Assembly: GCA_001247695.2 (NCBI GenBank)
Contig: LGRX02035265.1
Location: 49,596-113,595 of the forward strand
Origin: Cymbomonas tetramitiformis
Taxonomy: Eukaryota; Chlorophyta; Pyramimonadophyceae; Pyramimonadales; Pyramimonadaceae
DNA length: 64,000 bases
Direction of reading: 5' to 3'
Of the stretch, positions 1 through 64,000 are shown piece by piece. Numbering within the stretch: the first letter of the stretch is position 1; every line of letters starts with the position of its first letter. A program made the translations under genes and the position numbers. The notes under the pieces are model-generated. The model worked only from the letters and a program-made list of their open reading frames with translations. It was not told the DNA's origin and made no database searches.

Positions 1-245
1 GTGAAGACACACGCATCTGGGAGGCACTATAAAGACACACGCATCTGGGGGGCATGGTGGACACACAAGCATCTTGGGGGCACAGTGGATAGACACGCAT
101 CTGGGGGGGCACAACGCCTGCCGGGCGCATGGAACCGAGCTTGGGGCGCGCCTGCCGGGCGCATGAAACCTAGCTGGGGGGGCGCCTTGTCGGGCGCATG
201 GAACTGAGCTGGGGGCGCACATGCCGGGCGCATGTGTGGTTTGGT
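1..245. repeat. Two short minisatellites
   Basis: Positions 1-108 hold about four copies of a unit of roughly 30 bp with the core ACACACGCATCTGGGGGGCA. Positions 108-245 hold about four copies of a GC-rich unit of roughly 36 bp with the core GCCGGGCGCATGGAAC. Several small frames are open across them only because the repeats lack stop codons. I see no support for a protein. Confidence 0.8.
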
Positions 246-916
246 GTGGTGTGTGTGTGGTGAGCAGCAGGAGCGATTGGAGCAACAAAGCATGCCGCGA
301 CATGACCAGCGAAGCCATCGAGGGAGCGTGGACATCGCCGTTGCTGTTAACCCACATGATCTGATTAGTAGCCGACAAGAATGTTGTTGCCATAGGAATT
401 AGCCACGAAGAAGTGAAAAATTCATCCATGGTAGAACGTAGGTTGCAATCTTGCAAATGATTAGAGAGATGCGCTTAGGTTGGCGGGCGGCAATGTAAGT
501 AAGGCATGTATATAAATGTAAATGTGTGTGGGGCATGCATTATGTTGGGTAGGATTGTTGGTGTTACACGTAAACACGTGTTTCAGAAATGTGACCGTGG
601 CAAGGAGAGTGTGGGCAAGTCCCCGACTACACAAAGGTATCGGGTTGGCAGCCCAAAATTTGTGTGGATCCCTTCTTGTGGCGGGCCATGGGCATTCCAA
701 GCAAGGAGGCAACTTTCTTGATTCAATCCTTAGCCACACACCGTGGAAAGCAAGGGGGGTTGAGTAGCGGTGTTAAGCGGCAATTATAGGTTGAATACCC
801 TTCCAGAGGGTTGTCTACTTGGGAGGAATGCCCGTCACGTGCCTGAGCACACTTAATAATGGATAACATGAGTATAGGGGGGGGAGCATGCACAACTTGC
901 GATGAATCCCTGAGGG
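246..916. other. No recognised gene
   Basis: Mixed-composition sequence with only short frames on both strands (largest about 90 codons). None resembles a family I know. A short G-rich tract lies near 879. I see nothing functional. Confidence 0.5.
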
Positions 917-1441
917 CCTGAAAGACATTTTCAGGGGCTGGAAAGTCATTTTCAGGGCCTGAAAATGGTTATCAGGCCCTGGAAACGAGTTTTCAGGGCT
1001 CGAAAATGGTTTCCAGGACCTGAAAATGGTTTTTAGGGCCTGAAAACGAGTTTTCAGGGCCTGAAAATGGGTTTCAGGGCCTGAAAATGCCTTATGTGAA
1101 TTTTCAGGGCTTGGAACACTGTAAAATTTTCAGGCCCTGAAAACCATTTTCAGGGGGCAAGATGAGGACATGAGAATATAATTCTAAACTTTATATAACA
1201 CGAAAAGTGAATAATATTTTCAGGCCCTGAAAACCATTTTCAGGGGGCATCTTAAGAGTGTGAATTCGAAATTTTCAGGCCCTGAAAATTGGTGTAAAAA
1301 TTATATTATCCATAAAGTTTTTTCTAAGGTGTATAACTAGCCTAGTATAAAACAAGTTCAGACCCTGAAAGTGATTTTCAAGGCCTGAAAACCATTTTCA
1401 GGGGGCAATTTTTCAGGGGGCACAAAAAAAAATCAGGGGGC
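917..1441. repeat. Palindromic minisatellite, CAGGGCCTGAAAA core
   Basis: About fifteen degenerate copies of TTTTCAGGGCCTGAAAATGG occur in both orientations. The core is itself an imperfect palindrome (TTTTCAGG / CCTGAAAA), so a transcript would form many small hairpins. The array directly abuts the 3' LTR of the small LTR element on its right. Confidence 0.85.
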
Positions 1442-1481
1442 AATCGTAAGTAGCCCCCCATCTGCCGGATTTACTCCAGTA

Positions 1482-1589
1482 GATATACAAACGATATATA
1501 CCCGAGATGAGTGACACAGGCTGACCACCGAACTGACATACAGGAATGACACTAGATTGTACGAACTAGTCGTAGTGTCAATTCCAGCA
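1482..1589 (-). repeat. 3' LTR of copy A, diverged
   Basis: The well-conserved part of the downstream LTR matches 3250-3357 almost base for base. Below 1482 the match decays to scattered blocks until about 1440, so the LTR is truncated or strongly diverged. The internal side carries the purine-rich tract CTCAGATGAGGTGGTG-like typical of this family. Confidence 0.75.
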
Positions 1590-1983
1590 CACCACCTCAT
1601 CTGAGGTGGACCAGCTAGTGACACTCACCACCCTAGCTACTAGAGTTTACAGATAAATGCCAGGATGTTAACTCTAGTTAGCTAGTCAAGTCACAAGTGG
1701 CGTGATGAAAGTACAGGCTAGCCAAATAAATACTAGATAGATATGCCTAAGAAATTGCTAGGACCATTTTGGTCTGCTAAGATTAATGCTCTGCCAGCTA
1801 GTGGTGGGTGAACCCACAGATCTCGCCTGTCTGCATGTGATGGAGAATGTAAAAAAATAAGTCTGCCTGTCGGTTTAGCATGAATCCTGCGAACTGAATA
1901 GGTCTGCTGCCATAAAATGTTCGTCTTAGCTTGTAAAGCTGCCCGCTAGTGGTGAGAAATATTGCAACATTCTCAGCCCAAAA

Positions 1984-2944
1984 CTACAGCAAGTGGTGGA
2001 GAAATGCAACAGGGAACACCGCCTGTCTGTTAAGAGAAAATTGATAGTAAGCACCACCAGAATCGTAACCAGCATCTTCCTCATAATAAGAATCTTCATC
2101 ATAAAATTCTGCACCACCAGTTCCATCGGAATCGTGGGCTCCTGCCTCCCAGGCAGCCCATTCTTCTGCGGTGTACTCACTCTCGTCGTTCATAGTAGAC
2201 TCGTTCTCAAAAGAAACTGCGCCAACATTAAACTCGTTGTGCGGTAAAAACTCTTCCCCAAGTGGGGCCTCGAAACTTCCGCCATAAGAATTCTGCTGAA
2301 AACCTGTGTCCAGCTCGAGTTCCTGTTCCAATCGTTCGGTCGAAAAATGCGGAGCGGCCAAGTGGCCATTGTGCTCCTCTTCCTCACAACTGCCATCGGA
2401 ATCGTCGAAATACCCAAGTGGGTACTCCGATTCATCATCTTCTTCACTACTCAAATACACTTCATAATCTCGCCGCCCAGAGCCCATATAAAAAAGCTGC
2501 AACTGGAGGTGCATGAATGTAATGAACTTCCGCGCGGACAGGAGGGGCCTGCCGCACGGTGCCGCTCGCCCTAGTGGCACTAGGGGAGGGTCTAGTGGTT
2601 GAAATCTGAGTAGAAACTGATTGTAGCGCCAAAATCGCCGGCGCATCGCCCACTCCTATTTCGCAAAACTTTCCGTTCGAAATTCCAGAACCAACGGTCT
2701 CGGCCGAGACACCACCAACTTGTGGCTCACCAGCCACCAAGATGTTCAAAACTATCGGAAAGTTCTCGGTCGAAACTGCCGAAATCTGAGCCGCCTCACG
2801 GAAATGCGAAATAGCTAAATGCATGGAAGTGCACAAAGAGATGAGCTGTGATCTTTTGAGAGCCGAGACTCTCGCAAAACCATTGTCGATAGATTCCAAA
2901 AGAGCTAGGAGCTCTTCACTCTCCAAAATCTGCGTTGAAGTCAT
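1984..2944 (-). pseudogene. Acidic gag-like ORF of copy A, frameshifted
   Basis: Best ATG on the minus strand is at 2944; the frame upstream opens with TTG. The first part (2944 to about 2490) and the second part (about 2490 to 1984) lie in different frames. Together they align end to end with the intact 320-aa protein at 60516-61478. Shared blocks include SGIS, EVHYIHAPP, DESEYP-GYFDDSD, GHLAAP-FS and YTAEEWAAW. The protein is very acidic in its second half. It has no recognisable zinc knuckle or enzyme motif; a structural (Gag-like) role is inferred only from its position directly after the primer-binding site. One frameshift makes this copy non-functional. Confidence 0.75.
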
Positions 2945-3168
2945 AATCGAACAAAGAAGCGAATACAAATCCAAATAAAGATCGCAAACGAAAAATCGTC
3001 GGAGAGCATCACCTCGTCGTAATCACCCAAAGCCGTAAGCAGCCGCCTCCAGAAAATACGTAGAATCTGTTCTAAAGCGTCCCACAAGGCGTGGAGACGC
3101 TTAACCGAAATATAGGGCGGAAATAAAATAAAATTCTACGCTAAAATTCAGTTCACGCGAACGTGAGA

Positions 3169-3180
3169 GGGACCATAACC
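3169..3180 (-). promoter_or_regulatory. Copia-type primer-binding site
   Basis: Minus-strand GGTTATGGTCCC abuts the end of the LTR. GGTTATGGG-type sites pair with the anticodon-loop half of initiator tRNA-Met and are known from Ty1/copia elements such as Drosophila copia. The first eight bases match that pattern. Confidence 0.7.
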
Positions 3181-3357
3181 TGCTGGAAACAGCTGAACAG
3201 GCAGTGGGGACCCGCTGCCGACGGTGAAACAACGGATCACTAAACTCGGATATACAAACGATATATACCCGAGATGAGTGACACAGGCTGACCACCGAAG
3301 ATGTCATACAGGAATGACACTAGACTGTACGAACTAGTCGTAGTGTCAATTCCAGCA
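3181..3357 (-). repeat. 5' LTR of copy A
   Basis: 177-bp LTR in minus orientation with the short inverted ends TGCTGGAA and TTTCCAGCA. It is related to the LTRs at 3752-3929, 60121-60294, 61955-62127 and 62564-62744. Confidence 0.8.
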
Positions 3358-3636
3358 GAAATATTTTCTTGACACGTCCGATTATTTTAGTTGCTGACCA
3401 ATTGCGGAGAACGAGACTCTTGAGCGCAGTCACGGGCAGGGATCCTATTACGTGCAGTAATTACTCGTTGAGCCGACCGGCAGGACTTCTATGAGAACGT
3501 GTTGTTTTCGGCATGCAGACCGCCAGGAGAACCTAACGCGGATGACCATTAGCTGAAATTATGGCCTAACATTGAAAATTAGAAACGTGCAACCTACAAA
3601 GCATCTCAGATTATTTCTTATCACTTGAGCATTTTT

Positions 3637-3929
3637 TCACTTAACACTTGTGACGTTGCTAGCTAACTAGACTAACATTCTCATTAGATGTAACTCTAGT
3701 AGCTAGGGTGGTGTCTAGTCTCACAAGCTGTCCACCTCTGATGAGGTGGTGTGCTGGAATTGTCACAGTGACTAGTCATACAATCACGTGTCATATCCGG
3801 TTTATCATCCTCGGTGGTCAGCTAGTGTCACCGACTCAGGGTATTTATTTGTGTTATCACAGTTTAACTGGATCCGTTCGTTCACCGTCCGAGCGTTTCC
3901 CCACAGCCGACGTTGTGCGGTTTCCAACA
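3637..3929 (+). mobile_element. 3' end of a related small LTR element
   Basis: A plus-strand fragment. 3695-3751 matches the region just before the 3' LTR of the 60121-62127 element (TCTAGTAGCTAGGGTGGTG and a GAGGTGGTG purine tract). It is followed by an LTR (3752-3929) running from TGCTGGAATTGTC to TTTCCAACA. No coding sequence remains. Orientation is opposite to copy A, so the two form an inverted pair about 160-2000 bp apart. Confidence 0.7.
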
Positions 3930-3971
3930 GATTCGGTACTCTGTACCGCACCGGAATCGCCATCAATAGCC

Positions 3972-4044
3972 TGAGTAGCTCAAACGGCAGAGGGCTCGCC
4001 CGGCATGCGAGAGGTCCGGGGATCGATTCCCGGCCTGACTCACC
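3972..4044 (+). pseudogene. tRNA-Ala-like sequence, degenerate
   Basis: Contains an A-box-like TAGCTCAAACGGCAGAG, a perfect five-pair anticodon stem (CTCGC/GCGAG) around CCGGCAT with GGC at the anticodon position, and a B-box-like GGATCGATTCC inside a CCGGG/CCCGG stem. It is followed by ACC and a T-run that could stop Pol III. Against it being functional: only five acceptor pairs form (TGAGT/ACTCA), base 33 is C rather than U, and the T-loop is one base long. Likely a tRNA pseudogene or tRNA-derived repeat. Confidence 0.45.
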
Positions 4045-5148
4045 TTTTTCGGGCTTATGGTCTAGCGGTACAGTTTATGTTTCCCCGTGAGAATGTTGGC
4101 ATCCCCATGACCCCCGCCTTTTCGGCGTCGAAGGCCAAAAGCCCCCACCTTTGTCGGCGCCAGGCCAAAAGCCCCCACCTTGAAAAATGATCCAAAAATC
4201 CCTATATAAGCCTTTTTCAAAAAATTTGGCCTTCGGCCAAAGCCCAGAGCCCAAAGCCCCCCCCACCACCCCCGCCTTCGCGCGAGCCAAAGGCCCACAA
4301 AGCCCCCCAAACGTTTTCCAACTTTTTATTAAAAAATTGACACCCTATTATAATTAAATATGTCAAGGTTTTCAAGTACTTTGTGCGGTCCCCACACTCT
4401 TGTGTCCGAGCAATCGTAGTCGTCGCCTGTGACGCCTGCGCCTCTTCTGGAGTTCTTCACGATCGAATTGTCAAGCTCAACGATGTCAACGCACAACGAT
4501 GGAATTTTAATACAAATATCTGATAATTGTCACAACCATTCTGCTGACAGAGTTGTGACACCGGACAGTCCGACGCCGTCAGGAGTTACTGCAGCGACAC
4601 GTGCTTCCACGTGGGATGCTCTGCCGACCTGGTGGGTCGGAATATTCAGTCCTTCACCAGAAGTGTCCAATAGTCATTCGAAAAACTCTGTCCCACACCG
4701 ACACGACAGCGCATACAGTGGACACGGTATAGAGAGGGCTATGACATTCCAGAACAAGCGTCTCAGCCCAAAGATTCGAAACTTTTGAAAAAGGTTTGAG
4801 GCAATTTTTGCGTGTCACGTCCCTATCGATCGTTAGATTATATTACGTGCAATCTAACGATGATTGTGGCGCACATCTTTGCAAATCTTTTCAAAACTTT
4901 CGTATCTTAATCTTTCGGCTACATTTGTCCTAGAATGTCATACAGATACTGTGACACCGGAGACGAGAGTAACCAACGCAACGCAACGCAAGCGAAGGCA
5001 CAGTTGACAGTGTGTCACAGTTGAACATTTGACAGAACAGTAAGAGTTGGAGTAACATTAAACGATCATAAAGCGAACCCTCGAAGTGCTCTTAGCGCTA
5101 CTACTACGTGGGAGAATTACCTGCTCTCTAAGGAGCACATATCTAAAA
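4045..5148. other. Upstream region of the LHC-like gene
   Basis: 4120-4310 is C-rich with a duplicated AGGCCAAAAGCCCCCACCTT block and inverted GGCCTTCGGCC. The only sizeable frame (4429-4788, plus, 119 codons) has no recognisable domain. 5041-5148 should hold the promoter and leader of the downstream gene. I see no convincing TATA box, only AT-rich ACATTAAACGATCATAAA at about 5055. Confidence 0.4.
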
Positions 5149-6027
5149 ATGTCTATCACCGCACGTTATCTCCATACAAGGTTGAGCCTGGCGCCAGCAG
5201 GTCGACTCGCAACGACCTCATTCAAGAAGTCTTCGCAGGTCTGCCGCGGGGGTTCCAATGCACGGCAAGCTGTGCTTAGCGTACGCGCTACACAAGAAGC
5301 TTCCGGAGCGCCACCAGCCCTTGTGAAAGCTGTGGAAGGCTTTGGCTGCGACACTTCTGAGGGAATATTCGGCTTCATCCCCTTTTGCGAACTCTTCGTT
5401 GGACGCGTCGCAATGCTTGGATTTGGGACTGGAATGGCGACCGAACTCTTATCGGGGAAAGGCTTTCTGATGCAGATCGGCCTGTGTAATGGTTCTCCAA
5501 ATATTTTACTTTGCGCAGCGTTAACGTTAGCTATGGGTGGTGCAACTGCTGCTGCAGCAAAGCAAACTATGTCAGAGATTGAGTCGGCAGATATGTCTGT
5601 AGTGCAGTACAAGAGATGTGCCGAGTTCCGTAGTCAAATTCCTGGTGCCGATCTCTCGCAGCTTCGAGCTGAAATTAAAGAATATGAGGAGAAGGTGTTG
5701 GCCAAGCAGAGCGAACAGGCGTTGACAGAAGAAGAGGGCGAAGAGAGTGATGGCGCGAGTGACTCACCAGAGACCGAAGCCGCACCGAGTGCTGCCCCGA
5801 CCTCTTTTGGCGGTCTTTCTGAGGCCGCTGAGTTGGAATATGCAAAAGGCGTAGAGTTGACGAATGGTCGATGGGCCATGGTTGGATTTGCCACGGCAAT
5901 TTTAGTAGAATCGTACAGCGGGGCTGGTGTAGTTGCACAACTACTTGGCTACATGCAGGCAACTGGAATTTTGGGGGAGGGTACTTACGAGCTTTTAGTC
6001 CGGGAGTTCACCCAGTATCGCATATAA
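5149..6027 (+). CDS. LHC-superfamily protein (PsbS/ELIP/HLIP-like)
   Basis: 292 aa, intronless. The start is the ATG at 5149 in a favourable AAAAATGTC context; the frame is open further up only from a GTG. The N-terminal 50 or so residues are basic, rich in Ser/Ala/Arg and look like a plastid transit peptide. At about residues 81-92 stands ELFVGRVAMLGF, a chlorophyll-binding-type helix with the conserved Glu/Arg pair, very like the repeats of PsbS. A second hydrophobic stretch lies at about 118-137. A long acidic linker (residues 180-220) follows. At about 236-248 comes ELTNGRWAMVGF, a one-helix/HLIP-type motif. Known members of this family sit in thylakoid membranes and act in photoprotection or pigment storage; membrane site and role here are inferred. 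The sequence could be a red-lineage RedCAP/Lil-type protein; I cannot place the subfamily. It is the only clear host gene in the window. Confidence 0.88.
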   Translation: MSITARYLHTRLSLAPAGRLATTSFKKSSQVCRGGSNARQAVLSVRATQEASGAPPALVKAVEGFGCDTSEGIFGFIPFCELFVGRVAMLGFGTGMATELLSGKGFLMQIGLCNGSPNILLCAALTLAMGGATAAAAKQTMSEIESADMSVVQYKRCAEFRSQIPGADLSQLRAEIKEYEEKVLAKQSEQALTEEEGEESDGASDSPETEAAPSAAPTSFGGLSEAAELEYAKGVELTNGRWAMVGFATAILVESYSGAGVVAQLLGYMQATGILGEGTYELLVREFTQYRI

Positions 6028-9000
6028 AGACCACGATATATATAAGCACAATATATGTAAGCGGTTCAGTTTGCTGCGTTTTGTTGACGTGTTTGCAGAA
6101 TCTAGGTCGCTGTGCTCGACTGTGATATGCTTTGCTAACTTCTCGTCTCCTCCGCCAGCTTTCACGGAGTTACGAAACGTATATTCAGACTGAATGTCTT
6201 GATACTTTTCGAAATTAAAAGAATCTGGAAGTACAGACGTAGGATGCGTGCGTTGCCCAAGGTGTTAACAACGTTAAGATCGGCGTATGTCAATATCCCA
6301 AACAGAAACCGTATACAAGGCGCCGTGCATACACACGAGCAACTGTTCGAAAGCACAGTATTTGGCGTGAAGAGAACCCTTACTGTTATTGTTACGCTCT
6401 GTGCCGTGGAAACATTGACTCACGACTTTGAGATGCCATATCTATCGCAGTGAAGGATGTAAAAAGCTGAATTGCGAGTCTAAACAAGGAAGTTGAGATC
6501 ACGTGGCACCATATAAATTCTCCGAGCATACGTACTTGTAGCTACCATTCTCAACCCACAGAGATTTCCTTCGCATCTTGAATGACACGAAAAACTTTGA
6601 ATTGATGCCCTCATAGGTCCCAGGCCCCTCAGTTGAGGTACTGCAACTTCAGGCTCTTCACTAACTGCTCATGGAAGTTGTAGGTATGCAGCTTCCTTGG
6701 TGTAAGGGGTGTGCCAACAGTCTATTTTTCCATGCACCTAATAGGGGAATGCAATATAGGTTGTAAGACCTGTTAGATAGGTCTTGCAAGTCCTATTATC
6801 ACGCGAGTGTGGAGTAACACAATCCTTGTTATTAAAATCTTCAGAAGGTCAATGCTCTTCCTGTCAAGTCGGCCTTGTCCTTTGACGCAATGTTGCTTGC
6901 TTTTGAAGCCTAGGCAACTCTCCCCATACTTAAGCCGGATTTTAGAAAACGTACGAATTCTCGAAATAGCCGTTGATATGCAAAAGAAATAACTGTATAC
7001 ACCACGTTGTGGCGTCCTTGCCACTTAAACAACATAAGGTCACGCTGGCTTGCTGATTTTCACAAGAAAAAAAAGGTTGGTTGGAAAACATCGCAAGTGG
7101 AACCTGCGTGCGCCTAAATGACCAGTTTCAAGCCCACAACTTGTCGCATAACCGCCACGCGACTATAAACTTGCCACAAACGACAGGCTGCACGGTTGAC
7201 CGAGCTGAAACCCGTTTTTCCATGCAAGAGGAAGCCGATGCCCACATTGATATATGATTTTAGTACGTTCGTTTACTAGGTGCCTACAACGCCTAGATAT
7301 TCCAATATCGTGTATGCCCGATTTGCAGTTACAGAGAAATCGCTCAACTTGTAGCCGATCTCGTGAGCGCAATTTTGAGCTTAAATGCACGAACAATGTA
7401 AATATGAATCGGAGGATGTTTCTAGTAAATCTAGATACCATGTACGTCTTGAGAACTTTTCAAACGTGCATTTGATGCTCATAACCACGAAGGCGTGTGC
7501 AAAAGCCGATATTCATACTGATTTTGGGCGTAAGTGGTTTACGCGTCAAAGCCTCGCTAACCGGTTCAGTCTGCGACGTCCGAACCAAGAGGTCGAAGTG
7601 ACCATCGCAGAATACGCCACAGTTAAGGGAAATCTATTTTCGCAAATCGTTCATTCAGCTTCTAAAAGTCGGAGTGGTACACACGCCATCCAAATCAAAA
7701 TACGCAACAAAACGAGTTCCCGCGAATCAATCTCGCCCATCGATCCCTAATCGCGGAAACACGAGCGAAAGCTATACTCATAACAATCTCCGATATGAAA
7801 AGCGAACATATTGGGTGCAAAACGACAGGTGGAAAGCGTCCATCAAATATGCATAGGCACTACAATCCGTTCCGCAAGAGCTGCGAATAGAATGTCGGCA
7901 CACCCTGGTTGGCGAGCCACCTGGACCACACGACCAGCTCGTGATTACACCCAAGCCCCTCAACCATCGACGACCACGAGCTTGGCGCCTTTGTCCGCCG
8001 CGCTTGTATCGTCTTCCCAGATCACGTAGCCCACACTCTTGCAATATGGCTGTCTCGATTATGAACAGGAGGCGGCAATGCAGGGGCTGGCGGGGCGTGG
8101 TGGTATTGCTGGGTGTTGAAGTGGCGGTGTATCTCTGTTGTGGCTGAGTGTGTGGTGTTGTGAGGGCTGGTTTTGGGTTTGAGATGTGGGTGCGGCTCGG
8201 GAGGGCAAATTTTAAATATATCTATGAAAAGGTTCGGCACCCCGTCAGGAGATACCGTTCCAGAAGAACAAACCGACACTTTACAATTGGGCATTCACTG
8301 CGGCCCGTGTGCCGTGCGCCCGGGTCGCGGCGCGAGCGGCTCCTGCGGTGAATGCCCACAACCTGCCACAAGGCCTAGTTGGTACCTTTCGAGCAGACAT
8401 GCACCAATTCACGTCGAAACATATGTAAGAAACTGCGGGCAAAAGCGTGTTTCGAGCACGCGCATGGGAAAAGGACATGGGTCAGGTGTCAGAACTCAAG
8501 CTGGCGCGTCGTCAACCATGAATTCCCACAACCTGTCACACAGGTTCGTTCGGGGAATTCACCGTTGCCGAAGCCTGCGCAGGTCGAATCCACGAAGATA
8601 AATATCATACAAACTGTGGGGAAAACATACGTTCGGCTGCTACTTCGTCAAAAGGCAAAAGTCAGGTGTCGAGGCTCGCGTCAGCGCGACTACAGTTGTG
8701 CATTCCCACGCGCCTGCTGCACACGCCGGTTTTAGCGCACACAGCAGGCAAGCCCAGCGGGGTACGAATTCGCGAAGCAAATGGGGATATAAAATGACAC
8801 AAAAGTTCAGGCGCGTTGTGGGCGTACACGCGAACACCGCTGAGAGCGCCTGCGGCGGTTCGCCATCACGGGTGTGAATTTACGGTAAACGCAGCTTCGG
8901 GCTATCTCGCCGTTACGCGCTCAACGGGAAAAATGTCGCTCTGCGAGAATTCTCTAACGTGTTTTGAATTCGCGAACGTTTTAGGGCTGCTGCGGGTCTC

Positions 9001-9494
9001 CACCGTTGCGGACGGCGACGTGCGTGGCTACTGCTGCGCAACGTAAAACATGCCAGGCGGAAACGCGCTTCCGCCGCGCTGACTCGTGGATTCTCAAAAC
9101 GAGCGCGGGTCCAACTTACGTTTACGGAGTGTAGATTCAGGCTCGGGTGGAAACAGGAAAGCAGGAAGGCAAACAAGCAACACAGCGGGCATTTCACAGG
9201 TAAAACAAGCAGCACAGGCACGACTTCGCACATATCTCAGAGTGTCGTGCAGGCACTCTGGGGATCCCGGAACCAGACTCTTACAAATTGCAAGTGACAA
9301 AGATCTCATGTGGATTCAAAGTATATATGTATATCGATCACAGTTAATACTAGGCCACAAGAAGCAAATATCACTATCCAGCAGAATGGTTTTGAAAGGT
9401 TCGGATCAAACTTTGCGAAAGCAGAAGCTAGCTAAATACTCAAGCGAGCACTGTGGAAGTCCGTGAATGTGAGAGTCCGTGAATGCCATTGTCG
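6028..9494. other. Long intergenic stretch, no recognised gene
   Basis: Short frames only (largest about 140 codons at 8173-8601), without recognisable domains. 8280-9060 is GC-richer and has recurring CCCACAACCTG and GAATTC-centred blocks at irregular spacing, which look like a decayed repeat. No AATAAA is visible just after the LHC-like gene. I see no RNA gene. Confidence 0.45.
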
Positions 9495-9710
9495 TGTCGC
9501 AAACGCGTGCATATGATGGGACACATACTGACAGTCCCGAGCGATATCAATGCTCATATATGTATCTGGCATGGTCTCAACATACACATAGGTTCGTAAT
9601 AATCAATGCATACTCCAGCATGGCAAGTGATTGTAGAGCTACAAAATTTTTGAAATTCTGAAATTCTGAAATAACATGCAAGGCTCACATGCAAGCCCAA
9701 ATTTCTCACA
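9495..9710. repeat. Direct repeat, left copy (LTR-like)
   Basis: A 216-bp sequence beginning TGTCGCAAACGCGTGC and ending AAATTTCTCACA recurs at 10248-10465 with only a few differences. TG...CA ends are LTR-like, but I find no target duplication, primer site or coding sequence between the copies, so a segmental duplication is equally possible. Confidence 0.75.
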
Positions 9711-10247
9711 TGAAAAATGAATGAAAACAGCAGTATATAACATTCACCAAAAGATAATAAAACCACCAAAAGTACGAATTATTGTACAAAACTGTGAGCA
9801 GAGCTGTCTTAGCAATCTAGCACTCGGCACGCGAACAGCCACCTAGCACTTGCGAAGGCAAAACAATAATGAGTCCACTAGTGCTGACCTACGGTCAGAG
9901 CCTACTTATTCTCAAGTCACTGTCACATCTGTAAAACTATAACAAGCTTCCGCTCTAAGATCTTCATCCACCAATAGAATGCTACTATTCTCTGCCAGCT
10001 TTAATGATGTTACCGTATCCCATCTTCTGGCCGACACGTCAGTGGCAGCATCCTAAACGTCATTTCTTCTAGAAACATTCTTCTCATCTCAATGTCATAC
10101 CATGATGACCAAGTCTTCCTCACCACATCTGCTATCTCCGAGCAGTCATCCCGCGCAAGGTCTGTCATGCCTGTCATGTCTGTCACGCCTGTCACCAGCT
10201 GGACAACCCCGGCTTCGGTACCACGAGAAGCCGGCGTTTGTCACAGC
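9711..10247. other. Spacer between the 217-bp direct repeats
   Basis: 537 bp without a credible ORF. Near the right end there is a run of GTCATGCCTGTCATGTCTG-type pentamers resembling the ATGTC microsatellite of the neighbouring LTR. Confidence 0.5.
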
Positions 10248-10465
10248 TGTCGCAAACGCGTGCATATGATGGGACACATACTGACAGTCCCGAGCGATAT
10301 CAATGCTCGTATATGTATCTGGCATGGTCTCAACATACACATAGGTTCGTAATAATCAATGCATACTCCAGCATGGCAAGTGATCGTAGAGCTACAAATT
10401 TTTTGAAATTCTGATATTCTGAAATAACATGCAAGGCTCTCACATGCAAGCCCAAATTTCTCACA
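10248..10465. repeat. Direct repeat, right copy (LTR-like)
   Basis: 218 bp, near-identical to 9495-9710 and in the same orientation. It ends 81 bp before the LTR that the LINE has split. Confidence 0.75.
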
Positions 10466-10546
10466 TCCCCCATCTGTAGCTGCTGCGTGCAGTAGCACAG
10501 ACCTAAATATGGGCTTGTTCGGCATACTGCGTCGTGTCGCCATCTG

Positions 10547-10686
10547 TGTCAGGGATATGACCGATGACATATGTGTCATACGTGTCATACCTGTCATACA
10601 TATCATACCATGTCATGTCATGTCATATGTTATAATGACATACAGTCGTCGAGTATTGTCAGTACGGTCGACTATGACATGTACAG
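10547..10686 (-). repeat. LTR family B, first part (split by LINE)
   Basis: Matches 41434 onward: TGTCA-GGATATGACCGATG, the (ATGTC)n-like tract and GGTCGACTATGACATGTACAG. The match continues without loss at 24102 beyond the LINE. The two parts together (about 532 bp) form one LTR; the unsplit copy at 41434-42005 shows the empty-site state. Confidence 0.85.
10676..10686. repeat. LINE target-site duplication, left
   Basis: GACATGTACAG is repeated exactly at 24091-24101, on the other side of the LINE. The unsplit LTR copy has this 11-mer once (about 41605), followed directly by TCATAAT. Confidence 0.88.
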
Positions 10687-10723
10687 AAAAGAAAAGAAAA
10701 AAAGAAAAAGAAAAAAGAAAAAA
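10687..10723 (-). repeat. Pyrimidine-rich 3' tail of the LINE
   Basis: On the sense strand the element ends in TTTTTTC-type repeats rather than poly(A). The tail sits directly against the target duplication. This suggests that target-primed reverse transcription starts on a C-containing U-tract template. Confidence 0.8.
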
Positions 10724-10725
10724 CC

Positions 10726-10797
10726 ACGCCCGTCGGGCGTATGAGTAAATTAATTTCCCCGGCCTTACTCTGGGCCGGACCGCCACAAGTGGCGGTC
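10726..10797 (-). promoter_or_regulatory. Three 3'-UTR hairpins of the LINE
   Basis: Three perfect or near-perfect inverted repeats lie in series between the ORF2 stop and the tail: ACGCCCGTCGGGCGT (10726-10740), CCGGCC-TTACTCT-GGGCCGG (10759-10778) and GACCGCCAC-AAGTGGCGGTC (10778-10797). LINE reverse transcriptases of several clades recognise 3' stem-loops, so this is a plausible recognition element; the role is inferred. Confidence 0.7.
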
Positions 10798-10810
10798 TGA
10801 AAGGGACAAT

Positions 10811-13800
10811 TTACACTGGGTGGTTTTCATCTTTTTCATCTATTTCATCCTCTTGCTTTTCTTGTCTGAGTCTCCTGTATAGCTGGTAGGTGCTGTGTGC
10901 GTAGTTCACCGTCAGGTCGTGTATCCTTTGTAGTGCCTGCATGGCCTCTTTTCTATTGAGTCCAAGTTGCTCGAGTATGTCTCGGTTGTGCTTGTACACC
11001 GTGCCTGTCCTGCCCACTGCAAAGACATGAAGTTTGGCACGGAATCCGTGTCTACGTAGCAGTTGTAGCAGTGGTCCGTATTTCATGTATTTTTCCAAGA
11101 GCTTGGGTCCCCATTTTTCGTCGTCGGTGTGGGCCACCTCAATGAGGTGTAGGTTTTTGACTCTTGCTGGTGCTTCCTGTTGCGTGCATTCCCACCCGTC
11201 CTCCAGGTCTTCCAGGCCCTCTATCATGACTATGTCTACAAAGCTTGGTATGGTGTCGGGCCCATCGTTCCTGCCTGGGTTGTCCTTCCCGTCGTGTCTG
11301 CATTGCCCTCTGGTGAGTATGTAATTCGGGAGTACCCTTGGCTTAACCCCTGGGTCCCTCTTTTTCCCGGTGTAGGCGAGGACTTTGCACCCTCCTTTCC
11401 TATGGTGGTCAAGTATGTGTTTTAGTTCGTCTGCGTGGGCGTCCGCCCTATCCGAGAACATTCCTCGCATTTGTGGGTTGTTGCATCCACCTAGGGCGTG
11501 CCCTACTCTCATGAGGAAGCCCTTTGCGTAATCCACCCCTTTGTGTCCACATCCTTCCAGGGTGCATTTTCCGCTTCCTCCGGCTGAGTTTTTCGCCGTT
11601 TCATAGTCTTGTGCTGGCAGTATTCTCAGTCTGCATTTGAGTATTGTTTTCCGTGCCGCAAAGGTGGCTCGTTTCCAGAAGCCGTTCGCTATTTTGTGTA
11701 GTGGCTTGTCTCCCTTGAGGTGCCCCATTGTTTCGTTTAGCCAGTTTTCGGTGGCCTTGCCCTCTTGAACCGAGGGGGCGTTCCTGTTTTTCGTTCTGTT
11801 GTGTGTCATGTCGTGCTTTCGTTGTTTCCATCTTGTTCTGGGCATCGGGTCCTCTATCATCGCATGGACTCTGGACTCCTCCGTGACCCGGTCATGGTGA
11901 ACTTGTCTTTCATTTGCCGGCTCCGCTTGAGGCGCTTCCCGCTGTTCAATGAGTTCATTGAGCATTCCAAAAATTTCCTCGTCATTGTGTTCCTCTTGGG
12001 TCACTTCAAGTCTCTCCGCGAGCTCGTTGAGTTCCTCAAATATTTCTTCCCCTTCAGAGGGTTGGGGTGGTGTCTCTGCGGGTTTGGGGTCGCTTCCTCG
12101 GGTGAGGTCCGTTCTGCCCTCTGTTTCCCAGTATTCTTGTTGCTCCTGCGTTTCTTGCATAATAAGCATCTCTTCATCCTCCCTTTGTTCCATCATGGCC
12201 TTTATTTGCCTGTCTTCTTCGTCTCGGGTCTGGTCGGCTTGTTGCTGCTGGTTGGGCATCGGGTCCCGTATTGTCGCTTGTTCCTCTTCAGTTTGTTGTG
12301 CTTGGTCATAGTGCGCTTCCCACCTGAAAATGTGCTCTGTTTTCAGTTGGTGGGTCCAGGTTGTGGGTTCTCCCTGGAGCTCGGTCATTTTTGCTGAAAG
12401 TCTGCTGTTTCCTTGGGCTTGCCGTTCACGGAGTAGTGTAGTTACATATTTTTGTACCGCGAGCTTTCCTTTTAGCTCTCTGCTGTCCGAGTCCCCGTCT
12501 GGTACCATGGGTTTGACTTTTATTGTTTCGTCATTATCCCATGCTTCCGTGAGGGTCCCTGTAGTGCAGGCTTGCTTGGCTGCCTCGTCGGCTTTTTCGT
12601 TTCCCGCAATTCCCGTGTGTGCCTTGACTTTCAGTAGTGAGACGGTGTGCCCCGCTGCTACCAATGCCTCAATGTTGACCAGTATGGCATACAGGAGGTC
12701 CCTTTGCCGGTGGTGTTCCATGCTGTGGGGTTTCGTTCTCATGTTCTCCAGTTGTCTAATGGAATTGGCACTGTCCGTGCAAATGGTGAGTCCTTTGCCA
12801 CTTGGTGGCGGCGGGAGCGTCACTGCTTTTTGTATGGCAAGAAGCTCGGCTCTGTTCACCTCTTGGTCCTCACCTTCCCACCGAATCATGTGGGCCTCCC
12901 CTTCTCCGGACCTGGGGTCCCATACCGCGGCTCCTGAGGCCCATTCTTTGCCTCCTTCTTCTGTTTCAATCTCTCTTTTGCTCCCGTCTGTGTATAGGTA
13001 CGAGGTTGCCTCGTGTGCCCTTTGAGGGGGGGGGTATGTCAGTTGGGCTGGTGTGTCACTCGGGGCTAGGTTCCTGGGGTCCTCTGTTCGGTCTCTTGTC
13101 AGTTCCCATCTTCTCCCTTGGACCCCCGGTTCGTGTTCGGGCCAGAAGTCAGTGGGGTATCTGACAATTTTTGACCTCGCTACCTTGTCCCATACCGTTT
13201 GGGCGTCAGTCTGTCTTGTAAGCCTGGTGTGTAAAGTGTTCGCTTCCACCACCTGTTGTACGGTGGGGGGGTGTATGTCCCATTTACCTCCCCTGCTTCC
13301 GGGGAGGAGTTCCCATTTGGCTGGTCCTTCTTCCACATGGAGGTGGCTGTCCTCCCACCAGGTTTCAACTTCTGCCTGTACGTTGTAGCACTGGGGGCAG
13401 AGGTCGTTCCGTAAGTGTGGCCCTGTGTTGCACATTCTTCCCATTGCATTTGTCATGTCCTTTGTCTTAATCTCCGGGAGTTCGTATCGCTGCCATGGTC
13501 TTGTGTCCACCACACAGTCCACACTGAGGGTGCGTCCTTCTTGGTTTGGTTCGTTCGTGTCGTGCAGGTTCGCCTCCCTCATTGGCTGTCTGACGGCTGT
13601 GGTCGTGCGGACCTTGCTCTGCGGGCAAGTTGTGAGTGCCTTCCTTATGCAATCCGCGGCAGCATCTGGGTCCCCGCAGTGGGCCTGCCACCCTGCTTTG
13701 TTGGCAACAATCAGTACCCTGAGGTTCCAGTTGCACTGTTTCGCTTGCTGGTGGGTGGCACCCATCCAGTGGTCAGGGGGCAGGAACGTGAATTTGCCTT

Positions 13801-16800
13801 GTGGTATTTCAAATAGTTCGTGTACTAGGTGCCCTGCGTGTGCGTTGTATAGTTTCCTGTATGGGGTTTTCTCATATGTCGGGTATACTCCGACCCCGAA
13901 CACCGGGTCTTGTGTGGTGGTGGCCGCAATGGCAAAGTCCAGTGCCTTTTTGAGGTCCTGTGGCGTGTATTCTGGGTTGAACTGGTAGGCCCCCAATTTC
14001 ATCCAGTTTGTCGTCCAGGCTGAGCCTCTGGCCCCGAACACCTTGTCTCTGTCATACTTGGCGTAGTACGTCGTGGTGTTGTGGTGAACATTGAGGGGTG
14101 AGGCAAATAGTTCAGTGGTAATTCCGAATGCCTGTTGTAGTGCCCTTTGCATCTGGGCAGGGAATGTCCAGTGGTTTTGTAAGTTCTTTTTTCGTTCCTC
14201 CTTTTCTTCTTTGCTTGAGTACCTAATGAGGAGGTGCCCTATTTCCTCCTCAAACGTGGAGACCTGTATCTTATGGTCCTCCCACATTTCAATGCGTAGT
14301 GTGCGTTGGTGCGGGGTTTGGTGGTGTGTGGTACCCACTGCCTGGGTGTACCTTTCGTGTAGCCTGAGAAGCTTTTCTTTCGTGAGGGTGCCTATGTACT
14401 TCCCATTTCTGTGGTAGCTGTGGGCGAGTTCCCCCTCCAGCCGTAGTTGGCAGTGGTGTTCTCTATTGTCCGCAATGTCCTGCTCTGGGTTGGTTTCTGT
14501 CGGGTCCAGGGTGAGGTTTCCTGCATGTAGTGTGGGCCAGGCCTGTCCCAGGTGCGGCCTTCCAGCCAATATTTCTCTGAGACCTTTGGGGTGGGTCACC
14601 TGGGAGCCCCTGGCTCGCAGCCTTCTTTTCAGGGTCGGGAAGGTGGTCGCGCTTTGGCCCCTTCGTTTGGCAAGTTTCAAGTAGTCAGTTATGGTTTCCC
14701 TTGTACTCCACGAGTAGGAGTCATCCCCTTCTGAGTGCCTCCACTGGGTTCTATACTGCGTCACCTGGGAATGGGGGTCCGTTGGGTCAATGAGTAGGGT
14801 CCTCATTGCCACAATTTCCTTCGGCTTGTCTATTGTTTGGCCTTTCTCGAAGCAATCTGTCTCCATTTTTTCTGCCATGGGGTCTATCTCATCTATCCAC
14901 TTAGTTTGTGGGCGTGCGTGGAGGTCTTGTGGGACCTCCTTCTCCTCCCCCCACGTTTGACTGGTGGTTTCTGTCTCGTTAATTCTTGTAAGCGGGTGTA
15001 GGGAGAGTTGCCTGTGAATCTCTCCTCTGGGGACCAGCCTCGCCTCCCATTCCGTCATTTTAACCCGTAGCTGTTCCGGGTTGAGGCGCGGGAGGTTGGT
15101 TCGCATTGTGTGGGGGTCCAGCGGCCCCTCACTGGGCATGCTCCTGTATTGTTGCTTCAGCCGCCGGTTTGTGAGGCTGTCATAAAAGTCCCCCGGCTTC
15201 GCTATGTCTCTCGGCTGGGCTTCGCACAGGTATGGGTATAGGTGTGCCAGGCCTTTTGCTATGGCACTGCGGTCTGTGTTGAGGGTTGCATCTGTGCATT
15301 GTTCCCTGACGTTCACCTGGCTAATCGCGTGTTGGCCATCTCGGGTAGTAAGGAACGCTAGGTCTGGGAAGTGTGTGAATAGTTTGAGGCACGTTGTGAA
15401 ATTTATCGCAGTTGGCGTGTCCTTGGGTACTGTGAGCTTGGCGGTTTGGTTTGTGCACATCGCCTGCCAGTCTGGAGGCGCCGGTAGGTCCCCATCAATT
15501 ATTTTGCCTGCTTTCGTTTTTCTTGTTGTTCCTTCCATCTCTTTGTCAGACTTTCTTCTGGTCGCCCCTTTCAGCTGTTCCATTATCTTTGGTACTGGGG
15601 TTTGGAGTTGTCTGAGCATCCCCTCCGTCCCCTGGGGCGTAATGTTGTATCTGAGTAGGGCATTGAGTTTTCTTAGTGTGTTGTGTTTTGTTTGGTGCCC
15701 CCCCCAGAGTTTGTCAAGGTCTGTGCAATTCACGCGTGTGGTGCAGTGGTATTCTACCAGTCCTCTGGTGGACCTGCTGACGTGGGACATTCTGAGTCTT
15801 GACTTCAGGTTTATTTGCCTCCACGCTGGGCCCCGTACTGCTCCCCTGTCCTCTTCACTATGCATGGCCTCCAGTAGTCCGCTCCAAATCGACTGGGCGT
15901 AGACTGCCTGGAGTGGCACCATGCCCAAGCCGAACCTTTCCTTTTCCTGTGTGGTGAACATGTTTGGCGTTCCGTTGCGGGGCAGACCTTGTATGTTCTT
16001 TGTGGCCCCACCTATTATTTTGTTGAAGTCGTCTATTTCACCCGCTGTGTAGAGCCCCAGGTGCAGTCCATACCTGAACTTCCCCAGTATTGCAGAGTGA
16101 AGGGAGTATTCTTTTTGGTCCGGCGTTAGTGGGGAGCGCAGTAGTGCTTGTATCCTGTGGTTCATCTCTTCCCTAGCAGCTTCTTTCTCCTTGTCCCATC
16201 TGCCTGTGAATGCCAGTAGTACTCCTAGGTATTTGTATGTGTCGTCTGGTTTGAGTATTTTGAAGTGGCTTAGCTTACCGTCTACCCCAACCATTTTGAG
16301 GTCTTTATGGAGTTGCTCGGGTATGGAAACCCCATTTTTTATGCCGGTTATGGCTGACTTGGTAAGGTTAATTTTGAGTTCACTCCATTGTGAGAATGCC
16401 TGCAGTTTGTGCAGCTGAGCTCGCATGTGGAAAATCGTGGGGCATAGTATGAGCAGGTCATCGACGAACGCCCCTGCTGTTGTCCTGAGGGGGCCCAGTC
16501 TTTCCTGTTCCGCTGCGTATTTGTGCTGGTATCCATGCTCCCCCACCTCTAGCCATCTTAACAACGGTTCCTGGTATATTATGAAAAGGAGGGGGCTCAT
16601 GCTGTCTCCTTGGAGGAGGCCTCTTTGCACCTGCACCGTTTTGTGAGAGGTTTCCCCTCCTACCCTGGTGTTCATTGACATGGTGTCGTGGCTTTGTGTA
16701 CCCAGGACATCTCGCACCACCTGTGTGAGTTCGTCGGGTATTCCGAGGTATTGCATTGTGTGCAGTAGTTTGTTGTGGTCCACTGAGCCATACGCATTTT

Positions 16801-19267
16801 CGAAGTCTACATACAGGCCATGCAGTTCCCGTCCCGAGACATTTGCATCCTCTATCGCATTGGTCACTCTGGTGAGTTGTCGGAGTTTGTTCCTTTTTTC
16901 TCTTGAGCCTTCCTGCGCCTGGGCTAGTATTCCTTGCGTTTCGCAGAACGTAGAGAGCATGTTTGCTATTTGCGAGGTGTATAGCTTGAATACCCCCTCG
17001 AGTAGGGCTATGGGTCGGTAGTTTTGCTGTAGGGTGACGTCCCCTTTCTTGTGGTGGAAGCAGAATGTCCCCTTTTTCCAGGTGAGGGGGACGTGTTTGC
17101 TGTTCCACATTTCCAGCATGAGCGCATGTAAGGCGTCGTGGAAGTCCTCTGGCATGTACTTGAGAATTTCGTTCGGGGTCCTGGTGGGGCCTGGTGCTTT
17201 GTTGTTGTTTAAGGTGTGTACCGCCTTGCTGTAGCCCTGTCTACTTATTGTGAGGTCCAGTCCCGTGGGGTCTGGTCTTGGTGCCTTTATGAGGCGCTCT
17301 TTATGAGCTGGGTCTTCCCATGGTGGGGGTTTCGGGTCGGGCAAACTACGGTGCTCCATCTTGTATGGTGCTGAGTGAGCCATGTGGTCCACTAGTGCGT
17401 TTGCAATGTTCTCGTGGCCTACAGCCAGGTTGCCCTCCCTGTCCTGTAGGGCCTGTATGTTCGCCGTGGGGGCATGGCCTGTTTCTTGCGCCTTGGCATA
17501 TATCCTTTTGTGGTATCTTTTTTGGTTGTTCCAGTATTCTTTTACCGTTTTGTCATTGTGCCTTTGCTTGGCTCGTTTCCAGTGCTGTTTGACCACTTTG
17601 TGTGCTGCCGACCTTTCTTTTTTGGCCTCTTCAGTAAGCCATGACACCCATTCCTTTGCATCTGCATTGTCCCTGTCCGTTGGGCCCTTCATTTCTCCTT
17701 CCTTCAGGTTTTGGAGGGTTGAGTGTTCCGTGTGTGGGTTTCGTAGGTGTCGTTTGGTTTTCTTGTGCATCCGCATCTTGAGTATTGCAGCGTCCCTTTC
17801 TTTTCTGTCTTTTTTGCTCATTAGCAGGTCTGTTGCCCCACGGTTGGAGGCTCTCCCAACTATCGCAGTTGGTAGTTCCTCGTTCTTCAGCGCGCAATTG
17901 TTCGCTCTGGTGAGTATACTCAGCACGGCCTCTCCTGCTCTGTCTATGGTGGCATGCGCTACCTGCCTGTTGCCCTCTTCCCTGCATTGGGTGGCTATCT
18001 CTGTTATGCGTTTCAGCTCAGCAGTCCTGGCATAGTCGTGTGTCCTGAGGAGGACGCTTTGGAGGGTTTCCCTGTGGGTTTTGTTCAGGGGCGTGTCCAG
18101 CTTCACGTGCCCTGGTTGGGGGTCGCGGTCCACGTACGGTTCATGGGTGTCTATGCTATTTAGCCGAAGGGTTGCTAGGCTCACCATCTCATGGTCACTC
18201 GTGTGGTGTTGAGTGAGGTGTGTGGTGCTCCCCGTCTCGTATTGGGCCCGTTTGTTCCTCGGTGCTAGCCATCTGTCAATGTTTCTATTTTCTGCCCAGT
18301 TCAGTGTGGTATTGACCGTTGGGCCTACATTGTGGAGGTCCAACTCCTCCGCGAGCTTCTTCCATTGTTTGTCGGTTTTCGTTACCCCCTTGCCCGTGCT
18401 GGTGTTGCTCGCATTGAGGTCTCCTCCGACAATGACATGCTCGTTCGGTTTTTCCGCTGTTCTCCGGAACAGGTTGGTTGTATACTTGAGTATTTTGTCT
18501 CTGGTTCTCCCCTCTTCTGCCCCTGGTGGGTTGTAAATGCCCAGCACGTGGTACATTACTTCCCCGGGCAGGTGCAACACCACATGTAGGAGGTATCCCT
18601 CAAGGTGCCTCGCAGGGACAACATGGTGGTTGTGCGCGTGGCTGTAGGGGCTGCTGAGGAGTATGGCTACTCCCCCTTTCACTGCCTGTTCTGCAGTGCC
18701 CTCCGCCTCTTTCACCTCGGTTTTGGTGCCTATCGCGGTGTACTGCATATCTCTGAACTTCCTCATCACACTGTCGTGTGCATGCTTTACTTCCGTGAGC
18801 ACGACCACTTGCAGACCCAGTTGGTTTTGGTTTCTTTTTCTGACGACCTCGGCTAGGTCGAGGCAAGCGTCACTTTGTCCTGCTATATTCCATGTGAGCA
18901 TGTGTAGGCGGTCTTCCCCTACGTCCGTCTTTTTTGGTTCTGTGAGGGGGGGCTGGTGTTCTCGGGGGTCTTGGCTTGCCTCCAGTGCTTCCTGTTGTGT
19001 GTCTTCGAATTTCTCCCATTGTGTGGTGGGTTCGTCATTTACTTCCTCCTCCCCCTCTCTTGAGTGGGTTTCCAGCGTTCGCTGTTCTCCGAGCGTTTGC
19101 TCATCGTCACTTGGCAGCATCGTGGGGGTTAATCTATGAAGCCACCTCCATAGTCCCGGTTGCTTTGTGGCTTCCCTGCATCCCCCTTCTTGGGTTCGTG
19201 GCGCATGTGCCTCGACCTCTGGGTTTGTGTTTGGGCCATCGGTGGGCTTTCCAGGTCCCTGTCGCAT
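10811..19267 (-). CDS. LINE ORF2: endonuclease, RT, RNase H
   Basis: 2818 aa, uninterrupted. Residues about 121-375 are an APE-type endonuclease: TWNIAG, LTEVKH, GGDLNAS and SDHEMV carry the metal and catalytic residues. The reverse transcriptase spans about 680-1010: LYVDFENAYGSVDH, RGLLQGDSMSPLLF and the catalytic AFVDDLLI (about residue 936). RNase H lies at about 2085-2230 with YTDGSK, NRAELLAI, CTDSANS and a HTGIAGNEKAD end, so all acidic residues and the late His are present. Near the C terminus (about 2560-2620) a Cys/His cluster CTLEGCGHKG...GHALGGCNN resembles the zinc-finger-like end found in many LINEs. The start overlaps ORF1 by 134 bp in another frame; the first ATG is used by default. 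The 1000-residue linker between RT and RNase H is unassigned. Confidence 0.93.
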   Translation of the reverse strand: MRQGPGKPTDGPNTNPEVEAHAPRTQEGGCREATKQPGLWRWLHRLTPTMLPSDDEQTLGEQRTLETHSREGEEEVNDEPTTQWEKFEDTQQEALEASQDPREHQPPLTEPKKTDVGEDRLHMLTWNIAGQSDACLDLAEVVRKRNQNQLGLQVVVLTEVKHAHDSVMRKFRDMQYTAIGTKTEVKEAEGTAEQAVKGGVAILLSSPYSHAHNHHVVPARHLEGYLLHVVLHLPGEVMYHVLGIYNPPGAEEGRTRDKILKYTTNLFRRTAEKPNEHVIVGGDLNASNTSTGKGVTKTDKQWKKLAEELDLHNVGPTVNTTLNWAENRNIDRWLAPRNKRAQYETGSTTHLTQHHTSDHEMVSLATLRLNSIDTHEPYVDRDPQPGHVKLDTPLNKTHRETLQSVLLRTHDYARTAELKRITEIATQCREEGNRQVAHATIDRAGEAVLSILTRANNCALKNEELPTAIVGRASNRGATDLLMSKKDRKERDAAILKMRMHKKTKRHLRNPHTEHSTLQNLKEGEMKGPTDRDNADAKEWVSWLTEEAKKERSAAHKVVKQHWKRAKQRHNDKTVKEYWNNQKRYHKRIYAKAQETGHAPTANIQALQDREGNLAVGHENIANALVDHMAHSAPYKMEHRSLPDPKPPPWEDPAHKERLIKAPRPDPTGLDLTISRQGYSKAVHTLNNNKAPGPTRTPNEILKYMPEDFHDALHALMLEMWNSKHVPLTWKKGTFCFHHKKGDVTLQQNYRPIALLEGVFKLYTSQIANMLSTFCETQGILAQAQEGSREKRNKLRQLTRVTNAIEDANVSGRELHGLYVDFENAYGSVDHNKLLHTMQYLGIPDELTQVVRDVLGTQSHDTMSMNTRVGGETSHKTVQVQRGLLQGDSMSPLLFIIYQEPLLRWLEVGEHGYQHKYAAEQERLGPLRTTAGAFVDDLLILCPTIFHMRAQLHKLQAFSQWSELKINLTKSAITGIKNGVSIPEQLHKDLKMVGVDGKLSHFKILKPDDTYKYLGVLLAFTGRWDKEKEAAREEMNHRIQALLRSPLTPDQKEYSLHSAILGKFRYGLHLGLYTAGEIDDFNKIIGGATKNIQGLPRNGTPNMFTTQEKERFGLGMVPLQAVYAQSIWSGLLEAMHSEEDRGAVRGPAWRQINLKSRLRMSHVSRSTRGLVEYHCTTRVNCTDLDKLWGGHQTKHNTLRKLNALLRYNITPQGTEGMLRQLQTPVPKIMEQLKGATRRKSDKEMEGTTRKTKAGKIIDGDLPAPPDWQAMCTNQTAKLTVPKDTPTAINFTTCLKLFTHFPDLAFLTTRDGQHAISQVNVREQCTDATLNTDRSAIAKGLAHLYPYLCEAQPRDIAKPGDFYDSLTNRRLKQQYRSMPSEGPLDPHTMRTNLPRLNPEQLRVKMTEWEARLVPRGEIHRQLSLHPLTRINETETTSQTWGEEKEVPQDLHARPQTKWIDEIDPMAEKMETDCFEKGQTIDKPKEIVAMRTLLIDPTDPHSQVTQYRTQWRHSEGDDSYSWSTRETITDYLKLAKRRGQSATTFPTLKRRLRARGSQVTHPKGLREILAGRPHLGQAWPTLHAGNLTLDPTETNPEQDIADNREHHCQLRLEGELAHSYHRNGKYIGTLTKEKLLRLHERYTQAVGTTHHQTPHQRTLRIEMWEDHKIQVSTFEEEIGHLLIRYSSKEEKEERKKNLQNHWTFPAQMQRALQQAFGITTELFASPLNVHHNTTTYYAKYDRDKVFGARGSAWTTNWMKLGAYQFNPEYTPQDLKKALDFAIAATTTQDPVFGVGVYPTYEKTPYRKLYNAHAGHLVHELFEIPQGKFTFLPPDHWMGATHQQAKQCNWNLRVLIVANKAGWQAHCGDPDAAADCIRKALTTCPQSKVRTTTAVRQPMREANLHDTNEPNQEGRTLSVDCVVDTRPWQRYELPEIKTKDMTNAMGRMCNTGPHLRNDLCPQCYNVQAEVETWWEDSHLHVEEGPAKWELLPGSRGGKWDIHPPTVQQVVEANTLHTRLTRQTDAQTVWDKVARSKIVRYPTDFWPEHEPGVQGRRWELTRDRTEDPRNLAPSDTPAQLTYPPPQRAHEATSYLYTDGSKREIETEEGGKEWASGAAVWDPRSGEGEAHMIRWEGEDQEVNRAELLAIQKAVTLPPPPSGKGLTICTDSANSIRQLENMRTKPHSMEHHRQRDLLYAILVNIEALVAAGHTVSLLKVKAHTGIAGNEKADEAAKQACTTGTLTEAWDNDETIKVKPMVPDGDSDSRELKGKLAVQKYVTTLLRERQAQGNSRLSAKMTELQGEPTTWTHQLKTEHIFRWEAHYDQAQQTEEEQATIRDPMPNQQQQADQTRDEEDRQIKAMMEQREDEEMLIMQETQEQQEYWETEGRTDLTRGSDPKPAETPPQPSEGEEIFEELNELAERLEVTQEEHNDEEIFGMLNELIEQREAPQAEPANERQVHHDRVTEESRVHAMIEDPMPRTRWKQRKHDMTHNRTKNRNAPSVQEGKATENWLNETMGHLKGDKPLHKIANGFWKRATFAARKTILKCRLRILPAQDYETAKNSAGGSGKCTLEGCGHKGVDYAKGFLMRVGHALGGCNNPQMRGMFSDRADAHADELKHILDHHRKGGCKVLAYTGKKRDPGVKPRVLPNYILTRGQCRHDGKDNPGRNDGPDTIPSFVDIVMIEGLEDLEDGWECTQQEAPARVKNLHLIEVAHTDDEKWGPKLLEKYMKYGPLLQLLRRHGFRAKLHVFAVGRTGTVYKHNRDILEQLGLNRKEAMQALQRIHDLTVNYAHSTYQLYRRLRQEKQEDEIDEKDENHPV

Positions 19268-22200
19268 GCTGACTGTCTCCTGGCGTTTGCCTTTGTCCCT
19301 CGGCGGCAGTCATCCTCTCCTTCACTGGGTATTGTATCGATTTTCTGTAGGCATCGACCGCTGCTCTGTTAGTGGTTCCCCATTTGCTGACTGCCTCATT
19401 GAAGTGGGTGGGCCAGTGTCCCTCTGGGCATGTTTTTTGGAAGTGCATCCACGCTTTGGTGGCCATTAGGGCCCACACCCCACAGCTGTAGTGGTCTTGT
19501 GCACTTTGGTTGCCTACGTTCATTAGTTCTACAGTTACTTTTTTGCACAGTTTCCTGGTGAGGTGTTCCGCCCAGTTGGTCATTTCCGTCGTCAGTCTCT
19601 TGGTGTTACGTAGCGTTGCATTAGTTTTACCATTCGAGGAGTCGTATATCCAGAGCTTAAGTTTGTCGTTCCCCTTGTCTGGTCCTGCCAGCACTACCCT
19701 CCAGTGTTTGCCATCGCACACCGGTATGCAGAAGCTCCGGGAGTTCCCGAGTAGCTGTAATGCCTTCGTGGTGTGTGGCTCATTGTTGTTTTCCGGTTTC
19801 AGTGTTTCTCTCATTGTGGCCACCACCAGGGGGGGCATTGGGTTATTCTCATATAGTGAGTGGGCATGTTGCATTTGGAACATGTTCAGTCGGCCCTTCC
19901 TCTCGAATAGTCCTTTCGTGGTGGTGTTGTGTGGGTACGTTCCCGTGTGGTCCTGGCTTCCTCCACCTGTCATGTTTGTTTTCCAGCAACGGGTTCGCTG
20001 CCTCATCCTTTGCTCAACCTTCCGCATCAACGGCCTGCCCTTCGTTGGGGTGCCTTCTGTTACCGCAGTTACTGCGTATTCTGGCTTCCTTGTTCTAATG
20101 AACATGGGTTTACCATTACGGTAAATTATTCTGAGTAACTTGTAGCCGTGGGGTGGTCGTGCCCTCCGTTTTGCTGCATTCTTCGCTATGGTCCGTTTTC
20201 TCCTATTTCTGCGGCCACGCGTTATGTTGTTGCGTTTAATGCTGTTTGTTCCCCCTGTGCAACCATGTGTTTTCCCTCTTGGTATTAGTGTAGCTAACAG
20301 CATGATGAGTATTGGGGTTAGGGCGAGTGCAGCGTTCTGCAGCGGCCCGGTAATGTCGTGTCGTGCTCCTCGTGAGCATTGTAGTTCTCTTTGCACCTGT
20401 GTTGAGTTTATGGTTACAGCGTTACATTGCCCTAGACCGTCCGCTGTAGCGCCCCTAATATTCTTTTCAGGGTGGGTTTTGTTTTTGGTAGTTTGTCCCA
20501 TCATTACGTAAAAGTTTCTCAGTATTTCGGTGTGTTTTTCAGTTTTCCCAATTTTAGCGTAAAGTGTTTTTGGGAATTCGCTTGTGGTCGAAAGTCGGCA
20601 ATTTGCCCCCATATTTTGTGTATGTTGCCCCCCAACCTTCCTAAGCCTCTCCCCAAAGTTTTCCATCGCCCCTTTCGGTATATTGGGCCATATGCTGTAT
20701 TTTGCATCTTTCACTGTTAGGGTTCTCATAGGGTTCGTTGCGGTGTCGTGGTTGCTTTGTTGTAGCTGAGTGGGGGGTAATGTTACTGTCGGCTGGTGGG
20801 GGCGTTCACTTTGGGTTGCTGCTGTATGGTCAGGCGTACATCTGTGTTGGCTGTTTGTCGGGTTTAAGGTTACAGCGTTACATTGCCCTAACCCACGCAC
20901 TGTAACGCCCCTAATGCTCTTCCCAGGGTGGGTTACGTTTTTAATTTGTTGCCTCATAATCGTGTACAAGTTTTGAGGAGTTTCAATGTGTTTTCCGGTT
21001 TTCCCGATTCTTACGTAGAGTATTTTTGGGAATTTGCTTGTGGTCGAATGTTGGCAGTTTGCCCTTATATTTTGTGTATGTTGCCCTCCCATCCCCATGA
21101 GCCATCCCCCGGAGTTTTTCAGCTTCCCTTTCCGTATTTTGGGTTGTATGCTGCCATTTGTGCCTTTCATTCTTAGGGTTAATATAGGGTTCGTTGTGTT
21201 ATTTCGGCAATCATGTTTTCGCCAGGCGGGTGGTAATGTCGCCCCCTGTTGTCCGGGGTGTTTACCTTGGGCCTCTGTTGCATTTCCCGGTGTGCCTTTG
21301 CATCTGCTGTTTATTTGGTACTCTTTGCGTTGCTCGCCATTGGTCTGGGAATATGGGTGTTGTTTGTTGTGTTTGTGTGAATTTTCACTGTGGGGTGCTG
21401 TAATGGCATCAGTTACGGTTCGGGAGTTAATGCATTGTGCTTGTGTTATGTGAAGGTTAGTGGAGTGGGCAGGGGCATGCTGCAAGTTCATTGCTGTGCA
21501 GGTGCCTATTGTGGCAGTATTGCAAGTATTTAAGGCAGTCATGCAAATACTTATCACCGACATCATACAGTTGTTGTCGGCGTGTGGTGTGCTCTGCTTT
21601 ATCATTTGTATCATGGGCGGTTCGGTGACTTCGTAATTTGTTATCTTATCACCTGACAGTTGTTGGCTTTTGGTGTTTCTAATGTTAGTTCCTCGCTCGG
21701 TGTCATGGGTGTTATTTGTGGGGTATTCAAATTTGGGGACAGTCACGGTTTTGGCATTACAAGTGGTCAGGTGGTTAATCTTATTGTGGGCAATTGTAAT
21801 GACGTTTCTAGTATTTATGTGAGTTATCGCTTCGGGTTGTGCAGTGCTGCCATAGTTTCTGCGCAGTACAGCTGAGGGGCTTGTGGTCCCAAGATGCTCG
21901 GCAGGCAGGGTACAATCTTGTGTTCGGGTTTTGTCTTCTCGGTGTGAATGGCGTGGGTCCTGTGCCCATCCGAACATGCAAGGAAGCATTGCTTCTGTTG
22001 GGTGGCACGTGGTGGATGGCAAGTCAGGGCTAGGCATGCCCTCATTTCGGCAAGTGGCCCAGGTACAACTTAAGCAAATATTGAGAGCACAATTGTTATT
22101 GATTACTTTGAGGCGCCGATTTTGCACCATACAGGCTATTGCTATTGACATTCCTAAGGGGGGATTCTTGGTCCCTATATCTCTATATGTCGTGCTTTGC

Positions 22201-23024
22201 ACTGACACCTGTTGATTGGGAGTTGGCCGGAGTCGCTTCACGCTCATATTCTTGCTGCAGATCGAGGTTCCTGGATATTCACCTCCCTCAGCAGGATCCC
22301 CGTCAGTCGCTTGGATCGTGGGCCTGCACCTTTTCTTGTCGGCTTGAGATGCTGGGTGAAGTTCCCTGCCCGCACCGCCCGTCAGGCAGCCCTCGATTGC
22401 CGGTATGTTGTTGGCTCTGATGTGTTTTGGTTGGGTGTGGATGCGTACCTTGGAGGTTGACGTGTATGTCTTTGTGTAGTCTGCACCGAGCCTGCTACAC
22501 GGCACAGGGGGGATGAATATTTCCGGATCTGTTTCTGGGGTTGAGGAGCCCCGTGGGTCTGCTATCGTTGTGGTTTGTTTGTTTTGTTTTGGTTTGTTCC
22601 CCTTGCGGTTCTGTGGGTTTGTGATTTCGCGGGAGCAACCGCTGGAGCCAACGATGCTGGACGTTGCCAGTTTGTTTTTTGTTTTGTTTTGGTTTGTTCC
22701 CCTTGCGGTTCTGTGGGTTTGTGATTTCGCGGGAGCAACCGCTGGAGCCAACGATGCTGGACGTTGCCAGTTTGTTTTTTGTTTTGTTTTGTTCCCCTTG
22801 CGGGTCTGTGGGTTTGTGATTTCGCGGGAGCAACCGCTGGAGCCAACGATGCTGGACGTTGCCAGTTTGTTTTTTGTTTTGTTTTGTTCCCCTTGCGGGT
22901 CTGTGGGTTTGTGATTTCGCGGGAGCAACCGCTGGAGCCCTTTTCGGAGGTTCGTTTTCCAAACTTCCTCAGACGCGGTCAGGGTGTAAGATTGCCCTCT
23001 GTGGGGTTTATGCCAGGGGCACAT
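19134..23024 (-). CDS. LINE ORF1 with C-terminal Ulp1-like protease
   Basis: 1296 aa. The first 170 residues are a threefold to fourfold repeat of about 32 residues (KPT-PQGEQ-KTK). Residues about 760-990 hold two similar ~105-residue blocks (GGQHTQN...GLGQCNAVT). The C-terminal part, about 1060-1200, looks like a C48/Ulp1 cysteine protease: GKHWRVVLAG (His about 1106), LWIYDSSNG (Asp about 1128) and GNQSAQDHYSCGVWAL (Gln and nucleophile Cys about 1178) in the expected order and spacing. In cells such enzymes remove SUMO-like proteins. In an element it may act on host SUMO or on its own polyprotein; that is inference. It overlaps ORF2 by 134 bp, so ORF2 is probably reached by reinitiation or frameshift. 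Confidence 0.85.
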   Translation of the reverse strand: MCPWHKPHRGQSYTLTASEEVWKTNLRKGLQRLLPRNHKPTDPQGEQNKTKNKLATSSIVGSSGCSREITNPQTRKGNKTKQKTNWQRPASLAPAVAPAKSQTHRTARGTNQNKTKNKLATSSIVGSSGCSREITNPQNRKGNKPKQNKQTTTIADPRGSSTPETDPEIFIPPVPCSRLGADYTKTYTSTSKVRIHTQPKHIRANNIPAIEGCLTGGAGRELHPASQADKKRCRPTIQATDGDPAEGGEYPGTSICSKNMSVKRLRPTPNQQVSVQSTTYRDIGTKNPPLGMSIAIACMVQNRRLKVINNNCALNICLSCTWATCRNEGMPSPDLPSTTCHPTEAMLPCMFGWAQDPRHSHREDKTRTQDCTLPAEHLGTTSPSAVLRRNYGSTAQPEAITHINTRNVITIAHNKINHLTTCNAKTVTVPKFEYPTNNTHDTERGTNIRNTKSQQLSGDKITNYEVTEPPMIQMIKQSTPHADNNCMMSVISICMTALNTCNTATIGTCTAMNLQHAPAHSTNLHITQAQCINSRTVTDAITAPHSENSHKHNKQHPYSQTNGEQRKEYQINSRCKGTPGNATEAQGKHPGQQGATLPPAWRKHDCRNNTTNPILTLRMKGTNGSIQPKIRKGKLKNSGGWLMGMGGQHTQNIRANCQHSTTSKFPKILYVRIGKTGKHIETPQNLYTIMRQQIKNVTHPGKSIRGVTVRGLGQCNAVTLNPTNSQHRCTPDHTAATQSERPHQPTVTLPPTQLQQSNHDTATNPMRTLTVKDAKYSIWPNIPKGAMENFGERLRKVGGQHTQNMGANCRLSTTSEFPKTLYAKIGKTEKHTEILRNFYVMMGQTTKNKTHPEKNIRGATADGLGQCNAVTINSTQVQRELQCSRGARHDITGPLQNAALALTPILIMLLATLIPRGKTHGCTGGTNSIKRNNITRGRRNRRKRTIAKNAAKRRARPPHGYKLLRIIYRNGKPMFIRTRKPEYAVTAVTEGTPTKGRPLMRKVEQRMRQRTRCWKTNMTGGGSQDHTGTYPHNTTTKGLFERKGRLNMFQMQHAHSLYENNPMPPLVVATMRETLKPENNNEPHTTKALQLLGNSRSFCIPVCDGKHWRVVLAGPDKGNDKLKLWIYDSSNGKTNATLRNTKRLTTEMTNWAEHLTRKLCKKVTVELMNVGNQSAQDHYSCGVWALMATKAWMHFQKTCPEGHWPTHFNEAVSKWGTTNRAAVDAYRKSIQYPVKERMTAAEGQRQTPGDSQHATGTWKAHRWPKHKPRGRGTCATNPRRGMQGSHKATGTMEVAS
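20412..20740 (-). repeat. ORF1 internal duplication, copy 1
   Basis: 329 bp matching 20868-21195 in the same orientation, from GGTTACAGCGTTACATTGCC to TAGGGTTCGTTG. It encodes the second of the two ~105-residue blocks of ORF1. Divergence is roughly a quarter of positions by eye, but the frame is kept. Confidence 0.85.
20868..21195 (-). repeat. ORF1 internal duplication, copy 2
   Basis: Partner of 20412-20740. The two copies are separated by about 127 bp, also in frame. Conserved residues include GGQHTQN, ANC-STTS-FPK, IGKT-KH and GLGQCNAVT. Confidence 0.85.
22596..22945 (-). repeat. Four ~95-100 bp tandem repeats in LINE 5' part
   Basis: Four near-identical units; the marker GTGATTTCGCGGGAGC recurs at 22621, 22721, 22816 and 22911. 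The 5-bp length difference between the first and later units shifts the encoded peptide between frames, and ORF1 reads through all of them. Confidence 0.9.
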
Positions 23025-23415
23025 AGCTCCCTTCTACTCGTTGTGTCGATTGTAAGGTTGCTAGGGGCTTGTGAGGCTTGTGGCGGTTGGTAAGGGTCCA
23101 CGATGTTTGTGTGTTTTTTTGTGGGTTTGTCGCTGACTCGCTCGTAAGCGGACAGGGTATCGGATTGCCCTCTGTGGGGTTCCTGCTGGGGGCACGTAGC
23201 CCCCTTCCACTCGATGTACTTTGTTCGAGTTTCCCGGACTCATCTTTTGTATTCGGTTTGTGTACCTTCCGTGAGGTTTTCCCCGGCTCGCTCGTAAGCG
23301 GGCGGGTTGCCGACTCGCTCGTAAGCGGACGGGGTGCTGGATTGCCCTCCGCGGGGTTCCTGCTGGGGGCGAGCAGCCCCCTTCCACTCTGTGGATTTTC
23401 TGTGTTGTTCTGCGG
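22969..23415 (-). repeat. Second 5' repeat family of the LINE
   Basis: Three copies of a segment with GGATTGCCCTC-G-GGGGTT, CTGCTGGGGGC and CCCCCTTCCACTCG, linked by GCTCGTAAGCGG repeats. This matches the habit of many LINEs of carrying promoter monomers at the 5' end; a promoter role is inferred. Confidence 0.75.
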
Positions 23416-24078
23416 GAGCAACCGCTGGGACAGGGGGCCGGCATAGCCGGTTAGCCCGATTTCGTTGGTTGGATTTGGGCTCGTGTGCCCTAGCAGGAGA
23501 CGAGATTCGCTTTGTTCTCCACCGTGGGTGCCATATTCGTAAAACGCGTGTGTGCTCGACAGGATTTTGGCGGTTGTTTTCGAGGGGGTTCTTGGGAACT
23601 TCAAGATTTTGTGCAGGTGTGCTCGTTCGGCGACTCTGTCTGCGCCGAATTTCTCGTTGAGGTCTTCCGAGACCAGCGTGGGCGGATGTTCGCTTTGGTC
23701 TTCACAGTGGATGCCGTATTCGGAGTGTGCAGATGGCGTTGTCGTCTGTGAATCCTTTTGTGCTTTTCGGCTTGGTGAAGACTTGAGGTTCGCGGTGAAG
23801 TCCCCCTTTTCAACCTGCAGTGTGCACAGGCTGTCAGTACTCAGAATGTCGTCTGTTTGCCTCAAAACATGTGAGGGAGGGCCTGGGCGGGCCAAATCTG
23901 CATGTTGCCGTCTCTTGTCGACGTTCAGCGTCTGTGCCGGGTTTCCTGTGCCCGTCTTAATAGCTGTCGCCGCTGCAAACACGTAGAAAATTATCCAAAA
24001 AAATGCCCGTTGCGGGCTTGCTCTAATTTTGGCGCCTGCCCGCGGCCCGCGGAGAGGTGGCACTGTCGCACCGGTCAT
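23008..24078 (-). CDS. Possible upstream ORF of the LINE
   Basis: A frame of 356 codons from an ATG at 24078 inside the element; the frame extends 13 codons further into the flanking LTR, which cannot be part of the element. A hydrophobic stretch (FFWIIFYVFAAATAI) lies near the start, and the C-terminal third is made of the repeat units. No known domain. It could be a real leading ORF or simply an open repeat frame. Confidence 0.4.
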   Translation of the reverse strand: MTGATVPPLRGPRAGAKIRASPQRAFFWIIFYVFAAATAIKTGTGNPAQTLNVDKRRQHADLARPGPPSHVLRQTDDILSTDSLCTLQVEKGDFTANLKSSPSRKAQKDSQTTTPSAHSEYGIHCEDQSEHPPTLVSEDLNEKFGADRVAERAHLHKILKFPRTPSKTTAKILSSTHAFYEYGTHGGEQSESRLLLGHTSPNPTNEIGLTGYAGPLSQRLLPQNNTENPQSGRGLLAPSRNPAEGNPAPRPLTSESATRPLTSEPGKTSRKVHKPNTKDESGKLEQSTSSGRGLRAPSRNPTEGNPIPCPLTSESATNPQKNTQTSWTLTNRHKPHKPLATLQSTQRVEGSYVPLA

Positions 24079-24090
24079 GCGAAAGTGTGC

Positions 24091-24101
24091 GACATGTACA
24101 G
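24091..24101. repeat. LINE target-site duplication, right
   Basis: GACATGTACAG, identical to 10676-10686. Confidence 0.88.
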
Positions 24102-24493
24102 TCATAATATCTGTCATTCACTCACCATGAGTGTCATCTGTCATCGAGAGGCCGGGTACGGCATCTCGTTGGCGAAGCAAGACAAGTTCTTGAAGAACGA
24201 ACTGTTCTGAGAGGACGCGTCTTCGCTTCAAGCATGAACTGAACAGCATGCGAGTATCAAATGGCTATTTCGACCAGCCGATACGGTTAGTTCACCCAAT
24301 GCTCTTGGGTTCACAACCCGATGGTGGTAACGCTTATGAAGCGTGATGGCATTGAGGTATATGAGGAGCATTGCGCTCAAGCAGACACTTCTGGACACCA
24401 GAGACTGCACTCATACCCCACCAAATATCATTGCGTGTTGCTACAGTTCAATAGCAGCCGCATAGTCTTTAAGGTTGATATCCAACCTTGACA
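24102..24493 (-). repeat. LTR family B, second part
   Basis: Continues the LTR broken at 10686 and matches 41615-42005 nearly throughout, ending CCAACCTTGACA. It carries GGTTCACAACCC near 24310. The five bases flanking the reconstructed LTR on each side differ (ATCTG, GCGGT), so it is not a clean solo LTR. Confidence 0.82.
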
Positions 24494-27400
24494 GCGGTAT
24501 TCTCGTCCAGGCGTAAAACGAGGACATAAGAGTGTGTGCAGCAGACGATATATTGTATATAGAATTGTATATTGTGTGTGTGACAGGTTTCGCGCATACA
24601 TATCGGCGACAGAGCTCGCACATATACTAATATATCGAATATCTACAAGCGAATAACAGCATTCGCTGCAACATCGTCAGCAAACGGAGTGCGCGATAAA
24701 TCATCATCGCGAACGCATTCGCAGCTACTGTAATATCATTCGCGGTAACATCGTCAGCAAATGAGCAGCGACAAGGTGTGCGCACAGCGTACGGATCGCA
24801 CATACATGTTGTCAACATTTCGCAGGGTTGGTACGGTATGCGAGATACGGACGCGCGAACGAAAAATGATCATCAGTATGTATGATTCGCATCAACTGCG
24901 GCAGGACGCACGGGGTTTCGTTATACGCGCGATCGCATTCATACTATGCGACATGCACCGGCGACAGCGATGTTCGCTAATAATCCGCACGAATCGTTCA
25001 GTGCAGCGCACGCATATGATAGATTCGCTATTTGCAGATGATCCTCACGAATCGTTCATCACGACGCGCACGTACGATGATTTTAGCTCGTCAGTGCGAT
25101 GCGCACCTGCTATGATTTTATCTTATGCAGGGGACGCGCGATTTGAGGGCGCATGATCCGTGATGCATCTACATGCAGCGCGTCATACAATATGTGTTAC
25201 GCGCGTATATAGCATGCAATCATGATGTTCGTTCAATACTCGCAGATGTACATACAATATTTGCAGTCGGACGCACAATTTAACATCAGATGAACATTGA
25301 TGCTGCGCAGTGATATATGTATTATACCAATCATCAGTATACACACATATGCTGTACAATAATGGTGTGCACTGTCATCATCATTTCACACACTTACTAT
25401 GGTATACACCATGCAGCACAATTCCACTATTATAATACATGCTGACAGTGAGTGATAAGTTAATACACTTATACCACTAACCACAAGTCATCATTATTAT
25501 CGCACACTGCAACTTGCCATTATACTGTAACTCGTGCACCATTCACACTGTTATAATAATCAGTTTGGTCACAAATACTTGGCATACATGCACACATATG
25601 CATATCCAACTTGATCACGATAACAGTTGGCATACATATGCATATACTAACAGTGTATCATGGAAGTATTACAAGATTAAAAAGTAAGGGCTTATCTTGA
25701 AATCAGCATTTAGTTCTGTTGATCGATTTGGCGACTGTCTGTCCGCGCCTAACCGACCATAGGTTTGTACCCTATGGAACCGGGGGTTGATCAAGCAATA
25801 CAACTATGCTACACTGTAAATATGCACATCTTACACACATACTAGATATTGCATCAATATACCATATAGCATACCTGCTGTGCAAGTATAGGCTATATAT
25901 GAAATCCACTTGGTATAAGGTGCCAATCTTGGTCATAAAGACAGTAATTAGCTCGGTTATTCCTGACGTAGGATTTGAGATGGAATAACTGTTCTACTGT
26001 TGATCAAAGATGGAATACTCACCGGAGCCATTTGTGAAATATATCAATCAACTCGTCATTCCGCATGATGAGAAGTGCAGGATTACAACTTACTAACCAA
26101 ATTGATATGCATCATACTAGCCATATGCTGTCCAGTGGTATACAGATTATCTTGTATGATAAATCACTATCAATTTGCTTAAGTGTACTAAATCAGCAAG
26201 TACCTGCACAATGCACAATCACTGACACTATTATTTATATCGACATTCACTGATTCAGTGAGTGAAATGATCAACTATAATATCAACAACGTGTATGATA
26301 ATGTAGATATCATCCAACAAACACATGTGCGTGTTGGATGTCAGTGATGGCGATAGCTATGGTAAACAAGATAAAACCACATGCTGATGAAGGGCTGGAT
26401 GGAGAATATCTCCAGACCCGAAGGCAGTATACAGTGTTCATAATGCAGCTGGTAACTGCTGAACACTGTCCATACCTTTTTACTATCGCTGGAGTAACAC
26501 CAACGTCTACATTGCATTCTGACAGTTGATACAGTTCTGATCACTTCAAATGCATGTAACTCTCACAGACCAGTAATCATATTGACAGCTGATAGAGGTT
26601 ATTACAGACGCTGCTCTGATTCATTATTCGAGCTTTGTTCTGATTTACTTGGAATCTGAAGATATCACTTTGATACTCTTTCAGTGAGTAAAGTAAGTAA
26701 TAAATCAACTGACAAGTTATCACTTAAGTGACTGCACTTAACTGTTGATACACCTATATATTCACATTAGGGTTTGGTCTATTTGTCATGGGTTTCAATC
26801 AGCAAAACCCAATGTTCCAAATATTGACCATTCGTATATCTTCACATACCAACATGAAAATCGTCAAATTCCATTTCATGTATTCAGGTGAGATATATTG
26901 CAGAGGTGTAACAGCTGTATACATTGTAGTATACACCTAGTGCTCATATTTGGCATTTTGATCATGCTGAAATCAGCACATTTATGACCAATATTTCGGG
27001 CAACAACCCAAGAACTGTAGGGCAACATCCCAAGAACTGTACATCTGCTTCCAATAAGGATTGCATGCTGCTTAATGAGGTAATAGGCACTTGACAACTG
27101 CCTATGGAATTCACACTTCCTTGAGGGGGGAAGAAGGTGGAACCATATATATACTTCACCTCATTTACATCAATGTACAAATATAATACATGTACAATAT
27201 ACAGATATATATATATCACACACACAAACATCCATTTTATATTCCGATATGGTGATTTCTGATGGATTGCTTTTGATAAAACCACTGCATCCACAAGTAA
27301 CGTTGAAATCTGTACAACGTTAAACCCACCGTCACTAATAAAGTGTAAACTCGGATGGGAAACTACATCCCAATGACTATAAGTTGACTATTGCTCAGCA

Positions 27401-28806
27401 TTTACATTCTCGAGTAAGGGCGGAATGCTTAACTATATATATAACATATAACCTGATACCATGCTTAATTGCATATCTTTGGATCAGAAGATGATAGTTA
27501 TATAATGTATATATATATCCCACCTGATACACTTTGGCACTATAGCCATACATAAGAGTGGGAAGGACAGGTGCATCGCTGTAGGACTGGTTGATATAGT
27601 CCCAGTACTGAAGGCAGAATGTGGCACCCGAATAACAGCTGATAACTGTTGGGTGACCACCATGCAAAACCTTCCAGGCGTAACTCCTTCGTCCTAGGAT
27701 GCAAGTGAATTGTTCATAATATGTTGACATCGCATAAAAGCATTCTCAGGAAACCCCTATATATTCATGCGAGTTGTCATCACTACAAATGACATGGGTT
27801 TCAAATCGTCGAAATGAGTATAACTCCGATGAATTCATTAGTACAAAACAGCTGCTGAGATTATTCCTCCGGCTGGATTGCAATCATTCACAATCCCTGT
27901 ACATTCCGGTGACAAAATTTTGCACTGGACTGATCACCACATTTGGTATAATCTGTGATATATAAATCATCAGAAAAAGCGTTGCAATCAGTGCAATGCT
28001 GTCTAAACTCACAAAGATGAGTAATAGATTTCCTCAGATGTAATAAATTGAGGCACAATGTGACCTACGCTAAAATCGCGTATGCTCGGGCACTGTATTG
28101 TGACCTGCGCTAAGATCGCGTATGCATGGACATAATATGACTCGTGCCGATGACGTGGACACATTTCATACAACCCCCGGTACGAGCGGACAAGGTTGAC
28201 TGCCACGACATCACATCTGAAATCAATAAATCACTCAGAGAGAAGGTGTTGACATTAGTACAACACCCTTATACATATAGTCATGAGGAGTTTAAAGAAG
28301 ACACAGTCCCTCCGATATTGATAACATGGTGCTGAAATCTGTATAGGCAGCCCTGACCGGGAGTCCCGGTGCAGGCCCCTATGACAGATTCCTAGGTAGC
28401 CAACACTGGACCGTGACTGATCCGTAAGCCTGTGCTGTGACACACCGAGTGTCACAGGTAGCTAGACTCGAGACCGTTCCGACTCCGTGACCGTTCCGGG
28501 TATATCTAGCTTAGGGTTTATTTCTTATAGGAGTTTATCTAGATTGGTTCACTGACTGTCTGATATCTTGAACCGAGATATTCCAGTAGGTCGTGGACCC
28601 ATTCCACGCTATATTCCACAGCTAATTTGGCCATGATTGGCTAAAACAGCCGCTTTGATGACATCATCTGGCATTCGCCACATTCAAAAGCGTCATGCAT
28701 GTTGCCGGTATGACGTAGAGAGAATCGGTGTTCATATTGATATTGTTACCTCGAAAGCACTTGATTCGATGAGTAATATCAGTCTGATTTTCTATCAAAC
28801 CATTTT
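24494..28806. other. AT-rich intergenic region, no recognised gene
   Basis: No frame above about 130 codons and none with a recognisable domain. 24600-25250 is rich in CGCG and GCATACG-like motifs, similar in texture to 45900-46330. 25300-25700 is low-complexity ACACATATGC-rich. A short dispersed repeat lies at 26998-27041. 28340-28470 is GC-richer with the inverted pair CTGTGACAC / GTGTCACAG. I see no RNA gene. Confidence 0.5.
26998..27041. repeat. Short dispersed repeat, copy 1
   Basis: Two units of GGGCAACAACCCAAGAACTGTA. Related doublets or triplets stand at 40529-40584 and 41228-41261 (GGGCTGCATCCCAAGAACTG). Each unit is a weak hairpin (GGG...CCC). Confidence 0.7.
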
Positions 28807-28837
28807 AACACGCTATTCGATGAAATTGACATTAGGG
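28807..28837 (+). repeat. Left terminal inverted repeat
   Basis: Starts AACACGCTATTCGATGAAA; pairs with 39297-39324. A second GACATTA follows about 16 bp further in. Confidence 0.85.
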
Positions 28838-28989
28838 TAGATAATTGACATTAGCTGTTTTTGGCGATATTTAGAAAATATATGTGCTGAAAATGTTAAT
28901 GTTGAAAATAATTTTGCTCGCAGGCCTCCGCAACGGTAAAATTACAAGACACGTACGAAAATGTTTCCGAGACACGGTGAAGCATGCAA

Positions 28990-28995
28990 TTTATT
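28990..28995 (-). terminator. Poly(A) signal of transposase-like gene
   Basis: AATAAA on the minus strand, about 128 bp beyond the stop codon and still inside the transposon. It is the only perfect hexamer I see in this 3' region. Confidence 0.45.
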
Positions 28996-29122
28996 TTCTG
29001 TGCTGTAAATGGTAGCGAGCATGACATACAAAAGAAATGAGCAATTGCCATATCAGATTTCTCTAATAATCGTATTTACATTATGTACATCTATTTCTTG
29101 CGTCTTAGTCAACTGATTCTAT

Positions 29123-32100
29123 TCACATTTCAACATCGCTACCGTCGTCTAGGTCTTTACACCTCTGGTCAGCTCTGGACCGGTCGGGACAGGTCGGCAC
29201 TTCCTCATTTCCCTCGTTTTCGCTATTGTCTTCATCGCCTTCGGTTTCTTCCATTTGCCCGTTATCAATTCGTCTTTTCTTGGCTCTTTGCGCAAGCAGT
29301 GCCACTATAAGTTGCCCATACTGTTCTTCTGGGATACAACCTTTTGCTTCGTTAGCTGCGATGTTCCACGCTAGCAATATCTCTGCACTTTTGAAGGGCT
29401 CAGTTGACGGCGTATCGGATGCGTTCTCCCAGAAGGCTCCCGCTTTCCCTGCCAACACCTTTCCGAGTCTTCGCTCCTTAGTGTCCGTGTATGTCTTCAC
29501 TTTCAGGTACTTGTACTTCAACTCCTTCGTGTAGACAATCCGTGCATGCACTCGGACAAGCATCAGGGGGTCCGACCATTCTTTGCCGTTGAGCTTGACA
29601 CGGAATTGGCATACATCGTTGGCCTTCACACCCGTGATTTCTCCGAAGCAAACGGCGTAGCTGTTTACGGTCATCTGATCGAACGAAACCTCCCATACCG
29701 GGTTGGCCACGTACGCTTCAGCTTTTCTAGCAGCCCGATTCACCGCCTTACGTTTGCCCGTGTACACGGCAATCGGTGCACGTTCTACGCGTTCTTGAAT
29801 TCGGGCTGGAATTTCGGCTGCTGCTGGCATCTGCGCTTCGGCGAGTCTGAGAGGAGCTTCCAGGGCATGCACCAAAGGGGCATTCAAACGTGCGTGCAAT
29901 TTGCTCGGCAAAACGAACGGGACATTGGGCTCCTCGAAAATGCCCTCCTCGGTCAGCTTTCGTTGCTTCCTCAACAGCTCCGCCCACCACGCCTCGTGGG
30001 TAGGTGTAAACGTCGTACTCAAAATGGTCCGCATCCCGTCCACCAGATCCTCGAGCTTCGTAAGCCCTTCTTTGGAGAAGGCTTTCGGTTTGACAAAATC
30101 AGGCAGGTTCTCGGGCATACAGTTCAACACCTTGAGGCCCTCCTCTGGTAGCCACTTCTTGTCGGTGGAATACATCTTGTATTGCACGACCACTTCGCCG
30201 GCCTCGTTCTTGAACGCTTTGAAGGTCTGCTGCGTGGAGATGCCACAGACGTTCTCGTAGCGACCACCGAACCAGGTCTTCAAATCGTGCACTTTCGCCA
30301 CCGCGGTCGTGAAGATGCCATCCGAGAAACACTCCTTTGCGATTTCCATCATTTCGTCAAGGGTCATCGCAAGCTTGCGTTTTAAGCGCACAGAAAAACG
30401 CGAGAACATCTGGTCGATGTTCTCGTGGGTGTGGCCGACGATTAGGAAGTTCACCTTCACCTTCTTGAACGCGCCAGACATAACCAACCAAGAGATATAC
30501 GCCAAAAGCATAATGCTCTTGTTGGTGCCCACGTTGTCAAGCTGGACGTATAACACTTCCGGCATCGGGTACGGTTCCTCGCCATCCCCTTTACGACGGT
30601 GCTCTTGAATTCGAGTGACGTCACGATGCAGCACGTTCAGCAGGAAGTTGGCGTCGTCACCGTAATTCGCGTAGTTGAAGTCCATAAACCGGCCAACGTT
30701 TTCGATGATGCTACCCATATTGTGCACGTCCAAGAAGTCCTTTCGGTCCAGATATGATGGCATGCGCCTGAAATGCGGCAGGCGCGTCGTCCATTGGGTC
30801 ATCCCGTCAATGATGACAGAGGAATATTTCCACCACGTCTTGTTTTCCTTGATGCTCTTAGTCATGTTAGATTTTCGGCCGTGTTTGTAGAACTTCTCAC
30901 GCTCGGCACGCGCTTGGTTAAGGTGCACCTCTCGCATTTTGTCGTATTGACCTGAAAAAAAAAAAACGTTTTAATATACAAACTTCTAAAACAACGTAAA
31001 ACAAATGCAAATACTGTATTTTTCAGAATTTAGCTTACCGTGCTGGGATTTAGGTGTGCCCTCCTTCAAGAGTTTGATCGAAGCACATACACTGCACTGC
31101 GAAAAACGCTTGCACTTCGGAACTTTGAGCCAAGATTTGAACTCGTCTTTCCAGATTTCGTAGAAGTACGGCAAGGAGACTTCCTTGGATTTGCGGTCGT
31201 GAATAGATAAAGAATCGAGATAGTCATCCCAAATCTCTTCTCTTGTCTTCCCCGACGGGAGATGCGTCTCAGGTTTATGAGGCTGAGGTTCGCCCTGTTC
31301 TTCCGCATATTTATTCACGAAGGCGACGACATTTGATTTTTTGTTGGACAAACGCCGATTTGCCTCACTGCCAGTCAGCCCGTGAATGAAATTCGTTCTT
31401 CCAGAGAGAACGCGCTCGCGTACGTCGCAGAAATAGCCTTGGCTTACTTTGTAAACCTTCTGGTAGAAGGCCGAACACACCTGTAAATATACCAGCAAAG
31501 TGAATGTTTTCAAAAAGAAGGAAAACCGCTCATTAACCTAATGAGCAGTTTTGGCACACTTTCAGGAATACGAACAAAAAAATATTCTTCAAGGGGATTT
31601 GAAACAAAAGAAGGAAAACCGCTCATTAACCTAATGAGCAGTTTTGGCACACTTTCAGAAATACGAACAAAAACAATTCTTCAAGGGGGGGTTTTCAAAA
31701 AGAAGGAAAACCGCTCATTAACCTAATGAGCAGTTTTGGCACACTTTCAGGAATACGAACAAAAAAATATTCTTCAAGGGGGATTTGAAACAAAAGATGG
31801 AAAACCGCTCATTAACCTAATGAGCAGTTTTGGCACACTTTCAGGAATACGGACAAAAAAATATTCTTCAAGGGGAATTTATAAAAAAGAAGGAAAACCG
31901 CTCATTAACCTAATGAGCAGTTTTGGCACACTTTCAGGAATACGAACAAAAAAACTTCTTAAAGGGGATTTGAAACAAAAGAAGGAAAACCGCTCATTAA
32001 CCTAATGAGCAGTTTTGGCACACTTTCAGGAATACGAACAAAAAGATATTCTTCAAGGGGATTTTATAAAAAAGAAGGAAAACCGCTCATTAACCTAATG

Positions 32101-32961
32101 AGCAGTTTTGGCACACTTTCAGGAATAGAACAAAAAATATTCTTCAAGGGGATTTTATAAAAAAGAAGGAAAACCGCTCATTAACCTAATGAGCAGTTTT
32201 GGCAAACTTACCGGTCTGTCACATATGAAGAACATAAATATGAATCTTGAGTCACAAGTTCTGGTCCCGCTCTTCATAAGATCTCTTATCATCCATTCTT
32301 TACGATCTTTTTGAGACAAGTTCCAAAACATTTCGCGTTGAGCAGCTAAAGCTGATGTGTGAAACATTAACGAGCAAAACGATTTGCACTTGCACCGATA
32401 AGTTGCAATACTTTCCATGTCTGATTGTGAAAGGTTTCGTTCTTTGATTGATATTTGACTCTTAACTTTGGGTTTTCTTTTTACTGATGTGTAAACTGCT
32501 CGCTCTTTTCCGACCTTAGTTGTTTTCCCATTCAGCACACTTTCACTCTTTTCGTCACCCACGGAATGTGAACTAAAGCTTGCTTCAAGGCTTTGCGTTA
32601 TCTCATTGAAGTCAACACTTGTTATCTTTCGCGAACTAGACTCTTGCGTGTTTATTGTGTCATTAGAGTCCGATGAGCGCTGAGTCGCGCGAGAGTCGCT
32701 AGTCTTTTGCAAGTTTGCAGTCATTGGAGTTTCTGCGCTTTTCGAGTGCATTGGCGTTTCAACGCACGGAAAGCATAATATCTCATCGTCGCAAACTGTT
32801 TTGTATAGCGATGAGCGAGGAGCGTTAACTGGCGATGAGCGAAATACGTCTGTTTCTATTTCTATGATATCGTCTTCCTTCTGGGTGTAGTATATTGCAG
32901 GCTGTGAAAGGTCAATAACTTCGTCGATAGCTTCGTCAGCTATTCGCCAGAACGGCCCCAT
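29123..32961 (-). CDS. Transposase-like protein (DGM-Q / LDN / GHTHENID family)
   Basis: Three exons on the minus strand: 32961-32212, 31480-31039 and 30951-29123 (1006 aa). Junctions are GT-AG (GTAAGT, GTAAGC; TTACAG, TTTCAG) and restore one frame exactly. Exon 1 (residues 1-250) is Ser-rich and ends with a Cys-rich CKCKSFCSLM segment followed by a conserved-looking helical stretch. Exon 2 starts VCSAFYQKVYKVSQG and holds a Cys cluster (CKRFSQCSVC, about 373-382). Exon 3 holds IIDGMTQWTTRLPH (Asp about 446), VQLDNVGTNK (Asp about 536) and VGHTHENIDQMFSR (about 570). This order of motifs is shared by a large eukaryotic protein family (DUF7869-type). The D, D and E/D residues fit an RNase H-like fold of the transposase/integrase kind; that assignment is inference. 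The tail is acidic. It is probably the enzyme that moves this element. Confidence 0.85.
31491..32211 (-). repeat. Eight 93-bp tandem repeats filling intron 1 of the transposase gene
   Basis: The palindrome CTCATTAACCTAATGAG recurs at 31529, 31622, 31714, 31808, 31901, 31993, 32086 and 32177, each followed by CAGTTTTGGCACACTTTCAG and an A-rich spacer. The last unit runs directly into the exon 1 donor: its CACACTTTCAGG is changed to AAACTTACCGG, which on the minus strand reads as the GTAAGT donor. Unit spacing is 91-94 bp. Confidence 0.95.
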
Positions 32962-33393
32962 CAGAAAAATAGTTCAAAAATCTTATGAAGCCAATTTCCG
33001 TGAAATGAAAACGACGACAGTTCATTCCGAGTTTCGTCAGGGGCGACAGCCGATGACTTTGAATTTGAATATTACGGTCGGTCATATTAAATTCATCGGA
33101 TCGATCGACCAAACTTTGTCCAATAACATCACTCTGTACTCAAGTTCCCGGATCGAGTGCAGATGTCATCAATCGAAATCGAGAACTTGAATGCAGATTC
33201 GAGTTCTTTGTCGCGTTCGGCCCGTCCAATAAAATACTTCGATTTGCAATTCTCAGATTTTGATGACGAGAGAACAAAACTTATTGAAACTCAATAAACT
33301 CGACCAGACTTCCTCACAATTCAAAACCTACTTTGCATAACACCGCTTACAGCTCATCGCCCTTTTTGTTTTACTTTTTCGTGAATTAAAATA
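32962..33393. promoter_or_regulatory. Divergent promoter region of the transposon
   Basis: 432 bp between the two start codons, so both transcription units must start here. It has CGATCGA and ATCGAAATCGAGAA-like motifs (33100-33250) and repeats of TCATCGGATCGATCGACC type, but no perfect TATA box on either strand. Which elements act is unknown. Confidence 0.5.
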
Positions 33394-35363
33394 ATGGCAA
33401 CTTTGGATCAATTTCGCGCATTAATGAGCGCAGGAAGCATAACACAGATACCCAACAAGCAGTGGTCAGTTGAGCGCGTACCTTCTTTAGACGGCCATGT
33501 GCTGCGAGTAAAAGTTTTTCTCGCAACAGCCGATGGGGAAACAGTTCACAAAAGTTTGCCTATTTTGCCAGCAAACGCAGATGAGAACCTTCGTATCTCT
33601 TTCGCTGGCGCTGCGTCAACCGCCAACGGCAATACCCCGCTGTACGTGCTGGCGGCGTCTGAACGCCCTCATGAGTATAGCGCTGTCCGTCTTGACGCTG
33701 AAAATATGCTGATTAGCAGCGTGGCGCCTACTTACACAGTGCGCAAGAACAGGCTGGATGAGCTGGTTACACGCTCAGCGTCCAAAGTTCCTGCTGCTGC
33801 TTACAGTTCTTTTCTGAATGAAATGTGGCGAAATTCCGAGAACCCAGACTTCTGGAAGTCTGCTGAGATATCTGGTGAAGAGTACAGTCTCTTGGACGAA
33901 TCAATCGATACGGAGATGGGTGGCACCGGAGTACTTCCAACCGCGGTAAGTTCAAAGATTTTTAAAAATCCTGTGATATTTTGTTTAATTATTTGTCATT
34001 TCTATAATTATTAGTGTGTCTTAAAAAACTTGAACAAAAAGCCTCATTAGCCTAATGAGCAGTTTTGCAACCTTTCTGGCCTTTAGGTTTTTTTACAGTT
34101 TGTATGATAACTACTGTCATTATATGACATGTGTGACTGTTTTACCCGAGAAATTCGATGACTGACCCAAACTTGAACAAAAAGCCTCATTAGCCTAATG
34201 AGCAGTTTTGCAAACTTTCTGGCCTTTACGATTTTTTTTACAGTTAGTATGATACCTACTGTCATCATATGACATGTGTGACTGTTTTACCCGAGAAATT
34301 CGATGACTGACCCAAACTTGAACAAAAAGCCTCATTAGCCTAATGAGCAGTTTTGCAAACTTTCTGGCCTTTACGATTTTTTTTACAGTTAGTATGATAC
34401 CTACTGTCATCATATGACATGTGTGACTGTTTTACCCGAGAAATTCGATGACTGACCCAAACTTGAACAAAAAGCCTCATTAGCCTAATGAGCAGTTTTG
34501 CAACCTTTCTGGCCTTTACGATTTTTTTTACAGTTAGTATGATACCTACTGTCATCATATGACATGTGTGACTGTTTTACCCGAGAAATTCGATGACTGA
34601 CCCAAACTTGAACAAAAAGCCTCATTAGCCTAATGAGCAGTTTTGCAAACTTTCTGGCCTTTACGATTTTTTTTACAGTTAGTATGATACCTACTGTCAT
34701 CATATGACATGTGTGACTGTTTTACCCGAGAAATTCGATGACTGACCCAAACTTGAACAAAAAGCCTCATTAGCCTAATGAGCAGTTTTGCAAACTTTCT
34801 GGCCTTTACGATTTTTTTTACAGTTAGTATGATACCTACTGTCATCATATGACATGTGTGACTGTTTTACCCGAGAAATTCGATGACTGACCCAAACTTG
34901 AACAAAAAGCCTCATTAGCCTAATGAGCAGTTTTGCAAACTTTCTGGCCTTTACGATTTTTTTTACAGTTAGTATGATACCTACTGTCATCATATGACAT
35001 GTGTGACTGTTTTACCCGAGAAATTCGATGACTGACCAAAAGGTCTCATTAGCTTAATGAGCAGTTTTTCTTTTTTTTCCTTTACTGCAGGATTCTGGCA
35101 CAACCGACTTTAATTCACCAGTAAAGCTTCCCAATGGCTGGACCGCATGCTTCACACAATCTGCTGTTCGGAAGGCAAACAAAGATCGTTTCGGGAAGTC
35201 CTCGGTGTCAGCACACCAGTGTCTCTGTATAAATTGTGGTAAACAAGGAGAAAAGCGGTGTGGCGGCTGTCACCAAGCAGTATACTGTTCCCATGATTGT
35301 GCGAAGCAGCACTGGAAGTCGAGCCATCGACAGGAATGTAGTAAATCAAAACTAAAGAAGTAG
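33394..35363 (+). CDS. MYND-finger protein (short isoform)
   Basis: Two exons, 33394-33945 and 35091-35363 (274 aa). The donor is a perfect GTAAGT, the acceptor is TTTACTGCAG, and the junction is phase 0. Residues 1-184 have no domain I recognise. The C-terminal exon encodes a textbook MYND zinc finger: CINCGKQGEKRCGGC, then YCSHDCAKQHW and HRQEC, with all eight zinc ligands. MYND fingers usually bind proline-rich partner peptides in transcription and chromatin regulators. A possible poly(A) signal AAATAAAAT at about 35405 follows the stop. The exon is best read as an alternative terminal exon of the longer gene sharing exon 1; a separate gene is less likely because exon 1 would otherwise be orphaned or the downstream exons would lack a start. 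Confidence 0.8.
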
Positions 35364-38300
35364 GCATACAATTACATTGACAACCGTAATTGATCAAGAC
35401 CGATGTTAAATAAAATATGTACCATTAGCTTGTAATGTAAAATATGTCTCATTAGCTTAATGAGCAGTTGTGCAAAGTTTCTAACCTTTGTGATTTCCCC
35501 TTAACAGTTTTATAATGAATATGAGTGTTGTTTCGAATTGCTCATTAACCTAATGAGGTGTTATCTGTTAGTGACTAACTTTGTACTTTTATATTACAAT
35601 ATAGGTACCGTTGACACCTGCAGCAGAAAGCGATCTGGCTGCTAGTCGTGGTCCGGGCGGCTCATTGTTAGCTTACGGGCCTGGAGAGACAGCGAAGGCG
35701 GCCAAAGAACAGAATGCCGAGCAAGCAGCGCAGAACTGGCAGTCCTTGCTCTCTTTGCCGAAACAGCGGCGTTCAGTAGCTCATTCTAATACGATTCGGT
35801 ATCAGATTGAGTATAACCACCGGTACCCCAGAGTCGTTGACGCCAAAGACGTCAAGGGGTGTACCTTCAACATACCTATCCAGTACATTATACAGGCTGA
35901 GGACTACGAGCGCATCAGGGATGAGGACCGTGCGCAAGTCATGAACTTGAAAGAGAGCATGGCTTGGAACCCACACGGTTTTCAGAACACGTCCCTAGTG
36001 TACGTTATATGGGCGGACTCTGGGGAGCACCTCACAACCGCGGAGGACTTTGACCCCAGTAAGGTGTGGGAAGGCGTATATCGTTTCGTGTGCTTCGGGC
36101 ACCAACATAGCCTCACCGCTCGGCGGGAGCTTCACCAAGAACAACCAGATAACGAAGCTTTTCAGCAGATCGAGTGCAAATTGTATTTTAATCTACAGTC
36201 TGACATGGTCCGATTTTTGGCTGACGAGCAGAACACCGTCGACCAGAACGTGAAGGGCAAGTCGCACCAGCAAATCATAAAATCCATGCGAACGGGCATG
36301 CAGGTGATTTCTGAGAAAACAATGTAACTTATCCATCTTTGTCACTTAAAGCTCTTACTTACTTAAAGTAAAAGAATGTTACTAACCGTAATTTCTCGGC
36401 AAACCATGCAGGCATCGAAGGGCCCTCTCCACAAACTCTATTGGCATTGTGGCATCACGGAATGGGACGTTCAGGCCCAAGACTGGACGGAGGACGGCCT
36501 GGTGAAGCAGTTGGAAAAGCACGATCCCAAGACTTTCAAGCTTCCTGCAAAGAAGAATAGGAAGCATGTCTACGAGAAGCTGTCGAAGGGGGACTGGGCC
36601 AATGTGAACGATTGGGAGCTTTTCGGGGGAGGCGTTGACAATGGCAAATGGTTCCCGGTCTGGTACTTTTTGACATCGGCTCAGCAGTTGCAGATTAAGG
36701 CGGAGGTGTTGCAAATGAATCACATCTCCTACGCCAACGAATACGCAACGAATTGGTCGATGGCTACAGTGCGTCAGGAGACTTGGGACCAGATTGTTAG
36801 AATCATGCATGCGTACGAATTGCGTATTCTGAAGGGGCAGACTAAGACCCCCACCAAGGGGTCGGGTAAGAAACGCAAGACCTGGACTCCGGAGAGTGAG
36901 ATCGTTGACATGACTACCGAGACGTCTGGGGCGGAGGAGGCGTTGAAGGATGTAGGTGCCGACCTCAAGAAGAAGAAGTCGGGTGGCAAGGCCAGGTCTA
37001 GGCGTGTTCCTCGAAGCGCCGGTAACACGTTGAGTGTCGGTCAGCCGGCACAGCCTTTGCAGCAGGCGATCGTGAAGGAGAGCGAGAAGAAGGAGTTGAA
37101 CATGTCCTTTTTCCAGACGATGCTCGGGTTTCACTCGGACGTGGAGGTTGATTACTTGAACGGCGTTCTGAAGAAAATCCTGACCACTGAGATCACCATC
37201 GCAGAGGCGATTGACACCCTGAAGAGGTTCAAGGCCCAACGCAACGTTCAGGCCTGGATCGTGTCGCAATCTGGGGTGGAGAATTGGACTGCTTTTGAGA
37301 GGAAATACGGTGAGACTTGGGCTTGCCAGGAGTCCATCGAGCGATGCATCAAGGCGGTGAAACAAGGTAAAAGTGGGCGAGGGGGGAGTCAGCTCACGGT
37401 TCCCAAGGCCATCGTCCAATTCGTCGCAGACTGCAACACGTGGCTTTCCCGGTGTCAGGCCGGAGAGGGAGACCTCGGGCGGCTGCCCGTCAACTACGTC
37501 CCCAATACAGTTAAGGTGTGCGTTCTTTCAACATTCTTTGTTGTAATAGTCGTGCTCCTCAACATGTAGTTGCATGTTTTATTGCGCTAGCAATTTTGGG
37601 TCATTCAAATATTAACAAGCGGTTTGTGGTATAATAATAGGTGGCACTTCCCTCCCCCCTTGTGGAGGATGGTAAGGAGGCAGAGTTTGAGAAAGAGTTC
37701 GAGTGGAAGACGGTTCAAACCGGCTACATGATCTACAAAGACGAGTTGACGAAACTCGAGAATGTCCCGAAGATGAATTACGTGGGGACAATACTGGACG
37801 TTATTTACGACTTCGATACGGAGCTGTCAGAGCACGCGTTATCCGAGCCCGACCTGATCAAGTTCATAGATGCCTTTGCGGCGCTCACCACCTCGCCGGA
37901 CTGGACAATATTGATATTTTGTGGGTTTGCTCAGCAGACTGGGTTCCTGAAGATCCTGGAGAGCAAATGCAACGGTGGGGCCCAGCGCATATGGTGGCGC
38001 AAGGAGAACCAGGATGTAGGTGCCAACAAAGCCATCCGGTACAATGTCCTCGAAGCGGCTGTCATCGGGTTCCAAATGGCGGACCAGGAGTCCGGGGAAA
38101 AATCCACTCGCAAAGCATGGATGTGCGACTTCGACTTCTCGACGAAGGATGCGGAGGCGGGCTCGAGGGCGAATGTGTTGGAGGGGTATTCTGTCGTCAA
38201 GCAACCCTTCCGAGACGAGGGGAAAGTGGTATGCGCTCACCAGAAGCCCCAGCACCTGCTAATCGAGCTCATCAACTGCCACATGATGGGACCCGCACCT

Positions 38301-38789
38301 TTCGCCCAGTTAAACAACGATTCGTCACCCAACTGGATCTTGGATGCGGGGTGTGGGGTCGCGACGGCCACAATGGCAGCTCTCCGGTGCGGCTTGAACG
38401 CTGTCGCGTTCGACTCCGACCAAGACATGGTGAATGCAGCCAGTCAGCGGATTGGGAACATTAACGACGAGCCTAACGGCGATACGGAATGCATGTCACT
38501 CGAGGAAACGGCGAAGCTCAAAGAGGAAGCACGCATAGAGGAGGAAAACCTCAAAAGGGCGAAAGAAATCGCCGACTGCGCTAAGGACATGGAGGAGTCG
38601 GCTGATGAGGACGGTGAAGAACCCGCTGAAGATCCACCCGCTGAAACCGGCACGGCTTCTGGGCAACCCGAGGCAGGAGAAGGAGAGGAAGGAGAAGATG
38701 GAGATGAAGAGGAAGAAGAAGAGGCAGGAGAAGGCGAACCAGGAGACAACGATCCCCCCGCACCTACCGACGACGCACCAGCCGAGTAA
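33394..38789 (+). CDS. ParB-like / DNA methyltransferase-like protein (long isoform)
   Basis: Inferred exons 33394-33945, 35605-36303, 36412-37515, 37641-38789 (1167 aa), all introns phase 0 with GT-AG ends; a good branch site ACTAAC stands at 36381. Exon 1 is shared with the MYND isoform. Residues about 271-396 resemble a ParB/sulfiredoxin-like domain: a NLKESM helix, a YRFVCFGHQHSLTARREL box and FLADEQNTVDQN. A basic linker (about 560-610: KKRK, KKKKSGGKARSRR) may be a nuclear signal. Exon 4 (786-1167) looks like a beta-class DNA N4/N6 methyltransferase: DVIY at about 838 in place of DPPY, WWRKENQDVGANKAIRYN, AHQKPQHLLIELI (about 984-996) and the SAM-binding ILDAGCGVATATMAAL (about 1018-1033). 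The tail is strongly acidic. The altered motif IV makes activity doubtful. ParB joined to such enzymes is otherwise a bacterial and phage arrangement. Confidence 0.72.
33946..35090 (+). repeat. 145-bp tandem repeats filling intron 1 of the plus-strand gene
   Basis: Seven full units plus a partial one. The palindrome CTCATTAGCCTAATGAG stands at 34043, 34186, 34331, 34476, 34621, 34766 and 34911 (spacing 143-145), and as CTCATTAGCTTAATGAG at 35045, just before the acceptor. The flank GCAGTTTTGCAA-CTTTCTGG is shared with the repeats in the opposite gene, while the rest of the unit differs. Each unit also has an open minus-strand frame, which is only a shadow. Confidence 0.95.
35448..35560 (+). 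repeat. Two more palindrome copies in the intron before exon D
   Basis: CTCATTAGCTTAATGAGCAG at about 35449, followed by TTGTGCAAAGTTTCTAACC, is a clear single copy of the repeat. CTCATTAACCTAATGAG stands again at about 35542. They lie between the MYND stop and the acceptor at 35604. Confidence 0.85.
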
Positions 38790-38833
38790 ATAGTGCACGC
38801 CGTGCCAAATGCCTGTCTTGAACCTGGAATGAA

Positions 38834-39173
38834 CGCAGATACCGCGTAGATTGTGGTCGCAGTGCTAACAGCTAGCCCTGAACATTAATAAAACACATGT
38901 ACAAAATGAAATTAGTCACCGCATCATATTTTGTATCGTGTTTACCACATTGAATGCTTGCATGTGCTTGTGAATGTATTATGAACACTCATACGTACGT
39001 ATCCGAGCAGATACCGCGTAGACTGTGGTCGCAGTGCTAACAGCTAGTCCCGAACATTAATAAAACACATGTACAAAATGAAATTAGTCACCGCATCATA
39101 TTTTGTATCGTGTTTACCACATTGAATGCTTGCATGTGCTTGTGAATTTATTATAAGCACTCATACGTACGTA
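38834..39173 (+). repeat. Duplicated 3' UTR of the long gene
   Basis: A 165-bp segment with a poly(A) signal (TTAATAAAACACATG, first copy at about 38886, second at about 39058) is present twice in direct tandem (38834-39002 and 39009-39173) with only a few changes. Both copies lie before the right terminal repeat. Confidence 0.9.
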
Positions 39174-39296
39174 TCTATTAGCCTCACCGGCACCCGCGTT
39201 TATACGTGCGTCTCGCGTCTCGTCGGAAAATACGTTATTTTCGTACGCCTTGGAATTATTTAGCTATCTATAATTAAATTGAAAAATGACATTCCA

Positions 39297-39324
39297 TAAT
39301 GTCGTTTTCATCGAATAGCGTGTT
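39297..39324 (-). repeat. Right terminal inverted repeat
   Basis: Reverse complement of the left end. The adjacent inner sequence GACATTCCATAATGTC is an inverted pair of the GACATT subterminal motif. Confidence 0.85.
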
Positions 39325-41433
39325 TTTTTCACATAACATACTAATTGAATGGCATTCTCCATTACCATCTGATTGGTTTGATACACCTCTTTTTAAAGGG
39401 GGAGGAAGGAGTATAGATTCATTCATTCTTCATACAGCTGCCACAAATTGATTTACATCATTTTGATTTTACATCATTGTGATTTTGCTTGGAAGATTAA
39501 AAATCTTATGAAAAGTTCCAGCATCTGTGTATAGCAGTCATAAAGTTTGATGACACGGTACACCATGCCGATTGAAGCATCAAATGAAGTCTTTATTTGA
39601 CTTACTGACACATGAAGTTCATTATGAAGAAATCATAGATGCATATTTCTCCGGCTCTATCATATTATATGAAGGGCACTGACATAGGAGAACGATGGGT
39701 TTTTAAATGTGAATAAGCTATATTGTAAGCTTACGACCATTACTTTGACGTCAACAGCCTGCGATGCTGATTGTTGAATTTCAAGAGTTGAAGGATTCGT
39801 TGAATCAGCCATGGTAACATGTGGTTTGATTGATGAATTGTTGATCCATGGTTTTCCCCCAAATCTAGAGAAGCTGGCGCACAAGTTATTGCCAATGTCT
39901 GAAGGAAAGCATCTGAGCCAAGGATTGCCATTTGTGCCATTCAGGCATCGAATTCCATAACAGCAAAGCCGAGTGAGTGAGATCCGCCGCTCTAGCTATT
40001 TGCCCGTCATTCCTTCCAGGTTCATGACAAGAGACAATTCATCAAAGTCATACACCAATGCATAAATCACATGTATGGTTGCACAGTTTGTATCCGAATG
40101 CAATCCCATAGAGGTTAAGCATCTAGACAACAACTCTGGCCAGCAAAAAGCCTTCCTCTCTTCGGATATCTTGAGCATTCTCATTTCCAGCTCCATTGTA
40201 ATCAAGGAAGCATCATGCCTGTGCCTCGCCGGAACGCTGATCCTCAAAGCCGCACGCTTGAATCGAGCCTTACGAGACAATGACCTTTGGCCGGTGGGGC
40301 GTCAACCCCTTATCAACTCCTGAACACTTGTTAACACCTGGATAAAATTAACATGATGCAACTTAAGTGGGATTATAAGTTCCACATAATCATATTGTCT
40401 ACGTATGCTGAAGGCATAACTGCCGCATATGGTCACGATAGGTCGTAGCTTCTATAACATTGTGGCTTCTGAGTCAAAAGCTGATAGCCGATGACTTTGG
40501 CCAATGATTGCCGACCGAATAATAATCAGGGCTGCATCCCAAAAACTGCAGGGCTGCATCCCAAGAACTGCAGGGCTACATCCCTAACATTTTTACACTG
40601 CATCAAATTGATATGGCAGGAGCAGGAAATTGATCCTTCCTTGCTAAGGTGTAGTGAGCCTTGTACCAAATCATACCCTTGCACAGATACGCATACATGC
40701 GGGTACCATATCTGTGGATAAATAAAAACTGCTATGCTACTTTTGCCAGACCGTGGTTTGTCATTCGGATCTTATGGCCAGTAATCTGCAGCTACCGGAT
40801 ACTGAGGTGGACGGAGTTGTGATCCTGAGTTATGATTGACATACATAACTAAACGAATTTCACATTAGTACGTTGTCGAATCCAATCTATGAAATGTTCG
40901 TCAGTGCGCGCGTACCGGACCGAAAAAAAAGGAGTCTGGCAGATCGGGTGAGGATTTAAAGTGGACTCATAGAGACCCTCCGATATCTCGTTAAGCAGGG
41001 CCCACTCCGTTTGCATTAAACCAAGCCTGAAAGGGACCCTCCATAGTATTCCTGTGAACCTCGGGGGAGTAAGCTCTCTGAGGGGAGGAAGAGGTGGATG
41101 CATTATATAAAGCCGTAAAAACGTCACTCTGAAATACGATACGAACGGCAGCGCAATATCTACCCGTAACGTAAACCTCGGAAGATACCTTGAAACGTCA
41201 CTCTGAAATACGATACGCAATTCATGGGGGCTACATCCTAAGAACTGTAGGGCTATATGCCTAAGGTGAGGGTTTAAAGTGGACTCGGTCCCCCCCGATA
41301 TCCTAAAACACCTTGAGGGACGCCTCATCGGTGTAAGAAGACTGGTACCAGCTCAACAACAAAGACATCAAAGACATATACAAAGGTATGCACCCTATAT
41401 TGTGAGGTCACAACTCTTCTAAGAGGGGAGATC
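39325..41433. other. Flank of the transposon with decayed repeats
   Basis: 39660-40300 has short frames on the minus strand with Trp/Pro-rich, protein-like stretches (for example PEWHKWQSLAQM in one frame) broken by stops and frameshifts, probably a decayed coding element. 40529-40584 and 41228-41261 are the short dispersed repeat. 40950-41300 repeats GGTTTAAAGTGGACTC and ACGTCACTCTGAAATACGATACG twice. No intact gene. Confidence 0.45.
40622..40830 (+). repeat. Inverted partner of 44075-44272
   Basis: From GGAAATTGATCCTTCCTTGC to GCTACCGGATACTGAGGT, this matches the reverse complement of 44075-44272 with small indels. It includes TGGATAAATAAAAACTGC, which may be the poly(A) signal of an LTR. 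It is probably an LTR/leader fragment of the same retroelement in opposite orientation. Confidence 0.75.
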
Positions 41434-42005
41434 TGTCAAGGATATGACCGATGACATATGTGTCATACGTGTCATACCTGTCATACATGTCATGTCATGT
41501 CATGTCATGCCATGTCATGTCATGTCATGTCATGTCATGTCATGTCATGTCATATGTTATAATGACATACAGTCGTCGAGTATTGTCAGTACGGTCGACT
41601 ATGACATGTACAGTCATAATGTCTGTCATCCACTCACCATGAGTGACATCTGTCATCGAGAGGCCGGTTACGGCATCTCGATGGCGAAGCAAGACAAGTT
41701 CTTGAAGAACGAACTGTTCTGAGAGGACGCGTCTTCGCTTCAAGCATGAACTGAACAGCATGCGAGTATCAAATGGCCAATTCGACCAGCCGATACGGTT
41801 AGTTCACCCAATGCTCTCGGGTTCACAACCCGATGGTGGTAACGCTTATGAAGCGTGAGGGCATTGAGGTATATGAGGAGCATTGCGCTCAAGCAGACAC
41901 TTCTGGACACCAGAGACTGCACTCATACCCCACCAAATATCATTGCGTGTTGCTACAGTTCAATAGCAGCCGCATAGTCTTTAAGGTCGATATCCAACCT
42001 TGACA
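41434..42005 (-). repeat. LTR family B, unsplit copy
   Basis: 572 bp with inverted ends TGTCAAGG / CCTTGACA. It holds an (ATGTC)n microsatellite at 41487-41552. It matches the split copy at 10547-10686 plus 24102-24493. On the minus strand it follows the methyltransferase-like ORF, whose last 22 codons lie in it, as expected for a 3' LTR. Confidence 0.8.
41487..41552. repeat. (ATGTC)n microsatellite
   Basis: About thirteen pentamer units inside the LTR. The copies at 10560-10630 and 46900-46970 have shorter, imperfect versions, so most of the LTR length difference comes from here. Confidence 0.9.
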
Positions 42006-42827
42006 ATCTGCCATAAACCTGCCCAAGCCGAAGGTAAACATACCAATACCATCGTCTTCACCACCTTGTAACATTCTGGCTCTCACCAAAGGATTTTTAA
42101 ATACCAAGAGCCACATACATCTGCGGCCAATAGGTCCATGTTCCAGATGTCCAATCACATGTAGACGTCCGGCCTGACTCAGTCGCCTGAAGTAGGCTGC
42201 TCTGCTATCTGTCATATCTGTCAAATAATAAGAGGGAACATGTACACATGCTACCACCCGACTGGCCATAACTGCCGGTGGAAACGCGATATCCAGCGCA
42301 GCAAACCAAGGAGACGTTATCACTGCGTCACAGACACCATACTTCTCCTTCCAACTACGATATTTGCCAGGCTGAAGTGCATCACGCGCCTCATACCAGC
42401 CCAACTGAAGGTTCCAATCATTGTTCATGAACCTCAGATGCGACCACTGCTCCATCATCACCTCACTGATGACTCCAGTACCCGCCCATGGGTCCCACAC
42501 GCCACCAATGGACTTCCAGTCCACCTCTGTTGCCAAGCGTCTCACCTCTGAAGGCACAGTGATGATAAGCTCCAGGCCCCACTGTAGTGCGCTAGCCTCG
42601 CGCACCTGAGCTCTGGTCATATGTCTCAATTCTCCTCGCTTCTCAATTTCTTCTTCATCCAAAGCAGGCACTAAAGGTGCATTCCTCAATTGTCTTGCGG
42701 TTGCCTTCTGCTCCCGATACTTCTTGCTCAGTACAGTTCGGTGCCCTTCATTCCAGTGTCCATGCATAAATATCCTCACTATCTCAGAGAGCTTGTCCTG
42801 CCTACCCCAGTCCACCTGATCTGGCAT
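41940..42827 (-). CDS. Methyltransferase-like protein in LTR element
   Basis: 295 aa from an ATG at 42827; the frame is open only 28 codons upstream. Motif I is VWDPWAGTGVI (about 110-120), followed by an acidic MNNDWN (about 134-139) where the SAM ribose would be held. CDAVITSPWF (about 166-175) occupies the place of motif IV, (D/N/S)PP(Y/F/W), in the variant SPW. A hydrophobic ASRVVACVHVPSYYL strand follows. The order I to IV fits N6-adenine or related Rossmann methyltransferases; the target is unknown. Upstream lies the PHD-integrase ORF in another frame, about 150 bp away. The last residues come from LTR sequence. Uninterrupted, unlike the neighbouring integrase. Confidence 0.6.
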   Translation of the reverse strand: MPDQVDWGRQDKLSEIVRIFMHGHWNEGHRTVLSKKYREQKATARQLRNAPLVPALDEEEIEKRGELRHMTRAQVREASALQWGLELIITVPSEVRRLATEVDWKSIGGVWDPWAGTGVISEVMMEQWSHLRFMNNDWNLQLGWYEARDALQPGKYRSWKEKYGVCDAVITSPWFAALDIAFPPAVMASRVVACVHVPSYYLTDMTDSRAAYFRRLSQAGRLHVIGHLEHGPIGRRCMWLLVFKNPLVRARMLQGGEDDGIGMFTFGLGRFMADCQGWISTLKTMRLLLNCSNTQ

Positions 42828-42978
42828 GTAGATAGAGGAACAGGTCCTTCTCCTTCTCCAACAGTATTTCCCTGGAAGAAATGGCTTGCCATGGCTGGGA
42901 CCTGCTCCCTTTCACCACGCGACGAGGACCCACATCTGCTGGCAGCAGACGCATGTCTGAGGACAACTTCTCGTTCAA

Positions 42979-44100
42979 CTATTGTTCTTTCATCCCAAGA
43001 CGGTCCTCCAAAACGCAAGAGGTCTTCGTCTCCTGGGTCTGCACCTCAGCGTTGGCAGCTTGCATCCCCGTGCCTGAGCACCTGGGACATAGCCACTCGC
43101 CCTCTGGCACCTCTGATAATGCTGGGGTAACGCACCATAAATGATACCCCTTGTTGCACGTGTCGCACAACAACATCTCCGCTTCCCCGTCAGCTTGCCT
43201 GCACACTTCACATGCAAGATGTTTGCTGGGCACAGCTGCGCTGCAGTCATACTGATCTTTGACCTGCAGATGGCACGGCGCGATACTCTGCACGGTGCTC
43301 TTCTCCTTGAGTTTGGCGGCGTCCTCGAGCACCACCACACCATCCCGCTGTATCTTCACCAACTTGAGGATGGCTGGCTTGGTGGCCACTTCCATACCAC
43401 TGCGAGGCTTCAGTCTGATGTACACGAAGTCTCCCACCTTGAACTGATGTGGCTTGGGTTCATAGCCACCACCCCTTCTGCCTTCATAATGTAGGGTATC
43501 TCGATGCTGCGCAACCTCAAGACTGCAGCCTGCATGTACCATCAGTCGCCTCACCACCTGCGCTCTCTGCAACAGGTCCTTGACTCGGTGGTCCTTGTCG
43601 TCACTCACCTCCAGATCGAAGTCCAGGTTGGGTGCCTGCTTCAGATCAGGCGGCACCGCCGCCTCCTGAGCAAACAGTAGCGTGAACGGTGCCACTCCTG
43701 TGGACTCCTGCCGAGCTGCGTTGTAGCTCAGCACCAGTGGCCAGAGCTGTTCGTCCCACTCATTGTCGAGACCCTTCTCCAGGGCGAGCTTCTTGAATCA
43801 GAACTTGATAGTGCGTACCACCCGCTCTGTGAGCCCATTGCCCTCTGGTGAGTCTGACGATGTGACTCTCCTGTCTATCAGACAGTCCCTGCACAGTTGC
43901 TCAAATTCACCCTCAAATTCCTTGCCTCCGTCGACCAGGCACTCGGCTGGCGCCTCGAAGACAGCCAGCACATCGTTGCGGAACGCTGCCGCGATGGTGC
44001 TTGCCTCTTTATTAGGAATAGGCACGCACACTACGAATCTGGTGTGATGCTCGGTCATGATGCGCACCCTACTGTTACCTCAGTCGATGTCTCCGGTAGC
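42979..44100 (-). pseudogene. Integrase fused to PHD finger
   Basis: One frame with TGA stops at 44082-44080 and 43800-43798. The core shows HHTRFVVCVPIPNKEA, LVDGGKEFEGEF (second catalytic Asp) and SPEGNGLTERVVRTIK (catalytic Glu in the usual N-E position). After the second stop: LSYNAARQESTGVAPF, typical of Gypsy-type integrases, then an SH3-like end (FKVGDFVYIRLKP). The C-terminal 45 residues are a complete PHD finger, CEVCRQADGEAEMLLC, CNKGYHLWC, CPRC (Cys4-His-Cys3). PHD fingers read histone H3 tails, so this is a likely targeting module in the position where chromoviruses carry a chromodomain. The first catalytic Asp region is lost with the truncated 5' part. Confidence 0.78.
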
Positions 44101-44272
44101 TTCGGAGGACTGGCCAAAGAATCCGATGACAAACCACGGTCTTGGCAAAGGTAGCATTTAGCAGTTTTTATTTATCCACATATATGATATCTCGCATGTG
44201 TGCGTATCTGTGCAAGGGTATGATTTTGTACAAGGCTCACTACACCTTTAGCAAGGAAGGATCAATTTCCCG
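44075..44272 (-). repeat. LTR/leader-like segment, inverted partner of 40622-40830
   Basis: Reverse complement of 40622-40830. It includes TGGATAAATAAAAACTGC. It separates the PHD-integrase element from the chromovirus fragment; the boundary with integrase coding sequence is not sharp. Confidence 0.7.
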
Positions 44273-44377
44273 CTTCTATGCAACATAATGATAAAACATC
44301 AAGAGCAAGGTATATAAATGATCGACATGTATTAGTATATATTACAAGAAGTAAGGGCATCAGGCTTAATATAATGT

Positions 44378-45370
44378 TTAGCCTTCATAGGCAGCTATCA
44401 TGTCTGCTGCATTGGTCAGCTCTGTGGCTTTGGCCCAGGTGTCATGCTCAGGGCCGTAGCCTGCATATCGCACTAAATAGTACTTGACACCTCTAGTGAT
44501 CTTATCTGAGAGTATGTGTGATATCTCAAACAGTGATTGCCCTTCTTCGGTGATCATCTGTGGCAGAGGCAAAGGTGCTTGGATCGAGTCGTTGTACAGC
44601 TCTATTCTGGATACAGGCTGTACCGGATGGATACGGATATCGAGATTTCCGAAATCTAACTCGTATGCACGCCCATGGCTAAGCACTTTGGATATAGTGA
44701 ACGGCCCAATATATGGCTGCTTAAAGTGTCTGCCTGCCTCTGTCAAACCAGTCCATTGGATAAACTCGGTCCGTAAAAGAACTTTCTGCCCCGCTGCATA
44801 TTGCCGAGGCATGTGAGTCTTATTGAATCTGGCTTGGCTAATTTCTGCTGCTCGGGAAATGTTGTCTACCGCGTTGGCATGTACAGCCGAGTACTGGTCA
44901 AAATGATCTTCAATAGCTCTCTGTATTGGAACAGGAGCTTCTGGCGGAATAGTGATTGCCAGATCATGAGGCGAAAGTGGCTGCGCCATCGAGTCGAGAT
45001 AGAATGGTGAATAACCAGTAGATGCAGAAACTGTGTTGTTAATTGCAAACTCCACTAGAGGCAACTTGTCCTCCCACGAATTGGCTGAAGTATCATTGCA
45101 ACAACACCTGTGGATGAAAAAATACTATCTAATCAGTTCATAAACCATAGGATGGTGAATATCGAATCATGAATCAACAAATTGAAAAGTACCTGAGGAT
45201 ATCCTCGATGAAGGCATGGCTCCTCTCATTGGCTGCATTCGACTGTGGATGGTGCGAAAACGTCATAGACAATCTCGTACCAGTAGATTTCCACAGTGTT
45301 TGCCAGAATGTAGAGGTGAATCTGGGGTCTCGATCTGAGATGGTGTTCCTCGGATGGTATCGTGATCAAG
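44378..45370 (-). pseudogene. Chromovirus integrase end with chromodomain, spliced
   Basis: Minus strand. The first exon (about 45370-45193) encodes HPRNTISDRDPRFTS, FWQTLWKSTGTRL and HHPQSNAANERSHAF: the second catalytic Asp (DRD) and the Glu of a Gypsy integrase. An 85-bp intron (45192-45108) follows, then a 228-codon frame: SWEDKLPLVEFAINNTV, the GPF...SRIEL linker and a C-terminal chromodomain (YYLVRYAGYGPEHDTW). Chromodomains direct chromovirus insertion to modified histones. Everything upstream of the second catalytic Asp is missing, so it is a 5'-truncated fragment. Confidence 0.82.
45108..45192 (-). other. 85-bp spliceosomal intron in integrase
   Basis: On the minus strand CTCAG|GTACTT opens it and TTCATCCACAG|GTG closes it. 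Removing it joins ILR to CCNDTSANSWEDKLPL in one frame; keeping it shifts the frame (85 is not a multiple of three). Integrases of this class normally read straight through here. Confidence 0.7.
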
Positions 45371-46379
45371 CTGTCATGATGCATGCACAATCACAGTGAT
45401 GCCCAGTATAATAGTGTACCGGGTGGTGAAATACACATCTGATGCATGCGCTCTGTATATACTCATGATAGTGTATACTTGGAAGTATGTGTGTGTGTTG
45501 CTGCAGGAATATTCATCTCCACACACTCGACTTTTTGCACACACTATGATTGCTGCAGAGTATACAATGATCTGTGATGTTGAATGTGTGTGTGTGTAAG
45601 CAATCACACAGCATTCATGCGTCCACACTCATGATTGTAAGTTAGTATAATCTGACAGTAAGTAAAGTATAGTATCTCAGCGACATCAGAGTATATATGG
45701 CATAGTGCATGGTGCAGTATTGTCATCACGCGTCCGTTCAGGATAATTCCGGATAGTATACATATATGCTGTCAGGACATCGTGACGTGCGCTGATGAAT
45801 CAAAAGATTATTGCAAGTATAGATGATGACGGTATGTTGATGAAACTTCGCATACTGACATCGTCATTAAAAATTGCAAAACAATCATACTGCACAGTGA
45901 GCGATTTGCTGCGATCATGAAAATCGTATGGTGTGCGCTGATGATTTTTGAGTACATCCCGTCGCAGAATGTCTAGCACATGATACGAGAGCTAGTTTTC
46001 CGCGCAGATAATGATTCCGCTGTTTATTTCTGCGCCGCGTCTCATATGCGAATTTTCGAACAACTGCGAATCTTATATACGCGTACATCTTATCGCTGCG
46101 CGCATGTATGCCGTATGCACACCTTGTCGCACGGTATATGTGATGTTCAGCTGTTGTATGCGATCTGCGAGTACGGATATGTCAATATCTCCTCGCACAC
46201 TATCGTCGCTTCTGCAGCGGTCAGTATATGCGATATATCAATATTCGTGCGGATACGACGCCAATTATTGCTCACGCTCCGCAACCTGCATATACAAATT
46301 TTTTGATATCTACGCTGCACTCACACAAAAGTTCTCGTTCGTGCCTTGACGAGGCAGAATACCATCTGATACGGGCTGA
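45371..46379. other. No recognised gene
   Basis: AT-rich with GTGTGTGTG tracts (45480-45600) and a CG-containing part (45900-46330) similar in texture to 24600-25250. Longest frames about 110 codons, without domains. Confidence 0.45.
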
Positions 46380-46993
46380 TATGCGAGCCCTTAGTATATC
46401 ATATAATATAATAGAAAGCGCGGTGTTATAGGATGGTAACACACGTGCAAGTTATTAGCGGGGATGAGTGCAGACTTCTGACAGAAGATACTGCTCTAGC
46501 ACAACGCTAGCTCATGTATACCGAATGCCTCCCATGTCATAGATGGTACCGCTATTGGGTTGTGAACCCGAGGCATTGGTTGAACGACTGGTATCGGCAG
46601 AACGAATGATGCGTTCGCCATATGATACCCGCATGCTTGTTCCGCACATGCTAGAAGCAAAGATGATTTCTTCTCCGAACCGTTCGGACTTCAAGATAGC
46701 ATCTTGCTTCGCCATCTTCGAGTCCGACATACGGCCTCTCGATGACAGGTGTCATTCAAGTCTTACCTTGAATAAATGACAGATGATGTGACAGATGATA
46801 AATCACATCTCAATGACATGTACAGTCATAGTCGACCGTACTGACGACTGTCTGATGACTGTCTGACGACTGTCTGTCATTATAATATATGACATGACTC
46901 GACATGACATGCCATGACATGGTATGGCATGTCTGACAGGTATGACACGTATGACATGTATGACACATGTGTCATCGGTCATAACCCTGACAG
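46380..46993 (+). repeat. Diverged LTR family B copy, inverted
   Basis: Relative to 41434-42005 this copy is on the other strand. Matching blocks: GGGTTGTGAACCCGAG with CGGGTTCACAACCCGATG, the ACGGTCGACTATGAC segment, and ATGACACATGTGTCATCGGTCATAACCCTGACA at the end. The left boundary is uncertain. Confidence 0.6.
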
Positions 46994-47513
46994 CTCCAAC
47001 CTTTGCTTCCATCGCCTTCACCTGACTGGTGAGGCCCTCCAGCTCGGTCAACACACCGCTGGAGCCGGGGACGGAGAACCCGTAAGCAGACACGTCGATG
47101 CCGTCGCTCTCGTCGCCGGTCGCCCGTCAGCACCGCCGGCGCGCCGTACACCGCCACCACCGCGGCGAATGCTTCCGCCCCATCGTCCGCCGCAACCTGA
47201 AAGATGTGGCAAAGGTCGAGGGTGTGCATGTCCTCGGCAACACCCTCGCCGTCAACGGGCATGCAATAGGCCGCAGTGCCGCCCCGCCGCCCCCTTCCCG
47301 CCGTAAGGGCATTCCTTCCATCCGTAATATTTCTTGCCCACACCCTCTCTGCCGCAACGGTGGCAGAGAGGGAGGGCCTTCATGTCATGTCCGTCGAAGC
47401 CGACTGGCGGGGTCGGGCTCGCGCCCGCTCGAAAGCCATCCAGCCCCTTGCCGCGCCTGTTCTTGGGAGGCTGAGAAGACGGCAAGACGCACCAACCACC
47501 AAGAGCCGCTGAA
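46972..47513 (-). pseudogene. Cys-rich ORF fragment with frameshift
   Basis: Two overlapping minus-strand frames (47513 to about 47300 and about 47300 to 46972). The first contains CHRCGREGVGKKYYGWKEC, a zinc-binding-like cluster. The second is Ala/Arg-rich without a domain. It was interrupted by the copia insertion at 47514 and runs into the LTR at 46993. Possibly a Gag or other retroelement protein; I do not recognise it. Confidence 0.4.
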
Positions 47514-47867
47514 TAATAGATAGTTTGAAACACATACAGGGTAGAATATTCTGTATATCAGTGTTTTAATACTATCGCTGTACGCAAAAATATGAGGCTC
47601 AAACGGTGATAATATGTCTGTAAAAGATATACCATATGAGAGTAAGAGAGTCTAAGTAGCTTATGCTACGTGCGCTGTGTAAAGCTGTACGAGTACGGCT
47701 ACGGTGATGCTCGAGTACTCTAACACGTGGCTCGCGGTCACTATCGCTGTGACTCGCGGTCTCTGTCGCTGTGACTCGCGGTCTCGAGCCGAATAATGCA
47801 GTCATCTGTCACATGCATCGAGGAATGTCATACAGGGGCAGTACTATATATCTAGTCCCCCGTGACA
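47514..47867 (-). repeat. 3' LTR of the copia element
   Basis: On the minus strand from TGTCACGGGGGACTAG, preceded by GAATGTGGTGG, to CTATCTATTA. The 3'-most 150 bp equals 62412-62562 with about one difference. It ends in TA rather than CA. The 5' start is chosen on the TG and the purine tract. Confidence 0.7.
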
Positions 47868-48114
47868 CCACCACATTCTGTGGATGTGTGTGGCAGTGGC
47901 ATGGTAATGTAAGACAAGCAATATATCAATATACTCGAAGACGGAGCAAGCATAGATCAGGCATTTGCATTGGCAAGAACTGGTCCTACTGGTGCCTCCG
48001 GGTCTTTAGAAATAGACATGCTCGCAGAGGCCCACCTTCCCTCGCCTCGGGTCACCCTATCAAGTTCTGCCGCTGCAGTGATGCTAAGACAATCTCGTCC
48101 TGTCGTTGTTGTTG

Positions 48115-49356
48115 TTATAGTTGCTGCTGCTGGGCATGTAGTTTCTGTGCTTCAGCTGTTCGTAGCTTCTCCTTCAGCTTAATACCCCGGTCCTTAATAT
48201 CCAAGAGGCGGGCAGTGAACTTGTCGATAATGGGAACCCCGTGTTTGGTGGTAGGCAGGGCTTTAGTGAAAATGTCAGCCTGATTGTCATCGGTCGGAAT
48301 CCAGACCGGGGTAAACTTCATGAGGGGCCCCTGACACCAGTTCCTAACCGCGTGGTACCGAACCGCAATGTGTTTGAGCTTAGAAGAGAGTGCCCGCTGA
48401 GTGACCAAAGTCTGAACTGCTGAGTTATCTACATTGATGGTGATGGGCTCAGCTGAGGGAAATAACTCTGTCAGTGTGTTGTAGATGGTTAGGGCGGAGG
48501 TTCAGGCTTCTGACATGGCAACATTCTCTGCCTCTGTAGAGTGAAGGGCAGTGCATGACTTCTGCTTCTTTGACCACCAGTCAATGAGCATACCGTGAAA
48601 GTAGAGACAGTAGCCGGAAACTGAGTTCCGTGTGGCAGTGTCTCCTGCATGGTCCGAGTCACAGAACGCTGTGAGCTGGGGTGCTGCAGAGTCAATAGCC
48701 ATAGCAAGTGTGTAGTCTCTGGTGGAATAGGCATAGTGAAGGATCCACTTGGCAGCGGTGAAGGCTTCAACTGTGGGCTGGTGGCAAAACTGAGCCAGAT
48801 ACGTGACGTGGTAGTATATGTCGGGTCTGACTGTCCTGGCTAACCAGAGCAGAGAGTAGATCAAGGATCTGAGGGGTGTCTCAATGGACCTGTCAATGGC
48901 ATCAGGTGGGGGAATGGGGAGGGAGAGACCCTCTGTCATCGGTGATCGAGGTGGCTGCTTATCCGTGGCTATGCTGAACTTAGCACACAGATCTGTGATG
49001 CTCCGCTCGTGTGAAAGCTCAATCCTGGTCGGGTATGACTCTCCTGTAGGAAGTGTCTCAGTCTGGACATCAACCCTGAGCTGGAGGAACTGGTTGAGGA
49101 CACCAGAGTAGGTGGCCTGGAATGTGGACATGATGTCAGTGTGAAACCGGGCTCTGGACCGCTCATCGGCACAAGCCACAATGAAGTCATCAACGTAGAT
49201 GAGGACTATGAAGAGCTGACCGTCAATCCAGCCGATGTACAGGCACTCGTCATATGTGGACCTGCTGAGTGTAGGGTAGCGGTCTGTCATGAACCTGTGT
49301 GCGGTCTCTGACCAGAGTCTGCCTGAGGTCCGATGTCCGTAGAGTGCCTTCTTCAT
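48115..49356 (-). pseudogene. Copia RT C-terminal half and RNase H
   Basis: One frame with an internal TGA at 48504-48502. MKKALYGHRTSGRLW opens it, then FIVLIYVDDFIVACADE with the YVDD active site. LIYSLLWLARTVRPDIYYHV and AFCDSDHAG follow (RNase H Asp). After the stop: TEAE region end, then VWIPTDDNQADIFTKALP, the standard copia end. Gln repeats close the frame. Confidence 0.88.
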
Positions 49357-49371
49357 ATAGGCACCTACATA

Positions 49372-50046
49372 TCATAGGGGATGGATGTACCCCTTCGGAA
49401 ACCTGACATAGTACCGCTCATCCTCAGGTATTAGAGCCTGGAGAAAAGCCCGAGAGACATCATAGTGGTATGGCATGAGTCCGTGTGTCAGGCAGAGCGC
49501 TAGTAGGAGTCTGAAGGTGGTGAGCTGAGGTGTAGGGGCAAAGGTCTCCGCCTCCTCATAGAAGGTGCGGTCCATGTCTCCTCTGGTGGTGCATCTGGCC
49601 TTGAACTTGTCAAGGGAGCCGTCTGTCAGCTTCTTGAGCTTAAAGACAAACTTACTGGGGAGGACGGTGGAGCCTGGGGGGAAGGCGGTGACTGGATCGG
49701 CCCTGTCTGGCTGAAGTATGCCGTCAATCTCTGACTGAATGGCTTTGTGCCACTGTCTCCAATTAGGGCTGAGCCGAGCCTGTCTGTATGTAGCAGGGTC
49801 TGGCTCGTCCATGAAGGCATCACTCGGGAAGTCTGCGGGGTCTGAGTCTGCGTCTCTGAGGGCAAGGAGCATGGCCTTCTGGTCTGGGGAGATGATGACA
49901 GCATCGGTGTCTGCATACTGGGTGGAGTGTGAGTCAGCAGAGTCGAAGTACACCTGGTATCTGTGCTGGACCTGAGGCTTATGGTCTACAGACACGATGG
50001 CTGCAGGGTGATACTTCTGTCGGTCAACTGGCTTAGCCGAGCACAT
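49372..50046 (-). pseudogene. Copia RT N-terminal half
   Basis: In the same frame as its neighbours, separated by TGA (49374-49372) and TAA (50061-50059). NWRQWHKAIQSEIDGI, LPSKFVFKLKKLTDGS, KARCTTRGDM, TFAPTPQLTTFRLLLAL and HYDVSRAFLQALI are the usual opening of a copia RT. The palm Asp (DVSRAF) is intact. Confidence 0.88.
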
Positions 50047-50058
50047 AGCAAAACACGG

Positions 50059-52413
50059 TTAAAAGACATTAGGTGCCCCATGTTTGTGTCTGTGCTTGAG
50101 AAAGCTGATGAGAGTGGCATAGTGGCTCTTGGCCAGCTCAAGATAGTGTATGAGCTTTACCCAGACTGGATGTCTGAGTTTAGCACACTGGACCTTGACA
50201 TAGGCAAAGGTCTCTGACTCGTGGGTGCTGCATGCAAGCTCGAGGATGTCGGGGGAGGAGAGGGCTGTGGGGCGTCGGATGGGGTACATCTTCTTTGTGA
50301 AGATAGCTGTGGAGGCGGGATCAACCAAAGTGTTGTGCGTGTTGGCAAGTGTCTTAGCCATGAGAGCAGGGTCAGTGACAAACGTAGGCCTAGAGAGAGC
50401 CTTGAGCTTTCCTTTCACTGTATCAAGGCATAGATAGTTGCCAGGTGTGAGATTCCCGACATAGCGGTATGGCTTGCTCTTAGGCTGTAGCTTAGCCGAA
50501 GTGTCAGCTTTAGCTCCTGCCTTAGAGCGCTGTGCGGGGTCCTGCCAGACATTGCACTCGGACCAGAAGGGCCGGAGCTCGGTGTAGTCGAAGTGACGGC
50601 CGGTGTATCTGAGATGAGGTGTGTCCATTCCAATGTGCTTGTTAGGCATAACATTGAGGACTGTGTTAATGGCATGGAGTGCAGCAAGAGGCCATGTGTA
50701 CAGCGGGGCATCATATGTGCGCATGGTGCTGTTCATGATCTTCTGCATGTCTCTCCAGGGCACCTCAATCTGAGCCTGGAATTCGTGCATGTATGGCGGA
50801 CCGGTCTCATGACGCATGCGGTACTGTCGGAGCAGTGTCTTCATCTCCTCCGATGCGTACTCTGTGGCACAGTATGTGTGGAAAGTGATGGTCTCTGGTG
50901 TGAAGCCGTGGGACTGAATGTCATCAAGGACAGTCTGGAGGTGGAAGTGTTGGCCTCCCTTAGAAGGCGAGGCAAATCCGAAGGCCTTTTTAGTGACGGG
51001 GCACTTAAAGGCACTGATGAAGACTGACTCGTCGTAGCCAGGGGGTTTGCATGGGCCCCAAATGTCAGCAAATATGTGCTGGAATGGCTTGGACTGTTCC
51101 CATTTGACAGGCCGGTGGTTGGCTGGCAAAGCCGGAGGTGGTCTGCGGTTGGCTCTGTCAAATACATTAAAGGGTCCTGGGCGTTCGGCATTCCAGGTGT
51201 TGCAATGAGCACACCCGCAGCCTGACAGGATAGTCCTGAGTGTCTTCATGGAGAGGTGTCGTCTGGGTACTGCAAACTGAAGCCCCTGTGAGAAGAGGTG
51301 AGCAATGTACTGGTGTGAGTAGTGGCCCAGACAGGCATGGAGGTACTGATGAGGGTCAATCCTGGGGACTGTGGTGGCATCCTTGAAAAGGATGATGGTG
51401 TCGAACGGAGCCCCCTGGATGAAGACACGGTCAGCACCGCCCTCCTCTCCTGCATCTGTGAGGTCCTGGGGGGAGTAGGTACCAGCGCGAGGGCGGGAGA
51501 AGAAGCCGGGTGTGCCTGCTGGGATGGTGGCTATCTCCTGAAAGTGATAGGTGAGTGGCCACCAGGCTGCAGATGGTGACTTCCGGAGACACACCGTGTA
51601 TGAGGTGTTATTAGGGTCTAACCAGAAGTCCTCTAGCATCTTCATCAACATCCTTTGGATGATGGAGTTGATGAAGGGCGGGTTGGCCCAGAAAGAGCGC
51701 CCGCACCAGACATGATCCTCAGCAGGGTCCTCGAGGGAGTAGTAGTGCTGGCACTGTGTGTTACCCCGTGGGTAGGGGATGCCGTCCGTGTAGAGGTCTG
51801 TGTCACAATAGCCGTATGGACTGTGCTGAGCAAACTCTCTATAGGCGGACCTAGCAACCATCCAGTCGACTGTGCCCTTCTCTGCAAGCTCTGAAGGGGC
51901 AGGCTGCAGGAGGGGTCTCCTCTGTGCTATGGAGTGGGCAGATGGGGTGGCTCGCCAGCTGCTGGGGTGTACAACATAGTCTCTGCCAGTGTCATAGAGG
52001 TCAAAGAGAGAAGCACCGTGGTGCCATGTGAGGTCGATGAAGTCAGGGGAGCGGGCCCCGTGTCTGAGCATCTGGCGGACTGAGATGAGGTTTGGGGCAT
52101 TTGGATCATAGAAGGCTTGGAGAAATGGGAGTGTGATCCAAGTGCCGTCGGTGTACTGGAAATCAATGGAGGCTGTGCCGACACTGTGAGGCCTGTAATG
52201 CTGATCCGAGGCTGTGGTCACGCTGGAGGTGCACGGGGACAACTCAGTGAAGAGCTCCCTGTTATTCAGGAGGAGATGTGAGGCTCCTGAATCTACAAGG
52301 AGGTGTCCGTGCGTGTTGGAGGCAGGGCGGCCTTTCCCAAGCAGAGGGAGGAACACCGGTGTGCCGCGGTGACAGTGCGGGGCACCGTCGGTGCAGCTGA
52401 GGTCTCTCCCCAC
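50059..52413 (-). pseudogene. Copia protease and integrase
   Basis: 784 codons in the shared pol frame; upstream TGA at 52443-52441. LLVDSGASHLLLNN is the aspartic protease site. HACLGHYSHQYI...CGCAHC is the HHCC zinc domain of integrase. The first catalytic Asp is in HIFADIWGP. In the second motif the expected (S/T)D(N/C)G is replaced by HTYCATEYAS, so the catalytic Asp is lost. The Glu is in QAQIEVPWRDM. Integration activity should be absent. The C-terminal part carries NIGMDTPHLRYTG-like and VGNLTPGNYLCLDTVKGK blocks typical of copia. Confidence 0.88.
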
Positions 52414-52440
52414 GGCGCTGCAACCGCAGGGTCGTAGACC

Positions 52441-53762
52441 TCAATGCTGATCTGTGGGGCCCAAATGGTGGTCATCAAAGACCTCAAACTGGGCCCAATC
52501 ATCATCAGGGTCGTCGGTGCAATATGAGGAGTGTGTTAGGCTGTAGTTCTCCAGGAACTGATTAAGCTGTTGGAAGGAGGGAGATGGCATAACTGAGAAA
52601 TCCCACTGAGAGTGCTCTGGGGGGTGTGAGCTGTTTGGCCGGGGCCGAGGTGTGTCAGTGCGGATTGAGGTGTCTGCCATGAACTGCTTCCACTTAGTAG
52701 TGGTCTCCGAGGTGTCCTCCTGAGATTCAGGGATAGGAGGGAAGTGGAAATCCGGTGTGACGGCACAGGCCTGCACTGTGGACGGGACCGGGGGCTGCAT
52801 GTGTGTGTCTGAGGTAGCAGCCAGCCGGTCAGTGTCAACCAATGCAGGCAGGGTGCCCGCTGTAGCCCGTGTAGTTGCCCTACTGTATCGGCAGTGGGCT
52901 GAGCAGGCACCGTACCGTCAGTGTCGGATACTGGAGGAGGAGGAGGAGGTGTGTGTTGGGGCGGATAGCCCTCGGTGTCTGACTCGGAGCCTGAGTCGGA
53001 GACATCGGCCCACAGGCCAATACTCTCAAGCCCGGGGTATGGTGTATAATCCAAGGGGGCTGGGGAGCTGTCAGGGGCACCGAGTGTAGGCGGTTGCTCG
53101 GAGGCCACTGTAGTGTCGGCCTCGAGAGCTGTGCTGAGAGATGTAGGGGTGTCAGCGGCGGTTGCACCGTCAGTATAGACGGTGTGATCGGTGGGCGTGC
53201 CCACAAGGGCCTCATCGGCACTGTGTCCCAGGGGCGGTGTGGAGGCAGCTGCTGGCTCACAGAGTGTGGTGGGAGCTGCGGTGACACCACCGGAGGGCAA
53301 ATGTGGCGTGTAGTTGGCCGGTGCCGTAGCACTGGCGGAGGCCGCCTGTGGGGAGGCAGTAGCTGGTGCGGCAAGGCCACCGGAGGTCGGCTGAGGTGAG
53401 GCAGTGGCCGGTGCCGTGGCACCACCGGGGGTCGGCTGAGGTGAGGCAGTAGCCGGTGCCGTGGCACCACCGGAGGCTGGCTGTGTGGAGGCATTGGCCG
53501 ATGCCGAAGCACTGGCAGAGGCCGGCTGTGAGAAGGTGGTAGCCGGCCGAGGTGACATATAGAGTGTGTATGTCAGTGTTATGTGCAGAAGTGTGAGAAG
53601 CACAGCAACCGTGAAGGAGAACCAGTGCATCAGGGGAGAAGTCCTCTCCGGAGGCCTTTCGGCCAGTTTTCGAGAAAACATTTGTTTTTTCTTGTTTTGA
53701 CGTCTTTTTGCATACTTAAGGGTCAAAATTCTTTCGGCCAATCTTCGGCCAAACCCTCTTTT
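52441..53762 (-). pseudogene. Membrane-anchored Pro/Ala-rich segment between Gag and protease
   Basis: The 5' part (53762 to about 52880) is in one frame, the 3' part (52842-52441) in the pol frame, so there is a frameshift near 52860. A basic stretch (KRRQNKKKQ) precedes a clear transmembrane segment, HWFSFTVAVLLTLLHITL. It is followed by about five repeats of roughly 16-24 residues (ATASPQPTPGG type) and an acidic stretch. This is unusual for a copia Gag-Pol junction. It could be a signal-anchor or envelope-like module, or Gag. Its 5' end is cut by the 53763-56874 insertion, and the reading frame resumes on the other side. Confidence 0.6.
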
Positions 53763-53897
53763 TTGGCTACTGCCCAGTGGTACTAGTCATAGTACCAGAA
53801 TCGAATCTGGTACTATCACAAGTACCAAACCGCTAGAATTTTTTTTGATGTCCTCCTCCATCCTGATGGTGATATCCATGATATGATAACGGGGTCA

Positions 53898-53931
53898 TTT
53901 TGTAGCTACCCCCTACCATTTTTGTAGCTAC
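53898..53931 (+). repeat. Inner inverted repeat, left
   Basis: TGTAGCTACCCCCTACCATT core; exact reverse complement at 55852-55885. This may mark a second element nested in the 3.1-kb one. Confidence 0.85.
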
Positions 53932-53937
53932 TGTGAC

Positions 53938-54060
53938 ATTTTTGTAGGTGTCCCAGAACCGACCGGGAATTTCCCCCGGAAATTCTGGGACAATCTTCGT
54001 TTTTGTAGGTGTCCCAGAACCGACCGGGAATTTCCCCCGGAAATTCTGGGACAATCTTCG
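53938..54060. repeat. Two 61-bp tandem units
   Basis: Each contains CCCAGAACCGACCGGGAATT and its near-complement CCGGAAATTCTGGG, so each unit can form a hairpin. Confidence 0.9.
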
Positions 54061-54801
54061 TTCCCTTATAGGGGAAAGGGGAAATTCCCAGGATTTTTCC
54101 AGGGCACACCCCAGTGTTAACAGTGTGCGTCAGGATGCATCACCACACGACACCGCCCCCAGATTGTTTGTAGCCATACTACCCAGTGCATCCTACGGTA
54201 CGGGGCGAGTCCAGGTCAGAAAGGAAGCAGATAGAGTAGATAAAGATATCAAAATTTTGAGAGCACAGTTTTTATAATTTATATTTGTCGTCGACCATAA
54301 CATTCAGTCTTACATCGACTGTATGGCGACCGTTCGACCGCCCGATCGAAATATCAACCGACTGGCTGACGGAATGTCCGTTCGATCTTTAGTCACAACT
54401 AGCAGACTCGATCGGATAAATGTCACGCATCTCGTGCTTCAAGATCGTCTCACCAGTCACCTTTCCTACTTCAGATATTTCAGGAGTCACGCGGCCCCGA
54501 CGAGCTCTGACGATCGCGCATCCACGATTGAGGAAATCTCATATTAGATCCCGATTTGCCACACCTTCACCATTCTTCAAGCTCTCTTCTTGCGCCGCCT
54601 GTTTCATGCCTGCTGTTTCAGCATTCTGCTTTCTTGTTTGACTAACAACTTTTACACGCCACTTCGTTATCCTAGCGGATATCCTGAATCGGTCGTGTTT
54701 TAACCTGTATGCGTGGAGCCTGGCGGGGGAGGGGGGCTTTCCTCGCTGCGTGCGATGTTTCACATTAGCCGTTGCTGGCCCGGTTCTTGTTTCCTACGTT
54801 G

Positions 54802-54875
54802 TAGGGATGCTCGGAGACCGTCGGGCTTCTTCGCAGCCTGACAGTATGGGTTCAATTCCCAACATCTCCTCCGGG
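54802..54875 (+). other. tRNA-like sequence 1
   Basis: GGGCT-TCTTCGC-AGCCT resembles an anticodon arm, and ATGGG-TTCAATT-CCCAA a T-arm with a B-box-like GGTTCAATTCC. AGGGATG can pair with CATCTCC. The D-arm is missing (GGAGACC only). Probably a tRNA-derived repeat; see the second copy about 170 bp on. Confidence 0.35.
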
Positions 54876-54973
54876 CATCGTTATTTTTCGCAGGTTGCCA
54901 CTATGTTGTGCATTTTCTGAAGCCGCCAGCAACGTTGCTGGCGGCATCTTTCCAGCTCTACTAAACTCGCTGA

Positions 54974-55047
54974 AGATAGGGGTGCTTTGGAGACCGGCGG
55001 GCTTATTTACAGCCCGACGGTTTGGGTTCGAGTCCCAACATCTTTAC
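54974..55047 (+). other. tRNA-like sequence 2
   Basis: Clear five-pair arms GGGCT-TATTTAC-AGCCC and TTGGG-TTCGAGT-CCCAA with a perfect B box GGTTCGAGTCC; acceptor AGGGGTG/CATCTTT uses several G-U pairs. The D-arm is vestigial. Between the two copies stands the palindrome CCAGCAACGTTGCTGG. A tandem of tRNA-like units inside a transposon suggests a SINE-type origin. Confidence 0.4.
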
Positions 55048-55759
55048 TGACTAGCGTATCGTTTTTTTGCAGGTTTCTTTTTTTACGCCGGGCTCCTTCT
55101 GATGTCGCCAGTAACGTTGCTGGTGGCATGCTGTAATTTCCAGTCTTGCAAAAATGATATTCGCTTGTTTATTTTAGAAATTCGCAGGTTTACTTCAGAA
55201 TTACTCAACCTATTTCCCTGTTTACTGTTTCGCTGTTTTTTTAAACGTCTTCCGTGTAAACTCCCAATCGAGGGCGAAATGCCAACAGCAATAGGTTTGT
55301 CCGTATTGGGTTCGTTCCCCAACGTACTGACTAAGTCGACGCTCGTGTGCTGCAGGAAACATGTTTGGAATTATTTTGGATCTGTGCTCTGTGCTCGTGT
55401 TTTCTTATCGCCCACGGGTCGTCGAACCCTTAGATTAGAAACTAGCAACCTAGTATGGATGGTATTAATTATGCTATTGTTTTTTAAGAGTCTAATTTGT
55501 GTGTGCTAATCTTTTCGACCGATCTGAAATGCCTGCATGTTTGCCTCGTGCTAGTATGCATGATAGTTTGATAGCATTAATTTCTTGGCATCCTCCATAC
55601 AACTGTCTAATATATTCGTATTACATGCCATCTGCGCGGTAGGCGGTACTCTTAGTTCAATAAAAATGTACTATGATTTATGTGCGGTGTCATTCGTTTG
55701 TGGTTCCAATAGCTCGAAAATTCGTTTTCGTGAATTTTGTAGCCAGCTACAAAATGCTA

Positions 55760-55885
55760 TAGCTACAAAACGGGTCACCCCGGCAGCTTTTGTAGCTATA
55801 GCTACAAAACGGGTCACCCCGGCAGCTTTTGTAGCTAAGCTACAAACCCGGGTAGCTACAAAAATGGTAGGGGGTAGCTACAAAA
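55760..55885. repeat. GTAGCTAC-rich tandem and inner inverted repeat, right
   Basis: Two ~39-bp units (AGCTACAAAACGGGTCACCC then CGGCAGCTTTTGTAGCT) followed by the reverse complement of 53898-53931 at 55852-55885. Confidence 0.85.
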
Positions 55886-56874
55886 ACGTCGTGTTACCCC
55901 ATGATATACCATTACCTTAACGACCCAAACTGAGTTGTATTATGCCCCATTGGTCCATAGGTTACGTGTAGCCCTCCCAGTGGATGCATATTGCCAACAA
56001 GGTGGAGTTTTGTGTTACACAATGGTGTCTCACTTGTCTTCGAAATCATGGCGCTACTTTCGGATTTCTTTTTGAACAGACTTGGGATTCTATTCAACCC
56101 AGCGATGGCTCAAATTGAAGCTTTATAACATGGCCAATGATGGATGTGAGCATGGGGCAGTTGGCATACTGCCCGTCGCTGAAACTGCGACATGCTAAAC
56201 ATCCCATCTCCACCAAATGGTCCAACTCAAGATTCCTTAAGTATGAGGGCTATCGTCGATTTTGGAGCCTAGTCGTGGCACTAAAGCTACGAAATAAGTA
56301 TATTATAACGTCGGATCGCCTCACCAGCGTTTATGACATCAAAAGTAAACCCATATATCGATTTTTCAAGACCTTTACATGCATGAGAAGTTGCCGTACT
56401 TGGACTCTACACATGGAACTTAAGTACGAAACCGCTCCCGATATTACTACAAAAAATGCTGAGAGGCCATTTTATCACACCCTTGGGTGTTATCGAATCC
56501 CAATACTGGCGTTAAAGACGTTCAAATGGCACAACGCATGACGACCACTTAGGATACATCCCAATAATGAAATTTGACATCATGCATGCCACCTCGTGGC
56601 CACATAGCGTGCCCTTTTAAGTCACCGCGCGCTTGGTACTTGTGACAGTACCAGAAAATTAAATAATTTTATGGCGTTACACCCCCCAAAAGCACACCGC
56701 ACATACACATACCTAAAGTTCACGAGAGTACATTTCAGCATCAATACCAATTCAAAAGGGTCCTAAATGATTTTCCAAAACCTTCATGGGACTCATACAC
56801 CCCAATCTAGTGCCCATAATAAAGCATACATTTTGGTACTTGTGACAGTACCATACCACCGGGCAGTAGCCATT

Positions 56875-57792
56875 TTGGGAGACTCTCTCGGCCAGGGGCC
56901 GGTCAATCGCGACAGGACTTCTCCCCTGCAGTGCATGGCAATGGCTACTAGGGTGCGTGTGACCGAGGGAGTGTTACAGCCAGGCTGTGGTGTGGCGGTG
57001 TGTACGGCAGCAGTGTGAACCGGGTCCGTATGCGTGCCCTCCCAATGCATCCCCATCCCAGGCACTGCAGTATGGATGCATGCAGTGTCAGGTGTAATTG
57101 TGGTGGCTGGGGGGGATACCAATGGCCCGAGGCTCAGGCTGGTGGCAGTCGGGAGGTGATGATGGTGGTGGGAGGGGAGTGGTGGAGGTGGGAGGGGTGG
57201 TGGCAGTGTCCAGAGTGTCCTCGGAGATGTCGGAGGCCACTGAGGTGGTGCCGGTCAGGAGGTCGGTCAGGTAAGATACAGGGCACTGGGTGTTGCAGTC
57301 CACGGTGATGTCTGTCTGGACTGGGGCGGTGGCGGTGCTGTTGGCCGAAGCCAGTGACTCAGCTACCTGGTGCTGCCGGTCAAGCTTCTGCTGCTGCTGT
57401 CTGGCCTTCTTCTGCTTCTCCTTGTCCCGCTTCCTCTGCCGCTTCGTCTTCTCCCAAGCCGGGTCCTCGTGGTCCGGGTCCTCCCTCAAGTCAGTAGCCG
57501 TGACGGTGTCAAAGTACCTGAAGGCAAAGAGGGCGGGGGGCTCCAGCTGGGGGAAGGAGAACTGGGTGTCGGGTGGAGAGGCGGAGGGGGAGAGAGAGCT
57601 GAAGGGATTGGGGGAGAAGTGGTTGACCGAAGCCGTGGGAGGTGGGTGAGGTGACGAGCCAGAGATCTGGGGGATCCAGGGCTTACTGGTGAGGGCGGGC
57701 CACTCAGTGTCATCAAACTCCTGGTCTGCCTGGAAGCTGACTGCCTTAGCTGGATGGTGCGCTCGTAGCGGGGTGGCGGAGGGGGTGGTCAA
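56875..57792 (-). pseudogene. Copia Gag C-terminal frames
   Basis: Two minus-strand frames: 57792-57088 (234 codons) and an overlapping one to 56875. The first has a basic coiled-coil-like KTKRQRKRDKEKQKKARQQQ segment and Pro/Ser-rich flanks, no zinc knuckle. Frames shift between it and both neighbours. Confidence 0.45.
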
Positions 57793-57811
57793 GCCTCAGC
57801 CGTGCAACCTC

Positions 57812-58795
57812 TTACCGGAGGGTCGCCACTGGATGCGGTGCCGGGCCGATGCACCGTCGGAGGGGTGGGGTGGGGTGGCGGGGGGTGCGGGGGTGGCAGT
57901 GGGGTGCGGGTGTGGAGGGACGGGGGGCAGAGACATGGTTCACGGATGGAGGGGGGCCGGCTTTTACCCACATGTCGGCCTTCTCAGCCAGTGTGCAGGG
58001 ACAGTCGAACCTGCCGAGGGAGTGGGTGACGGTCTTGCCGTGCTTGAACTTGCAGGAGCGGCAGGGGTGGCCGATGGACTTGTCATTGGGGTCGGAGGGG
58101 GTGAACTTCAGGCCATTCCAGGTGCCAGAGGGGGTGGAGTCCTTGTTGGTGGAGCCGGCGTGCTTGAGCTTGGCCGCCTTGTAGAGGGCCTTCTCGTGCT
58201 CGAAGAAGTCAGCTCTGGTGCCGCCCCGTAGTGGTGAGCGGGGCCTGGATGGGGGTGGTGTGGTAGCCCGAGGGTGCGTGTCCTTGCCCCCCTTGCCCCC
58301 CTTGCCGCCCCTCCCACCAGGGTGCTTCTCCTTCGGCTTGGGCTTGTCAGCCGAGCCCCGCCCCCCCTCACGGACTTCCCCCGTCATGGAGGCAGCTCGG
58401 GGGCGGGATGAAGAGCCAGGGAGCTGGGAATGGTGGGCAGAGCCCTGGGTGTACCATACCTTCCCGATGGCCTCAATGAACTTCTGAAGACCACCGGGGT
58501 AGCCAGAGGCGGTCAGGCGGTTGTCCTCGTCGTAGGTACGGATGACCTCGAAGTACAGGGGGATGTTGAAGAGGTGCTCAGCCGTGTCCTGGGAGGCCCG
58601 TAAGATCTCGATGAGGACCTCCTGCTCCTGCTGTCCAGAGAAGGCGGGGTGGAGCTGCCTGTGGTTGCCAATGAGGGTGGTGAAGGTGTTGAGCTTCACG
58701 GCGGGGTCCTCGGACTCAGAGATTCGGAGGGCTTTGGCCTTGGTGAGGAAGGAGTTGTCCAGGGAGGGGGGGTAGGTGATCAGGCGGCAGTGCAC
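57812..58795 (-). pseudogene. Copia Gag-like protein
   Basis: About 327 codons without a usable start: a TGA lies a few codons upstream inside the chaperonin fragment. The N-terminal half is helical (FTTLIGNHRQLHPAFSGQQ, EILRASQDTAEHLF), the pattern of copia Gag (UBN2-type). A Gly/Lys-rich basic stretch follows, then CRSCKFKHGKTVTHSLGRFDC, a possible zinc-binding motif of C-x2-C...C type. Frame differs from pol. Confidence 0.65.
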
Positions 58796-59030
58796 GTGCC
58801 ATCGCCATCAGAGTCATTGGTGCGTCCAGCAACCTCCTTAATAAGTTGTGCGCCGGCGTTTTCCACGGCGTCTGGCAATTCAATCGCGCGCGTGATCAAC
58901 TCGCGTGCAAGCACACGCTGGCAGGGGTAGTGCCATCGCCAGCAGAGTCATTGGTGCGTCCAGCAACCTCCTTAATAAGTTGTGCGCCGGCGTTTTCCAC
59001 GGCGTCTGGCAATTCAATCGCGCGCCTGCC
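58796..59030 (-). pseudogene. Captured chaperonin-60 fragment, tandemly duplicated
   Basis: On the minus strand both 95-bp copies (58930-59024 and 58796-58890) encode [20 protein letters not shown] followed by RTNDS-GDGT. This is the ATP-binding region of group I chaperonins (GroEL/Cpn60), whose hallmark is NDxAGDGTT. In the first copy the following bases read TPASV and, after a 2-base frameshift, LARELITR, again as in Cpn60. So about 40 codons of a Cpn60 gene were duplicated with an offset of 134 bp. It lies inside the copia element, directly upstream of Gag. A fragment, not a functional gene. Confidence 0.85.
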
Positions 59031-59101
59031 GTCCACTTGAGCCTGCGGGGAGTCCCTCACAATTTGTGACAACACAATTTGTGTGTTGTTATAAGTGGCC
59101 G

Positions 59102-60108
59102 TTACAATTTGCGTGTTGTTACAAGTAGAAGTTGAGCCAGAAGACCGTTGGAGATACCGTCGTAGGCCTCGTCCTTCAGTCGGCGTTGAAGATTAAGTAG
59201 TGCTGGGGCGTGGCCAGGTCGAGTGGCGGTGAGGACACGGGTCAGGGCGTCACGAAACCGCTTGAAGACAATGTCGCCGCCCGCGGTGAGAAAGTTCAAT
59301 TGAAGTTCTCGTTGTTGTTGACGCTCGTGAATATCCGTGAGGGCGTAGTAGACAGTCTTCAACTGCTTCAGAAGTGGAGTGACGTCAGGGGTAGTGGAGC
59401 GGGTGTTGTAGGCGCTCGTGTTGTCGTCCATGATGTGCTTGATCTTGGTTGGAGGAAGTGGTTGGCCATCTCGATGTTCCAATGGCGTTACTTCTGGAAC
59501 AGTTTCCAATTCCTTGGTGGTGTCAAACATCTTGTCCGAAGTAATTACGACTGAAGATGGCGTCGAAGATGAAGTAGTTCTACTCGCCATAGTGCGAGCC
59601 AGTAAGGTGGCGTTGACGCACTCGTCTCGGATTTTGATTAAGTCGTTGATGATGGTCTCGTTGAGTTGGTTGATGTCGTTGAGTTCCTCCTTCGTGACGT
59701 AATTCTCGTGGATCTCGTCGGATTGAGCAGATGAACGCCGAAATGCTGATCCAAGTGAGGCGACGGTGGTGGCGAGCTCAGCCACGTTGGCGGTGAGGGC
59801 ATGGACATCTCGAAGAAGGGCGTTGATCGTGATGGAGACTTCTTCAATTGTTGGAGATGGCGAAAGAGGTTGACGTGAAGTAAATAAACGTCGTTGAGCA
59901 TGTTGATTACGCTCTTCGGTTGGTGGTTGGGATCCCGGAGTTGTAGTTGGCGTGAAAATGGTAGACCTTCCAGACCGTTGGAGTTGGTGGAGGTGACGAT
60001 GTTGCGCAAGTCGTTCTCGTAGGGTTGGAGATGTAGATTTTCTTCAAGTTTTGTCAATTTTAAAAAAATTTGCCAGCGCTTCCGCGGTAAATGCTCGTAA
60101 TGAAGCTA
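59102..60108 (-). pseudogene. Coiled-coil protein frame, frameshifted
   Basis: Frame 1 runs 60105 to about 59850, frame 2 from about 59850 to 59102; joining them gives a continuous helical protein (ALLRDVHALTANVAELATTV, KEELNDINQLNETIINDL). No ATG opens it; a TAG stands at 60108-60106. No domain recognised. It belongs either to the copia 5' region or to DNA captured with the chaperonin fragment. Confidence 0.4.
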
Positions 60109-60115
60109 AAAACTA

Positions 60116-60120
60116 AGGCG
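60116..60120. repeat. Target-site duplication, left (AGGCG)
   Basis: Identical to 62128-62132, flanking the small LTR element. Confidence 0.88.
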
Positions 60121-60294
60121 TGCTGGAAATGACAGCCTGACTAGTTCGTACAGTCAGGTGTCATATCCAGTGTGTCATTCTCGGTGTACAGCTAGTGACC
60201 TAGACTCAGTATTTATGTCCTTCTATACGAGTCTAGTGATCCGTTTGTTCCGTCGGCTCTCGGGTCCCCACTGTCTGAGCTGCTGTTTCCAGCA
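60121..60294 (+). repeat. 5' LTR of copy B
   Basis: Starts TGCTGGAAATGACAGCC and ends TTTCCAGCA (9-bp inverted ends). Confidence 0.93.
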
Positions 60295-60307
60295 GGTTAT
60301 GGGACTC
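60295..60307 (+). promoter_or_regulatory. Copia-type primer-binding site
   Basis: GGTTATGGGACTC directly follows the LTR; the first nine bases complement the anticodon-loop half of initiator tRNA-Met, as in copia. Confidence 0.75.
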
Positions 60308-60515
60308 ACTTCACGCTTGCGTGATTTGTTTCTAGCGTAGTATTTTATTTATTTTGGTCTATATCTTTCGTTTGAGTGTTCTCACGCCTTGTGAGACACT
60401 CTAGATCAGAATTACGCTAGAGCTTGGAACGCTCTTTGGCAGTGGGTTGTTACGACGAGGTGGTGCTCTACGATTTTTCTTGAGTTGATTCCTTGTTTGA
60501 TTTCCCTTGTTTCTT

Positions 60516-61478
60516 ATGGATTATCCTCAGATTTCTTCGAGCGATGAGCTTACAGCTCTTCTAGCTTCCATTGATGGCAAGTTGGCAAACTTGGACTCTT
60601 TGAACCGCTCGCGCACTGTCAGCCTGATTCATTCTATGGCGCGCGCCCTTTCGCATTTCCAGAGCTCGAATTTTCCGGTGGCATTATCGGCGGCTTCTAC
60701 GCCTGTTGTTCTTCAGATTGTCGTTTCAGAGGCTAGCACACACGTTGGTGGTGCTCAGGGCGCTGAGCCTGAAACCGTGGAATCCGGGATTTCCGGTGTA
60801 TCCTTTTGCGACAAGGGAGTTGGTGACTGCGTAGTTTATTCGAATTCGAGATCTGTTTCTTGTCAGGTCACAACCACCAGACCCTCGCCTAGTATCCCTA
60901 GGGCGAGAGACGTTGTGCCACAGGCCCCTCCTGTGCGCACAGAAGTACATTACATTCATGCCCCTCCCTCAACGCATTCTTATTTGCATTCTGGACAGCG
61001 CCAGCTTGAGGAGTATGAGAGTAGTGAGACCGAAGATGAATCGGAGTACCCTGTTGGGTATTTCGACGATTCTGACGACAGTTGTGAGGTAGAGGAGGAG
61101 CACTATGGCCACTTGGCCGCTCCGAATTTTTCGAGCGATCGACTGGAACAGGAATTCGAGTTGGGCACAGGTTCCCAACCACATTCTTATGGCGGAGTTT
61201 TGGAGCCCCCACTTGGGGAGGACTTTTTACCGCAACGCGAGTTTTCTGTGGGCACAGTTTCATTTCATGGGCCAGACAGAGAAGAATTTGAGAACGAAAA
61301 TTTTCCGGAGGCGGCTTTCGCTGAAGGAGAAGAGCTCGATGATGGGTACACCGCAGAGGAGTGGGCTGCCTGGGACGCAGGGGCTTACGACTCTCACGAG
61401 TATGGTGGTGCGTCAGAGGAGTTCGCTGAGCATTTTGACGAGTATGTCGACGACGAGTACTATTCCGATGATTACTGA
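60516..61478 (+). CDS. Acidic ORF of small LTR element
   Basis: 320 aa; ATG at 60516 (the frame opens upstream only with TTG). N-terminal ~60 residues are helical (ELTALLASIDGKLANLDSLN). Then VESGISGVSFC, a Pro-rich EVHYIHAPP segment, and a very acidic second half rich in Asp, Glu and Tyr (YFDDSDDSCEVEEE, YTAEEWAAWDAG, ending YVDDEYYSDDY). No zinc knuckle, no enzyme motif. Homologous to the broken ORF of copy A, and the VESGIS segment recurs in the ORF at 62959-64000. Retention of an open frame in copies that differ at many bases suggests a function, perhaps as a Gag-like or accessory protein; this is inference. Confidence 0.8.
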   Translation: MDYPQISSSDELTALLASIDGKLANLDSLNRSRTVSLIHSMARALSHFQSSNFPVALSAASTPVVLQIVVSEASTHVGGAQGAEPETVESGISGVSFCDKGVGDCVVYSNSRSVSCQVTTTRPSPSIPRARDVVPQAPPVRTEVHYIHAPPSTHSYLHSGQRQLEEYESSETEDESEYPVGYFDDSDDSCEVEEEHYGHLAAPNFSSDRLEQEFELGTGSQPHSYGGVLEPPLGEDFLPQREFSVGTVSFHGPDREEFENENFPEAAFAEGEELDDGYTAEEWAAWDAGAYDSHEYGGASEEFAEHFDEYVDDEYYSDDY

Positions 61479-61954
61479 TTTTTTTTCGTTGACCGGCGGG
61501 GCGTTACTTGGGAGCCAGCCACTAGCTGTAGTTGAGATCGAAGGTTCATTTTGGCATCTTATTTTGCTATCCTAGCCACTTGCGAGCAGCGTTTTTTTTT
61601 TTTTTATGGCACGTTATCCATGGGCGGAGATCCCTTTTCAGAGTGCAAGACAACAACGCTACATCGACCGGCAGGGTCTTCTTAATTTTAGCTGCCTAAT
61701 CCAACATGCAGACCGGCGGTTTCTTGCGTGGTTACCCAGCCACTTGCGGGAAAAAGAATTTGTGATCGGAGACGTATTATTATTTTTATCTCGTTGCTCA
61801 CAGCTCATCCTAGCATGTACTTTATGCTTTAGCACTCAGCCACATCTTGAGACCTAGCTAGCCCCTAGAGTTGACATCTTACATTTCTTTCGGTAAACTC
61901 TAGTAGCTAGGGTGGTGTGCTGTCACAAGCTGTGCACCTCAAATGAGGTGGTGT

Positions 61955-62127
61955 GCTGGAAATGACAGCCTGACTAGTTCGTACAGTCAGGTGTCATATC
62001 CAGTGTGTCATTCTCGGTGTACTGCTAGTGACCTAGACTCAGTATTTATGTCCTTCTATACGAGTCTAGTGATCCGTTTGTTCCGTCGGCTCTCGGGTCC
62101 CCACTGTCTGTTGAGCTGTTTCCAGCA
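61955..62127 (+). repeat. 3' LTR of copy B
   Basis: Matches 60121-60294 except for one substitution near the middle and a small change in CTGTCTG(TT)GAGCTG. Followed by the AGGCG duplication. Confidence 0.93.
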
Positions 62128-62404
62128 AGGCGTCCCCCAAAATTTAGCAGAGCATGTGATAATTAACCAACGCGTTTTGACATCGAAGTTGAAAGAAAAG
62201 CCGAGAGGGCAATCGTAGTAGAATTCCCACTCATAAAAGGTTGGGGCAAGGTAAAATTCACGCCGGCCCGACCTGCGGAGAGTTAGTGCAACCGCAAAAG
62301 GCAATTTTCAAGCAATTTTGCTGACTACCCGTTCGAAACGCGTTTGACGGCTAATTTGAAATCCGGAGTGTCATCAGAAATTGCAGTGGTGCGTCGTGGT
62401 AAAA
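62128..62404 (-). other. 5' leader of the copia element
   Basis: Between the AGGCG duplication and the primer site. On the minus strand a frame from about 62304 (FAVALTLRRSG, CPLGFSFNFDVKTRW) is open into the inserted element; no domain is recognised. Confidence 0.4.
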
Positions 62405-62411
62405 CATAACC
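62405..62411 (-). promoter_or_regulatory. Copia primer-binding site remnant
   Basis: Minus-strand GGTTATG directly after the 5' LTR end. The seven bases match the copia half-tRNA pattern and then diverge. Confidence 0.5.
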
Positions 62412-62563
62412 TAATAGATAGTTTGAAACACATACAGGGTAGAATATTCTGTATATCAGTGTTTTAATACTATCGCTGTACGCAAAAATATGAGGCTCAA
62501 ACGGTGATAATATGTCTGTAAAAGATATAACATATGAGAGTAAGAGAGTCTAAGTAGCTTATG
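62412..62563 (-). repeat. 5' LTR fragment of the copia element
   Basis: Matches 47514-47664 with about one difference in 150 bp. Cut at 62563 by the next LTR element; where the other copy continues with CTACGTGCG, this one changes to TGTTGGAT. Confidence 0.85.
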
Positions 62564-62744
62564 TGTTGGATATACCCCTAGGACTCGGGATATATTCACT
62601 CAGTGAAGGTTTTCTCAGAATGTAATAAAGTTGATAAGTTAACCCGATATAACGGGCATAAACAGTTAGGGTTCGGGTTCGGGTGACAGTCATACACACT
62701 ACTATAGGAAGAGTCACAAAGCAAGCGGTGTGACTGTTCCAGCA
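62564..62744 (-). repeat. 3' LTR of a third small LTR element
   Basis: 181 bp on the minus strand, from TGCTGGAACAGTCACACC to TATATCCAACA, preceded by the family's purine tract (CTAGGTGGTG). Related in its ends to copies A and B but otherwise diverged. Confidence 0.75.
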
Positions 62745-62958
62745 CACCACCTAGTGTGGTGACTGGCTAGCCGAAAGTGAAACCTGTGAACAAACACCAT
62801 CTACAACGGTGGAAATTGGGCTCTAAGGGAAGGCCTGTCCTTTCTGGCAGGGCGGTTCCCGGTCAAGAGTTGTAAACCTGAAACCGGTCCGTGATCGGAC
62901 CCTTCTGCACATACAGCTACGGTCAATCTCACTGTGCAGGAGCGGCATGATTAACTTC

Positions 62959-64000
62959 CTAGCCACTAGTTGGCGGTGGCACTGCTGTGCCGGCCCGCAG
63001 CACAGTCATGGTGCCGTGAATTGAAGATGTCGATGCCGTGATTGAATCATTCGTAGAGCCAGAAAAGGAATCTGAAATTTGTCGATCGTCGTGCACAGTC
63101 GCATGGTCTCCAGAGCTCTCTTCCTCGTCATCGGACGAGTACGGCGGTGGCGGGTAAGGTGGTGACTGTGGAACATAATCAGGGTCGGGATTATACAGCC
63201 ACGGCGGCCGCGGGACATTGCGGAGAGTGTGGAACCCCTGTCGTAGCTCCCGATACCGCGTCTGCCGATGCGGCGGAATAGCAGCCGGCGCCGCAAAAGT
63301 GAATGCAGGCTCGTTGTCGGTCGTCTCAGCAACACCACCGACCTCCAGGCCGGTGTGGTCCGGTGCGCATGCCTCGCCAGGGGCGGTAGCTGTGAGTGGC
63401 GCCGCGGTGGCGCACACACAAAAGAGCGCACAAAGCATTACCGCAATCGCCGAAGAGCGGGCAAACCCCCAAGGCGGTGCACCGCATCCCGGACGAGATG
63501 CCGTAGGGCGCGGGACCGCATCCTCACCGTCAATAGAGTCACACCCAGCTGCAGAGTCGTCCACGTCGCCGTCGCAAGAGTCGGTCTCCGACTCGGCGTG
63601 CATGTACCGCATCGCGAAGTCCTTGCCCGCAGCCGTGATCGAGAGTCCCCCCATCCGCGCGATCCGGTCCGCAAAGCAGAGGTCGGGCTCGTGCGCGTGC
63701 ATGGGGTCCACCGGCATCATGTCACCGGCGTCGGACGCCTCCGACTCGCCCGGGTAAACATGCTCGATTGCCGCCGGCGGTGGCGCCGGCGGTGCGTCCT
63801 CGCGGACATGCGTGCAAGCGGCAGCCGAGATCCCGCTCTCGACACCACCGACCGTGAAGCCGCCCATGTGGGTGGCAGGCTGGCAGTAGGGCAGGAATTC
63901 CTGCAACGCACCGTCTTCCCGCTCCGGCTCGATCCCGAAGGAACACGCCGAAACGCCGTCGAGCATCTCCGGCTTGCCCCCCGCCAGAAGGCAGAGCGCA
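62959..64000 (-). CDS. ORF of third small LTR element (partial)
   Basis: Stop at 62961-62959; open through the window edge, so at least 346 codons and the true start is outside. VGGVESGISAAAC near the N side resembles the VESGIS segment of the copy B ORF. A single hydrophobic segment (AIAVMLCALFCVCATAA) could span a membrane, unlike copies A and B. After it come Pro/Tyr-rich PPWLYNPDPDYVPQSPPYPP and acidic SSDDEEESSGDH. No enzyme motif. Probably the same protein family, diverged; function unknown. Confidence 0.6.
   Translation of the reverse strand, partial: ALCLLAGGKPEMLDGVSACSFGIEPEREDGALQEFLPYCQPATHMGGFTVGGVESGISAAACTHVREDAPPAPPPAAIEHVYPGESEASDAGDMMPVDPMHAHEPDLCFADRIARMGGLSITAAGKDFAMRYMHAESETDSCDGDVDDSAAGCDSIDGEDAVPRPTASRPGCGAPPWGFARSSAIAVMLCALFCVCATAAPLTATAPGEACAPDHTGLEVGGVAETTDNEPAFTFAAPAAIPPHRQTRYRELRQGFHTLRNVPRPPWLYNPDPDYVPQSPPYPPPPYSSDDEEESSGDHATVHDDRQISDSFSGSTNDSITASTSSIHGTMTVLRAGTAVPPPTSG

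What the first reader, a model, noticed from the sequence alone, without database searches (positions are those of the whole stretch)
28807..39324. A self-contained 10.5-kb DNA transposon with a transposase-like gene and a ParB/methyltransferase/MYND cargo
Seen: 28-bp inverted ends with 26 matches, shared subterminal GACATTA motifs, two divergent intact transcription units, and no other genes between the ends. Known: proteins with DGM-Q, LDN and GHTHE-ID motifs form a large unnamed eukaryotic family. Inference: the family is a transposase and this is an autonomous element that moves a DNA-modification module. I know of no described element with this gene set.
Basis: partly seen in the sequence, partly recalled or inferred. 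Interest (0 to 1): 0.93.

Follow-up and report, generated by a model that had tools for sequence, protein, structure and literature searches.

The report
Algal jumping element with palindrome arrays
A green alga carries many recent copies of a 10.5-kb jumping DNA element that encodes a transposase-like protein and a bacterial-looking DNA-binding/methyltransferase-like protein, with arrays of one strictly kept palindrome in its introns that may be that protein's docking sites.

Summary
The finding holds. The host is Cymbomonas tetramitiformis. The element at 28807-39324 is a repeated DNA transposon: its end 16-mer occurs about 1,460 times per strand at up to 2 mismatches (controls 133/109). 13 of 19 end pairs examined, the window included, carry 4-bp target duplications, and two insertions have matching empty sites. 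The DUF7869 protein is predicted to have the integrase/RNase H fold, with D446, D536 and E574/D577 at the expected places. The cargo is one alternatively terminated gene: a MYND short form, or a 1167-aa form with a ParB/sulfiredoxin-like and an N6/N4-methyltransferase-like domain. The latter lacks DPPY (it has DVIY), so methylation is doubtful. A sibling family (transposase 50-57%, cargo 28-44% identical) has the same gene order, related ends and 4-bp duplications. New here: a palindrome, CTCATTA-N3-TAATGAG, fills introns of both genes: 191 exact sites in 11 copies and no near-miss with 1-3 arm mismatches, while core and flanks vary. The sibling has TTCATTAGCTAATGAA at matching places. I read these as binding sites of an element protein, perhaps parS-like. 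ParB-methyltransferase cargo in algal transposons is already in print (Ectocarpus Sola1-1): a new variant of a known kind.

The parts
28803..28806 (.). left target-site duplication TTTT (weak by itself, T-rich)
   Evidence: other copies show varied 4-bp duplications
28807..28834 (+). left terminal inverted repeat, AACACGCTATTCGATG...
   Evidence: about 1,460 genome matches per strand at up to 2 mismatches
29123..30951 (-). transposase exon 3: DUF7869 (PF25273) domain, D446, D536, E574, D577
   Evidence: (E 1.3e-43), (fold of the relative P0002)
31039..31480 (-). transposase exon 2
   Evidence: its acceptor and donor kept in 11 of 11 copies
31529..32193 (.). palindrome array 1: 8 copies of CTCATTAACCTAATGAG in a 93-bp tandem repeat, inside transposase intron 1 (31481-32211)
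32212..32961 (-). transposase exon 1
   Evidence: sibling family also encodes part of it, 34-37% identical
33394..33945 (+). cargo exon c1, shared first exon of both isoforms; no known domain
   Evidence: c1-c3 junction also in annotated CYMTET_54048
34043..35061 (.). palindrome array 2: 8 sites (7 CTCATTAGCCTAATGAG in 145-bp units, 1 with GCT core), in the intron before the MYND exon
35091..35363 (+). alternative terminal exon with MYND zinc finger; with c1 gives a 274-aa protein
   Evidence: (PF01753, 39.3 bits, cut-off 22.7); dN/dS 0.23-0.31 between subfamilies
35448..35557 (.). two further palindromes (35448-35464, 35541-35557) upstream of the ParB-like exon
35605..36303 (+). cargo exon c3: ParB/sulfiredoxin-like domain (about residues 85-195 of the exon)
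   Evidence: (top 20 fold rows all Srx/ParB/Noc/KorB-type, but model pLDDT 49)
36412..37515 (+). cargo exon c4, middle region, no known domain
37641..38789 (+). cargo exon c5: N6/N4-methyltransferase-like domain (D53-x-x-Y56 in place of DPPY at 37797-37808; HQKP; LDAGCG) and acidic tail
   Evidence: (relative P0031 PF01555 31.9 bits, cut-off 26.7)
38835..39175 (+). 3' region with two direct repeats 172 bp apart, each holding AATAAA
39297..39324 (-). right terminal inverted repeat
39325..39328 (.). right target-site duplication TTTT

Best explanation
A multi-copy, recently active, autonomous-looking cut-and-paste DNA transposon. SHOWN: inverted ends beginning AACACGCTATTCGATG; 4-bp target duplications; empty sites; both genes in every complete copy fetched; a related sibling family of the same design; palindromes with exact arms in the same two introns or upstream regions. 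INFERRED: the DUF7869 protein is the DDE transposase, which pairs the ends, cuts and joins with a 4-bp stagger. The ParB/Srx-like protein (or, less likely, the transposase) binds the palindrome arrays, which lie beside both genes. From there it marks, packages or regulates its own element, by methylation if the degenerate methyltransferase is active and otherwise as an S-adenosylmethionine-binding DNA-coating factor. The MYND short form, which shares the first exon, probably recruits host chromatin proteins or tunes this.
Against: No binding, methylation or transposition was measured. Motif IV is DxxY, not DPPY, in the window and relatives. Between subfamilies the MTase exon shows dN/dS 1.39-1.77, c4 0.83-0.97 and c1 0.91, no sign of constraint. 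The ParB-like model is poor (pLDDT 49) and no Pfam ParB model matched. Foldseek alone gave nothing below 1e-3 for either model. 6 of 18 fetched end pairs lack a 4-bp duplication. The empty sites are other members of repeat families, not the same locus in another individual. Nothing here shows which protein binds the palindromes.
Confidence: 0.8

Rival explanations
1. It is a Sola1-type transposon, a superfamily already described, with the ParB-methyltransferase accessory protein already described for Ectocarpus Sola1-1. The DUF7869 protein would then be a Sola transposase under another name.
For: The Ectocarpus paper reports a 1104-aa ParB-like + N4/N6 MTase protein on the strand opposite the transposase of the 21.5-kb Sola1-1. 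That Sola1 makes 4-bp duplications is recalled, not from a call; 4 bp is what is seen here.
Against: No Sola1 transposase sequence could be fetched, so homology was not tested. The parts of the paper that I read give no DUF7869 link ('DUF' has 0 occurrences in its main text), and 'DUF7869' occurs in none of the held papers.
Confidence: 0.5
2. The palindrome arrays are transposase-binding sites or enhancers of transposition, not sites of the ParB-like protein.
For: One array lies inside the transposase gene; the sibling family with a diverged transposase has a different palindrome.
Against: The ends themselves do not carry the palindrome; the arrays are internal, at least 2.7 kb from either end.
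Confidence: 0.3
3. The palindromes act in RNA, as hairpins in the two introns that steer splicing or polyadenylation, including the choice between MYND and ParB exons.
For: By the gene models all sites lie in introns; one sibling site with two mismatches keeps its symmetry.
Against: A hairpin needs pairing, not one exact sequence: in 11 copies no arm change, compensatory or not, was found among 191 sites. The single-strand fold of one unit, computed with DNA parameters, is unremarkable (z -1.67).
Confidence: 0.15
4. The identical arms only reflect tandem-repeat homogenisation, with no function.
For: The arrays are tandem repeats of 93 and 145 bp and such arrays homogenise.
Against: Flanks and core of the same units vary while no arm variant is seen; the arms are also exact in the two solitary sites, in two different units, in both subfamilies, and nearly always in the sibling family.
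Confidence: 0.07
5. It is a decayed endogenous virus (Polinton-like or mirusvirus) rather than a transposon.
For: Such elements are abundant in this genome (PMC10675990, passages).
Against: No capsid, polymerase or packaging domain in the exons scanned and no such ORF recognised between the ends; 4-bp duplications and a DDE-like transposase instead.
Confidence: 0.02

Closest known systems
Sola1-1_Ec32 of Ectocarpus (PMC12477816; section 5 and passages read)
   Same: Long DNA transposon with a transposase and, on the opposite strand, a ParB-like + N4/N6-methyltransferase protein of about 1,100 aa.
   Different: Brown alga, 21.5 kb; transposase homology to DUF7869 not tested; no palindrome arrays or MYND form mentioned in what I read.
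DUF7869 (PF25273) protein family
   Same: The transposase domain is a member (149.3 bits, cut-off 26).
   Different: The family is annotated as unknown function; here it is tied to ends, target duplications and a predicted RNase H-like fold.
Fungal DNA transposons carrying TET/JBP dioxygenases (PMC12730594; passages read)
   Same: DNA transposons that carry a DNA-modification enzyme next to the transposase.
   Different: Other transposase superfamilies and another enzyme; duplications of 2, 3, 6, 7 or 8 bp in the passages read.
Bacterial ParB-parS and ParB-MTase fusion proteins (recalled)
   Same: ParB/Srx-like domain, N6/N4-MTase-like domain, and a short palindrome repeated near the gene.
   Different: Nuclear eukaryotic transposon; GHQHS in place of the ParB GERR-type motif (recalled); palindromes in introns; no binding shown; no ParA seen.

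Membership tests
Cut-and-paste (DDE) DNA transposon | terminal inverted repeats | tested here: met
   26 of 28; same ends in other copies
Cut-and-paste (DDE) DNA transposon | fixed-length target duplication and empty sites | tested here: met
   4 bp in 13 of 19 pairs including the window, 5 of 5 sibling copies; empty sites for 2 of 2 insertions searched
Cut-and-paste (DDE) DNA transposon | RNase H-like catalytic domain with three acidic residues | tested here: met
Cut-and-paste (DDE) DNA transposon | excision and insertion activity | not testable with these tools
   needs an assay
DUF7869 (PF25273) | profile match above the curated cut-off | tested here: met
   149.3 vs 26 bits
Sola1 | 4-bp target duplication (recalled as Sola1 feature) | tested here: met
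Sola1 | homology to Sola1 transposases | not testable with these tools
   no Sola sequence at hand; two papers looked up by recalled or cited ids (three look-ups) are not held
ParB/Srx superfamily | ParB N-terminal fold | tested here: inconclusive
N6/N4 DNA methyltransferase (PF01555) | profile match above cut-off | tested here: inconclusive
   no PF01555 hit for the window protein; above cut-off for relative P0031 (31.9 vs 26.7), below for P0032 (21.8)
N6/N4 DNA methyltransferase (PF01555) | catalytic motif IV [D/N/S]PP[Y/F/W] (recalled) | tested here: not met
   DVIY in the window, DCVY in P0031 and P0032, DCNY in the 4 sibling copies printed
MYND finger (PF01753) | profile match above cut-off | tested here: met
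   39.3 vs 22.7 bits

The most novel reading that the evidence does not exclude
A eukaryotic transposon lineage has built a ParB-parS-like system. Its own ParB/methyltransferase-like protein loads on arrays of a lineage-specific palindrome inside the element's introns and spreads over the element, so that copies are recognised, marked or held together as self DNA. Protein and palindrome have changed together as lineages split (CTCATTA-N3-TAATGAG versus TTCATTAGCTAATGAA).
Probability: 0.35. Interest if true: 0.88.

Novelty: new variant of a known kind. Interest (0 to 1): 0.74.

Why it matters
It gives an uncharacterised eukaryotic protein family (DUF7869) a testable function as a transposase. 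It also gives the puzzling ParB-methyltransferase proteins of algal transposons a candidate target: thousands of exact palindromes carried by the element itself. If the protein binds them, a eukaryotic transposon would have its own ParB-parS-like self-recognition system, and the protein's role (marking, silencing escape, copy control or co-segregation) could be tested directly.

Tried and rejected
Subterminal GACATTA as a special motif: not enriched. The end sequence in viral contigs: 63 stretches, many on contigs of phage size, judged chance and not followed up. DUF7869 relatives in viral contigs: none confirmed. Cargo in phages: one match at E 3 for the MTase part, none for the ParB-like part. 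PHROGs and NCBIfam gave only weak methyltransferase hits. Rfam: none at the gathering threshold. Sequence search of the PDB: nothing convincing (a methyltransferase, MboIIA, at E 0.5). Foldseek on both models: no match below 1e-3. Endogenous-virus reading rejected (no capsid or polymerase seen). RNA-hairpin reading not excluded but disfavoured (z -1.67). Sola1 homology could not be tested (papers not held, passages of PMC4455052, only lists Sola). End pairs without a 4-bp duplication (C106, C513, C1482, C1641, C2343, C1507) may join ends of different copies or be rearranged; not resolved. C1641 and C2142 share the same left flank. The 18 pairs were chosen by eye from the first 100 places listed, so they are not a random sample. 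Linkage uses only the best-scored matches; 46 of 78 transposase matches had no scored cargo match on their contig, which says nothing about absence. An error found on checking: the separate transposase exon 3 ratios printed were computed one base out of frame; one search recomputed them in frame (0.15-0.27 between subfamilies) and the wrong values are not used.
Full report
Setting. The closest proteins that bear a name are Cymbomonas tetramitiformis CYMTET_*. The window is G000:C25081:49596-113595 in a draft of 852 Mb. A published long-read assembly of this alga reports 68% interspersed repeats and many endogenous viral elements (PMC10675990, passages).

The element. The two ends match at 26 of 28 positions, with a uniform-base expectation of about 1e-4 such pairs in 64 kb. 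The end 16-mer has 1460 forward and 1457 reverse matches in the genome at up to 2 mismatches, against 133 and 109 for the reversed control. From the first 100 listed places I took the 18 same-contig pairs in facing orientation. 12 of 18 have a perfect 4-bp direct repeat outside the ends, and 6 do not (3, 2, 0, 0, 0, 0 bp). The window itself has TTTT on both sides, making 13 of 19. For two insertions, joined flanks with one copy of the 4 bp match uninterrupted loci: C293 with 40 scored matches (81-100%), 17 of them at 100% over 180 bases; C1728 with 40 scored matches (92-98%). These are other members of repeat families into which the element inserted. Two short copies with the same ends were fetched: 1655 bp with a 4-bp duplication and 1112 bp without.

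Copies. Ten complete copies of 10.0-11.0 kb were fetched. They are 93.5-99.7% identical to the window and fall into two subfamilies. All eleven, the window included, keep both genes and the 11 splice sites checked, except that one transposase donor is GC instead of GT. Intact reading frames: transposase 6 of 11, long cargo form 6 of 11 (two more stop 15-20 codons before the end), short MYND form 10 of 11. Genome searches scored 78 transposase matches (of 3704 first-look candidates; all 99-100% identical, 76 without stops) and 136 cargo matches (of 2317; 94-100% identical, 133 without stops); both counts are lower bounds and only the best candidates are scored. In the 32 contigs with a scored match of each, the two are divergent in 32 of 32; 28 of the 32 lie 5.8-9.4 kb apart and 4 lie 11-20 kb apart.

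A sibling family. P0002 led to a second family in the same genome (102 matches; 58 of 6336 candidates scored). Five copies (8.4-9.1 kb) were fetched. They have the same gene order: transposase 56-57% identical in exon 3 in four copies and 50% over a longer stretch in the fifth, cargo 28-44% identical by segment. No MYND match was found at 1e-5, and the cargo matches start at residue 180 or later, so c1 was not found. Ends begin AACACACTATTCGATG or AACACTCTATTCGATG, and 5 of 5 copies have 4-bp duplications. So this pairing of genes is old, not one chance capture.

The palindromes. The window holds 18 copies of CTCATTA-N3-TAATGAG, all inside the element and all outside its exons: 8 in transposase intron 1, 8 in the intron after c1, 2 before c3 (0.06 expected). 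The two arrays are different tandem units, 93 and 145 bp, which share about 20 further bases next to the palindrome. Across 11 copies there are 191 exact sites (15-22 per copy) and not one with 1, 2 or 3 arm mismatches at core length 3, nor at core lengths 1, 2 or 4; every CTCATTA in the 11 copies is paired. The sites were picked by exact arms, so the informative result is this lack of near-misses. Around them 12-18 of 20 columns on either side vary, and 2-3 of the 3 core columns. Genome-wide the exact pattern occurs 5282 times, the reversed control 0 times. The sibling family lacks it (0 in 5 copies) but has 72 copies of TTCATTA-N2-TAATGAA, 71 of them TTCATTAGCTAATGAA, in the same transposase intron and just upstream of the ParB-like exon. 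There I also saw two sites with one arm mismatch, one with two symmetric mismatches, and one solitary weak site in each copy, so conservation in the sibling is high but not absolute. Tandem homogenisation alone would not spare only the arms. I read the palindromes as binding sites of an element protein; the ParB-like protein is the favoured candidate by analogy with ParB-parS, which is inference.

Selection. Between subfamilies (window against C293, C1361, C1728) dN/dS is 0.14-0.17 for the whole transposase, 0.30-0.39 for c3, 0.23-0.31 for the MYND exon, but 0.91 for c1, 0.83-0.97 for c4, 1.39-1.77 for the MTase part and 2-5 for the acidic tail. The transposase exons apart give 0.20-0.22, 0.03-0.04 and 0.15-0.27 (in frame; it replaces the exon 3 values). 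Within the window's subfamily there are too few changes to read. Synonymous divergence differs more than tenfold along the element (0.016 in the MTase part to 0.27 in the MYND exon), so the subfamilies are probably mosaics and these ratios are weak evidence.

Relation to print. [quoted passage not shown] its references 50 and 51 not read). Fungal transposons with TET/JBP enzymes are a parallel (PMC12730594, passages). Searches for MYND + ParB + transposon, ParB + methyltransferase + transposon + alga and ParB + parS + DNA transposon + palindrome listed no paper, by title and abstract, on palindrome arrays in such elements; of the papers listed there I opened only the Ectocarpus one. Whether DUF7869 equals the Sola1 transposase could not be tested.

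Verdict. Real, recent and well supported as a transposon; the cargo type has precedent; the palindrome system is the new part, and it makes the role of the ParB-methyltransferase proteins testable.

Noticed in passing
window 10811-19267 (-): A 2818-aa LINE-like ORF with endonuclease, reverse transcriptase and RNase H also holds a PCIF1 domain (PF12237, E 2.1e-16; cap-methyltransferase family, recalled) between the reverse transcriptase and RNase H.
   Followed up: no
window 50059-52413 (-): A Copia-like polyprotein has a Dam DNA adenine methyltransferase match (PF05869, E 9e-6, 25.9 bits, below the curated cut-off of 28.1) between the Pol_BBD domain and the integrase.
   Followed up: no
window 42979-43734 and 44378-45064 (-): ORFs that look like retroelement tails, with a PHD finger and a chromodomain near their ends.
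   Followed up: no
window 38835-39175: Two direct repeats 172 bp apart (96% alike) in the 3' region of the cargo gene, each with AATAAA.
   Followed up: no
element copies C1515, C293, C1361, C1728: Copies look mosaic: C1515 carries subfamily-B-like cores in the transposase intron array on an otherwise subfamily-A element, and synonymous divergence varies more than tenfold along the element.
   Followed up: partly
L126 (G000:C53:25901-30500): Three same-orientation element ends about 1.92 kb apart without a right end in the stretch: perhaps a tandem array containing the transposon end.
   Followed up: no
window 5086-6027 (+): Chlorophyll a/b-binding family match (PF00504), the only host-like gene I recognised among the ORFs scanned.
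   Followed up: no
P0017 (CYMTET_16163): Annotated protein joining a PF04937 (hAT-like, recalled) part to a DUF7869 part; probably a gene model across a nested insertion.
   Followed up: no
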